DNA from: Oscillospiraceae bacterium
GTDB lineage: Bacteria > Bacillota > Clostridia > Oscillospirales > Oscillospiraceae
Assembly: GCA_017397835.1 (NCBI GenBank)
Contig: JAFQHV010000010.1
Coordinates: 1-41,158 of the forward strand
DNA: 41,158 nt
Reading direction: 5' to 3'
This document shows, in pieces, positions 1 through 41,158 of the stretch. Below the pieces are notes generated by a model that worked only from the letters and a program-made list of their open reading frames with translations, did no database searches and was not told the DNA's origin. How positions within the stretch are numbered: position 1 is the stretch's first letter; each line of letters opens with the position of its first letter. A program made the position numbers and the translations under genes.

Positions 1-23
1 CCGCAAAAGACACAAAAAAGGCG

Positions 24-46
24 TTAAGAAACCCATGGTTTCTTAA
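24..46. terminator. Palindromic hairpin, possible terminator
   Basis: A perfect 10-bp stem (TTAAGAAACC / GGTTTCTTAA) encloses a 3-base loop. On the minus strand it is followed by CGCC and then a run of six T, so it could end a minus-strand transcript. On the plus strand the following sequence is AAACTTCC, a poor tail. The gene it would serve is not visible in the window. Confidence 0.4.
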
Positions 47-416
47 AACTTCCTTTGGGTGATATCCGTGGGTCACACCCACACGGTCGGCGGTCACCTC
101 TGACCCATCCAGCGCCGATTATGCTGCCGCACTCTGTGCTATCTGTAACTTTGCTCGTCTAACAAACTCCCGCCGACTTGCACCGCAGGAACGAAACACC
201 CATCGCAGCAGGCGCTTTTGTTCAGTGGGAGTGCAGTTTAGTTGATGCTTGGCGGGGCGGCAGCCTAAAGCCGCATCGTGGTATCGTCACAGGTGCGCCG
301 GACGCAAGGAATATCTGCCGCTTACGAGCCGTTCCCTTGGGGTCCGGGGTGCAGCGTGTATGAGATGCAGGCGCGAAGCGGCCAATCTCATCCCACGCCA
401 ACCCCGGTGGCGTTTT

Positions 417-446
417 ACCTACTTTGCCGCCGGGGGCAAAGTAGGT
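417..446. repeat. REP-like extragenic palindrome
   Basis: A 12-bp perfect inverted repeat (ACCTACTTTGCC / GGCAAAGTAGGT) surrounds a 6-base GC-rich loop. It is not followed by a T-run and lies in gene-free DNA, so it looks more like a dispersed extragenic palindrome than a terminator. Only one copy is present in this window. Confidence 0.5.
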
Positions 447-507
447 CGCCCCGCAGGGCGAAACAGCAAAGTGACAATCAAAAGTCCGCATTATCGTACT
501 TTCTTCT

Positions 508-516
508 TGCTATACT
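508..516 (+). promoter_or_regulatory. Extended -10 promoter of the 39-aa gene
   Basis: TGC directly followed by TATACT (511-516) matches the extended -10 form TGnTATAAT. No good -35 is visible 17 bases upstream. Transcription would start near 523, leaving a leader of about 30 bases before the ATG at 552. Confidence 0.45.
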
Positions 517-551
517 GTGGTCAGGATAAGAAAGCGAAAGGAGTGCGGACG

Positions 552-671
552 ATGGATTACAGCATTGTTTGGGTGAGAGGTCACGTGGAGGTCTACGACC
601 ATGCTGGCCGCTTCTGCTTTTCCGCCGACAACGAGCGGGAGGCACTGGAAGAACTGGATATCCCGGCATAA
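552..671 (+). CDS. Small protein of 39 residues, unknown function
   Basis: The frame starts at ATG 552, has the ribosome site GAAAGGAG at 535-542 and ends at TAA 671, just before a strong terminator. The product begins MDYSIVWVRGHVEVYD and continues with FCFSADNEREALEELD. It is acidic, with a short beta-like N-terminal half and a helix-like C-terminal half, and shows no signal peptide, membrane segment or cysteine pair. It is monocistronic: an extended -10 promoter lies upstream and a bidirectional hairpin downstream. I do not recognise a characterised family. The combination of promoter, ribosome site, compact frame and terminator is the evidence that it is a real gene. Confidence 0.65.
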   Translation: MDYSIVWVRGHVEVYDHAGRFCFSADNEREALEELDIPA

Positions 672-678
672 ACACAAG

Positions 679-712
679 AAAACAGCGCAGGCAAACGCCT
701 GCGCTGTTTTCA
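679..712. terminator. Bidirectional terminator
   Basis: A perfect stem AACAGCGCAGGC / GCCTGCGCTGTT with loop AAAC is flanked by A-run and T-run, so it works in both directions. It ends the 39-residue gene on the plus strand and the XRE regulator arriving on the minus strand. Confidence 0.85.
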
Positions 713-1303
713 TATTTTTTGTTTGAACAGGCCGTGTTTGTTGCAGTAGAAGTACACGAACCCCCGGCTGCGCAGTTGGAAGCGGGTCTGGGCCTCGCCC
801 TCCGGGTACAGCTTGACCAACTGAAGACGGTCGGAGGTAACAAAGGCGATGAAAGAGATGTAGTGCTGCTTGGTCATGGGATGGCAGATGGTGAGAAAAT
901 GCTCGTTCTCCACGGCTTCAACGGTCAATGCGTGGGCATCGTCCGGTTCTTCGGCTTCGGCAGGGGGGAGGGTGACACCACAGCAGCACACCACGGTGTC
1001 GCCGGTGGCATGGATCACGTTGCCGCAGACGGGGCAGACGTAGAATTTCGAGCGCATCAGGTTGCCCGACACGTTGCGGTTGACGATGGCTTTGCCGTTG
1101 AGCAGTTCGATAACGGACACACCCAGCGCGGCGGCCAGCGGCTGCAGCAGGGAACTGTCGGGAAAGCCTTTTCCGGTCTCCCACTTGGAAACGGCCTTGT
1201 CGCTGACACCCAGTTGGAGGGCAAGCTCCGCCTGGGTCATTCCCTTTGCTTCGCGCAGGGTTTTGATGGTGGTTCCGGTGACATAGGTGTTCAATGTATT
1301 CAC
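710..1303 (-). CDS. XRE-type HTH regulator fused to desulfoferrodoxin
   Basis: Residues about 12-70 form a lambda-repressor/XRE helix-turn-helix (MTQAELALQLGVSDKAVSKW). Residues 88-109 resemble a desulforedoxin rubredoxin-like knot, with C90 and C93 followed by a CCC at 106-108. The C-terminal part matches the superoxide reductase iron site of desulfoferrodoxin: H135, HPM (H141), H147 and C187-N-K-H190 can supply the four His and one Cys ligands. The residue equivalent to the catalytic lysine of superoxide reductase is Glu134. The layout suggests a DNA-binding protein that senses superoxide or iron/redox state rather than an enzyme; that is inference. The start is uncertain: GTG at 1303 sits very close to the AGAAAGG ribosome site, and TTG at codon 4 has better spacing. 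A palindrome in its promoter suggests autoregulation. Confidence 0.8.
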   Translation of the reverse strand: MNTLNTYVTGTTIKTLREAKGMTQAELALQLGVSDKAVSKWETGKGFPDSSLLQPLAAALGVSVIELLNGKAIVNRNVSGNLMRSKFYVCPVCGNVIHATGDTVVCCCGVTLPPAEAEEPDDAHALTVEAVENEHFLTICHPMTKQHYISFIAFVTSDRLQLVKLYPEGEAQTRFQLRSRGFVYFYCNKHGLFKQKI

Positions 1304-1318
1304 GCCCTTTCTGCCGCT

Positions 1319-1347
1319 ATCGTAGCACCTGCATTTGTTGAATGCAA
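1319..1347 (-). promoter_or_regulatory. Promoter of the XRE-desulfoferrodoxin gene with operator-like palindrome
   Basis: On the minus strand TTGCAT (1342-1347) is 17 bases from TACGAT (1319-1324). Inside it, at 1330-1346, lies the inverted repeat TGCATT-N5-AATGCA, overlapping the -35 and the spacer. That is where a dimeric XRE repressor would block RNA polymerase, so it is the likely operator of the adjacent regulator. Confidence 0.6.
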
Positions 1348-1381
1348 CCTACGCAGAGTAGAGATGAAAGGGGGAAGTGCC

Positions 1382-2605
1382 TTACAGTCCTTCTGCCGGA
1401 TGGCGCAGAAAGGACAGGGGCGGGACCGCCTTGGGCAGCTGCATCTGGAAGCGCATCTCCGGCTTGCGGGGCTGTTCCAATTCAAAGCCGTCCATGTCCC
1501 GCATCAAGGGGGCGCGGAAGGAGATGGCGGGGGTGTTGGGGCCTACGATCTCCACCTCGTCCCCGGCGGAGAACTTGTTGCGCAGGGACAGGGTGGCAAG
1601 GCCGTCAGGGGTGCAGGACTCCACCACAGCGCACACCTGCCAGTCGCGGATATAGCGGCCGTCCTCGTAATATTGGCCGGGGTGACCGAAGTAGAAGCCG
1701 GTGGAGTAGGGCCGGTGGCTGACCTTTTCCACCTCGTCCCGCCACACGGGGTCCATGGGCAGACCGGCTGCGGCGGCATCAATGGCGTGACGGTAGGCGC
1801 CGGTGACGATGGCGGCATAGTAGGCGGACTTGGCCCGGCCCTCGATCTTCAGGCTGTTCAGGCCTGCGGACATCAGTTCGGGGATGTGGTCGATCATACA
1901 CATATCCCGGGAATTCAGGATGTAAGTGCCCTGCTCGTCCTCAAAGACGGGGAAGTGCTCCCCGGGGCGCTTTTCCTCCATCAGGGTGTACCGGTAGCGG
2001 CAGGGCTGGGCACAGGCACCGCGGTTGGAGTCCCGGCTGGAGTCGGTCATGTAGTTGGACAGCAGGCAGCGGCCGGAGTAGGACACGCACATGGCACCGT
2101 GGACGAAGGCCTCGATTTCCAAAGAGGCGGGCGTCTTGGCGCGGATGGCGGCAATCTCATCCAAAGACAGCTCCCGGGCCAGAATGACCCGGCTGGCACC
2201 CAGGTCGTGCCAGGCATTGGCGGACTGGTAGTTGACGATGCTGGCCTGCGTGGAGATATGTACTTGTACCTTGGGTGCGTACCGCTTGGCCAAAGCCAGC
2301 ACACCCACGTCGGCGGCGATGACGGCGTCCACGCCGGCATCCTGCAGAAATTCCAGCCAACCGGGCAGGGCGGTGATCTCGTCGTTGCGGGGCATGGTGT
2401 TGCAGGTCACGTGGACCCGGACACCCTTTGCGTGGGCCAGCTTCACGGCCTGACGCAGCTGGTCGTGGTCAAAGTTGCCCGCAAAGGCCCGCATGCCGAA
2501 GGTGGTGCCGGCCAGGTACACCGCATCGGCGCCGTAGGCAAGGGCCATGTGCAGCCGTTCCATATCCCCGGCGGGGGCGAGCAGTTCGATGTTGGGGGTG
2601 GTCAT
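1382..2605 (-). CDS. Peptidase U32 family protein (TrhP/YrrO-like tRNA hydroxylation)
   Basis: The protein has 407 residues, the size of the YrrO-type U32 proteins, and begins with the family hallmark LLAPAGDMERL. The U32 signature EAFVHGAMCVSYSGRC lies at 165-180, and C173, C180, C198 and C202 form the conserved four-cysteine set of the family. Characterised relatives (TrhP in E. coli, YrrN/YrrO in Bacillus) are needed for 5-hydroxyuridine formation at the tRNA wobble position, so the old peptidase name is probably misleading. It lies 63 bases downstream of mltG, as in the Bacillus yrrL-yrrM-yrrN-yrrO cluster, but yrrM and yrrN equivalents are absent here. It starts at ATG 2605 with an AGGAGG site. 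Confidence 0.85.
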   Translation of the reverse strand: MTTPNIELLAPAGDMERLHMALAYGADAVYLAGTTFGMRAFAGNFDHDQLRQAVKLAHAKGVRVHVTCNTMPRNDEITALPGWLEFLQDAGVDAVIAADVGVLALAKRYAPKVQVHISTQASIVNYQSANAWHDLGASRVILARELSLDEIAAIRAKTPASLEIEAFVHGAMCVSYSGRCLLSNYMTDSSRDSNRGACAQPCRYRYTLMEEKRPGEHFPVFEDEQGTYILNSRDMCMIDHIPELMSAGLNSLKIEGRAKSAYYAAIVTGAYRHAIDAAAAGLPMDPVWRDEVEKVSHRPYSTGFYFGHPGQYYEDGRYIRDWQVCAVVESCTPDGLATLSLRNKFSAGDEVEIVGPNTPAISFRAPLMRDMDGFELEQPRKPEMRFQMQLPKAVPPLSFLRHPAEGL

Positions 2606-2625
2606 AGGAAAACCTCCTGACAGCC

Positions 2626-2658
2626 GCGCGCCCGGATACCCTGCGGCATCCGGGCGGC
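2626..2658 (-). other. Intergenic hairpin between mltG and the U32 gene
   Basis: The arms CCCGGAT (2631-2637) and ATCCGGG (2648-2654) form a GC-rich stem-loop with extendable flanks. No T-run follows on the minus strand, so it is not a classical terminator. It may act as an mRNA processing or stability element between two cotranscribed genes. Confidence 0.35.
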
Positions 2659-2668
2659 GGAACGATGC

Positions 2669-3814
2669 TTATTTGTAGAGGGTCTGGGTGTTCATCCAGT
2701 TACGCATACTGGTGTAGTCGGAGAAGAAGCGATGCTTGCCGTTGTCACCCAAAGCATAGAAGTAGTAACCGGTATTTTCGGGATCGAGCGCTGCCTTCAG
2801 GGAAGCGAGGCCCGGGTTGGCAATGGGCGTGGGAGGCAGGCCGCGGTACTTATAGGTGTTGTAGGGGGAGTCGATCTCCTTATCCGCGGCGGTGGGAGCA
2901 CTGCCGGTGATATAGACCAGGGTGGCATCCACCTGCAGGAACCCGTTGGTGCCGGCGGAGGAGTTGGGATTTTGCAGACGGTTGTAGATAACGGAGGCAA
3001 TCTTGCCACGGTCGGTGCCGTCGGTCTCACGCTCGATCAGAGAGGCTACGGTCAGGTACTCACGCAGGCTGTACTTGCTGGAGGCGACGAAGTCGCGCAT
3101 CTCCTGCGTGTAGCTGGCATCAAACCCCTGCAGCAGCTTGTTGATGACGTACTTGGGGTCGTGATTTACATAAAATTCGTAGGTGTCGGGGAACAGGAAG
3201 CCCTCCAGCCGGTTGGCATCGCCGAGGGGAATATCCTGCAGGAAGGAGAAGCCGTAGTTGTAGTTGGCCGCGTACTCGGTCAGTACCTCGGCGCTGGCAA
3301 CGCCGTGTTCCTCCAACAACTGGAAGGTCTGGGCAACGGTGTAACCCTCCGGGATCGTGACTTCGACGATCACGCGGCTGTCCGAGTGGGCACCCATGCT
3401 GGCGATCAGAGAGCGGTAGTCCATCTCGGTGTTCAGGTGGTACGCGCCGGGGCGCAGCTTCTTTTCGCCGTTGGTCACACCGGAAAACAGGCGAAACAGG
3501 GATTTGAATTCGATCAAATCGTTTTGCTTGAGCAGACTGGCCACCTTGCCCATTTTGGCGGTGTAGGTGGTGGTGATGTTGCCCTCACGGTCTGTTTTGG
3601 TCCGGATGGAAAAATAGTCCTCCGGCAGAACGATGGTGGCGGTATGGGCGGGCTTGTTCAGGGCCAGCACATCGTTTGCCGCGATCCAGGTCAGCGCGGC
3701 CAGCAGCACGGAAACACCGAGCACGGCCACGATGAACAGCGCGGTGATGCTGGCAGTGCGGCCGGTTTTTCGTCTGCGGTGATGGGTCCTGCGGGGGGTG
3801 TTCTCCTGTGACAT
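2669..3814 (-). CDS. mltG: Endolytic murein transglycosylase MltG
   Basis: This is a 381-residue YceG/MltG-family lytic transglycosylase that cleaves nascent glycan strands at the cytoplasmic membrane. A basic cytoplasmic tail (residues 1-21) is followed by one membrane helix (about 22-44), a LysM-like region and the catalytic domain. The motif LTVASLIERETDG contains the catalytic glutamate, and VDATLVYITG and NTYKYRGLPPTPIANPG are the conserved downstream blocks. The start MSQENTPRR at 3814 is chosen because GGAG sits nine bases upstream. A longer frame back to 3880 has no ribosome site and adds 22 unrelated residues. The U32 gene follows on the same strand. Confidence 0.93.
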   Translation of the reverse strand: MSQENTPRRTHHRRRKTGRTASITALFIVAVLGVSVLLAALTWIAANDVLALNKPAHTATIVLPEDYFSIRTKTDREGNITTTYTAKMGKVASLLKQNDLIEFKSLFRLFSGVTNGEKKLRPGAYHLNTEMDYRSLIASMGAHSDSRVIVEVTIPEGYTVAQTFQLLEEHGVASAEVLTEYAANYNYGFSFLQDIPLGDANRLEGFLFPDTYEFYVNHDPKYVINKLLQGFDASYTQEMRDFVASSKYSLREYLTVASLIERETDGTDRGKIASVIYNRLQNPNSSAGTNGFLQVDATLVYITGSAPTAADKEIDSPYNTYKYRGLPPTPIANPGLASLKAALDPENTGYYFYALGDNGKHRFFSDYTSMRNWMNTQTLYK

Positions 3815-3946
3815 AACGATCAACTCCTGACTGACAATAAAAAACGTAGTACACCGGAACAGGGGACAGGTCCGCGCCATAGTATGGGATGGTACGGCAC
3901 CTGACCGAAACCGGTGAGGTGACTATTTTGAATGAGGTGAAGTTAC

Positions 3947-4111
3947 ATGTGCGGTAATAACTGGGGTAACGGCGGTTGTCTGTGGATCATCATTTTGATC
4001 ATCATTCTGTTCTGCTGCTGCGGTGGCGGGAATGGCTACGGCTGCGGTAGCAGCTATGGCTGCGGCGGGAACCGCTGCGGCTGCGGCGACGATTGCGGCT
4101 GCGGCTGCTGA
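3947..4111 (+). CDS. Cys/Gly-rich small membrane protein, 54 residues
   Basis: ATG 3947 has the ribosome site AGGTGA at 3935-3940 and the frame closes at TGA 4111, right before a perfect terminator. Residues 11-22 (CLWIIILIIILF) are a short membrane helix. The rest is almost entirely Gly and Cys: 12 Cys and 17 Gly among 54 residues, with a CCC triplet at 23-25 and CGC repeats to the end. Small Gly/Cys-rich peptides with one hydrophobic segment occur in spore formers, for example the YjcZ type, so a spore-surface or metal-binding role is possible. No characterised homologue is recognised. It is transcribed divergently from mltG. Confidence 0.65.
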   Translation: MCGNNWGNGGCLWIIILIIILFCCCGGGNGYGCGSSYGCGGNRCGCGDDCGCGC

Positions 4112-4121
4112 GCCAAGAGGG

Positions 4122-4148
4122 GGACGGGGCTTCGGCCCCGTCCTTCTT
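4122..4148 (+). terminator. Terminator of the Cys/Gly-rich gene
   Basis: The stem GGACGGGGC / GCCCCGTCC with a TTCG tetraloop is followed by TTCTT. It lies 10 bases after the TGA of the 54-residue gene and abuts the stop codon of the convergent 5-FTHF cyclo-ligase gene. Confidence 0.8.
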
Positions 4149-4705
4149 CATGCGGTCAGGACCAGATCCACGGGGCGGTCGTGGGATTCTGCGGGCAGCC
4201 GGTCGACCAGCAGAGCGGAGCGGCACAGCCCTACGGTGATGCCGTGATAGTGCTCCAGCCAGCGATCGTAGTATCCGCCGCCCATACCCAGCCGATAATT
4301 CTGCCGGTCATAGCACAAAGCGGGGACAAGCACCAGATCGATCTGCTCCGGGGCAAGGGCGGGGCAGGCGGGAGCCGGCTCCCATAGACCGAATTTGTTT
4401 TGGACAAGGGGGCGTGCGGGGTGGTGTACCAGCACGTCCATGCGGTGCCCCGGCAGCATCCGGGGCAGGGCGACGGTCTTGCCCAAAGAAAACAGTGTTT
4501 CAATAAGCGGGGCGGTATGCGGCTCGGTGCCCACGCCAAAGAACAGGAATAGGCATTCGGCCTGCTGCACCTGCGGCAGAGCGAGAAAGGTGTCAAACAG
4601 CGCACGGTCCTCGGCAAGACGAATCGTCTCCGGGATGGCGGCCAGTTTGGCGCGGATCTGACGGCGCAGCCGAGCCTTCGCCTCAGCGGTTGAAATGGAC
4701 TGCAC
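4148..4705 (-). CDS. 5-formyltetrahydrofolate cyclo-ligase
   Basis: The protein has 185 residues, the normal size for this family, which converts 5-formyl-THF to 5,10-methenyl-THF with ATP. The diagnostic C-terminal motif LGMGGGYYDRWL is intact, and the N-terminal basic helix (AKARLRRQIRAKLAAIP) and FFGVGTEPHT block are typical. It overlaps the 3' end of the DJ-1 gene by 23 bases, so the two are translated from one mRNA. It probably maintains the reduced folate pool used by one-carbon and thymidylate metabolism. Confidence 0.92.
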   Translation of the reverse strand: MQSISTAEAKARLRRQIRAKLAAIPETIRLAEDRALFDTFLALPQVQQAECLFLFFGVGTEPHTAPLIETLFSLGKTVALPRMLPGHRMDVLVHHPARPLVQNKFGLWEPAPACPALAPEQIDLVLVPALCYDRQNYRLGMGGGYYDRWLEHYHGITVGLCRSALLVDRLPAESHDRPVDLVLTA

Positions 4706-5228
4706 GACGGATTTTTTCCGCGGCTTCGGTACCGCGCAGCGCCTCGATCAGCTTGAAGCCAAACGCAAAGGCGCTGCCGGCCGCTTCGGCGGTGATGATG
4801 GAGCCGTCCTCCACCACAGGCTGACCGTGGGTGGTGTCGGCTGTGGTAAGCTTGTCCAGCATAGAGGGGTAGCACACGGCTTTCTTGCCGTCCAGATAGC
4901 CCAAATCGGACAGGATGGTGGGGGCGGCACAGATGGCGGCAAGCCGCACGCCGTTGTCGTGGGCCCACCGGATCAGTGCCATAGCTTCGCTGCTGCCGCG
5001 GATGGCGGCAACGCCGCCCAAACCGCCGGGCAGAACAACCAATTCCAGCTCCTGGCGGGGTACATCGGACACGGAGCAGTCGGCAGTAACGGCGATGCCG
5101 TGAGCGCCGGGAATGACAGAACCATCCACACCGGCCATGCACACGGGGATGTCGGCACGGCGGAGCAGATCAACAGGGACGAGGGCCTCGGCCTCTTCAA
5201 AACCGGAACCAAGCAGGAAACAAACCAT
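4683..5228 (-). CDS. DJ-1/PfpI family protein
   Basis: This 181-residue protein belongs to the DJ-1/ThiJ branch (YajL-like). GFEEAEA at 9-15 holds the conserved glutamate, and Cys100 in AAICAAPTIL is the nucleophile-elbow cysteine. Members have been described as chaperones, glyoxalases or deglycases; which applies here cannot be read from the sequence. It starts at ATG 5228 behind an AGGAGG site and overlaps the 5-FTHF cyclo-ligase gene at its end. The pair sits downstream of tmk in the same direction. Confidence 0.88.
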   Translation of the reverse strand: MVCFLLGSGFEEAEALVPVDLLRRADIPVCMAGVDGSVIPGAHGIAVTADCSVSDVPRQELELVVLPGGLGGVAAIRGSSEAMALIRWAHDNGVRLAAICAAPTILSDLGYLDGKKAVCYPSMLDKLTTADTTHGQPVVEDGSIITAEAAGSAFAFGFKLIEALRGTEAAEKIRRAVHFNR

Positions 5229-5266
5229 GGTAGACCTCCTGAATTTAAGAAATGGAAAGAGGATGA

Positions 5267-5932
5267 TCAGATGACAGAGGAAACCAAATTCCAGATCTGG
5301 TCGTGGATATCTTCGATAGAACGCAGGACTCCGTTTTCCACACAGGGGATCACGGTCCAGCCCAGCACCTCGGCAGCCTGCAGGGCGGCGGCACGGCAGG
5401 AGGCCAAATAGCCGTCGTCTACCTCGTGGATATCGGCGTGGGTATTGGTGGCCTGCTCCCGGCTGCGAAGCAGCTTTACGGCCATTTCGGTGGGCATATC
5501 CAAATACAGCACCAGATCGGGGCGGGGCAGTTCCAGCTTATCGTGCTCAAAGGAATCGAGCCACCGACAGAAGTCCGCCCGTTCGTGTTCGGGCAGCTTG
5601 CAGGACTGATGCACGGCGTTGGAGGTAGAGTAGCGGTCAGCTAAAATCAAACCGCCCTGTTCATAGGTTTTCCCCCAGACTTTCTTCATGGAGGCGTAAC
5701 GGTCCACGGCGTAGAAAGCGGAGGCGGCATAGGCGTTTACGTCACTCGGATGGCTGCCGAACTCACCGCCCAAATACATACGGATCAGGGCAGAGGACGG
5801 TTCCTGATACTGGGGAAAGACCAGCCGCTCGAACGCGGCGCCGCTGTCGGTCAGCCGTTGGCACAGAGCTTTGAACTGGGTGGATTTGCCGGAACCATCC
5901 GTTCCCTCAAAAACGATCAGTTTTCCGGACAT
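5267..5932 (-). CDS. tmk: Thymidylate kinase
   Basis: This 221-residue dTMP kinase carries the P-loop GTDGSGKST at 10-18 and the DRYSTSNAVHQ motif used for dTMP and magnesium binding. The start at 5932 (MSGKLIVFEG) has an AGGAGG site and overlaps the stop of the upstream glycosyltransferase gene as TGATG, so the two are translationally coupled. A longer upstream frame to 6283 only runs through that gene in another phase. The product phosphorylates dTMP to dTDP for DNA synthesis. Confidence 0.9.
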   Translation of the reverse strand: MSGKLIVFEGTDGSGKSTQFKALCQRLTDSGAAFERLVFPQYQEPSSALIRMYLGGEFGSHPSDVNAYAASAFYAVDRYASMKKVWGKTYEQGGLILADRYSTSNAVHQSCKLPEHERADFCRWLDSFEHDKLELPRPDLVLYLDMPTEMAVKLLRSREQATNTHADIHEVDDGYLASCRAAALQAAEVLGWTVIPCVENGVLRSIEDIHDQIWNLVSSVI

Positions 5933-6669
5933 CACACATCCTCCTTCTTGGGGCCGGACAGGCGGGTTTTGGCGGCTTTGACCAGCACGAGAGGCAACTT
6001 TGCCATGCGGCCGACACGTTTGGGCTCTTTCATCAGGCGATAGGCCCACTCCAAATTCAGCTTCTGCCAGGCCTCCGGTGCGCGCTGTACCGTGCCGGCA
6101 AATACATCCAGGGAGCCGCCCAGACCGGCGGCGAGTTTCGCGCCGGTAGCCGGGCCGAATTGGGCCATCCACTTCTCCTGCCGGGGGGCGCCGAGACAGA
6201 CAAACAGCAGGTCGGGCTGTGCCTGTCGGATCTGTTCCACCACAGGCTCGTCCTCCTTGAAATAGCCGTCGTGGGTGCCGCACAGCACAAGATTGGGGAA
6301 CCGGGCGCAGATGTTGGCACCGGCCTGTTCCGCCACGCCGGGCTTGGCACCCAGCAGGAACAGCCTGCCGCGGCGGCGGTCAAGCTCTGCCAGCATGCCC
6401 TGAGCAAATTCGATGCCGGGGACACGGCCCTTCAGGGGGGTGCCCAGCAGCTTGGCGGAATAGATCACACCAATGCCGTCAGGAAGCACCAGATCGGCGC
6501 CGTTCAGAACCCGGCGGAATTCATCATCCTGCTCCGCTGCCAAAATAAACTCGGGATTGGGGGTGACCACATAGTGAAACCCCTCACGGTCCAGCAGCAT
6601 AGTACCGTGTTCCAGTGCCTGCTGAGCGGTCAGAGCGTCAAACTCAATTCCCAAAACGTTGATTTTCAA
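5932..6669 (-). CDS. WecG/TagA/CpsF family glycosyltransferase
   Basis: This 245-residue enzyme matches the TagA family, which transfers N-acetylmannosamine to a lipid-linked GlcNAc during wall teichoic acid or polysaccharide assembly. Thr36 in VVTPNPEF and Asp64 in LPDGIGV align with the catalytic pair described for TagA. RVPGIEF, HDGYF and CLGAPRQEKWM are the remaining family blocks. TTG at 6669 is chosen as start because GGGGAGG lies eight bases upstream and the protein then begins at the conserved INVLGIEFD. The ATG at 6741 has no ribosome site. No other teichoic acid gene is nearby, so the acceptor polymer is unknown. Confidence 0.85.
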   Translation of the reverse strand: MKINVLGIEFDALTAQQALEHGTMLLDREGFHYVVTPNPEFILAAEQDDEFRRVLNGADLVLPDGIGVIYSAKLLGTPLKGRVPGIEFAQGMLAELDRRRGRLFLLGAKPGVAEQAGANICARFPNLVLCGTHDGYFKEDEPVVEQIRQAQPDLLFVCLGAPRQEKWMAQFGPATGAKLAAGLGGSLDVFAGTVQRAPEAWQKLNLEWAYRLMKEPKRVGRMAKLPLVLVKAAKTRLSGPKKEDV

Positions 6670-6770
6670 ACGAAAACACCTCCCCAATAGGGTGAACTGC
6701 ATATTTACTATATCGTAGCACAAACTGCCGGGAAAGTCCATATGTCTGCGGAATATCGGGCAAAAAAGAG

Positions 6771-7154
6771 CTACTGCGCTGTGAGGAAGGGGCGCAGCGG
6801 ATCTAACGTTGCGGGGCCGATCCCATGCACGTTCAAAAGCTCGTCCACCGAATGGAACGAACCGTGTTCGTCACGATAAGCCAAAATGGCGGCGGCGCGG
6901 GCGGCGCCGATGTTGGGCAAGCGGAGCAAGTCGGAACGAGTGGCAGTGTTCAGGTCAATGATCTCGCCCGGCAGCAGACCGTCGGGTTGAACGTCGGATG
7001 AGGAAGACTCGGCGGCAGGGAGATCAAAGCGCTCCGTCCGGACCTGCCATCCGGGGGAGGCGGTGTCGTGGTGAGTCAGCCAAAGAAGGCAGAAAACGAG
7101 AAAGATACTGCACAGGATCAGGGCAGTCCATTCGTATAGGAACATTTTTCGCAC
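6771..7154 (-). CDS. ComEA-like helix-hairpin-helix protein
   Basis: With the GTG start at 7154 (AAAGGGG site eight bases upstream) the product has 127 residues. It contains one membrane helix near residues 8-26, a polar linker, and two helix-hairpin-helix units (LLRLPNIGAARAAAILAYR and ELLNVHGIGPATLDPLRP). ComEA proteins bind incoming DNA at the outer face of the membrane during transformation. The ComEA SLBB domain is absent, so this is a short form. No comEC is in the window. The ATG at 7205 overlaps the promoter of the divergent gene and lacks a ribosome site, so it is not used here. Confidence 0.75.
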   Translation of the reverse strand: MRKMFLYEWTALILCSIFLVFCLLWLTHHDTASPGWQVRTERFDLPAAESSSSDVQPDGLLPGEIIDLNTATRSDLLRLPNIGAARAAAILAYRDEHGSFHSVDELLNVHGIGPATLDPLRPFLTAQ

Positions 7155-7186
7155 AGGAAAGACCCCTTTGTAAAATAGATTACCCG

Positions 7187-7215
7187 TTGCATGGGGGGGA
7201 TTCATCTGTTATAAT
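7187..7215 (+). promoter_or_regulatory. Promoter of the D,D-carboxypeptidase gene
   Basis: TTGCAT (7187-7192) and TATAAT (7210-7215) are separated by 17 bases. Transcription would start near 7222, about 38 bases before the ATG at 7260. Confidence 0.75.
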
Positions 7216-7259
7216 AAGACCAGCATCTTGAAGTTTAACACGGATTTGAGGTTTTTCCT

Positions 7260-8618
7260 ATGAGAAAATGTCGTTTTCTAACTGCAATATTGTCTTTGGT
7301 TATGACGGCGACGTTGCTGTGCCCTGCGGCATTGGCACTGGAACAGCCGGAGCTGATGGCCAAGGCGGCTTTGCTGATGGATGCCAAGTACGATCAGGTG
7401 TTGTATGAGAAAAACGCCGACCAGCGTATGGTGCCCGCCAGCCTGACCAAGGTCATGACCGCCATGCTGGTGCTGGACGAGGTGGGAACAGGCCGCCTGC
7501 GTATGGATCAGGTGGTCACCGCCAGCAGCACGTTTACCAAGGGCCTTGCCGCCAACGGGTCTACCCAGAATATCCGGGCGGGGGAGCAGATGAGCCTGCA
7601 GGATTTGCTGTACTGCCTGCTGGTCCCTTCTGCCAACGAGGCGGCCAATATTCTGGCCGAAACGGTGGACGGTTCCATTGAAGCGTTTGTGGAGCGGATG
7701 AATGCCAAGGCGGCGGAACTGGGCTGTGAGGATACGCAGTTTGTAAATCCCCATGGCCTGCACCACCCGGACCACTATTCCACCGCCCGCGACCTGTACC
7801 GAATTGCCCGCAAGGCCATGGAAAATGAACTTTTCCGCACCATCGTATCCACCAAGCGGTACGAGGTCCCGGCCACCAATATGCACGAAACGCGGGTGTT
7901 TTATAACACCAACGCGCTGCTGGTCACCTGGTATTATCTCGACAGCTACCTTTACGACAAGACCATCGGGATCAAGACCGGCACTACGGATGAGGGTGGT
8001 TACTGCCTGCTGTCTGCGGCACAGGATGAAGAGCAGTATCTGATCAGCGTGGTGCTGGATGCGCCTATGATCCCGCTGGGGAACGGACGCAATGACCGCC
8101 GCCACTTTACCGAGAGTCGGGAACTGTTCCGCTGGGGCTTTGACAATTTCAGCCGCCGCCAGATCGTGGATACCGCGACACCCGTCGCCCAGGTGGACGT
8201 GACCCTGTCGACCACGGACCATGTTCTGGTGCGCCCGGCTGCTCAGTTGGAGCGGACTTTGCCCAACGACATGGACCTGAGCAAGGTGGTGCAAACGGTA
8301 CAGTTGGACTGTGAAAGCATCCCGGCTCCCGTGGAAGAGGGGCAGGTGCTGGGCAAGCTGCTGTTGACTTACGAAGGAGAAGAACTGGGAGCCGTGGATC
8401 TGATCTCGGTCAGCGCGGCGGAGCGGTCCGGCCTGCTTTACCGATTGCATCAGGTGAAGACCTTTTTCGCGCACCCCATCGTGCGTATTCTCACGGCCAT
8501 CGCGGTGATCGCCGTCGTAGTATTGATCCTGCGCGGGATCCTGACTCCCTCCCGCAGCAGCCGGTACGGAAGTCGCCGCTACAGCGGCCGCCGCAACTAT
8601 CGTGGCCGCCGCAGGTAA
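7260..8618 (+). CDS. D-alanyl-D-alanine carboxypeptidase (DacF/PBP5 type)
   Basis: This 452-residue low-molecular-weight penicillin-binding protein trims the terminal D-Ala of peptidoglycan stem peptides. A signal peptide covers residues 1-26. The three active-site motifs are S61-L-T-K64, S124-A-N126 and K239-T-G241. A PBP5-like C-terminal beta domain follows. Unlike classical PBP5 with an amphipathic tail, the protein ends with a true membrane helix (ILTAIAVIAVVVLILRGIL) and a 24-residue Arg/Ser/Gly/Tyr-rich basic tail, which would be cytoplasmic. The gene has its own promoter and terminator, and ylbJ lies just behind, which fits a role in spore or general wall maturation. Confidence 0.92.
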   Translation: MRKCRFLTAILSLVMTATLLCPAALALEQPELMAKAALLMDAKYDQVLYEKNADQRMVPASLTKVMTAMLVLDEVGTGRLRMDQVVTASSTFTKGLAANGSTQNIRAGEQMSLQDLLYCLLVPSANEAANILAETVDGSIEAFVERMNAKAAELGCEDTQFVNPHGLHHPDHYSTARDLYRIARKAMENELFRTIVSTKRYEVPATNMHETRVFYNTNALLVTWYYLDSYLYDKTIGIKTGTTDEGGYCLLSAAQDEEQYLISVVLDAPMIPLGNGRNDRRHFTESRELFRWGFDNFSRRQIVDTATPVAQVDVTLSTTDHVLVRPAAQLERTLPNDMDLSKVVQTVQLDCESIPAPVEEGQVLGKLLLTYEGEELGAVDLISVSAAERSGLLYRLHQVKTFFAHPIVRILTAIAVIAVVVLILRGILTPSRSSRYGSRRYSGRRNYRGRRR

Positions 8619-8638
8619 GCCCTATACTGAACATGAAA

Positions 8639-8686
8639 TGCTCCCCGGACAGGCAAGTTCCTGTCCGGGGAGCATATTGTTTTTTT
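8639..8686 (+). terminator. Terminator of the carboxypeptidase gene
   Basis: A 15-bp perfect stem (TGCTCCCCGGACAGG and its complement) with loop CAAGTT is followed by TATTG and seven T. It separates the carboxypeptidase transcript from ylbJ. Confidence 0.9.
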
Positions 8687-8712
8687 ATAGTGTTTTGAGA
8701 GGGGGATCGACG

Positions 8713-9879
8713 ATGGCGCGTGCGACGTTCCGGCCGGCCTTTCGCAAGATGATCTGCGGGCTTGTGCTGCTGTGCACAGCGTTGGCCCTGGTCGTTTGGC
8801 CGCAGCAGAGTATGCAGGCGGCACGGGGAGGACTTTCGCTGTGCGCGCAGACCATTGTGCCCTCACTGCTTCCATTTTTTGTCCTTTCCGCCATGGTTCT
8901 GAAGCTGGACATGGCGCGCTGCTTGGGGCGCTTGCTGGAGCCGGTCATGTGGCCGCTGTTTCGTGTGGGCGGTGCCGGGGCAGCGGCACTGGTGCTGGGG
9001 TTTGTAGGCGGCTATCCGGTGGGGGCGCGTACCGCGATGGAACTGTATCGGGAGGGGCTGTGTTCCCGAGCGGAAACCGAACGTCTTTTAGCCTTTTGCA
9101 ATAACTCGGGTCCGGCGTTTGTTCTCGGCGCAGTGGGAGCGGGTGTGTTTGGAAGCGGCCGGGCGGGGTTGGCGCTGTACGCCGTTCACATGGCGGCATC
9201 GGTGTGCGTGGGCGTGATATTCCGTTTTTACGGCGAAACAGAGCGATGCAGCGTAAAAAAGAAAGCGCGTGCGGAGCAGGAAGTGCGATTTTCGAGTGCC
9301 TTTGTTGACAGCGTGCACACTGCGCTGTCTGCTGTGCTGAATGTTTGCGCCTTCGTGGTGGTGTTTTCCGTTTTGATTTGTCTGCTGGATCGGTCCGGGA
9401 TTGTGGACCGTCTGGCTCGGGGACTGATGTGGATCGGAATGGACGTGGAGCAGGTGCGGCAACTGCTGCGGGGTGTTTTGGAGGTATCCTCCGGTGTCAG
9501 TGGTTTGAGGGGAGAGGGCAGATTGGCAATGGCGGCATTCATGCTGGGGTGGGCGGGAGTATCCGTTCACTGTCAGGTGCTGAGTTTCCTTGCCGACAGC
9601 GGCTTGCGGGTGGGGACCTATCTGGTGGGAAAGGCGCTGCACGGCGTGCTGTCAGCCATGTTCGTGGTTGGGTTGGAGAAGCTGCTTCCGGGGATGCTGC
9701 CTGCGGGCGGCTGGCTGGTGCAGCAGGTGGAAGGGAGCAGACAACTTGGAAGCTCCGGTGTATTTGGCCTGTCTGTGTCGGCGGCATGGCTGCTGTGGCT
9801 GGCTTTTTTTGCGATGGTGATGCTTGGAAAAAGAAATGCGAAAAAAAGGGGTGGAAAAAGGCGGACGATTGCGGTATAA
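8713..9879 (+). CDS. ylbJ: Sporulation integral membrane protein YlbJ
   Basis: This 388-residue polytopic membrane protein has the YlbJ family blocks: TIVPSLLPFFVLSAM, GFVGGYPVGARTA and CNNSGPAFVLGAVG. In Bacillus YlbJ is needed for spore cortex formation and is expressed in the mother cell. ATG 8713 is chosen because GAGAGGGGG lies eight bases upstream; the frame remains open to 8602 but that part covers the preceding terminator. Its presence is the clearest sign that the organism forms endospores. Confidence 0.88.
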   Translation: MARATFRPAFRKMICGLVLLCTALALVVWPQQSMQAARGGLSLCAQTIVPSLLPFFVLSAMVLKLDMARCLGRLLEPVMWPLFRVGGAGAAALVLGFVGGYPVGARTAMELYREGLCSRAETERLLAFCNNSGPAFVLGAVGAGVFGSGRAGLALYAVHMAASVCVGVIFRFYGETERCSVKKKARAEQEVRFSSAFVDSVHTALSAVLNVCAFVVVFSVLICLLDRSGIVDRLARGLMWIGMDVEQVRQLLRGVLEVSSGVSGLRGEGRLAMAAFMLGWAGVSVHCQVLSFLADSGLRVGTYLVGKALHGVLSAMFVVGLEKLLPGMLPAGGWLVQQVEGSRQLGSSGVFGLSVSAAWLLWLAFFAMVMLGKRNAKKRGGKRRTIAV

Positions 9880-9909
9880 TACATATATCTTTCCGCGGGA
9901 GGGAATGTT

Positions 9910-10125
9910 ATGCCCAAACTGTTCCAAAAGAAAATCGACCCCCGCTGTGCCTATTGTGCCAAGAGCCGTTACCTCAATGACCAGCAGGTGGTCTGCCCCA
10001 AAAAGGGCGTGATGGACGCGACGTCCCACTGCCGTGCCTTTGAGTACGACCCGCTGCGCCGTACCCCGCCCCGGGCGGTCAAGACGGAGTTTTCCAATTT
10101 GAAGGACGAGGATTTCGTGCTGTAA
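9910..10125 (+). CDS. Small four-cysteine protein, unknown function
   Basis: The 71-residue product begins MPKLFQKKIDPRCAYCAKSR. C13-x2-C16 is followed by C29 and C41, a spacing suited to one zinc or Fe-S site. The basic N-terminal half and the acidic end (NLKDEDFVL) are its other features. A GGGAGGG ribosome site precedes the ATG. I recall similar short proteins as conserved hypotheticals in Oscillospiraceae, but no function. It lies 30 bases after ylbJ and may share its transcript. A TATAAT overlapping the end of ylbJ (9875-9880) has no good -35. Confidence 0.75.
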   Translation: MPKLFQKKIDPRCAYCAKSRYLNDQQVVCPKKGVMDATSHCRAFEYDPLRRTPPRAVKTEFSNLKDEDFVL

Positions 10126-10164
10126 GCGTATCCGGGTAATTTTACCGGCTGCGACATTTTTCTC

Positions 10165-10193
10165 TTTACATTTCCAAACGGCCTTGCTATAAT
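10165..10193 (+). promoter_or_regulatory. Promoter of the tRNA-Arg gene
   Basis: TTTACA (10165-10170) and TATAAT (10188-10193) are 17 bases apart, placing the transcript start near 10200, about ten bases before the mature tRNA 5' end. Confidence 0.8.
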
Positions 10194-10210
10194 AACAGGG
10201 TCGTTGATAC

Positions 10211-10286
10211 GCGTCCGTAGTTCAATGGATAGAGCGTCAGATTCCGGTTCTGAAAGTTGGGGGTTCGAGTCCCTTCGGGCGTGCCA
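10211..10286 (+). tRNA. tRNA-Arg, anticodon CCG
   Basis: The 76-nt cloverleaf is complete. The acceptor arm GCGTCCG pairs with CGGGCGT with two wobbles. The anticodon stem TCAGA/TCTGA encloses loop TTCCGGT with anticodon CCG, reading CGG. The T-loop is TTCGAGT, the discriminator base is G and CCA is encoded. It is directly followed by a terminator hairpin. The last 14 bases are also the start of a 243-bp tandem repeat. Confidence 0.95.
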
Positions 10287-10836
10287 AAAAGCCAGTATCC
10301 CATCGGGATGCTGGCTTTTTGTTATGGACGCCCCCGGGACTCGGACCCTGAGAGGGTGAGCGGCGGTCAAAGGACATGCCGGCGGCATGTCCTGCGCCGC
10401 GAAGTCCGCAGCGGCTGTGCCCGCCAGGCCAATCAGACATCGCAGTCCGCTCGCCTTCTTGGGAAGGGACCCGCAACGGCAAAACGCGCCCCCGGCGCAT
10501 TTTGCTTCGTTTCGGCTTCGGGCGTGCCAAAAAGCCAGTATCCCATCGGGATGCTGGCTTTTTGTTATGGACGCCCCCGGGACTCGGACTCTGAGAGGGT
10601 GAGCGGCGGTCAAAGGACATGCCGGCGGCATGTCCTGCGCCGCGAAGTCCGCAGCGGCTGTGCCCGCCAGGCCAATCAGGCATCGCATTCCGCTCGCCTT
10701 CTTGGGATGGGACCCGCAACGGCAAAACGCGCCCCCGGCGCATTTTGCTTCGTTTCGGCTTCGGGCGTGCCAAAAAGCCAGTATCCCATCGGGATGCTGG
10801 CTTTTTGTTATGGATGCCCCCGGGACTCGGACTCTG
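10273..10836 (+). repeat. 243-bp tandem repeat starting inside the tRNA 3' end (2.3 copies)
   Basis: Units lie at 10273-10515, 10516-10758 and, partially, 10759-10836. The two full units differ at only about four positions. Each begins with the last 14 bases of the tRNA (CTTCGGGCGTGCCA), continues with the tRNA terminator, then a perfect 9-bp palindrome (10372-10392; again 10615-10635) and a long GC-rich hairpin (10479-10505; 10722-10748). The gene-free stretch 10287-10908 holds only this repeat and the next gene's promoter. Open frames across it on both strands follow the repeat and have no ribosome sites. Duplication seeded at the tRNA 3' end, as at an integration site, is the likely origin; this is inference. 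Confidence 0.9.
10287..10320 (+). terminator. tRNA terminator, repeated at 10530-10563 and 10773-10806
   Basis: The arms AAAAGCCAGTATCCC and GGGATGCTGGCTTTTT form a 14-15-bp stem with an ATC loop and one wobble, flanked by A-run and T-run. It starts one base after the tRNA CCA. Identical copies occur in the second and third repeat units, 243 and 486 bases downstream. Confidence 0.9.
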
Positions 10837-10852
10837 CTGTACGGAAGGAATA

Positions 10853-10881
10853 TTGTATTTCAAACGAATATATGCTATTAT
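10853..10881 (+). promoter_or_regulatory. Promoter of the DUF1295 gene
   Basis: TTGTAT (10853-10858) and TATTAT (10876-10881) have a 17-base spacer. The site lies just beyond the end of the partial third repeat unit. Confidence 0.6.
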
Positions 10882-10908
10882 GTGCTTGACAATGTGGAGG
10901 TGTTCTTT

Positions 10909-11709
10909 ATGGTAGTTCCCGCAGCGTTTTGGCTGGTGGTGGCGGTTGCCTTTGTCATCAGCGCCATCGGTTTCAAGGAGTATATCTGGTTTTTCTCCAT
11001 CGGCTACGGCTTTGCTATTGCCGGGGAAGGTGTTTTGCTAATGTGCCTGTACCGGAACGGCCTGACACTGGGGACGGCCCTGTGCTGCGTTCTGTTTGTG
11101 GTCTATGGCTGTCGGCTGGGTGGCTATCTTGCCTACCGTGAGGCGAAGCTGAAATCCTATCACAGGCACGTGGGCGGCGAGATCAAGGACAGCAAAACCA
11201 TTCCGTTTTTCGTCAAGGTTTCCATCTGGGTGGCCTGCGCGGTGCTGTACGTGGCCATGGTGGCACCCGTGTTCTACCGTATGCACAACGGCAGTGCCGA
11301 CAACCTGTGGACCTGGGTGGGGGCGGCCCTGATTTTGATCGGCTTCGTGATGGAGACGGAGGCTGACCGGGAGAAGAAAAACGCCAAAGCGAAGGATCCG
11401 CACCGCTTTGTGGATACCGGACTGTACCGCATGGTTCGCTGCCCAAACTATCTGGGCGAGCTGGTTTTGTGGACCGGTGTGCTGGTAGTGGGCTTTGGCA
11501 CTCTGACTGCCGGTCAGTGGGTGGTGGCCATCCTTGGCTATATTGGTATCGTCTACGTGATGTTCAGCGGTGCCCGCCGGCTGGAACTTCGGCAGAACCG
11601 TACCTACGGCTCCGATCCGGAGTATCAGATCTACAGCAAAAAGGTTCCCATCCTGCTGCCCTTGATCCCGCTGTACAGCGTGGTCAAATACAAGTGGCTG
11701 GTAGCTTGA
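10909..11709 (+). CDS. DUF1295/isoprenylcysteine methyltransferase-like membrane protein
   Basis: This 266-residue polytopic membrane protein has about seven hydrophobic helices. The C-terminal block FVDTGLYRMVRCPNYLGE matches the G-x2-R-x3-PNY-x-GE signature shared by DUF1295 proteins and isoprenylcysteine carboxyl methyltransferases. The family is also related to steroid 5-alpha-reductase C-terminal domains, so the reaction (methyl transfer or reduction) is unresolved. ATG 10909 has GGAGG eight bases upstream; the frame extends back through the tandem repeat but that part is not credible. It is monocistronic, with its own promoter and terminator. Confidence 0.82.
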   Translation: MVVPAAFWLVVAVAFVISAIGFKEYIWFFSIGYGFAIAGEGVLLMCLYRNGLTLGTALCCVLFVVYGCRLGGYLAYREAKLKSYHRHVGGEIKDSKTIPFFVKVSIWVACAVLYVAMVAPVFYRMHNGSADNLWTWVGAALILIGFVMETEADREKKNAKAKDPHRFVDTGLYRMVRCPNYLGELVLWTGVLVVGFGTLTAGQWVVAILGYIGIVYVMFSGARRLELRQNRTYGSDPEYQIYSKKVPILLPLIPLYSVVKYKWLVA

Positions 11710-11721
11710 TAAGCGGAACAG

Positions 11722-11754
11722 AAAGGCCGCTATCCCAAGGGATAGCGGCCTTTT
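11722..11754 (+). terminator. Terminator of the DUF1295 gene
   Basis: AAAGGCCGCTATCCC pairs with GGGATAGCGGCCTTT around a 2-base loop and is followed by T. Confidence 0.88.
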
Positions 11755-11781
11755 ATCCGGAGAATAACCTGTGTTAAACTA

Positions 11782-11810
11782 TTGACAAATGAAAGCGGAT
11801 GTGTGATACT
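11782..11810 (+). promoter_or_regulatory. Promoter of the ATP synthase operon
   Basis: A consensus TTGACA (11782-11787) is 17 bases from GATACT (11805-11810). The leader to the first gene is about 78 bases. Confidence 0.75.
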
Positions 11811-11894
11811 AACATATAACGGAATATAAAAGAGGGGAGCCAGCTGTCTGTAGGGGAGTTGGGTCCCTTTATGTCTACTTTGAGGAGCAAAACG

Positions 11895-12275
11895 ATGAAA
11901 AAAGTCGATGCCACCGTGCGCAGAGAGACCCTGTATATTTTGAGCTGGGTGCTGGTGCTCAGTGTGCTGCTGCAGGCGGTGTTTCTTGTGCTGCGGCAGT
12001 GGGATATTACGGTGCTGCTGGGCAATGCTTTAAGTGGGGCTGCCGCGGTGCTGAATTTCTTTTTCATGGGTCTGACCGTTCAGAAAGCACTGGAAAAAGA
12101 CGAGAAAGACGCCAAAACCGCCATGAAACTGTCCCAAACCTATCGTATGCTGTTTTTGATCGTTGCGGCGGCGGTGGGCGCGACGTTCCTGAACCTGTGG
12201 GCCGTCGTCATTCCGCTGTTTTTCCCGCGCGTTGCCATTTCCCTGCGCCCGCTTTTTGATAAAAAAGCCGGTTGA
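11895..12275 (+). CDS. atpI: ATP synthase subunit I-like protein
   Basis: This 126-residue protein has four hydrophobic segments and lies immediately upstream of atpB, the position of AtpI (subunit I), which helps assemble the c-ring in other bacteria. The sequence is poorly conserved, so identification rests on position, size and topology. ATG 11895 is preferred because GAGGAG lies seven bases upstream. In-frame TTG 11859 and ATG 11871 are alternatives with worse spacing. Thirty-three bases separate it from atpB. Confidence 0.75.
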   Translation: MKKVDATVRRETLYILSWVLVLSVLLQAVFLVLRQWDITVLLGNALSGAAAVLNFFFMGLTVQKALEKDEKDAKTAMKLSQTYRMLFLIVAAAVGATFLNLWAVVIPLFFPRVAISLRPLFDKKAG

Positions 12276-12308
12276 GAATTTGTTTTGCCTGAATGGGGTG
12301 ATTGCGGT

Positions 12309-13506
<1,198 letters not shown>

Positions 13507-13522
13507 CAGGGAGAGGGAAACA

Positions 13523-14029
13523 ATGCAAACGCTGGACGTCATTTCTGTCAATCTTTGGCAGACTGTGATTTCTTTGCTCAACCTCGTCCTGCTGTTTTTG
13601 CTGGTGAAGAAGTTCCTGTTCAAGCCGGTCATGAAGGTGCTGGAACAGCGGCAGAAAGAAATTGATGACCGCTATTCCGAGGCAGATGAAGCCAATGCCG
13701 AGGCGCAGCAGAGCCGCAAGAACTGGGAAGAGAAGCTGGCCGGTGCCGATGCCGAGGCGGATGCTATCCTGCAGACAGCGGCCGAGAATGCCCGCCGCCG
13801 CGGTGACAAGTTGGTAGCCGAGGCACGGGGTGAGGCCGACAGCATCATTCGTATGGCTCAGAACGAGGCGAAGCTGGAGCGGCAGATGGCCGCCGCCGGT
13901 ATCAAGCGGGAGATTGTGGAGGTTTCCGGTGCTCTGGCGCAGAAGCTGCTGGAGCGGGAGATCAACCAGCAGGACCATCGTACCCTCATCGACTCGTTTA
14001 TCGAGGAAATAGGTGACGAGAATGGCTGA
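13523..14029 (+). CDS. atpF: F-type ATP synthase subunit b
   Basis: This 168-residue stator stalk has an N-terminal membrane helix (VISLLNLVLLFLLVKKFLF) and a long charged, alanine-rich coiled coil (about 35-150). Length and organisation are normal. Its last eight bases overlap the start of atpH, indicating coupled translation. Confidence 0.94.
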   Translation: MQTLDVISVNLWQTVISLLNLVLLFLLVKKFLFKPVMKVLEQRQKEIDDRYSEADEANAEAQQSRKNWEEKLAGADAEADAILQTAAENARRRGDKLVAEARGEADSIIRMAQNEAKLERQMAAAGIKREIVEVSGALAQKLLEREINQQDHRTLIDSFIEEIGDENG

Positions 14030-14552
14030 GATCAGTAAGGAATACGCGCAGGCTCTGTTTTTGCTTGCCTGTGAAGAGGGCAGGCAGAAGGAGTACGGTC
14101 AGGTGCTGGAACAGGTGAAGGCAGTCTTCGAGGACCAGCCGGACTATCCTCAGCTGCTGGCCTCTCCCGCCATCCCTGTGGCGGAACGGCTGCGCACCAT
14201 TGAGGTGGCTTTTGCCGACATGACCCCGGAGCACGTGCTGTCCTATCTTAAGCTGCTGTGTGAGAAGGGCAGGATCGGCTGCTTTGTGGAGTCGGTGAAC
14301 GCGTACCAAGCGCTTTTGGATGCGTCGGAGCATATTGCCAATGCGAAAATCACCAGTGCCGTGGAACTGACCGAAGCGGAGAAGCAGAAGCTGCAGCTTG
14401 CGCTGGAGCGGCGCTGCAAGGGTCAGGTCCGGGCGGAATACGTTGTGGACGAGAGCCTGCTGGGCGGTATGGTCGTGGAAGTGGATGGAAGCATCCTGGA
14501 CGGCAGCCTGCGCCAGCGTCTGTCCGAAGTGAAGGAAGTGATACGAGTATGA
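14022..14552 (+). CDS. atpH: F-type ATP synthase subunit delta
   Basis: This 176-residue subunit links the b stalk to the top of F1. The N-terminal helical bundle starts [16 protein letters not shown], and the C-terminal block [24 protein letters not shown] matches the conserved delta/OSCP ending. ATG 14022 lies within the atpF tail behind AGGTGACGAG. The stop overlaps atpA by four bases (ATGA). Confidence 0.94.
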
Positions 14553-16042
14553 CCACAAGACCGGAAGAGATCAGCAATGTGATCAAGGAACAAATCAAGA
14601 ATTACAACGCCAAGATCGAGATGAAGGAGACCGGTACGGTCATCCTTGTGGGCGACGGTATCGCCCGTGTTTACGGCCTGCAGGCCTGCATGGCCAGCGA
14701 GCTGCTGGAGTTTGAGGACGGCAGCTTCGGCATGGCGCAGAATTTGGAGGCGGAGACCGTCTCCGTGGCGCTGCTGTCCAACGAAAATAACATCCGTGAG
14801 GGTTCTACCGTCAAGCGCACGGGCAAGGTCCTGTCGGTACCCGTGGGTCAGGCCATGCTTGGCCGCGTGGTCAACGCGCTGGGTGAGCCCATCGACGGCA
14901 AGGGTCCCATTCCCGCCGACGCCATCCGGCCCATCGAGTCCGAGGCGCCCGGAATCATCGAGCGCAAGAGCGTTTCCGTCCCTCTGCAGACGGGAATCAA
15001 GGCCATCGACAGCATGATCCCCATCGGCCGTGGCCAGCGCGAGCTGATCATCGGTGACCGCCAGACCGGTAAGACGGAGATCGCCATCGACACCATCATC
15101 AATCAGCGCAGCACCGACGTTATCTGTATCTACGTGGCCATCGGACAGAAGAACAGCTCCGTGGTTCAGATCGCCAATCAGCTGGCTGCCGCGGGCGCCA
15201 TGGATTACACCATCATCGTGTCCGCCTCCGCCTCCGAGTCCGCCCCTCTGCAGTACGTGGCCCCCTATTCCGGCTGCGCCATGGCGGAGCACTTCCGCGA
15301 GCAGGGTAAGGACGTGCTGATCATCTACGACGACCTTTCCAAGCACGCGGTGGCCTACCGTGCCCTGTCCCTGCTCATTCGCCGTCCTCCCGGGCGCGAG
15401 GCCTATCCCGGTGACGTGTTCTATCTGCACTCCCGTCTGCTGGAGCGTGCGGCCTGCGTGGCGCCGGAATACGGCGGCGGCTCCATCACCGCCCTGCCCT
15501 TGATCGAGACTCAGGCCGGCGACGTGTCCGCCTATATCCCCACCAACGTCATCTCCATCACCGACGGACAGATCTTTCTGGAGACGGAGCTGTTCCACGC
15601 CGGTGTTATGCCTGCCATCAACCCCGGTATCTCGGTCAGCCGCGTAGGCGGTTCTGCCCAGCTCAAGGGTATGAAAAAGGTGGCCGGCGAGCTGAAGCTG
15701 CTGTATTCCCAGTACCGCGAGCTGCAGTCCTTCGCCCAGTTCGGCAGCGATCTGGATGCGGATACCAAGGCGCGCCTTGCGCTGGGTGAGCGCATCGTGG
15801 AGGTGCTCAAGCAGGGCAGAAACGCCCCGGTGCGTGTGGGTTGCCAGGTGGCCATTGTCTACGCCGTCATCAACGGCTGGCTCAACGACACCCCCGTCAA
15901 GCAGGTCAAGGACTACGAGGCACGCCTGTACGAGCTGCTGGAGGCCAAGTATGCCGACTTCCTGGAGCGTGTTGAGTCCGGCAGCTGGGACGACAAGGAC
16001 GTTGCCGAGTTGGAGCGGGCCCTGAACGAGATGAAGAGGTAA
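14549..16042 (+). CDS. atpA: F-type ATP synthase subunit alpha
   Basis: This 497-residue non-catalytic nucleotide-binding F1 subunit has Walker A GDRQTGKT at 169-176 and the family signature [17 protein letters not shown]. Length is close to the usual 500-510. Its start overlaps the atpH stop as ATGA, and only four bases separate it from atpG, so it is deep inside the operon. Confidence 0.97.
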
Positions 16043-16046
16043 GGGT

Positions 16047-16850
16047 ATGGGAGCTGACATCAAACAGCTGCGCACACGCATCAAAAGCGTGGACTCTACC
16101 CTGCACTTGACCCGCGCCATGGGCCTTGTGGCATCCTCCAAGATCCGAAAAGCCACCGAGTCCATGAACAAGGGCAAGGCCTACGCCGATGCCCTGGGCG
16201 AGATGATCGTGCGCCTTGCCAACAGTGAGGACTGCCGCAAAACGCCCTATATGGCCAAGCGTGAGGGAGGAAAAACCTGCCTTGTGGTCATCGCCGGTGA
16301 CCGCGGTCTGGCCGGCGGCTATAACGCCAACATTTTCCGTCTGCTGCGGGAATATCCCGATGCGGAGATCATCCCCATCGGCAAGCGGGCCTGTGACCGC
16401 TTCGGCGGGGATCTGCACCACGCCGAGCATTACAACCACGCAGATGCCATGGCTTTGGCACAGACCCTGTGTGAGCGGTTCTGCGGGGAGGAGTTTGACC
16501 GGCTGGGTGTGGTTTGCACCCGGTATCACTCCATGATGAGTCAGGAGGCGTACGTCAACTGGCTGCTGCCCCTTGTTCCGGAAAACCGGGGCAGGGCGGA
16601 CGACGCCGTCTTCGAGCCGGATGCCCCCACCGTTCTGAATGCGGTCATTCCCGAGTATATCGCGGGCATGATCCTCTCCTGCGTGAAGGAGAGCTTCGCC
16701 AGCGAGGTGGCTGCCCGCCGTGTGGCTATGGACAGCGCGGGCAAGAACGCCCAGGAGATGATCGACCGCCTGGGTCTGGAGTACAACCGGGCCCGACAGA
16801 GCGCCATTACGCAGGAAATTACAGAAATCGTCGCGGGAAGCGGCGTGTAA
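16047..16850 (+). CDS. atpG: F-type ATP synthase subunit gamma
   Basis: This 267-residue central shaft subunit has the N-terminal coiled coil (IKQLRTRIKSVDSTLHLTRAM), the mid-domain ITGDRGLAGGYN equivalent (VIAGDRGLAGGYN) and the C-terminal helix ending NRARQSAITQEITEIV. It is some 15-20 residues shorter than the typical 285-290, with the difference in the middle Rossmann-like domain. Both shaft helices are intact. Confidence 0.95.
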   Translation: MGADIKQLRTRIKSVDSTLHLTRAMGLVASSKIRKATESMNKGKAYADALGEMIVRLANSEDCRKTPYMAKREGGKTCLVVIAGDRGLAGGYNANIFRLLREYPDAEIIPIGKRACDRFGGDLHHAEHYNHADAMALAQTLCERFCGEEFDRLGVVCTRYHSMMSQEAYVNWLLPLVPENRGRADDAVFEPDAPTVLNAVIPEYIAGMILSCVKESFASEVAARRVAMDSAGKNAQEMIDRLGLEYNRARQSAITQEITEIVAGSGV

Positions 16851-16871
16851 CATAAGAAAGGAGCGAGGTAG

Positions 16872-18532
<1,661 letters not shown>

Positions 18533-18538
18533 GATAGC

Positions 18539-18576
18539 AAAAAAGCATCCGTCACCTTGGGTGACGGATGCTTTTT
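18539..18576. terminator. Bidirectional terminator of atp operon and galT
   Basis: AAAAAGCATCCGTCACC pairs with GGTGACGGATGCTTTTT around a short loop. A-run and T-run on both sides serve the atp operon and the convergent galactose genes. Confidence 0.9.
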
Positions 18577-18607
18577 GCATGAAACAAACGGGTTGCGGCA
18601 CAGTTGA

Positions 18608-20086
18608 TTATACCTGTGCCACAAAGCGCAGGAAGGCGGCTCGGCCGGCCTCGTTTCGGGCGTACACACCGGCGTGCTCCAGCACCTTGGAAAAGGCAAG
18701 ACCCACTTCTTCACGCAGGATAGAGGTGGCGTTTTCAGCGGTAAAGGTGTGGCGGGACTTCAGTTCGGCGACCCAGGCGGCGTGCTTTTCCAGTTCGTCG
18801 GTCAGGGGAGACCCGGACAGGATGGCTCGCTCCAACGCCTCCAGCTCCGCTTTCAGGCGGGAGGGAAGGACGGCAAGGCCCATGACCTCAATAAGGCCGA
18901 TATTCTCTTTCTTGATGTGGTGCAGCTCCGCATGGGGGTGGTAGACACCAAGGGGATGCTCCTCAGTGGTGATGTTGTTGCGCAGGACCAGATCCAGCTC
19001 GTACCGCTCGCCCTTGCGCCGGGCGATGGGGGTGATGGTGTTGTGAGGCTGGCCATCGGTTTCGGCGTAGATGAACGCAGACTCGTCGGTGTAGCCGCGC
19101 CAGCTGGTCAAAACGCGGTCGGCAAGCTCCGACAGGCGGCGGGGATCGCTGCCGTTAATGCGCAGCACACTCATGGGCCAGTTGACGATGCCGGCATCGA
19201 CGTCCTCGTAGCCGGAGAACCGGACCGCTTGCTCCACCTCGGCGCGCTCCATGGGGAAGCAGTAGCAGCCGCCCTGAAAATGCTCGTGGCTGAGGATGCT
19301 GCCGCCCACGATGGGCAGGTCGGCGTTGGAGCCGACGAAGTAGTGGGGGAACAGGGTGACGAAGTCCAGCAGCTTGTCAAAGGCGGACCGGTCAATGACC
19401 ATGGGAGTGTGTTCGGCGTTAAAGACGATGCAATGCTCGTTGTAGTACACGTAGGGGCTGTACTGCAGGAACCAGTCGCGCCCGGCGATGGTGATGGGGA
19501 TGATGCGGTGGTTCTGCCGCGCGGGGTGGTTCAGCCGGCCGGCGTAGCCCTCGTTCTCGGCGCACAGCTGGCACTTGGGGTAGCCCACGCTGGGGGCGGA
19601 ACGGGCGGCAGCGATGGCGCGGGGATCTTTCTCCGGCTTGGACAGATTGATGGTGATGTCCAAAGCACCATACTGGGTATCGGTCTGCCAACGAAGGTCT
19701 TTCTTCACACGGTAGCGGCGGATGTAGTCGGTGTCGCCGCTGAACTGATAGTACCAGTCGGTGGCCTTTTTGGGGTCCTGCGCGTACAGGCGGGCAAAAT
19801 CCGCCCGGACCTGACGGGGCGGGGGAGTGAGCACACCCATGAGCTTGGTGTCGAAGAGATCTCGGCTGGTGATGTCGTCGGCGCACACGCCGCGGACAAC
19901 CGCATCGTCCAACAGGCCCGACAGGATGTCCTCAAGAGGCATATCCTGAGGCAGGGCAGGGGAGCAGTCGTCCAGTTCCAACACCTGCAAAAGCTGGTTG
20001 GTAATGTAAGTTTTGTCGCAAGCCTCGATCAGGCCGGTGCGCACACCGTAGTCTACCAAGGAGGCAATGTAAATATCACGATGCAT
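18608..20086 (-). CDS. galT: UDP-glucose--hexose-1-phosphate uridylyltransferase (class II GalT)
   Basis: This 492-residue enzyme belongs to the Firmicutes class II GalT family (about 490-500 residues, against about 350 for class I). SHEHFQGG contains the active-site His-x-His. It swaps UMP between UDP-glucose and galactose-1-phosphate in the Leloir pathway. ATG 20086 has GGAGG five bases upstream. The stop of galK lies 12 bases before it, so both form one operon. galE is not in the window. Confidence 0.93.
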   Translation of the reverse strand: MHRDIYIASLVDYGVRTGLIEACDKTYITNQLLQVLELDDCSPALPQDMPLEDILSGLLDDAVVRGVCADDITSRDLFDTKLMGVLTPPPRQVRADFARLYAQDPKKATDWYYQFSGDTDYIRRYRVKKDLRWQTDTQYGALDITINLSKPEKDPRAIAAARSAPSVGYPKCQLCAENEGYAGRLNHPARQNHRIIPITIAGRDWFLQYSPYVYYNEHCIVFNAEHTPMVIDRSAFDKLLDFVTLFPHYFVGSNADLPIVGGSILSHEHFQGGCYCFPMERAEVEQAVRFSGYEDVDAGIVNWPMSVLRINGSDPRRLSELADRVLTSWRGYTDESAFIYAETDGQPHNTITPIARRKGERYELDLVLRNNITTEEHPLGVYHPHAELHHIKKENIGLIEVMGLAVLPSRLKAELEALERAILSGSPLTDELEKHAAWVAELKSRHTFTAENATSILREEVGLAFSKVLEHAGVYARNEAGRAAFLRFVAQV

Positions 20087-20098
20087 AGCGTCCTCCAG

Positions 20099-21232
20099 TC
20101 AGGCCAGCCGCACACCGCCCTCGGGGCGGATGGACAGCACGTGGCAGCTGCCGGAGCCGAGAACGGCCTCGATACCGGTCTTGAAGCTGTCCAGCATATC
20201 CAGAGGGACAAAGGCCTGCACAGTGCCGGCAAAGCCGCCGCCGTGGACGCGGAACGCGCCGCGGCTGCCCAGCAGGGTGTCGCACAGAGCGAGGGCAACA
20301 GCCACGTCCTGATGCTCCACCGCGCCGGTGGGGACGATGTTCTGCAGGTACATCCAGGAGCTGCGGCCGGACTGGCGGGCCAGAGACAGGAAAGTATCAA
20401 AGTCGCCCCGGCGCAGGGCCTCCACCTGACGGCACACCCGGTCATTTTCCTGATAGAAGTGGATGGCACGCAGGATGGCCCGGTCGGGTACCCGACCCTT
20501 CAGCTGGGGCAGGCGGGCGAAGAATTCCTGCTGAGGAACCTCGCGCAGGACCTCGGCACCGAAGTGGGCGCACAGGGCGCCCAGTTCCCGGGTAATGGCG
20601 GCGTACTCGTCCGTCAGGTCGGCATGGTCGGCACCGCTGTCGATGATGCACAGAGCGTGGCCGGCGGCGGAAAAGTCAAAATCTACGCGCTCCACAATGG
20701 GGGCGGAGGGGTCGTTGAAGTCCATAAAGACCATGCCGCCCACGGAGGAGGCGGCCTGATCCATCAGGCCGCAGGGCTTGCCGAAGTAGGCATTCTCCGC
20801 CCACTGGGCGATCTGGGCGATCTCCACGGCGTTGAGCTTGCGGTCAAAAAACAGCTCGTTGATAATGGTGCCGATGAGGACCTCAAAGGCGGCGGAGGAA
20901 CTCAGACCGCTGCCGGGCAGAACGGTGGAGGTGACAGATGCCTCGAACCCGCCCAGCACTGCGCCCCGGCGGGCAAAGCCGGCGGCCACGCCCCGGACCA
21001 GAGCGGCGGTGGTGTTCTTCTCTTCCTCGCGGAGGGTCAGGTCGTTCACGGCAATTTCCACAGGGGCGTACCCCTGGGACAGGATGCGGATGATGCCGGT
21101 GTCATTCAGGGTGACTTCTGCCACAGACTCCAGATCAACGGCGGCGGCCAGCACGCAGCCGTGCTGATGGTCGGTATGGTTGCCGCAGATCTCCGTGCGG
21201 CCGGGGGCGGAAAAACGATACACTTGACTCAT
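20099..21232 (-). CDS. galK: Galactokinase
   Basis: This 377-residue GHMP kinase phosphorylates galactose at C1. The substrate signature APGRTEICGNHTDHQHG is the clostridial variant of the galactokinase motif (GRTE and NHTDHQ rather than GRVN and EHTDY). The ATP loop is LPGSGLSSSAAFEVLIG and the C-terminal motif HGGGFAGTVQAF is intact. It is translated just ahead of galT. No promoter of good quality is seen in the 71 bases upstream, which are mostly occupied by the glnS terminator, so expression by read-through from glnS is possible. Confidence 0.88.
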   Translation of the reverse strand: MSQVYRFSAPGRTEICGNHTDHQHGCVLAAAVDLESVAEVTLNDTGIIRILSQGYAPVEIAVNDLTLREEEKNTTAALVRGVAAGFARRGAVLGGFEASVTSTVLPGSGLSSSAAFEVLIGTIINELFFDRKLNAVEIAQIAQWAENAYFGKPCGLMDQAASSVGGMVFMDFNDPSAPIVERVDFDFSAAGHALCIIDSGADHADLTDEYAAITRELGALCAHFGAEVLREVPQQEFFARLPQLKGRVPDRAILRAIHFYQENDRVCRQVEALRRGDFDTFLSLARQSGRSSWMYLQNIVPTGAVEHQDVAVALALCDTLLGSRGAFRVHGGGFAGTVQAFVPLDMLDSFKTGIEAVLGSGSCHVLSIRPEGGVRLA

Positions 21233-21263
21233 GATGCTACCTCGCTTCTATCTGTTTACAGAC

Positions 21264-21293
21264 AAAACACACCGCGCGTGGACGGTGTGTTTT
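21264..21293 (-). terminator. Terminator after glnS
   Basis: AAAACACACCG and CGGTGTGTTTT form an 11-bp stem 11 bases behind the glnS stop. On the minus strand the tail is TTTTGTCTGT, only moderately T-rich, so termination may be leaky into galKT. Confidence 0.65.
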
Positions 21294-21303
21294 GGTTGTG
21301 TGT

Positions 21304-23010
21304 TTACTTGGTTTTGAAACCGTCCTTCAGGCTGACGGCACGGTTGAACACGGGGTGTTCGGGAGTGGAGTCCACGCTGTCGGCGCAGAAGTAGCCCAGA
21401 CGCATGAACTGGAACCGGTCGGCGGGGTCGGTGTTGGCCAGGGAAGCCTCCAGCTTACAGCCGGTCAGCACCTCCAGAGAGGCGGGGTTCAGGCAGTCCA
21501 GAAAGTCCTTGTCGCCGCCGTCGGGATCGGGGTCGGCAAACAGGTTGTCGTACAGGCGCACCTCGGCATCAATGGCAGTGGCGGCATCCACCCAGTGGAT
21601 GGTAGCGCCCTTGACCTTGCGGCCATCGGCGGGGTTGCCGCCCTTGGACTCGGGGTCGTAGGTGGCAAGAATTTCGGTCACGTTGCCGGCCTCGTCGGTG
21701 ACGCAGCCGGTGCAGGTGATGAGATAGGCACCCTTCAGGCGGCACTCGGGGCCGTTGGGGAACAGGCGCTTGTACTTGGGGATAGGCTCCTGCATGAAGT
21801 CGTCTGCCTCGATGAACAGGTGGCGGGAGAAGGTGACCTCACGGGTGCCGTCCTCGGGACGGTTGGGGTTATTCTCCACCTCAAAGGTCTCGGACTGACC
21901 CTCGGGATAGTTGGTGATGGTCAGGGGGATGGGGCGCAGGACCGCCATGACGCGGCGGGCGGACTCGTTCAGGTCCTCGCGCAGGCAGTGCTCCAAAAAG
22001 CCGTACTCCACGGTGGAGGGGTTCTTGGCTACGCCGATGCGGTCGCAGAAGTCACGGATGGCGGCGGGGGTATAGCCACGGCGGCGCAGACCACACAGGG
22101 TGGGCATGCGGGGGTCGTTCCAGCCGGACACGTAGCCCTCCTCCACCAGCTTGCGCAGTTTGCGCTTGCTCATGACGGTGTAGTTGATGCCCAGACGGGC
22201 GAACTCGATCTGACGGGGCTTGGAGGGTACGTCGGTGTTGTTGATGACCCAGTCATACAGGGGGCGGTGATCCTCGTACTCCAGAGAGCACAGGGAGTGG
22301 GTGATACCCTCAAGCGCGTCCTGAATGGGGTGGGCGAAGTCGTACATGGGGAAGATGCACCACTTGTCACCCTGACGGTGATGGTGGATGTAACGGATGC
22401 GGTAGATGACGGGGTCGCGCATATTGAAGTTGCCGCTGGCCAGATCGATCTTGGCGCGCAGGGTCTTGGAACCCTCGGGGAACTCGCCCTTGCGCATGCG
22501 CTCGAACAGATCCAGGGACTCCTCGATGGGGCGGTCACGCCAGGGGGAGCGGGCGGGGGTGCCGATGTCGCCGCGGTACTCCTTGAACTGTTCGGGGGTC
22601 AGCTCGCACACATAGGCAAGGCCCTTTTTGATCAGGCCAACCGCCAGCTCGTAAGTCTTTTCGAAGTAGTCACTGCCGTAGTAGAACCGGTCGCCCCAGT
22701 CGAAGCCCAGCCAGTGGATGTCCTCCTGAATGGCGTCCACAAACTCGGTGTCCTCCTTGGCGGGGTTGGTGTCGTCCATACGCAGGTTGCAGATGCCACC
22801 GAACTTCTCCGCAGAGCCGAAGTCGATGATCAGCGCCTTGCAGTGGCCGATGTGGAGGTAGCCGTTAGGCTCGGGCGGGAAGCGGGTGTGTACCTGCATA
22901 CCCTCGCACCGGCCGCCCTCGGCCAGGTCCTCGGTAATAAACTCGTGGATAAAGTTTTGGCTGGTGACAGCGCCCTCTTCGGCGGTGTTCAGAATCATCT
23001 CGTCAGCCAT
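21304..23010 (-). CDS. glnS: Glutaminyl-tRNA synthetase
   Basis: This 568-residue class I synthetase charges tRNA-Gln with glutamine. FPPEPNGYLHIGHCKA carries the HIGH motif and VMSKRKL the KMSKS-like motif. The two C-terminal beta-barrel anticodon-binding domains are present (for example IHWVDAATAIDAEVRLYD). Most Firmicutes make Gln-tRNA indirectly by GatCAB; a GlnRS is restricted to part of the Clostridia. ATG 23010 has AGGAGG nine bases upstream and a promoter of its own. Confidence 0.96.
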   Translation of the reverse strand: MADEMILNTAEEGAVTSQNFIHEFITEDLAEGGRCEGMQVHTRFPPEPNGYLHIGHCKALIIDFGSAEKFGGICNLRMDDTNPAKEDTEFVDAIQEDIHWLGFDWGDRFYYGSDYFEKTYELAVGLIKKGLAYVCELTPEQFKEYRGDIGTPARSPWRDRPIEESLDLFERMRKGEFPEGSKTLRAKIDLASGNFNMRDPVIYRIRYIHHHRQGDKWCIFPMYDFAHPIQDALEGITHSLCSLEYEDHRPLYDWVINNTDVPSKPRQIEFARLGINYTVMSKRKLRKLVEEGYVSGWNDPRMPTLCGLRRRGYTPAAIRDFCDRIGVAKNPSTVEYGFLEHCLREDLNESARRVMAVLRPIPLTITNYPEGQSETFEVENNPNRPEDGTREVTFSRHLFIEADDFMQEPIPKYKRLFPNGPECRLKGAYLITCTGCVTDEAGNVTEILATYDPESKGGNPADGRKVKGATIHWVDAATAIDAEVRLYDNLFADPDPDGGDKDFLDCLNPASLEVLTGCKLEASLANTDPADRFQFMRLGYFCADSVDSTPEHPVFNRAVSLKDGFKTK

Positions 23011-23060
23011 GATAGAATCCCTCCTGTCGGTATTGGGGAATGTTAAATTCTCAACGCCCT

Positions 23061-23090
23061 ATTTTACACCATAACATCTATGAATTGCAA
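23061..23090 (-). promoter_or_regulatory. Promoter of glnS
   Basis: On the minus strand TTGCAA (23085-23090) is 18 bases from TAAAAT (23061-23066), giving a leader of about 45 bases. No T-box element fits in that length. Confidence 0.65.
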
Positions 23091-23114
23091 GGGGTTATTC
23101 CAATTAAATGCAAA

Positions 23115-23141
23115 ACCGCCCCGACATAAAATCGGGGCGGT
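23115..23141 (-). terminator. Terminator of the first AraC regulator gene
   Basis: ACCGCCCCGA pairs with TCGGGGCGGT around a 7-base loop, followed by TTTGC on the minus strand, five bases beyond the stop codon. Confidence 0.8.
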
Positions 23142-23145
23142 GGTG

Positions 23146-23946
23146 TCAGGTGCTGTTTGTAATTGCCTGGCGGTAGGCGCGGGGAGAGACCCCTTCTTTC
23201 TGGGAGAAAAAACGTGAAAAGGCGAGTGCGTCGGGGTACCCTACGGAGTTGGAGACCTCCGTGATGGTCAATTGAGTTTCTGCAAGCAGTTTCTTGGCCT
23301 GTAACAGGCGGTAATCACCCAAATAGGTCTTGGGGGATTTTCCTGTGACCGACTTGAAAATACGAAACAGATATGGCTGGCTGACACCTAAAAGCTCCGC
23401 AAGCTCCCTGATGGACACCGGAGACTGATAATTGGCGTGGATATAGTCCAGCGCGAAATCAATGTAGGTCTGTGCGTTGGATCGGAAGGGGCCGTATGGA
23501 TGCCGGTCCTGCAGATTCCACAGACCGAGAAACCGCTCCAGCAGAACCGAGGGGCGCTGAACGGTCGGTCCCATCATGGCAAGGGCGTCCATAGCACTGG
23601 AAACGGCGGGAATAAAATCGTAGGAGAAAATCTGCGTTACGGGGTCGGCGCGGTAGGCCTGGAACAATTTAGCCATATTCTCGTCCTCGCTGACGACCCA
23701 GAGAAGTTCCCACGGGTTTTGAGGGTCTGCGCAATATTCTGCCATTTGACCGGGCTGGATTAAAAAACCCTGACCTGCTTCCACCGGAGACCTGTTGTAG
23801 AAGCCACGTCCCCTGAGCACATAATGGATGATGTAAGAGTTGCGGAGCATGGGAGGAATGTTGACCGTGTCCGGCAGACGGTTACAACCCATAAAACGGA
23901 TATGCAAAAGCGGAGTATCCCCGCAGGAATATACATTTACAATCAA
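23146..23946 (-). CDS. AraC family transcriptional regulator (next to the glycyl radical enzyme)
   Basis: This 266-residue regulator has an N-terminal cupin-type ligand-binding domain (IIHYVLRGRGFYNR, GQGFLIQPGQMAEYCAD) and a C-terminal pair of AraC helix-turn-helix units (SIRELAELLGVSQPYLFRIFKSVTGKSP and VSNSVGYPDALAFSRFFSQKEGVSPRAYR). The start is TTG 23946, with AAAGGGGG nine bases upstream. It is divergent from the glycyl radical enzyme gene with only 106 bases between, and their promoters share the -35 region, so it is the obvious local regulator. The effector is unknown, presumably the enzyme's substrate. Confidence 0.88.
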   Translation of the reverse strand: MIVNVYSCGDTPLLHIRFMGCNRLPDTVNIPPMLRNSYIIHYVLRGRGFYNRSPVEAGQGFLIQPGQMAEYCADPQNPWELLWVVSEDENMAKLFQAYRADPVTQIFSYDFIPAVSSAMDALAMMGPTVQRPSVLLERFLGLWNLQDRHPYGPFRSNAQTYIDFALDYIHANYQSPVSIRELAELLGVSQPYLFRIFKSVTGKSPKTYLGDYRLLQAKKLLAETQLTITEVSNSVGYPDALAFSRFFSQKEGVSPRAYRQAITNST

Positions 23947-23970
23947 GTGTGCGCGCCCCCTTTGGTTATG

Positions 23971-24021
23971 ATTTTACTATATTTAGGATAGTTGCGTCAA
24001 TATACATTTCGCCGATTTAAT
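23971..24021. promoter_or_regulatory. Overlapping divergent promoters, AraC / glycyl radical enzyme
   Basis: Minus strand: TTGACG (23995-24000), 18-base spacer, TAAAAT (23971-23976). Plus strand: TTGCGT (23992-23997), 18-base spacer, TTTAAT (24016-24021). The two -35 boxes occupy the same nine bases, so polymerase cannot use both at once. The plus-strand promoter is the weaker, as expected for activator dependence. Confidence 0.55.
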
Positions 24022-24052
24022 GGTATGGTGTTGAAAAAGGGAGGGGTATGAC

Positions 24053-26032
24053 ATGGATATCTCAAAACGTTTTTTAGAACTGGGTGAATATGGTGCTGCC
24101 GGATTGTTTGAGCAACCGGAGCGCTCGCTGTTCTATCGGAAGGCAATGGGGCTGCGCCGTTATTTGGAGACCTGCCGTCTGCCCGCCTACGAGGGGAAGC
24201 CTCTGTACCCCTCCGGACTGTTGGACAGGGATTATGCCATTGTGCCCAGCTTTATGAATGGGTTTGTGCTGATGCAGGACAACCGGCATCGCATTGGTTC
24301 GGAGCTTGCGGATGCATTCGAGCGGGAGTTTCGCGTGTACAATGGTGGCTCCGTTCCGCCGGAGCACACCATTGCCGGCAATATGTCCCTGCACTCCATT
24401 CCCCATTATGAACGGGTGCTTCGTGAAGGGCTGCTGGCCTACATCCCCCGCATTGAGAAAATAGAAGATGTGGATATGCGGGATGGCCTTTTGGAATTGA
24501 TTGCCGGTATTCAGTGCTGGGTGGATCGGTGCGTGTCTTATTTGAAGTCCGTCCGTGCGGAGGAGCGGGTCATTCAGGCTATGGCCCGTGTTCCACTGTA
24601 TCCAGCCCGGGATATTTATGAGGCGGTTTTTGCATGGAATGCGGTCATGTATTTGGACGGCTGCGACAATTTGGGGTCCCTTGCAAATGGTCTGCTGCCC
24701 TATTTCAATGGGGAAAATATCGTGCCGCTGTTGGAAAACCTGTATGATAATTTGGACATCAATGAAGGTTATTCCATGTCCCTGCACACCAATTATACCC
24801 CCCTGACCCTGCAGTGTCTGGAGGCGGTAAAGGGGCGCCGTCGCCCCATGATCGAGCTGTTTGTGGACGAGACCACCCCGTCTGAGGTGTGGGAAAAGGC
24901 CTTTGAGGCCATCCGTACCAGCTGCGGTCAGCCGGCATTTTATAATCCCAAGGGTATGTTGGGCGGCCTGCAGAAGAAGTTTCCGGAGCTGACGGAGGAG
25001 GATTTGCGGATGTTTTGCGGCTCCGGCTGCACGGAAAGTCAGATTGCGGGCTATACAAACGTGGGCTCGGTGGACTGCGGCATTAACCTGCTTTGGATTT
25101 TGGAGCGCAGTATGTACAGCCGTCTGCCCCGGGCACAGACCTTTGAGGAATTTTACGAGGGGTTCATAGACGATGTGCGGGGCAATGTGGACATCGTCAC
25201 CAGAGAAATCAGCAGTTCTCAAATCAAGCGCAGCAAATACTCCCCGCTGCCCATGCGTACGTTGCTGATTGATGACTGCATCGACAACGGAACCGACTTC
25301 AATCAGTTCGGAACCCGCTATAAGTGGAGCATCGTATCCTTTGGCGGCATGATCAACGTGATCGACAGCCTGCTGGTCATTCGGGACATAGTGTTCCGGG
25401 ACAAGACCTGTGAGAAGGAGGCGTTCCTGCAACTGCTTTCGGAAAGTGATGAGCAGTTTTTGGACCGCTGCCGCCGTCATCCCTGTGCCTTTGGTACCGA
25501 TGACCCGGAGGCCAACGCCATGGCAACTCGCGTCAGCACGGATATTTACTCCATGCTGGACGATAAGAAACCGGCCATGAGCGATGGTTTTCTGCCTGCA
25601 TCCATCATGTTCCGGTCGGTAGCAAACTTCGGCCGCCTTGTGGGCGCTACCCCGGACGGACGTCCCGCCAAAGCGCCCTTGTGCGACTCCCTTGGCGCCA
25701 TTTACGGCAAGGACGTGAAAGGTCCCACGGCCCTTCTAAGAAGTGTGGCATCCCTTGATTTGGAGCGGGCCATCGGCACGCCGGTGCTGAACTTCAACAT
25801 CGACCCCGAAATCGAGGACGAAAAGCTCCGGGCTCTGATATTGGGCTATATGGCCCTGGGCGGACAGCAGATGCAGCTCAGCTGTGCCAGCGCGGAAACT
25901 TTGCAGGAAGCCTACGACCATCCGGAACTGCACCGCAATTTGGTTGTGCGGGTGGGCGGTTTTTCCGACTATTTCAACAACCTGACCGATGAGATGAAGC
26001 GCATGATCATCGCGCGAAGCATCCACAAGTGA
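24053..26032 (+). CDS. Glycyl radical enzyme of unassigned class (PFL-like)
   Basis: The 659-residue protein has both hallmarks of the family. Cys326-Thr327-Glu328 in MFCGSGCTESQI is the thiyl-radical cysteine with the C-x-E arrangement of the eliminases and decarboxylases; pyruvate formate-lyase has Cys-Cys instead. R633-V-G-G636-F-S-DYF near the C-terminus is the glycyl radical loop, with Gly636 as the radical site. It is clearly shorter than pyruvate formate-lyase (about 750) or the diol, choline and hydroxyproline enzymes (about 780-850), and the usual proline after C-x-E is replaced by Ser. The family is oxygen sensitive, consistent with an anaerobe. The activase gene follows after three bases. 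I cannot assign the substrate from sequence. Confidence 0.88.
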   Translation: MDISKRFLELGEYGAAGLFEQPERSLFYRKAMGLRRYLETCRLPAYEGKPLYPSGLLDRDYAIVPSFMNGFVLMQDNRHRIGSELADAFEREFRVYNGGSVPPEHTIAGNMSLHSIPHYERVLREGLLAYIPRIEKIEDVDMRDGLLELIAGIQCWVDRCVSYLKSVRAEERVIQAMARVPLYPARDIYEAVFAWNAVMYLDGCDNLGSLANGLLPYFNGENIVPLLENLYDNLDINEGYSMSLHTNYTPLTLQCLEAVKGRRRPMIELFVDETTPSEVWEKAFEAIRTSCGQPAFYNPKGMLGGLQKKFPELTEEDLRMFCGSGCTESQIAGYTNVGSVDCGINLLWILERSMYSRLPRAQTFEEFYEGFIDDVRGNVDIVTREISSSQIKRSKYSPLPMRTLLIDDCIDNGTDFNQFGTRYKWSIVSFGGMINVIDSLLVIRDIVFRDKTCEKEAFLQLLSESDEQFLDRCRRHPCAFGTDDPEANAMATRVSTDIYSMLDDKKPAMSDGFLPASIMFRSVANFGRLVGATPDGRPAKAPLCDSLGAIYGKDVKGPTALLRSVASLDLERAIGTPVLNFNIDPEIEDEKLRALILGYMALGGQQMQLSCASAETLQEAYDHPELHRNLVVRVGGFSDYFNNLTDEMKRMIIARSIHK

Positions 26033-26035
26033 GCC

Positions 26036-26911
26036 ATGAAAACAGCAGAGATCATTAACATTACCCGATACTGCACGGACGATGGCCCCGGCATCCGCAC
26101 CACGGTCTTTCTAAAGGGCTGTCCGCTGTCCTGCGCCTGGTGCCACAACCCGGAGTCGCAGAAACCGGGCCGAGAGATCCTGTATGCTGCGGACAAGTGT
26201 GTGTTCTGCGGTCGCTGCGTGGAGATATGCCCTCAAAACTGCCACAGGTTTGTTGACGGACGCCACACCTTTTTCAGGGATTTGTGCCTTTCCTGCGGAA
26301 GCTGCGCGGCGGTCTGCCCGACCCAGGCGCTGAACATGTCCGGCTATTCCAAAAGCGTGGAAGAAGTCTTTGAAGAAGTGGCCCGAGACCGTGTATTCTA
26401 TGATGCATCCGGCGGTGGAGTGACGGTTTCCGGTGGGGAGCCGCTGCTGCAGGCGGAGTTTACGGCTGCTTTGCTGGATATGTGCAGACGGGCGGGAATT
26501 CACACCGCGGTGGAAACAAGCGGCTTCGGAACAGTGGCTGCGCTGCAGGCGGTGGCAGAACACAGTGACCTTATCCTGTTTGACCTCAAGGAAACGGATG
26601 AGCAGCGGCATTTGAGTTATACAGGCGTATCCCTCGACCCCATCCTTGCCAATTTGCAATTGCTTGATTCCATGGGGGTCAAAACGGTCCTGCGTCTGCC
26701 CGTCATTCCCGGCTGGAACGACCGGACGGAACATCTGCTCCGGGCCAAAGAGATTGCCGCTTCGCTTGCGCATTGTACAAATGTGCAGGTTATGCCGTAC
26801 CATCAGTTGGGTGCCTATAAATACGCCCTCCTGGGCCGGGAATACCAGTGCGAAAATGTGAACGAGCCGACGAAAGAAACCGTGGCACAGTGGCGGAAAT
26901 TAGTAGAGTGA
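26036..26911 (+). CDS. Glycyl radical enzyme activating enzyme (radical SAM)
   Basis: This 291-residue radical SAM protein installs the glycyl radical on its partner. C29-x3-C33-x2-C36 in GCPLSCAWCHNPES binds the SAM cluster. Two ferredoxin-like [4Fe-4S] motifs follow, C55/C58/C61/C65 and C84/C87/C90/C94, as in activases of dehydratase-type glycyl radical enzymes and unlike pyruvate formate-lyase activase. VSGGEPL at about 131-137 is the SAM-binding GGE block. The gene starts three bases after the enzyme's stop codon, so the two are cotranscribed and matched in amount. Confidence 0.93.
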   Translation: MKTAEIINITRYCTDDGPGIRTTVFLKGCPLSCAWCHNPESQKPGREILYAADKCVFCGRCVEICPQNCHRFVDGRHTFFRDLCLSCGSCAAVCPTQALNMSGYSKSVEEVFEEVARDRVFYDASGGGVTVSGGEPLLQAEFTAALLDMCRRAGIHTAVETSGFGTVAALQAVAEHSDLILFDLKETDEQRHLSYTGVSLDPILANLQLLDSMGVKTVLRLPVIPGWNDRTEHLLRAKEIAASLAHCTNVQVMPYHQLGAYKYALLGREYQCENVNEPTKETVAQWRKLVE

Positions 26912-26921
26912 AAAATCAAAC

Positions 26922-26970
26922 AAAAAAAGATGCCTCATGGACAACCTTTGTTGACCATGAGGCATCTTTT
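26922..26970. terminator. Bidirectional terminator between the glycyl radical operon and operon B
   Basis: AAAAGATGCCTCATGG pairs with CCATGAGGCATCTTTT, and an inner CAAC/GTTG pair extends the stem past an A-A mismatch to a CTTT loop. A-run and T-run flank it. It separates the convergent activase gene and the Gfo/Idh gene. Confidence 0.88.
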
Positions 26971-26981
26971 ATAATGGCTGT

Positions 26982-27998
26982 TTACAGCTTAACAGTCTCG
27001 CCGGTGCGCAGGGATTTGGTTTCGGCCAGGGCAATGCGCAGAGAGTCGCGGACGGAGAGAGGATTGGTCAGGTGGGCGCAATCCTTGTCATCCAAAATCC
27101 AATCAATAAAGGTGGTCAGTTCCACAAAGTGGGAGTCCTCGGGAGGAATGTTTTCCTCGTGGCTCTCCTCGTCGGTGTAAACCATCAGCTTCTTTTCGGG
27201 GGTGTAGACGACAGTGGCCTTTTCGAAGTTGATGATGGTCTGCTTGGTGAAGGGGTAGGTCTGGGGCATGGACCAGTCGGCGCTGCCGGTGACAACCTTG
27301 TCGTCGTAGTCGTAGCGGGTGATAACGTTTTCAAGCTCACCCTTATCGTGGGTGCCAACGGAGCGGACGCTCTTGGGCATGCCGAACAGGTAGTTCATCA
27401 GATCCACGTCGTGGATGTGCATATCCAGCACGCAGCCGCCACTCTTTTCGGGATCCAAAATCCAGTTGTTGTAGGTCCACAGAGGGGTCTGGGAGTAGCG
27501 GCAGAACTCCATGCGGCGGACCTTGCCGTAGGTGCCCTCGTCGATAAACTGCTTGATACGCACGGCGGCAGAGGTGAACCGGGCACTTTGGCCGATCATC
27601 AGCTTGGCGGCGGAGCGGTTGGCACACTCAATCATGCGGGTGCAGCCCTCCTCGGTCAGGGCCATGGGCTTTTCGGACAGGATATGGATACCGCGCTCCA
27701 GGGCGTAGAGGGCCACTTCCTCGTGCATGAAGGTGGGGGTGGCGGAAATGACGAAGTCGGGTCTTTCCGTGTCGATGAGTTCCTTGTAATCCTCATAGAA
27801 GCCGCACTGGGTCAGGTCGATTTTGGAGATGTCCACAGTGCCGAAGTTCAGGCTGACGTTCTCAAAAAAGGCTTCCTTGGACGCACCGCAGATGGCGCAC
27901 AGCTTCATGCGGCCGGGGTGTTCCTGTTCCAGACGGAGCATATTGTTCATGTGGACCTTACCAAGGCCGCCAAAGCCGATAATTGCATAGCGAAGCAT
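26982..27998 (-). CDS. Gfo/Idh/MocA family oxidoreductase
   Basis: This 338-residue NAD(P)-dependent sugar or cyclitol dehydrogenase has the Rossmann motif IIGFGGLGKVH, the catalytic-lysine motif SEKPMAL and the C-terminal block GGCVLDMHIHDVDLMNYLFG, whose Asp/His pair completes the active site. The family oxidises or reduces sugars, inositols and amino sugars; substrate is unassigned. It is the last gene of operon B, 15 bases behind an isomerase gene, and is followed by a strong terminator. The association with three xylose-isomerase-like proteins resembles inositol-type gene sets, though none of those specific enzymes is recognised here. Confidence 0.88.
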   Translation of the reverse strand: MLRYAIIGFGGLGKVHMNNMLRLEQEHPGRMKLCAICGASKEAFFENVSLNFGTVDISKIDLTQCGFYEDYKELIDTERPDFVISATPTFMHEEVALYALERGIHILSEKPMALTEEGCTRMIECANRSAAKLMIGQSARFTSAAVRIKQFIDEGTYGKVRRMEFCRYSQTPLWTYNNWILDPEKSGGCVLDMHIHDVDLMNYLFGMPKSVRSVGTHDKGELENVITRYDYDDKVVTGSADWSMPQTYPFTKQTIINFEKATVVYTPEKKLMVYTDEESHEENIPPEDSHFVELTTFIDWILDDKDCAHLTNPLSVRDSLRIALAETKSLRTGETVKL

Positions 27999-28013
27999 AA
28001 GATTTCCTCCTTG

Positions 28014-28832
28014 TTAAATGAGCTGTTGCAGGTTGTGGATGGATTTCTGGGTTTTGAGTAAAGGCTCGTTGTTGGTGATGAGTTCGATGGACAGGGTGCC
28101 GTCGTATCCGGCATTGTCCAGTTCGGCAATGATTTTGCGGATAGGCAGGATACCCTCGCCAACCACGGCGTGGTCAAAACCACGGCCAAACAAGGTCTTG
28201 GGAGGATTGACATCCACGGGCACGGGGTCTTTCAGGTGCACATGGATGGTGCGGTCCAGCAAGGCGACGCAGGCGTCATAAGCTTCGCAGCTTTGTGAAA
28301 TCCAAAAGCTGCCCGTGTCCAGCACATACTGCAGCTCCGGAATGCGATCAAGGTAGAATTTCATATCTTCGATGGTGGCGATGGTACTGTCCTGGCGGGA
28401 GAAATTTTCCAGCACAGTGGTTACGCCGTAGGCGGGGGAGCGCTCCACACACAGGTGGAGAAAATCCAAAATCTGAGCCTGCTTATCCTCTCGGCTCACA
28501 TCGCCGTTGAAGAGGGGGACGGGCATAAAAATATTGGTGTCCAGCATGGCGCAGCGCTCTAAATGGGTGTCGATCTCGTCGGACAGGGCATAGGGGCCTT
28601 TGGCTTTTATGGCATCCAGCCGAATGTCGCAGTACATGCTGGACACGGCGATGCCGGCATCATCCAGCTGCTGCTTGATTTTGACGATGGGGCGTACTTC
28701 AAAGTGGCGGCTGTCGGCGTCCACGCACTGCAGGCCGGCCAGCTCCGGACGGGCCAGCACGCCGGACAGGTTCTCGCAGCCCAGCTGATCCTGCATAACA
28801 AACAGCTGGTGCATAAAGGTTCCGATTTTCAC
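28014..28832 (-). CDS. Sugar phosphate isomerase/epimerase, TIM barrel (third of three)
   Basis: This 272-residue xylose-isomerase-like TIM barrel (AP endonuclease family 2 fold) has putative metal ligands in TVLENFSRQ (Glu), YVLDTGSFW (Asp), HVHLKD (His) and LSIELITN (Glu). It starts at GTG 28832 with AAGGAGGG six bases upstream. It differs clearly from the two upstream paralogues, so the three probably do not catalyse the same step. The neighbouring dehydrogenase gene begins 15 bases downstream. Confidence 0.82.
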   Translation of the reverse strand: MKIGTFMHQLFVMQDQLGCENLSGVLARPELAGLQCVDADSRHFEVRPIVKIKQQLDDAGIAVSSMYCDIRLDAIKAKGPYALSDEIDTHLERCAMLDTNIFMPVPLFNGDVSREDKQAQILDFLHLCVERSPAYGVTTVLENFSRQDSTIATIEDMKFYLDRIPELQYVLDTGSFWISQSCEAYDACVALLDRTIHVHLKDPVPVDVNPPKTLFGRGFDHAVVGEGILPIRKIIAELDNAGYDGTLSIELITNNEPLLKTQKSIHNLQQLI

Positions 28833-28844
28833 AGCAGTCCCTCC

Positions 28845-29669
28845 TTACAGCAGGGCTTCCAGATAAGCCTTGCCGGCGGTGATCTCCGCGTCGCGGTTGG
28901 GGTCGCCGTAGTTCTCACGCTCGATGGTCAGGCTGCCGTCGTAGCCGTACTCACGCAGCACTTCGATCAGACCGGGGAAATCCACGTCACCCTTGCCGAT
29001 GGGCATTTCGTGCTTTTCACACTTGGGGGGAACCAGCTGCAGAGCATCTTTGGCGTGGAAGCCGCGCACGTACCGGCCCAGGAACTTCAGGGTGGTGACG
29101 GGGTGGCTGCCGCGGCCGTTGAGGATGAAGTTGGCGGGGTCGAAGTTGATACCCATGTTGTCCGCGCCCACGTCGTTGAAGAGGTAGACAAGGGACAGGG
29201 GCAGCTCCTCGCCGGTCTCGAAGAGGAAGTACTGGTCCCGCTCCTTCAGCTTCTTGCAGATGTAGCGCAGGGCCTGCACCACGCCCAGATGGTCCCGGTC
29301 GAAGGGGTTGTCGGGCAGGAAGCCGACGTGGGTGATGATGTCCTTGACCCCCAAAGCGTGGGCGAAATCGGCGCCCTTCAAGATGTCCTGAATACGCTGG
29401 GCACGGTACTCGGCGGGGACAAGGCCCAGGGTCAGGTAGCCGTTGGGGTAGGGCCACACCACGGGGCCGGACCAGCCGCACCACACGGCGGTGATAGTAA
29501 AGTTAAAATCCTTGCATGCCCGCTTGATTTCAGCGATTACATCGTCGCTATATAAGGACATATCCCAAATGGACAGCTGGCCGTTGTCAAAACCAAGCTT
29601 TGCGTTGATGGCGATGGCCTCGTAGGGACTGGGGTATTCATCTACTTTGATGAGGATGCCGACTTTCAT
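28845..29669 (-). CDS. Sugar phosphate isomerase/epimerase, TIM barrel (second of three)
   Basis: This 274-residue xylose-isomerase-like TIM barrel has the clearest metal-site pattern of the three: YFLFETGEE (Glu), MGINFDPANFIL (Asp), GFHAKDA (His, Asp) and LTIERENYGD (Glu). The NFDPAN block is typical of ketose 3-epimerase or IolE/IolI-like proteins. The exact sugar is unknown. It lies 20 bases after the first isomerase and 12 bases before the third. Confidence 0.84.
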   Translation of the reverse strand: MKVGILIKVDEYPSPYEAIAINAKLGFDNGQLSIWDMSLYSDDVIAEIKRACKDFNFTITAVWCGWSGPVVWPYPNGYLTLGLVPAEYRAQRIQDILKGADFAHALGVKDIITHVGFLPDNPFDRDHLGVVQALRYICKKLKERDQYFLFETGEELPLSLVYLFNDVGADNMGINFDPANFILNGRGSHPVTTLKFLGRYVRGFHAKDALQLVPPKCEKHEMPIGKGDVDFPGLIEVLREYGYDGSLTIERENYGDPNRDAEITAGKAYLEALL

Positions 29670-29689
29670 ATCTGTGCATCTCCTTTCGT

Positions 29690-30490
29690 TTACAGCAGAC
29701 CGTTGGTGGTCAGCTTGTCACGCAGCCAGGTATAGGACCGGGCGCACTGATCGAAGGGATCGCCGCCGTCGGCGGCAAAGCCAAATTCAATGCTGATGAC
29801 CTCGGCGCCGCCTTCGTTGACGAGGGTTTTGACCAGCTCATCGGTGTCGATTTCGCTTTTCCACATGGGGGTGAGGTAGCGGGTCTCAGCGGCGAAGCCC
29901 TTGAGATGGACGATGGGGGAGCGGTGGGGGAACTTGCGCACCTTCTCAATAGGGTCGGCTCCGCCGGCCATGGCGTTGCCGGTGTCGATCATGTAAATAT
30001 AGTCGTCGTCGGTGTTGCGCAGCAGGTAGTCCATGAAGGACTCCTTGCCGTCCACGAACACCATGTGGTCCCGGTCGTGGTCGTGGTAGCCGGTCTCGAA
30101 GCCGGCATCCTGCAGCCGCTTGGCGACGTTTCGCGCGGTGTCGGCAAGCTCACGGGCCAGGGTGGGGTTGTTGCTGACCTCTTCCAGCGTGGGCTTGGGC
30201 ACGGCGGCCATGATGATGACGGGGCAGTCCATGGCGCGGGCCAGCTCGATGGTGCGCTCCATATCCGGCTCGGAGGCAAAGTACTTCCAGTCCAGCATCA
30301 TGGAGTAGCAGGCAAGGCCGGTTTCCTTCAGGGCCTTGCGGTAACGCTCCGGCTCAAAAGGGCAGTACTGCAGCACCATCTCAACGCCATCGTAACCCAT
30401 GGCGGCTACCTGCTGCAGGGTGGTCTCGGGATCCTCCATAAAGGCGTCGCGCACGCAGTGGATCTGCAGACCGAGTTCGAGTTTTTTCAC
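29690..30490 (-). CDS. Sugar phosphate isomerase/epimerase, TIM barrel (first of three)
   Basis: This 266-residue xylose-isomerase-like barrel starts at GTG 30490 (GGAGG eight bases upstream). The longer in-frame ATG 30508 overlaps that ribosome site and is less likely. Candidate metal ligands are in GYHDHDRDH, MIDTGNAMAGG, HLKGF and ISIEFGFAADGG. It is the first gene of operon B and follows a leader with two TATAAT boxes and a direct repeat. Confidence 0.82.
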   Translation of the reverse strand: MKKLELGLQIHCVRDAFMEDPETTLQQVAAMGYDGVEMVLQYCPFEPERYRKALKETGLACYSMMLDWKYFASEPDMERTIELARAMDCPVIIMAAVPKPTLEEVSNNPTLARELADTARNVAKRLQDAGFETGYHDHDRDHMVFVDGKESFMDYLLRNTDDDYIYMIDTGNAMAGGADPIEKVRKFPHRSPIVHLKGFAAETRYLTPMWKSEIDTDELVKTLVNEGGAEVISIEFGFAADGGDPFDQCARSYTWLRDKLTTNGLL

Positions 30491-30519
30491 AACGCATACC
30501 TCCGTCATTCGTGTCTTAA

Positions 30520-30559
30520 ATTATAAGTGGATGGCACTATTATATAAAAAGCGGATGGC
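30520..30559 (-). promoter_or_regulatory. Promoter region of operon B with an 11-bp direct repeat
   Basis: On the minus strand there are TATAAT boxes at 30539-30544 and 30520-30525, neither with a strong -35. Each is preceded by GCCATCC(G/A)CTT (plus-strand AAGYGGATGGC at 30549-30559 and 30525-30535), 24 bases apart. The repeat straddles the upstream -10 box, so it is a candidate operator. Confidence 0.5.
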
Positions 30560-30620
30560 GAAATCATGTACATACTTAACTGATAACGCTGTAAAAAACA
30601 AATATTTACAAGTCCCATTA

Positions 30621-30654
30621 TAAAAAGAGGGGCGAGGTTTTGCAACCTCGCCCC
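30621..30654 (-). terminator. Terminator of operon A
   Basis: GGGGCGAGGTT pairs with AACCTCGCCCC around a 4-base loop; on the minus strand TCTTTTTA follows. It lies about 55 bases behind the SorE-like gene and shows that operons A and B are separate transcripts. Confidence 0.88.
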
Positions 30655-30707
30655 GACAGTTAGGACCAAAATTATAGGTTATAAGACCAAAGTTGTAAGT
30701 GCGGGAC

Positions 30708-31967
30708 TCAGATCTTCTTGGCGTTGGCCAGCAGGTACTTTTCGGCCTCGGGATTCCACAGACCGTTGTTGGCCTTGCACAGACGATCCAGCTCGGCGAA
30801 CATGGGATCGGTCTTGCCCAGCTCCTCGAACTCGTCGATGGCGGCCAGGGGCAGATCGATGTGGTTGTAGATCAGCTTTTTGCCGCCGGGGATCTTGGGC
30901 AGGTTCAGGATGGTGTCGATGGCCGCGTTCAGGCCGCCGATGTGGGTGACCAGGGCGGAGGGGTTCAGCTTGCCGGCGTTCATCATCTCGATGGCCTCGC
31001 GCATATCGTCGGTGTTGCCGCCGGAGGTGCCAACCACGTGGGTGTACAGGTAGTGGACGTTGTACCAGTTGAAGGGAGCCTTGAACTTGCTGTCGGTGGG
31101 ACCGGCAAAGAAGTTCAGGCAGCCGTCAAAGCCCAGAATGTCGTCCGCCTGCTCGATGACGGGAGCCACGGGAGCGAAGCAGACCACGTCGTCGTAGCCG
31201 GTGCCGCCGGTCAGGCTGCGCAGGTACTCGGTGGCATTCTCCATGCGGGTGTTGACGTAGTGCAGCTCGATGCCGTACTTGGCGGCCTCTTCCACGGTGT
31301 AGATGGAGGCGGCGCGCTTCAGGCGGGCGTCGTCAATGTCGGTGATGACCAGCAGGGAGGGACGGCGGTCACAGTGGATGGCGTAGTCGATGGCGGCCAG
31401 ACCCATGGGGCCGACGGAGGCCAGCAGAGCCATCTTGCCGCCCTCCTTGATGCCCATCTCGTGGACATAGGAGCCGGCCTTGGTGTGGTACATGGCATGG
31501 AAGGTGCCGATAACGCAGCTCAAAGGCTCGGCCAGAGAGCCGTAGTAGTAGGTGTCGGAATCGTAGGGCAGCAGGCAGTCGCAGATCAGGTTCTCGATGG
31601 GAACGTTGCCGTACTGGGAGTTGCCGCCGCAGTAGGAGTAGGAGTAGCCGGGAGCCATCTGGGAACCCTTATAGAAATGGGCGGGCTGGATGACGAACTT
31701 GTCGCCGGGCTTATACTTGTGCTTCCAGTTCTCGCCGACCTCCACGATGTCACCGCAGAATTCGTGACCCACGATGGTGGGATTCACGTCACAGTCGTCG
31801 GGCACGCGCTTGTGCTCGGGACCCTCGATGGCGGCCTTGTAGGTGGACATGCAGATACTGTCGGAGATCACGCGCACACGCACGTCGTCGGGGCCGACGT
31901 CGGGCAGGGTCACGTCATCCAGACGCAGGTCCATCTTGCCATGGATACGGACAGCTTTGGTATTCAT
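30708..31967 (-). CDS. L-sorbose-1-phosphate reductase family dehydrogenase (SorE-like)
   Basis: This 419-residue zinc-dependent medium-chain dehydrogenase has catalytic-zinc candidates in SDSICMSTYK (Cys) and GHEFCGDIVE (His, Glu). The long blocks HVVGTSGGNTDDMREAI, LNLPKIPGGKKLIYN and LWNPEAEKYLLA match my recollection of Klebsiella SorE, which reduces L-sorbose 1-phosphate to D-glucitol 6-phosphate with NAD(P)H. The protein here probably works on a related ketose- or hexitol-phosphate. It is the last gene of operon A, 15 bases behind the MtlD-family gene. Confidence 0.85.
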   Translation of the reverse strand: MNTKAVRIHGKMDLRLDDVTLPDVGPDDVRVRVISDSICMSTYKAAIEGPEHKRVPDDCDVNPTIVGHEFCGDIVEVGENWKHKYKPGDKFVIQPAHFYKGSQMAPGYSYSYCGGNSQYGNVPIENLICDCLLPYDSDTYYYGSLAEPLSCVIGTFHAMYHTKAGSYVHEMGIKEGGKMALLASVGPMGLAAIDYAIHCDRRPSLLVITDIDDARLKRAASIYTVEEAAKYGIELHYVNTRMENATEYLRSLTGGTGYDDVVCFAPVAPVIEQADDILGFDGCLNFFAGPTDSKFKAPFNWYNVHYLYTHVVGTSGGNTDDMREAIEMMNAGKLNPSALVTHIGGLNAAIDTILNLPKIPGGKKLIYNHIDLPLAAIDEFEELGKTDPMFAELDRLCKANNGLWNPEAEKYLLANAKKI

Positions 31968-31982
31968 AGTGTAATTCCTCCT

Positions 31983-33200
31983 TTACACAACTTCACCGAT
32001 GCTGGTGTGCTTGAGAGCATCGGCGGCACGGCGCAGCTCGGCAGGAGCAGCACCGTCAAGAATCTTCCGGTACATGGGCAGGATCAGCTGGGCCAGCTTG
32101 CTGTCGGCAGCCAGACCGGAAACCTCGGCCAGCACCTTGGCAGCGGCGTCCATGGACTGTTCCATACCCTCGGCCTCACGGATATAGCGGTGGACGGCAG
32201 CGGCGGCACCCACGGCGATGTAGGCGGGGGTGATGCCCTGCTCCAGAGCCAGCAGGGAAGAGCCGATCATGCGGTCTGCAGGGGCCAGCTTACGGGCGGG
32301 GTCGCCGCCCACGCGCTGGCAGGTGTCGCCCAGAGCGGCGTTGGTGAAGCGGCCCAGCAGGTCGGTGATGTGCAGCTGCAGATGGATGGGGTCTGCACCG
32401 TACTTCTTGCACAGAGCCATGGCGCTTTCCAACATGGCGTTCTGCACCAGCACGCGGACCTCGGCCACGTCGATGGACTGGTAGATGTAGTCCAGACCCA
32501 GCAGGTCGCCCAGGTAGGCGCAGGTGGCGTGGCCCATGTTGTGGACGTACAGCTTGCGCTTGATGTAGAAATCGAAGGGCTCATAGGGGACCATGTTGCG
32601 GATGTCGGGGACACCGCCCTTGAAGGCCTCCTTATCCGTGGGCAGGAAGCCGTAGCGCTCCACGCACACGCGCATGGGGTCGCCGTCCTTCATTTCCTCG
32701 GTCTGGACGGGGACCATGCGGCCGATGGAAGCCTCAACAAGACCCACGGTCTCGTCGAAGCGCTTGCACTCCTCGGCGGTGAGCTGCTCCTTGAGCATAC
32801 CCTCCAGTACCTTGTTGGCGTCCATCAGGTTTTCGCAGATGATGATGTTCAGAGGGCCGCCGTTGTTTGCCCAGCGCTGACGCAGGCCGGCCACGATGTT
32901 GGGCACGATGAACTTCAGAATGCGGGCGCCCACGGCGGTGGCCATGATGTCACAGTTGGCGATGGCATTGGCGGCGGCAGCGGTATCGTTACCGTTGACA
33001 GCCGTAACATTCTCGATCCAAACGTCCTTATGCCCCTGGCTGGACACATAGCGCACGGGGTAGGTGCGGCGCTGCTGCAGGTCGTTGACCACGGCCTCGG
33101 CCACATCAATGAAGGTGACCTCATAGCCGGACTGGCTGAGCAGAGCGCCAACAAAGCCGCGGCCGATATTGCCGCCGCCGTACATAACAGCTTGTTTCAT
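31983..33200 (-). CDS. Mannitol-1-phosphate dehydrogenase family protein (MtlD-like)
   Basis: This 405-residue polyol-specific long-chain dehydrogenase has the nucleotide-binding motif YGGGNIGRGFVG near the N-terminus, and KRKLYVHNMGHATCAYLG contains the catalytic lysine and the N-x2-H-A signature. MtlD interconverts fructose 6-phosphate and mannitol 1-phosphate. Neighbouring enzymes point to another polyol or keto-sugar phosphate. ATG 33200 has AAGGAGAG eight bases upstream; the frame stays open to 33440 but that part overlaps the kinase gene. Two consecutive polyol-phosphate dehydrogenases suggest a redox-neutral conversion of one sugar phosphate to another. Confidence 0.85.
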   Translation of the reverse strand: MKQAVMYGGGNIGRGFVGALLSQSGYEVTFIDVAEAVVNDLQQRRTYPVRYVSSQGHKDVWIENVTAVNGNDTAAAANAIANCDIMATAVGARILKFIVPNIVAGLRQRWANNGGPLNIIICENLMDANKVLEGMLKEQLTAEECKRFDETVGLVEASIGRMVPVQTEEMKDGDPMRVCVERYGFLPTDKEAFKGGVPDIRNMVPYEPFDFYIKRKLYVHNMGHATCAYLGDLLGLDYIYQSIDVAEVRVLVQNAMLESAMALCKKYGADPIHLQLHITDLLGRFTNAALGDTCQRVGGDPARKLAPADRMIGSSLLALEQGITPAYIAVGAAAAVHRYIREAEGMEQSMDAAAKVLAEVSGLAADSKLAQLILPMYRKILDGAAPAELRRAADALKHTSIGEVV

Positions 33201-33258
33201 TGCTGTTTCTCTCCTTTGGTAGGGGTGGGCCGATGGGTTCCATCGGCCCACCGTGTGA

Positions 33259-34287
33259 TTAAACTCGGGGGCAGGTCTTTGCCAGTTCCCAAACCTGGTC
33301 CGCAGGCAGCATGCCGTCAACGGAGTTTTCCGCAAACAGGCTGGCAGCCGCGGCGGCGGAGGCGTAGGACAGCATATCCTCGTCGGAATAGCCCTGCATG
33401 ATGGAATACAGGCAGCCGGCGCAGAACGCATCGCCCGCACCCACGCTGCCCGCGATGCGGGCGGGGTCCAGTTTCAGGGAATTGACCCGGGTGAAGGTGC
33501 CGGTGGGCACGTCCAGACAGAAGCCGGCGGGCTTGCAGTGGACGACCACCTTGTCCTTGACACCGCAGGCGGCCATCTTTTCCATGGCCAGACGAATGTT
33601 GCCCTCGTTCAGGGAGCCGTCCTCGTTGTAAGGATCCAGATCCCAAACGGCGCAGCACTCGATCTCGTTGATGATGGCGTAGTTGCAGTAGGCAAGGGCA
33701 GGGGGGATCTTGGTGCGGAAGTTGCCCATGCTGTCGCTGACCGCGTCGATGGAGGTCTTGATGCCCATGTCCTGCACCTGCTTGAGGAAGCGGGCCATAA
33801 CGGTGCCGTACTCGGCATCGTCGGCGTCGAAACCGTCCAGCAGCATGATGTAGCCCATGTGTACCAGCTTGCCCTTCAGGGTGGACAGGTCCACGTCGGC
33901 AGGGGAGAACTGGGCGTTGGCGCCCCGGGCGTGGAAGAAGGTGCGCTCGCCGCCCTTGACGCTCATGACGTCGGTGAAGCTGGTGGCAGCGGTGGAGGTG
34001 CGCTTGACGCGCCGGGTATCGATACCGTGACGGTCCATCTCACCCACCACGTAGTCGCCGTAGGCATCCTCACCCACCAGGCCGATGGCGCCCAGACCGA
34101 AGTCGGGGTTCATCTTGGCCAGGTCGATGATGGTGTTGGTCACGCAGCCGCCCACAGACTGCTGGGGCATGGCGGTGATGTTGGCCAGCATACCCTGTTC
34201 GGGATAGCAGTCCACGCGCTTGACCACGTCAACGATGATGTTGCCGCCGATCCAAAGATCGGGGGTTTTCTTATTGCAGCAGCCCAT
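33259..34287 (-). CDS. PfkB family carbohydrate kinase
   Basis: This 342-residue ribokinase-family protein opens with LWIGGNIIVDVVKR, carries the GGCVTNTIIDLAK block for sugar binding, and ends with GSVGAGDAFCAGCLY, where the Asp is the catalytic base. Its sugar specificity cannot be inferred. The start ATG 34287 has no clear ribosome site and sits five bases beyond the stop of the NagB-like gene, so translation is probably coupled to that gene. It would phosphorylate the free sugar released upstream in the pathway. Confidence 0.88.
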   Translation of the reverse strand: MGCCNKKTPDLWIGGNIIVDVVKRVDCYPEQGMLANITAMPQQSVGGCVTNTIIDLAKMNPDFGLGAIGLVGEDAYGDYVVGEMDRHGIDTRRVKRTSTAATSFTDVMSVKGGERTFFHARGANAQFSPADVDLSTLKGKLVHMGYIMLLDGFDADDAEYGTVMARFLKQVQDMGIKTSIDAVSDSMGNFRTKIPPALAYCNYAIINEIECCAVWDLDPYNEDGSLNEGNIRLAMEKMAACGVKDKVVVHCKPAGFCLDVPTGTFTRVNSLKLDPARIAGSVGAGDAFCAGCLYSIMQGYSDEDMLSYASAAAAASLFAENSVDGMLPADQVWELAKTCPRV

Positions 34288-34292
34288 ATCGA

Positions 34293-35231
34293 TCAGTTCA
34301 CGTCGGGAACCAGGGGACCGGCCAGCTCGCTCAGGTAGAACAGCTTACCGGGGAAGGTGGGCATATAGCTGGAGGTGATCCACATGCTGGGACCATAGTG
34401 CAGGGTGGTCAGGAAGCTCATGCCCTGCCAGCCCATGCCGCGGCCCAGAGCGCCGTCGGCGCCGCCGATGATGTAGTCAGCCTGGAACAGCAGGCCGGGG
34501 CCAACGGTGTTGGCGCGGCAGGGAACCAGGGTGGTGCGGCTCTTGAAGCTGGTGATGGCGTTCTGCTCGATGGTCAGGGGGTGCAGCTTGGCGGCGATGC
34601 GGTGGGTCTGAGCCTTCCACTCGGCCTCGCTGGCGAACTCAGCGGCAAACTGAGGCTCCCAGAAAGCGATGTGGCACATACGGCCGATGCCGAAGATCAG
34701 CACCAGCTTGGCACCCTCGGCCTTCAGAGCAGCGATCTTGCCGGCGTAGGTGGGCAGGTTGTCCTTGGTGGCGAAGTTGCGCTGATTCTCGGGGATGGTC
34801 AGCTCACCCAGGGGGTTGAAGAAGGCCTGCTTCATGCAGAACTCGAAGGCAGCGGGGTCGGTGTTGGGCAGGGTAGTGCCGTTCTCGTCAGCCCACTCGT
34901 CCATGTTGAAGGTGTAGCAGTGGTCGCACTTGACGTTCCACTCCTTCAGGAAGTAGACGGCCCAGCGGTACATGCCCATGGGGCCAACGGGGATGATCAT
35001 GGCCAGCTTCTCGCCGCGCTCGCGAGCCAGCTTGATCTGCTGGGCGATCTCGTGACCCATCATCATGTCAAACTCGTGGATGTTGTCGCAGGCGACGGGC
35101 TGGAAGTCCTTGTGCCAGAAATCCTCGCGCTGCACACCCTTCTCGCAGCAGGCGTCGATCTTGGCCATATCCCAACCGGCGGGGTAGAAGCCTTCCAGCA
35201 GGGAGTTCTTAACAGTGCTCATAAAATCCAT
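34293..35231 (-). CDS. NagB/glucosamine-6-phosphate isomerase-like protein with altered active site
   Basis: This 312-residue protein has the NagB/6-phosphogluconolactonase fold signature. TFNMDEW (107-113) matches the YxxNMDEY motif with its proton-transfer Asp. [13 protein letters not shown] (181-193) matches GIGxDGHIAFNEP of NagB, but the catalytic Asp is Met185 and the following Gly is Cys, while the His is kept. It is also longer than NagB (about 240-270). A true aldose-ketose isomerase/deaminase might therefore be modified in specificity or lost; a different sugar is the simplest reading. AAAGGAGAA precedes ATG 35231. Confidence 0.75.
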
Positions 35232-35295
35232 GATAATTTCTCCTTTTCGTTTGTTTTATTTTAAGTTTTTAACTTAACAGATTTGGGTGCGGGGA

Positions 35296-36165
35296 TCAGA
35301 AGGGGATCAGTTCCTCGCGGAATTCGCCGCCGTACTCGCATAGCTGATAGAACTCGGCGAAGGGGATCTTGCTGCCCTTCTCGATGCCGTAGCGCTTGAT
35401 GAGCGCGTCACGGAACTTGGCGGTCTTGCGGGCGAAGCGGTACTCGCAGATTTCACTTTGCTGGGGCTCGTTCATCTGCTCCAGAGTCAGGGGAGTGCCC
35501 TCACGGGGCACGCGGGTGCCGTGCAGCCACTCCAGACGCTCCGCGGCGCCTTCGGGCACGGTGTCCAGGGTGTGGTAGGTCCAGGGCAGCCACTCGTACA
35601 TCTGGGACACGTGCAGGTCCATCATCTCAAACTGCTTGTCGATGACATCGGTGGTATCCACAGCCACATCGGGAACGAAGGGGGGATTCTGGAAATCATC
35701 GCTGAAGAAGAGGATGGCGGGCGTGCTGGGCAGGGCGGGGGTATCGGGGCAGAAGTTGGGCACGATCAGCATGTAGGACGCATCCTGCACCAGGATGGCG
35801 GCATTGCGGTGGTCGGCGTGATAGTCGTTGGGACGGTTGCAGAAGATGATGTCGGGGGCGAACTTGCGAATGTCGCGCACCAGACGCTCACGGTTTGCGA
35901 TGGTGGCCTCCACCATGCAGTCGTGAGAGTCCTCCCACACGTCATATTCCAGACCAGCGAACTTACCCACGGCCAAGGACTCGCCACGGCGGCGCACGCG
36001 AATCTCTTCGGGGGACATCTCGTGATGGCCGCGGTCACCGTTGCACAGGGACAGGAACTTGACGGTGTGGCCGGCAGCGATGTACTTCAGGGCGGTGCCG
36101 CCGCAGGAGATGTCACAGTCATCGGGATGGGCGCCGATCATCAGAACGCGCAGTTTTTTGCTCAT
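35296..36165 (-). CDS. PIG-L family deacetylase (second gene of operon A)
   Basis: This 289-residue LmbE/PIG-L zinc hydrolase removes acyl groups from the amino nitrogen of GlcNAc-type sugars in known members (PIG-L, MshB, BshB). GAHPDDCDISCGGTA (11-25) supplies zinc ligands His13 and Asp16 and the base Asp15. NDYHADHRNA holds the stabilising His116 and the zinc ligand His119. All catalytic positions are therefore present. ATG 36165 has AGGAGG upstream. It is adjacent to a second, divergent paralogue. Confidence 0.88.
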   Translation of the reverse strand: MSKKLRVLMIGAHPDDCDISCGGTALKYIAAGHTVKFLSLCNGDRGHHEMSPEEIRVRRRGESLAVGKFAGLEYDVWEDSHDCMVEATIANRERLVRDIRKFAPDIIFCNRPNDYHADHRNAAILVQDASYMLIVPNFCPDTPALPSTPAILFFSDDFQNPPFVPDVAVDTTDVIDKQFEMMDLHVSQMYEWLPWTYHTLDTVPEGAAERLEWLHGTRVPREGTPLTLEQMNEPQQSEICEYRFARKTAKFRDALIKRYGIEKGSKIPFAEFYQLCEYGGEFREELIPF

Positions 36166-36186
36166 GATATGTAACCTCCTTTAAGG

Positions 36187-36888
36187 TCAGGGAAGCATGC
36201 GCTTGGTGAACACCTTGGGCCAGGCATAGCACTGGGTGAAGGCCTCGGCATACTGGACGTTGCTCTGCAGGCCGCGGAAGCGGGCGCAGGTCTTGACGAA
36301 CTCGGCAAAGTCGATGTGGTCATGGTCGCGCATCCACTTCATCTGGCTGACGTGGCACTCCAGCATCTCCAGCTTCAGGTCGATGGTGTCGGAGATGTCC
36401 ACATACTCGGTGGGCTGGAAGTTGACACCGGCCAAAGTGTCCATGTAGTACAGGGGGGTCAGGGGAGCAGCCTCGCCCTGGCCGTCCATGTAGTGGGGGA
36501 CGCTGGCGGCAAAGGTGGCGTCGAAGACCAGCTTGCTCACCGCGGTGTGGTCGGGCATATAGTCGTTGGGGCTGTGGGTGATGATGACGTCGGGCTGAGC
36601 CTCGCGGATCACCTTAACCACGCGGTCACGCTGCTCCTGGTTGGGGTAGGCCAGCAGGTCGCCCACGTCGCAGGTGATCACCTTGATGCCGGCCAGAGCG
36701 CCGGCGTTGCGGGCCTCCTGAGCGCGCATGGTGCGCAGCTCGTCAGGCTGGATGATGGCGTGGCCCAGGTTGCCGTTGCACACGTGGCAGACGGTGACAT
36801 TGTGGCCCTGCTTGACATACTTGGCCAGGGTACCGGCACATGCGACCTCGATGTCATCGGGATGGCAGCCGATTGCAAGAACGTTCAT
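36187..36888 (-). CDS. PIG-L family deacetylase, His-to-Met variant (first gene of operon A)
   Basis: This 233-residue LmbE/PIG-L protein has the zinc site IGCHPDDIEVACAGT (His9, Asp12, base Asp11) and the last ligand His114 in NDYMPDHTAV. The His of the H-x-D-H motif, which helps stabilise the reaction intermediate in MshB, is Met111. It shares the fold but only limited sequence with its neighbour, so the two probably act on different substrates or as a pair. ATG 36888 follows AGGAGG and is the first gene of operon A. Confidence 0.86.
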   Translation of the reverse strand: MNVLAIGCHPDDIEVACAGTLAKYVKQGHNVTVCHVCNGNLGHAIIQPDELRTMRAQEARNAGALAGIKVITCDVGDLLAYPNQEQRDRVVKVIREAQPDVIITHSPNDYMPDHTAVSKLVFDATFAASVPHYMDGQGEAAPLTPLYYMDTLAGVNFQPTEYVDISDTIDLKLEMLECHVSQMKWMRDHDHIDFAEFVKTCARFRGLQSNVQYAEAFTQCYAWPKVFTKRMLP

Positions 36889-36938
36889 TTGTCTTTTCCT
36901 CCTGTTGTGATTATTTTTAACTGCACAGGGGCAGCTTA

Positions 36939-36967
36939 TTGAATACGATAAAATTATATGGTATAAT
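36939..36967 (+). promoter_or_regulatory. Divergent promoters of the second AraC gene and operon A
   Basis: Plus strand: TTGAAT (36939-36944), 17 bases, TATAAT (36962-36967), a near-consensus promoter for the regulator. Minus strand: TATAAT at 36953-36958 lies inside the plus-strand spacer, but the matching -35 position (36976-36981) is AATACT, far from consensus. Operon A therefore looks activator dependent, and the two promoters overlap. Confidence 0.6.
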
Positions 36968-37033
36968 ACAGAAAAAGTATTTACCTATTCGTTTCTGATA
37001 TTTAACACATCGTACACGGAGGGAGGTTGGGAG

Positions 37034-37912
37034 ATGAGCTTTGAGCAAGCGCCCGTCAAGCGGGAAATAGAAATTGAGGGGTTTCACGCCCTGTACTATT
37101 TTGAGTTTGACCGGAATTTTTACCATCCGCCGGAGCGGCACGATTTTTGGGAGCTGGTCTACGTGGACGACGGCAACATCAACGCCGTTGTAGACGGCAT
37201 CGGCTGCAGCCTCAGCCGGGGTCAGGTCATCTTCCACCAGCCGGGGGAGAACCACTCCCACATCGCCAATGGCGAGGATGCCAGCAACGTGGTGGTAGTG
37301 TCCTTCTCGTGCAAAAGTCCTGTGATGTCCTTCTTTAACCGCAAGATTTTTACCCTGGAGCGGGCGCCGAAGAGAATCTTATCCCTGTTTTTGGAGGAGG
37401 CACAAAATGCCCTTGGCAAGCTGCCGGGGGACTACGCCGACAAGGCGGCCCCCGACTTCTCCCACGCCGCCCCCGGTGCAGCCCAGCTGATGGAGTGCTA
37501 TCTGGTGGAGTTTTTGTTTTCCCTCATTCGCAGCGATGAAAACTCCGTGCTGGCTATGAGTCAGACTCCGGACACCCGGCGTCTGGCGGAGAGTTCTCTG
37601 TCCGATTCGGTGGAGAGCTATATGGAGCGGCACCTGGCCGAGCCGCCGTCGCTGGACGTTTTGTGCCGCCACTTCAGTGTCAGCCGCACCTACCTGTGCC
37701 GCATCTTCCGGGAAGCGACCGGAACTAGTCCTGTGGATCACTGGACCCACCTGAAGATCAAGCGGGCCAAGGCGATGATCCGGCAGGGCGGCTACAACAT
37801 CACGCAAATTTCCGAGCAACTGGGGTATTCCAGCATTCACCACTTTACCCGCATGTTCAAGCGGGTGACCGGTATGGCGCCCACGGCCTACCGGGACAGT
37901 GTGGGTACGTAA
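37034..37912 (+). CDS. AraC family transcriptional regulator (next to operon A)
   Basis: This 292-residue regulator has an N-terminal cupin domain (HDFWELVYVDDG, GQVIFHQPGENHSH) and a C-terminal AraC double helix-turn-helix (SLDVLCRHFSVSRTYLCRIFREATGTSP; ISEQLGYSSIHHFTRMFKRVTGMAPTAYR). It is divergent from operon A with overlapping promoters, so it most likely controls operon A; control of operon B is possible. A flavoprotein gene follows ten bases downstream, probably on the same transcript. Confidence 0.9.
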   Translation: MSFEQAPVKREIEIEGFHALYYFEFDRNFYHPPERHDFWELVYVDDGNINAVVDGIGCSLSRGQVIFHQPGENHSHIANGEDASNVVVVSFSCKSPVMSFFNRKIFTLERAPKRILSLFLEEAQNALGKLPGDYADKAAPDFSHAAPGAAQLMECYLVEFLFSLIRSDENSVLAMSQTPDTRRLAESSLSDSVESYMERHLAEPPSLDVLCRHFSVSRTYLCRIFREATGTSPVDHWTHLKIKRAKAMIRQGGYNITQISEQLGYSSIHHFTRMFKRVTGMAPTAYRDSVGT

Positions 37913-37921
37913 GGAGGCAGT

Positions 37922-38776
37922 ATGGAACAGACGATCATTGTTTTGGGCGGTGGCCCGGCGGGACTTGCGGCGGCCATCGCGGCCCGCAGCCGGGATAAGC
38001 GGGTGCTGGTCATCGGTAATCCGATTGAGAGCAGCGCACTGGCCAAGGCGGAGCGGGTGGATAACTACCCGGGCCTGCCCGGGTTAACCGGCATGGAGCT
38101 GCTGGAAAAGATGCAGACTCATGCAAAGAATATGGGCGCGGAGTTTATCACGGGACGTGTCATCGCCGCCATGAGCTGGGGCGACAGCTACGCCCTGACC
38201 GTGGGCAGTGAGGTGTATCAGTGCGGTGCGCTGGTGCTGACTCCCGGTGTGGTACAGACTGCCAAATACCCCGGGGAGGAGCGGCTGCTGGGCCGCGGTG
38301 TCAGTTACTGTGCCACCTGCGACGGCATGCTGTACCGGGGCAGGGACGTGGTGGTGGTTGGCCGCACCGAGGATGCTCCGGCAGAAGCCAACTTCCTGCA
38401 GTCCATCGGTTGTAAGGTGACTTACATTGCCACAAAGAGGCCGGAAAGTCTGAATGAGAGTGTCGGATACCTGCCTCTGGGCAAACTGGAAGTGACCGGA
38501 GAGGACCGGGTGGATGGCATTGTTCTGAACGGGGAAAAGTACCCCTGTGACGGTGTATTTATCCTGCGTAAAGCTGTGGCGCCCGCCGACCTGCTGATGG
38601 GTCTGGAACTGGACAGCGGCGCCATCCGGGTAGACCGCTCTATGGCGACCAATCTGCCCGGTGTCTTTGCTGCCGGTGACTGCACGGGCCGGCCCTATCA
38701 GGTGGCCAAAGCAGTGGGGGAAGGCTTGACAGCAGGAGAGTGTGCAGTAGAATACCTTGACAGTAAAAATCAATAA
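37922..38776 (+). CDS. Thioredoxin reductase-like flavoprotein without NADPH motifs (ferredoxin-dependent type)
   Basis: This 284-residue protein has the FAD motif GGGPAG (9-14), the redox pair C130-A-T-C133 in YCATCDG, and the C-terminal FAD block GVFAAGDCTG. The NADPH-binding motif GGGxxA is replaced by GRTEDA, and the HRRxxxR motif that grips the 2'-phosphate is replaced by ATKRPES. It is also shorter than TrxB (about 305-320). These are the features of the ferredoxin-dependent flavin thioredoxin reductases of clostridia. Thioredoxin follows 14 bases downstream as the likely partner. Confidence 0.85.
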   Translation: MEQTIIVLGGGPAGLAAAIAARSRDKRVLVIGNPIESSALAKAERVDNYPGLPGLTGMELLEKMQTHAKNMGAEFITGRVIAAMSWGDSYALTVGSEVYQCGALVLTPGVVQTAKYPGEERLLGRGVSYCATCDGMLYRGRDVVVVGRTEDAPAEANFLQSIGCKVTYIATKRPESLNESVGYLPLGKLEVTGEDRVDGIVLNGEKYPCDGVFILRKAVAPADLLMGLELDSGAIRVDRSMATNLPGVFAAGDCTGRPYQVAKAVGEGLTAGECAVEYLDSKNQ

Positions 38777-38790
38777 GGAGGATAATATTT

Positions 38791-39105
38791 ATGACCATTC
38801 ATTTCAACAAAGAGGGATTTGAGAAGGCGCTGGCGTCCGGCCAGACCATGCTGGTGGATTTTTGGGCCGGCTGGTGCGGACCCTGCAAGATGCTGGCACC
38901 CACGATCGAGGCTCTGGGCGAGCAGTACGAGGGCAAGGCCATCGTGGGCAAGATCGACGTGGATGAGGAGCAGGAGCTGGCCATCCGGTACGGGGTCATG
39001 TCCATCCCCACCGTCATCTTTTTCAAGGGCGGTGCCGAGGTGGAGCGCAAGGTGGGCGTCATGCCCGCCCAGGCCTATCAGGACGTGCTGGACAAGTTGG
39101 GTTGA
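38791..39105 (+). CDS. trxA: Thioredoxin
   Basis: This 104-residue protein has the canonical active site W28-C29-G-P-C32 and the cis-proline loop MSIPTV. It is a soluble disulfide reductant. GGAGGATAAT precedes ATG 38791, 14 bases after the reductase-like gene, so the two form a redox pair on one mRNA. Confidence 0.96.
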   Translation: MTIHFNKEGFEKALASGQTMLVDFWAGWCGPCKMLAPTIEALGEQYEGKAIVGKIDVDEEQELAIRYGVMSIPTVIFFKGGAEVERKVGVMPAQAYQDVLDKLG

Positions 39106-39112
39106 GCAAACG

Positions 39113-39146
39113 AAAACCGCCGCGGCACAGCCGCGGCGGTTTTTTA
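39113..39146. terminator. Bidirectional terminator, trxA / GlsB-like gene
   Basis: AAAACCGCCGCGGC pairs with GCCGCGGCGGTTTT around an ACA loop, with A- and T-runs on both sides. Confidence 0.9.
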
Positions 39147-39154
39147 CGTATCAA

Positions 39155-39391
39155 TCACTTAGCGAACTTTTTGATCAGCCACAGCAGCAGGCAGGCACCG
39201 GCGATGCTGCCAATGATGCCCAGACCGGTGATGCCCACAAGGCCCAGCAGGAAGCCGCCCAGCCAGCCGCCCACGATGCCGACGATGACGTTGCGCAGCA
39301 GGCTGCCCTGATCCTTCATAATGATGCCGGCGACCCAGCCGGCCACGCCGCCCAGAACGATGTTGATGATTGCGGAAATAATCGCGTCCAT
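39155..39391 (-). CDS. GlsB/YeaQ/YmgE family membrane protein
   Basis: This 78-residue protein has three predicted membrane segments and the family's glycine-rich pattern (NIVLGGVAGWVAGIIM, NVIVGIVGGWLGGFLLG, GIIGSIAGACLLLWLI). Members are often called transglycosylase-associated and are stress-induced in several bacteria, but their function is not established. ATG 39391 has AAGGAGG upstream, and the gene has its own promoter and a shared terminator. Confidence 0.85.
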   Translation of the reverse strand: MDAIISAIINIVLGGVAGWVAGIIMKDQGSLLRNVIVGIVGGWLGGFLLGLVGITGLGIIGSIAGACLLLWLIKKFAK

Positions 39392-39442
39392 AGTGTAGTT
39401 GCCTCCTTACAGATTGTTTGTTTGGATGGTCTTGCTGGAAAT

Positions 39443-39471
39443 ATTATACAGCAATCGGGGCTAAGATGCAA
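39443..39471 (-). promoter_or_regulatory. Promoter of the GlsB-like gene
   Basis: On the minus strand TTGCAT (39466-39471) and TATAAT (39443-39448) are 17 bases apart, a near-consensus promoter. Confidence 0.75.
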
Positions 39472-39531
39472 ACGTTTTATCAAAGCGCAAAAGAAATTGA
39501 AGAAAAAGAGCAGGGAAGCGGTGCTTTTCTC

Positions 39532-39560
39532 TTGAAATTTGGTGTTGACTCGTATATAAT
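39532..39560 (+). promoter_or_regulatory. Promoter of leuS
   Basis: TTGAAA (39532-39537), 17 bases, TATAAT (39555-39560). The leader to the TTG start at 39633 is about 66 bases, too short for a T-box. Confidence 0.7.
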
Positions 39561-39582
39561 AAACAAACGCGTACCCAAATGG

Positions 39583-39605
39583 CGGCTTTGCACACAGCAA
39601 AGCCG
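39583..39605 (+). promoter_or_regulatory. Hairpin in the leuS leader
   Basis: CGGCTTTGC and GCAAAGCCG form a perfect 9-bp stem around ACACA. No T-run follows, so it is not a terminator. It lies between the promoter and the ribosome site and could affect mRNA stability or translation. Confidence 0.45.
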
Positions 39606-39632
39606 AAGTTTCAGATATAGGAAGTGTTCAAT

Positions 39633-41158
<1,526 letters not shown>

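Follow-up and report, generated by a model that had tools for sequence, protein, structure and literature searches.

In the NagA/NagB pathway for GlcNAc-6-phosphate, de-N-acetylation is followed by the action of an enzyme with the NagB fold. NagA-like amidohydrolases usually act on phosphosugars, and we take K208 and R172 to be the phosphate ligands of NagB, with a functional role presumably also for Asp72. The PIG-L deacetylases, which include the GlcNAc-malate deacetylase BshB1 and diacetylchitobiose deacetylase, use unphosphorylated sugars where the enzymes are known, and their HPDD and DH residues have a functional role. Two zinc dehydrogenases are also relevant here, SorE of the L-sorbose pathway and YggP of E. 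coli; yggP adjoins the CmtAB mannitol PTS, and its product is annotated merely as a putative dehydrogenase. YggP was named in one acid-resistance study among the matches listed in a full-text literature search.

The window, a stretch of 41,158 nucleotides from an Oscillospiraceae bacterium (contig JAFQHV010000010.1, assembly GCA_017397835.1), contained ten open reading frames at 26982-36888, all on the minus strand (Table 1). An earlier sequence-only reading had described a ten-gene cluster of two operons that lacked a glycosidase, a PTS and an ABC transporter. All ten reading frames were present and nine of the products exceeded the curated Pfam cut-offs: two PIG-L proteins, PfkB, Mannitol_dh, a zinc alcohol dehydrogenase, three AP_endonuc_2 TIM barrels and a Gfo/Idh protein. 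Family searches with these and six flanking genes found no transporter or glycosidase among the ten, as had been claimed. The two operons are plausible, and the cluster is probably transcribed as two units separated by a gap of 199 bases (30509-30707) that contained a terminator-like stem and promoter-like sites. These matches are weak evidence, since a scan of the region gave 7 terminators where 7.8 were expected and 8 promoters where 3.4 were expected.

Table 1. Coordinates of the cluster genes, the flanking regulator and the putative transcription signals in the window.
Feature	Position	Strand	Supporting match
Gfo/Idh/MocA oxidoreductase	26982..27998	-	Pfam GFO_IDH_MocA 74 bits
TIM barrel 1	28014..28832	-	Pfam AP_endonuc_2 92 bits; Art22 8z1i E 1.1e-8
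TIM barrel 2	28845..29669	-	Pfam AP_endonuc_2 109 bits; 3tva E 7.2e-33
TIM barrel 3, weakly IolE-like	29690..30508	-	Pfam AP_endonuc_2 54 bits; best PDB 8tcd/8tcs
Promoter-like site, upstream of second unit	30520..30548	-	consensus 10/12 matched
Terminator-like stem-loop, downstream of first unit	30629..30654	-	11 pairs, T-rich tail
YggP/SorE-like zinc dehydrogenase	30708..31967	-	55% to annotated E. coli YggP, 47% to annotated SorE, over 99-100% of length
MtlD-like polyol-phosphate dehydrogenase	31983..33200	-	Pfam Mannitol_dh above cut-off; 3h2z E 8.6e-61
PfkB-family sugar kinase	33259..34287	-	Pfam PfkB 88 bits, cut-off 25.8
NAGBL, NagB-like protein, core gene	34293..35231	-	fold search: best matches GlcN6P deaminases, E 2.7e-14
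PIG-L 2, second putative de-N-acylase	35296..36165	-	Pfam PIG-L (PF02585) 76 bits, cut-off 28.2
PIG-L 1, putative de-N-acylase, core gene	36187..36888	-	Pfam PIG-L 95 bits, cut-off 28.2
Divergent AraC-type regulator	37034..37912	+	AraC-family models, all below cut-off

The NagB-like protein, NAGBL, had no Pfam match at E 0.001 and scored 46.8 bits against the NCBIfam nagB model (TIGR00502), below the cut-off of 236.9. Its predicted structure nevertheless had the NagB fold (mean pLDDT 81.5), with 3hn6 and 1dea as the top matches at a target-normalised TM of 0.73. The role of the phosphate-binding loop region of NagB is treated in a section of PMC4281351. Alignment with five canonical NagB sequences placed a two-residue deletion in this loop, and the shortened form, P[VA]GPMGMY, was present in all 101 aligned NAGBL rows (95 distinct), as was replacement of the Asp of the DGH motif by Met, Ala, Thr or Val. 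The NMDE motif, the motif His and the Glu were retained, being invariant in 12 aligned sequences, and NMDE and HxAFxEP were found in 101 of 101 rows. The shortened loop is not proof of an unphosphorylated substrate, since NAGBL keeps invariant Arg and Lys residues that could bind an anion elsewhere in the protein. With the DGH Asp lost, NAGBL could also catalyze another reaction.

The HPDD and DH sites of PIG-L 1 were invariant across 16 aligned sequences and were shared by PIG-L 2, which is 33% identical to it. BshB1 was the nearest of the named deacetylases to PIG-L 1, and the structural relatives of the latter included 6p2t and 8bgn, ranked behind the LmbE-related 2ixd. However, neither protein reached the cut-off of the BshB1 model (TIGR04001, 182.5 bits), PIG-L 1 scoring 138 bits and PIG-L 2 97 bits, and the partner here is NAGBL. 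The two core proteins matched different parts of a single NCBIfam model, PRK02122 (NF002557, glucosamine-6-phosphate deaminase-like protein), NAGBL its first third at 25.5 bits and PIG-L 1 its second half at 21.9 bits. These weak matches suggest that PIG-L and NagB-like parts occur fused in nature, although they are two separate genes here and both scores were far under the cut-off of 384.

The sequence-only reading had regarded the ten genes as one coherent set and had suggested a search for conserved neighborhoods. Among 100 distinct NAGBL loci, PIG-L lay on the same strand within 6 kb at 82, and at none of 20 background loci, which were SorE loci taken from 20 genomes, out of 65 that had a SorE match, and were biased by that choice. 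Of the 197 genomes sampled from the order, 28 had both genes, two had NAGBL alone and two PIG-L alone (Fisher 2.4e-29, relatedness uncontrolled). The pair lay on different contigs in five of the 28, for one of which (G102) a contig break may be responsible, and about 81 kb apart in G087. By the same distance rule the other partners of NAGBL were PfkB at 35 loci, Gfo/Idh at 33, MtlD at 5, the TIM barrels at 4 and SorE at 3; PIG-L was the sole listed partner at 25 loci and no listed partner was found at 12, some loci ending at contig ends. The complete set recurred at one locus in 100, L053, a near relative, and relatives of TIM barrel 3 at E 1e-30 were found in 3 of the 197 genomes, its own included, the other two being 33-34% identical. 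PIG-L and NAGBL form a firm core, PfkB and Gfo/Idh are frequent partners, MtlD, SorE and the TIM barrels are rarely near, and conservation of the ten genes as one unit was not supported.

NAGBL was found in nine families of the sampled order, and a scan of named genomes gave at least 557 stretches that encode NagB-like relatives. Among the best 80 of these, 40 titles named a herbivore host (goat, sheep, deer, buffalo, yak or horse) and the other 40 had no readable host.

In our estimate there is an even chance that the locus serves the catabolism of an N-acylated hexosamine, or of its glycoside, around the two-enzyme core. The substrate, the reactions and their order are those that we infer: 1) PIG-L would take the N-acyl group off an N-acyl-hexosamine, 2) NAGBL, without the usual grip on a 6-phosphate, would isomerize and deaminate the amino sugar so released, yielding a ketohexose and ammonia, 3) the ketose would then be phosphorylated by PfkB, although the kinase could also come earlier, 4) in this genome the YggP/SorE-like enzyme would reduce the ketose phosphate, giving a hexitol phosphate, and 5) the MtlD-like enzyme would oxidize this product, giving fructose-6-phosphate. 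The kinase may be followed by an aldolase instead of the dehydrogenase pair in some relatives; an aldolase was near NAGBL at 13 of 100 loci, 11 of which also had PfkB. The Gfo/Idh protein and the TIM barrels would perhaps free or remodel the sugar via a keto intermediate. A more specific proposal, made tentatively and with doubt, is a widespread route on unphosphorylated sugar in which PIG-L and a NagB descendant would turn free hexosamine into free ketose, with phosphorylation afterwards; here a ketose-1-phosphate would pass through a hexitol phosphate, for example mannitol-1-phosphate, to fructose-6-phosphate.

Some neighborhoods contained genes for glycan breakdown. At L129 a NAGLU (alpha-N-acetylglucosaminidase) domain immediately preceded PIG-L, and at L085 and L121 a gene of GH3, a family that includes hexosaminidases, lay within the same-strand run. 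Against the amino-sugar reading, many of 30 chosen further neighbor proteins belonged by Pfam to unrelated or other-glycan families (MatE, ClpB-type AAA, tRNA synthetase, SLH, GH10, GH113, GH65, amylase and rhamnosidase).

The genes of the dehydrogenase pair were rarely beside the core. The zinc dehydrogenase had been called SorE-like, a label that held, although the protein is closer to E. coli YggP; the likeness to SorE is one of sequence, and ketose-1-phosphate reduction is putative. Unlike the SorE and yggP-cmtAB systems, the cluster has no PTS; the zinc dehydrogenase is paired with an MtlD-like enzyme, and its gene comes after those for PIG-L, NAGBL and PfkB. A SorE-like gene was present in 22 of 30 NAGBL genomes versus 43 of 167 others, phylogeny being ignored, and in the order SorE was more often accompanied by what look like genes for a dehydrogenase complex (12 of 20 loci). 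The MtlD-like protein scored 282 bits against the best NCBIfam MtlD model, short of the mannitol-1-phosphate 5-dehydrogenase equivalog cut-off of 356. Its best start is the ATG at 33200, the start in the reading frame list being a GTG 240 bases upstream; the family and structure searches were run from 33203, one residue longer than the ATG start.

The alternative of a variant NagA/NagB route, in which the sugar is phosphorylated first, NAGBL grips the phosphate with other residues and PIG-L replaces NagA, is unlikely. It would agree with the retained NMDE, His and Glu and the invariant Arg and Lys of NAGBL, and with the NagA-like genes beside distant NAGBL relatives. The neighborhoods of such relatives also favor the main reading, another amide hydrolase being near in five of the six places inspected. 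A NagA-like gene adjoined at L140, L141 and L124, that of L140 (G153:C43:28677-29831) being above the NagA cut-off; at L060 NagA-like and ceramidase-like genes were nearby with one small gene between, at L196 a ceramidase-like gene adjoined, and at L195 there was no amide hydrolase in the available 6.9 kb, which ended at a contig end. The variant route would also fit the 12 of the 30 NAGBL genomes that had no NagB above the cut-off. However, canonical NagB was above the cut-off in the other 18, and the phosphate loop is shortened in every NAGBL row, while known PIG-L enzymes act on unphosphorylated sugars. The genome of the window is among the 18 and encodes ordinary NagA and NagB elsewhere, both above cut-off, so the standard GlcNAc-6-phosphate route alone does not account for the cluster. 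NAGBL and PIG-L as a general replacement of NagA and NagB were rejected on the same counts. Relative to the standard pathway, a de-N-acylase again precedes a NagB-fold enzyme, but PIG-L stands in place of NagA, and neither the phosphate loop nor the DGH Asp is present in NAGBL.

The role of the second unit, which comprises the Gfo/Idh protein and the three TIM barrels, is uncertain. The best PDB matches of TIM barrel 3 are 8tcd/8tcs/8tct, of which 8tcd/8tcs bear the names 'sugar phosphate isomerase' and 'xylose isomerase-like', and those of the Gfo/Idh protein include 8tdi, by its PDB name a glucuronide-3-dehydrogenase. These matches, and the recurrence of TIM barrel and Gfo/Idh genes together close to NAGBL (e.g. 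L049, L062, L066 and L100), would fit oxidative (3-keto) cleavage of a hexosaminide as the main function, the core using the freed sugar, but this is quite unlikely: the glycoside 3-dehydrogenase models gave 31 bits of the required 750 (BT_2158 family) and 28 of 650 (BT_2159 family), TIM barrels of the window's type are near NAGBL at the few loci counted above, and a second TIM family occurred at six loci, the query locus included. A full-text literature search with 3-keto glycoside terms gave no match.

Inositol or amino-cyclitol catabolism is very unlikely. The Gfo/Idh protein, TIM barrel 3, PfkB and the zinc dehydrogenase each matched an inositol model, but at scores far under the cut-offs (IolG 105/355, IolE 54/290, IolC 67/300 and IolM 61/450 bits), and the conserved part is PIG-L with a NagB fold, not an inositol-like unit. 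Of the chemistry first proposed from the sequence, for an amino sugar or a cyclitol, the deacylation, isomerization/deamination, phosphorylation and redox steps fit the parts and neighborhoods, whereas the cyclitol option has weakened. Biosynthesis or salvage of an amino-sugar compound, to which the nearness of BshB1 to PIG-L 1 and the DegT/DnrJ aminotransferases near the core at 9 of 100 loci might point, is highly improbable given neighbors of the AraC regulator, sugar kinase, aldolase and glycosidase types and ten cluster genes with no glycosyltransferase or nucleotide-sugar enzyme by family.

The divergent AraC-type gene probably regulates the cluster; a gene like either of the two AraC genes of the window lay within 6 kb of NAGBL, on either strand, at 39 of 100 loci. 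A neighboring glycyl-radical enzyme gene pair was considered as part of the pathway and rejected, because at the L053 locus a gene read as glutaminyl-tRNA synthetase directly followed Gfo/Idh and the AraC-GRE-activase block was missing, and because a glycyl-radical enzyme match was within 6 kb of NAGBL at one of 100 loci.

A full-text literature search found no account of a PIG-L/NagB pathway, and with looser terms there was none among the matches listed. If the amino-sugar reading is right, many gut Clostridia would have a second amino-sugar route, concealed by a NagB-like protein without a Pfam match, and E. coli YggP would gain a testable reaction.

Ten open reading frames, all on the minus strand, occupied positions 26982-36888 of the window, and the gene content first read from sequence alone was borne out: nine of the ten proteins scored above the Pfam cut-off, and the NagB-like protein (NAGBL) had no Pfam match and was matched weakly by the nagB model of NCBIfam. 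The gap between the two proposed operons contained a terminator-like stem and promoter-like sites, sequence signals that are weak evidence for two transcription units.

Features of the cluster, its flanks and related SorE loci
Feature	Position	Strand	Remark
First unit: PIG-L 1, PIG-L 2, NAGBL, PfkB, MtlD-like, SorE-like		-	transcription order
PIG-L 1	36187..36888	-
NAGBL	34293..35231	-
SorE-like (YggP/SorE-like zinc dehydrogenase)	30708..31967	-
Second unit: three TIM barrels, Gfo/Idh enzyme		-	after a 199-base gap
AraC gene	start 37034		divergent from the cluster
AraC, glycyl-radical enzyme, activase	23146-26911		between the cluster and a glutaminyl-tRNA-synthetase-like gene
Thioredoxin-reductase-like protein (under the TRX_reduct cut-off), thioredoxin	37922-39105		directly behind the AraC gene
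SorE with E1/E2/E3-like genes	L181:575-9008		also L178, L179, L183-L188, L190-L192

NAGBL matches at E 1e-20 or better were found in 32 of 197 Oscillospirales genomes; 30 of these had strong matches (E 1e-91 or better) and the remaining two, G153 and G186, were about 30% identical. The distribution was patchy within the Oscillospiraceae (4/150 genomes at E 1e-20, G253 among them weak only), and two other congeneric genomes lacked NAGBL. Relatives of PIG-L 1 at E 1e-30 or better occurred in 31 of the 197 genomes, or 30 after G021 (E 4.9e-38, 36% identity) was dropped as a likely paralogue. PIG-L 1 and strong NAGBL occurred together in 28 genomes (Fisher 2.4e-29 over the 197 genomes, kinship ignored), with NAGBL alone in G160 and G175 and PIG-L 1 without strong NAGBL in G153 and G158. 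The two genes lay on separate contigs in five of the 28 genomes, G102 being a possible contig break, and about 81 kb apart in G087. Because co-occurrence extends to genomes in which the genes are unlinked, it is probably function, not the operon alone, that keeps the pair together.

A scan of named genomes gave at least 557 NAGBL relatives, the best 80 of which were taken as loci, and neighbourhoods were counted in 106 NAGBL loci, 100 of them distinct by NAGBL sequence. Only the core of the ten-gene set was conserved: within 6 kb on the NAGBL strand, PIG-L was present in 82 of the 100 distinct loci, followed by PfkB (35), Gfo/Idh (33), aldolase (13), DegT (9), MtlD and GH127-like (5 each), TIM (4), SorE (3) and NagA-like (2). 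PIG-L was the sole listed partner in 25 loci, and 12 had no listed same-strand partner, partly owing to short contigs. In 20 background loci picked around SorE, with both strands counted, PIG-L, PfkB, aldolase and DegT occurred in none, Gfo/Idh in two and MtlD in three.

The predicted structure of NAGBL (mean pLDDT 81.5) had GlcN6P deaminases as its top fold-search matches; the model was weak at residues 186-194, which contain an altered motif, and at 221-237. Compared with five canonical NagB sequences, including one encoded by the source genome, NAGBL lacked the Asp of the Asp-Gly-His motif and retained NMDE, His and Glu. R172 and K208, phosphate ligands in NagB, appear from the alignment to be lost. 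In 101 rows (95 distinct), the residue at the motif Asp site was Met in 94, Ala in 4, Val in 2 and Thr in 1, and NMDE and HxAFxEP were kept in all 101. The phosphate loop was two residues shorter than in canonical NagB and read P[VA]GPMGMY across the same rows; one study (PMC4281351) states that, in deaminases, this region is where the phosphate of the substrate is bound.

The cluster is not just the standard NagA/NagB route, since the genome has, elsewhere, four NagA places above the cut-off among the matches listed and a NagB (396.7 bits). In the order sample the NagA cut-off was passed in 128 and the NagB cut-off in 109 of 197 genomes; NagB was above it in 18 of the 30 NAGBL genomes and not in the other 12.

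Six places with distant NAGBL relatives were inspected. A NagA-like amidohydrolase adjoined the distant NAGBL in L140, L141 and L124, a ceramidase-like gene did so in L196, and both types lay near it in L060 with one small gene intervening; neither was found in the available stretch of L195, whose contig ends upstream. The NagA-like assignment rests on TIGR00221 for L140 and elsewhere on similarity to the L140 gene or on reading, and the ceramidase-like assignment on Pfam for L038 and on similarity for L060 and L196. In L060 and L124, distant and close NAGBL, PIG-L and a window-type PfkB share one region. The recurrence of amide hydrolases beside distant NAGBL supports de-N-acylation ahead of the NagB-like step. 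One gene family follows PIG-L, NAGBL and Gfo/Idh in L038-L041; its sole scanned member matched the neutral ceramidase N-terminal domain, and the family is possibly a further set of amide hydrolases.

Picked neighbour proteins were scanned with Pfam in five sets of ten. Compatible with amino-sugar use were a NAGLU domain (L129), GH3 (L085, L121) and an amidohydrolase (L085); many of the scanned neighbours do not fit such use. A weakly GH127-like gene preceded PIG-L and NAGBL in L035/L073, L036/L079, L068, L069 and L070, with sulfatase-fold and PTS EIIC genes nearby and a solute-binding protein in some. The co-occurring transporter that the sequence-only reading had proposed to look for did not emerge, none recurring across locus groups among the neighbours scanned. 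A DegT/DnrJ aminotransferase gene, which could serve a diamino sugar, adjoined Gfo/Idh and the core in L037/L104 (one genome), L083, L094, L098 and L102.

The SorE-like protein was 55% identical to annotated E. coli YggP, whose gene lies between cmtA and yggF in K-12, and 47% to SorE. In the L-sorbose pathway, SorE yields glucitol-6-phosphate, which a second dehydrogenase converts to fructose-6-phosphate. By analogy, the cluster may convert a ketose-1-phosphate through a hexitol phosphate to fructose-6-phosphate; were the substrate fructose-1-phosphate, the intermediate would be mannitol-1-phosphate, whose symmetry would allow MtlD to act at the opposite end. A class II aldolase occurred in other NAGBL loci, 11 of 13 also with PfkB. 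SorE-like genes were found in 22 of 30 NAGBL genomes vs 43 of 167 others, mostly not adjoining NAGBL. Elsewhere, SorE/YggP-like genes accompany three genes for a putative lipoate-dependent dehydrogenase complex, named by reading as its E1, E2 and E3 components; the trio is complete in 12 of 20 SorE loci and at least one of the three is present in 13. MtlD comes next in L181, L178 and L184.

In the second unit, TIM barrel 3 (TIM3, AP_endonuc_2, 29690..30508) resembled PDB entries 8tcd/8tcs, and the Gfo/Idh enzyme 8tdi, named glucuronide-3-dehydrogenase; these resemblances hint at keto-type glycoside chemistry, but the scores against the models are low. Relatives of this barrel were present in 3 of 197 genomes, including the source genome, and in several loci another TIM family was encoded close to both Gfo/Idh and NAGBL. 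In L053, a near relative's locus with all ten genes, the glutaminyl-tRNA-synthetase-like gene begins 144 bases after Gfo/Idh; the glycyl-radical block (enzyme of 659 aa, well under the PFL2-3 cut-off; activase above its own) is missing there and was excluded from the cluster. L053 also has the thioredoxin-reductase-like and thioredoxin genes at the corresponding place.

No earlier description of such a module was found in the open papers searched. The cluster is a real amino-sugar module, with a strong two-gene core, a variable periphery and a putative chemistry.
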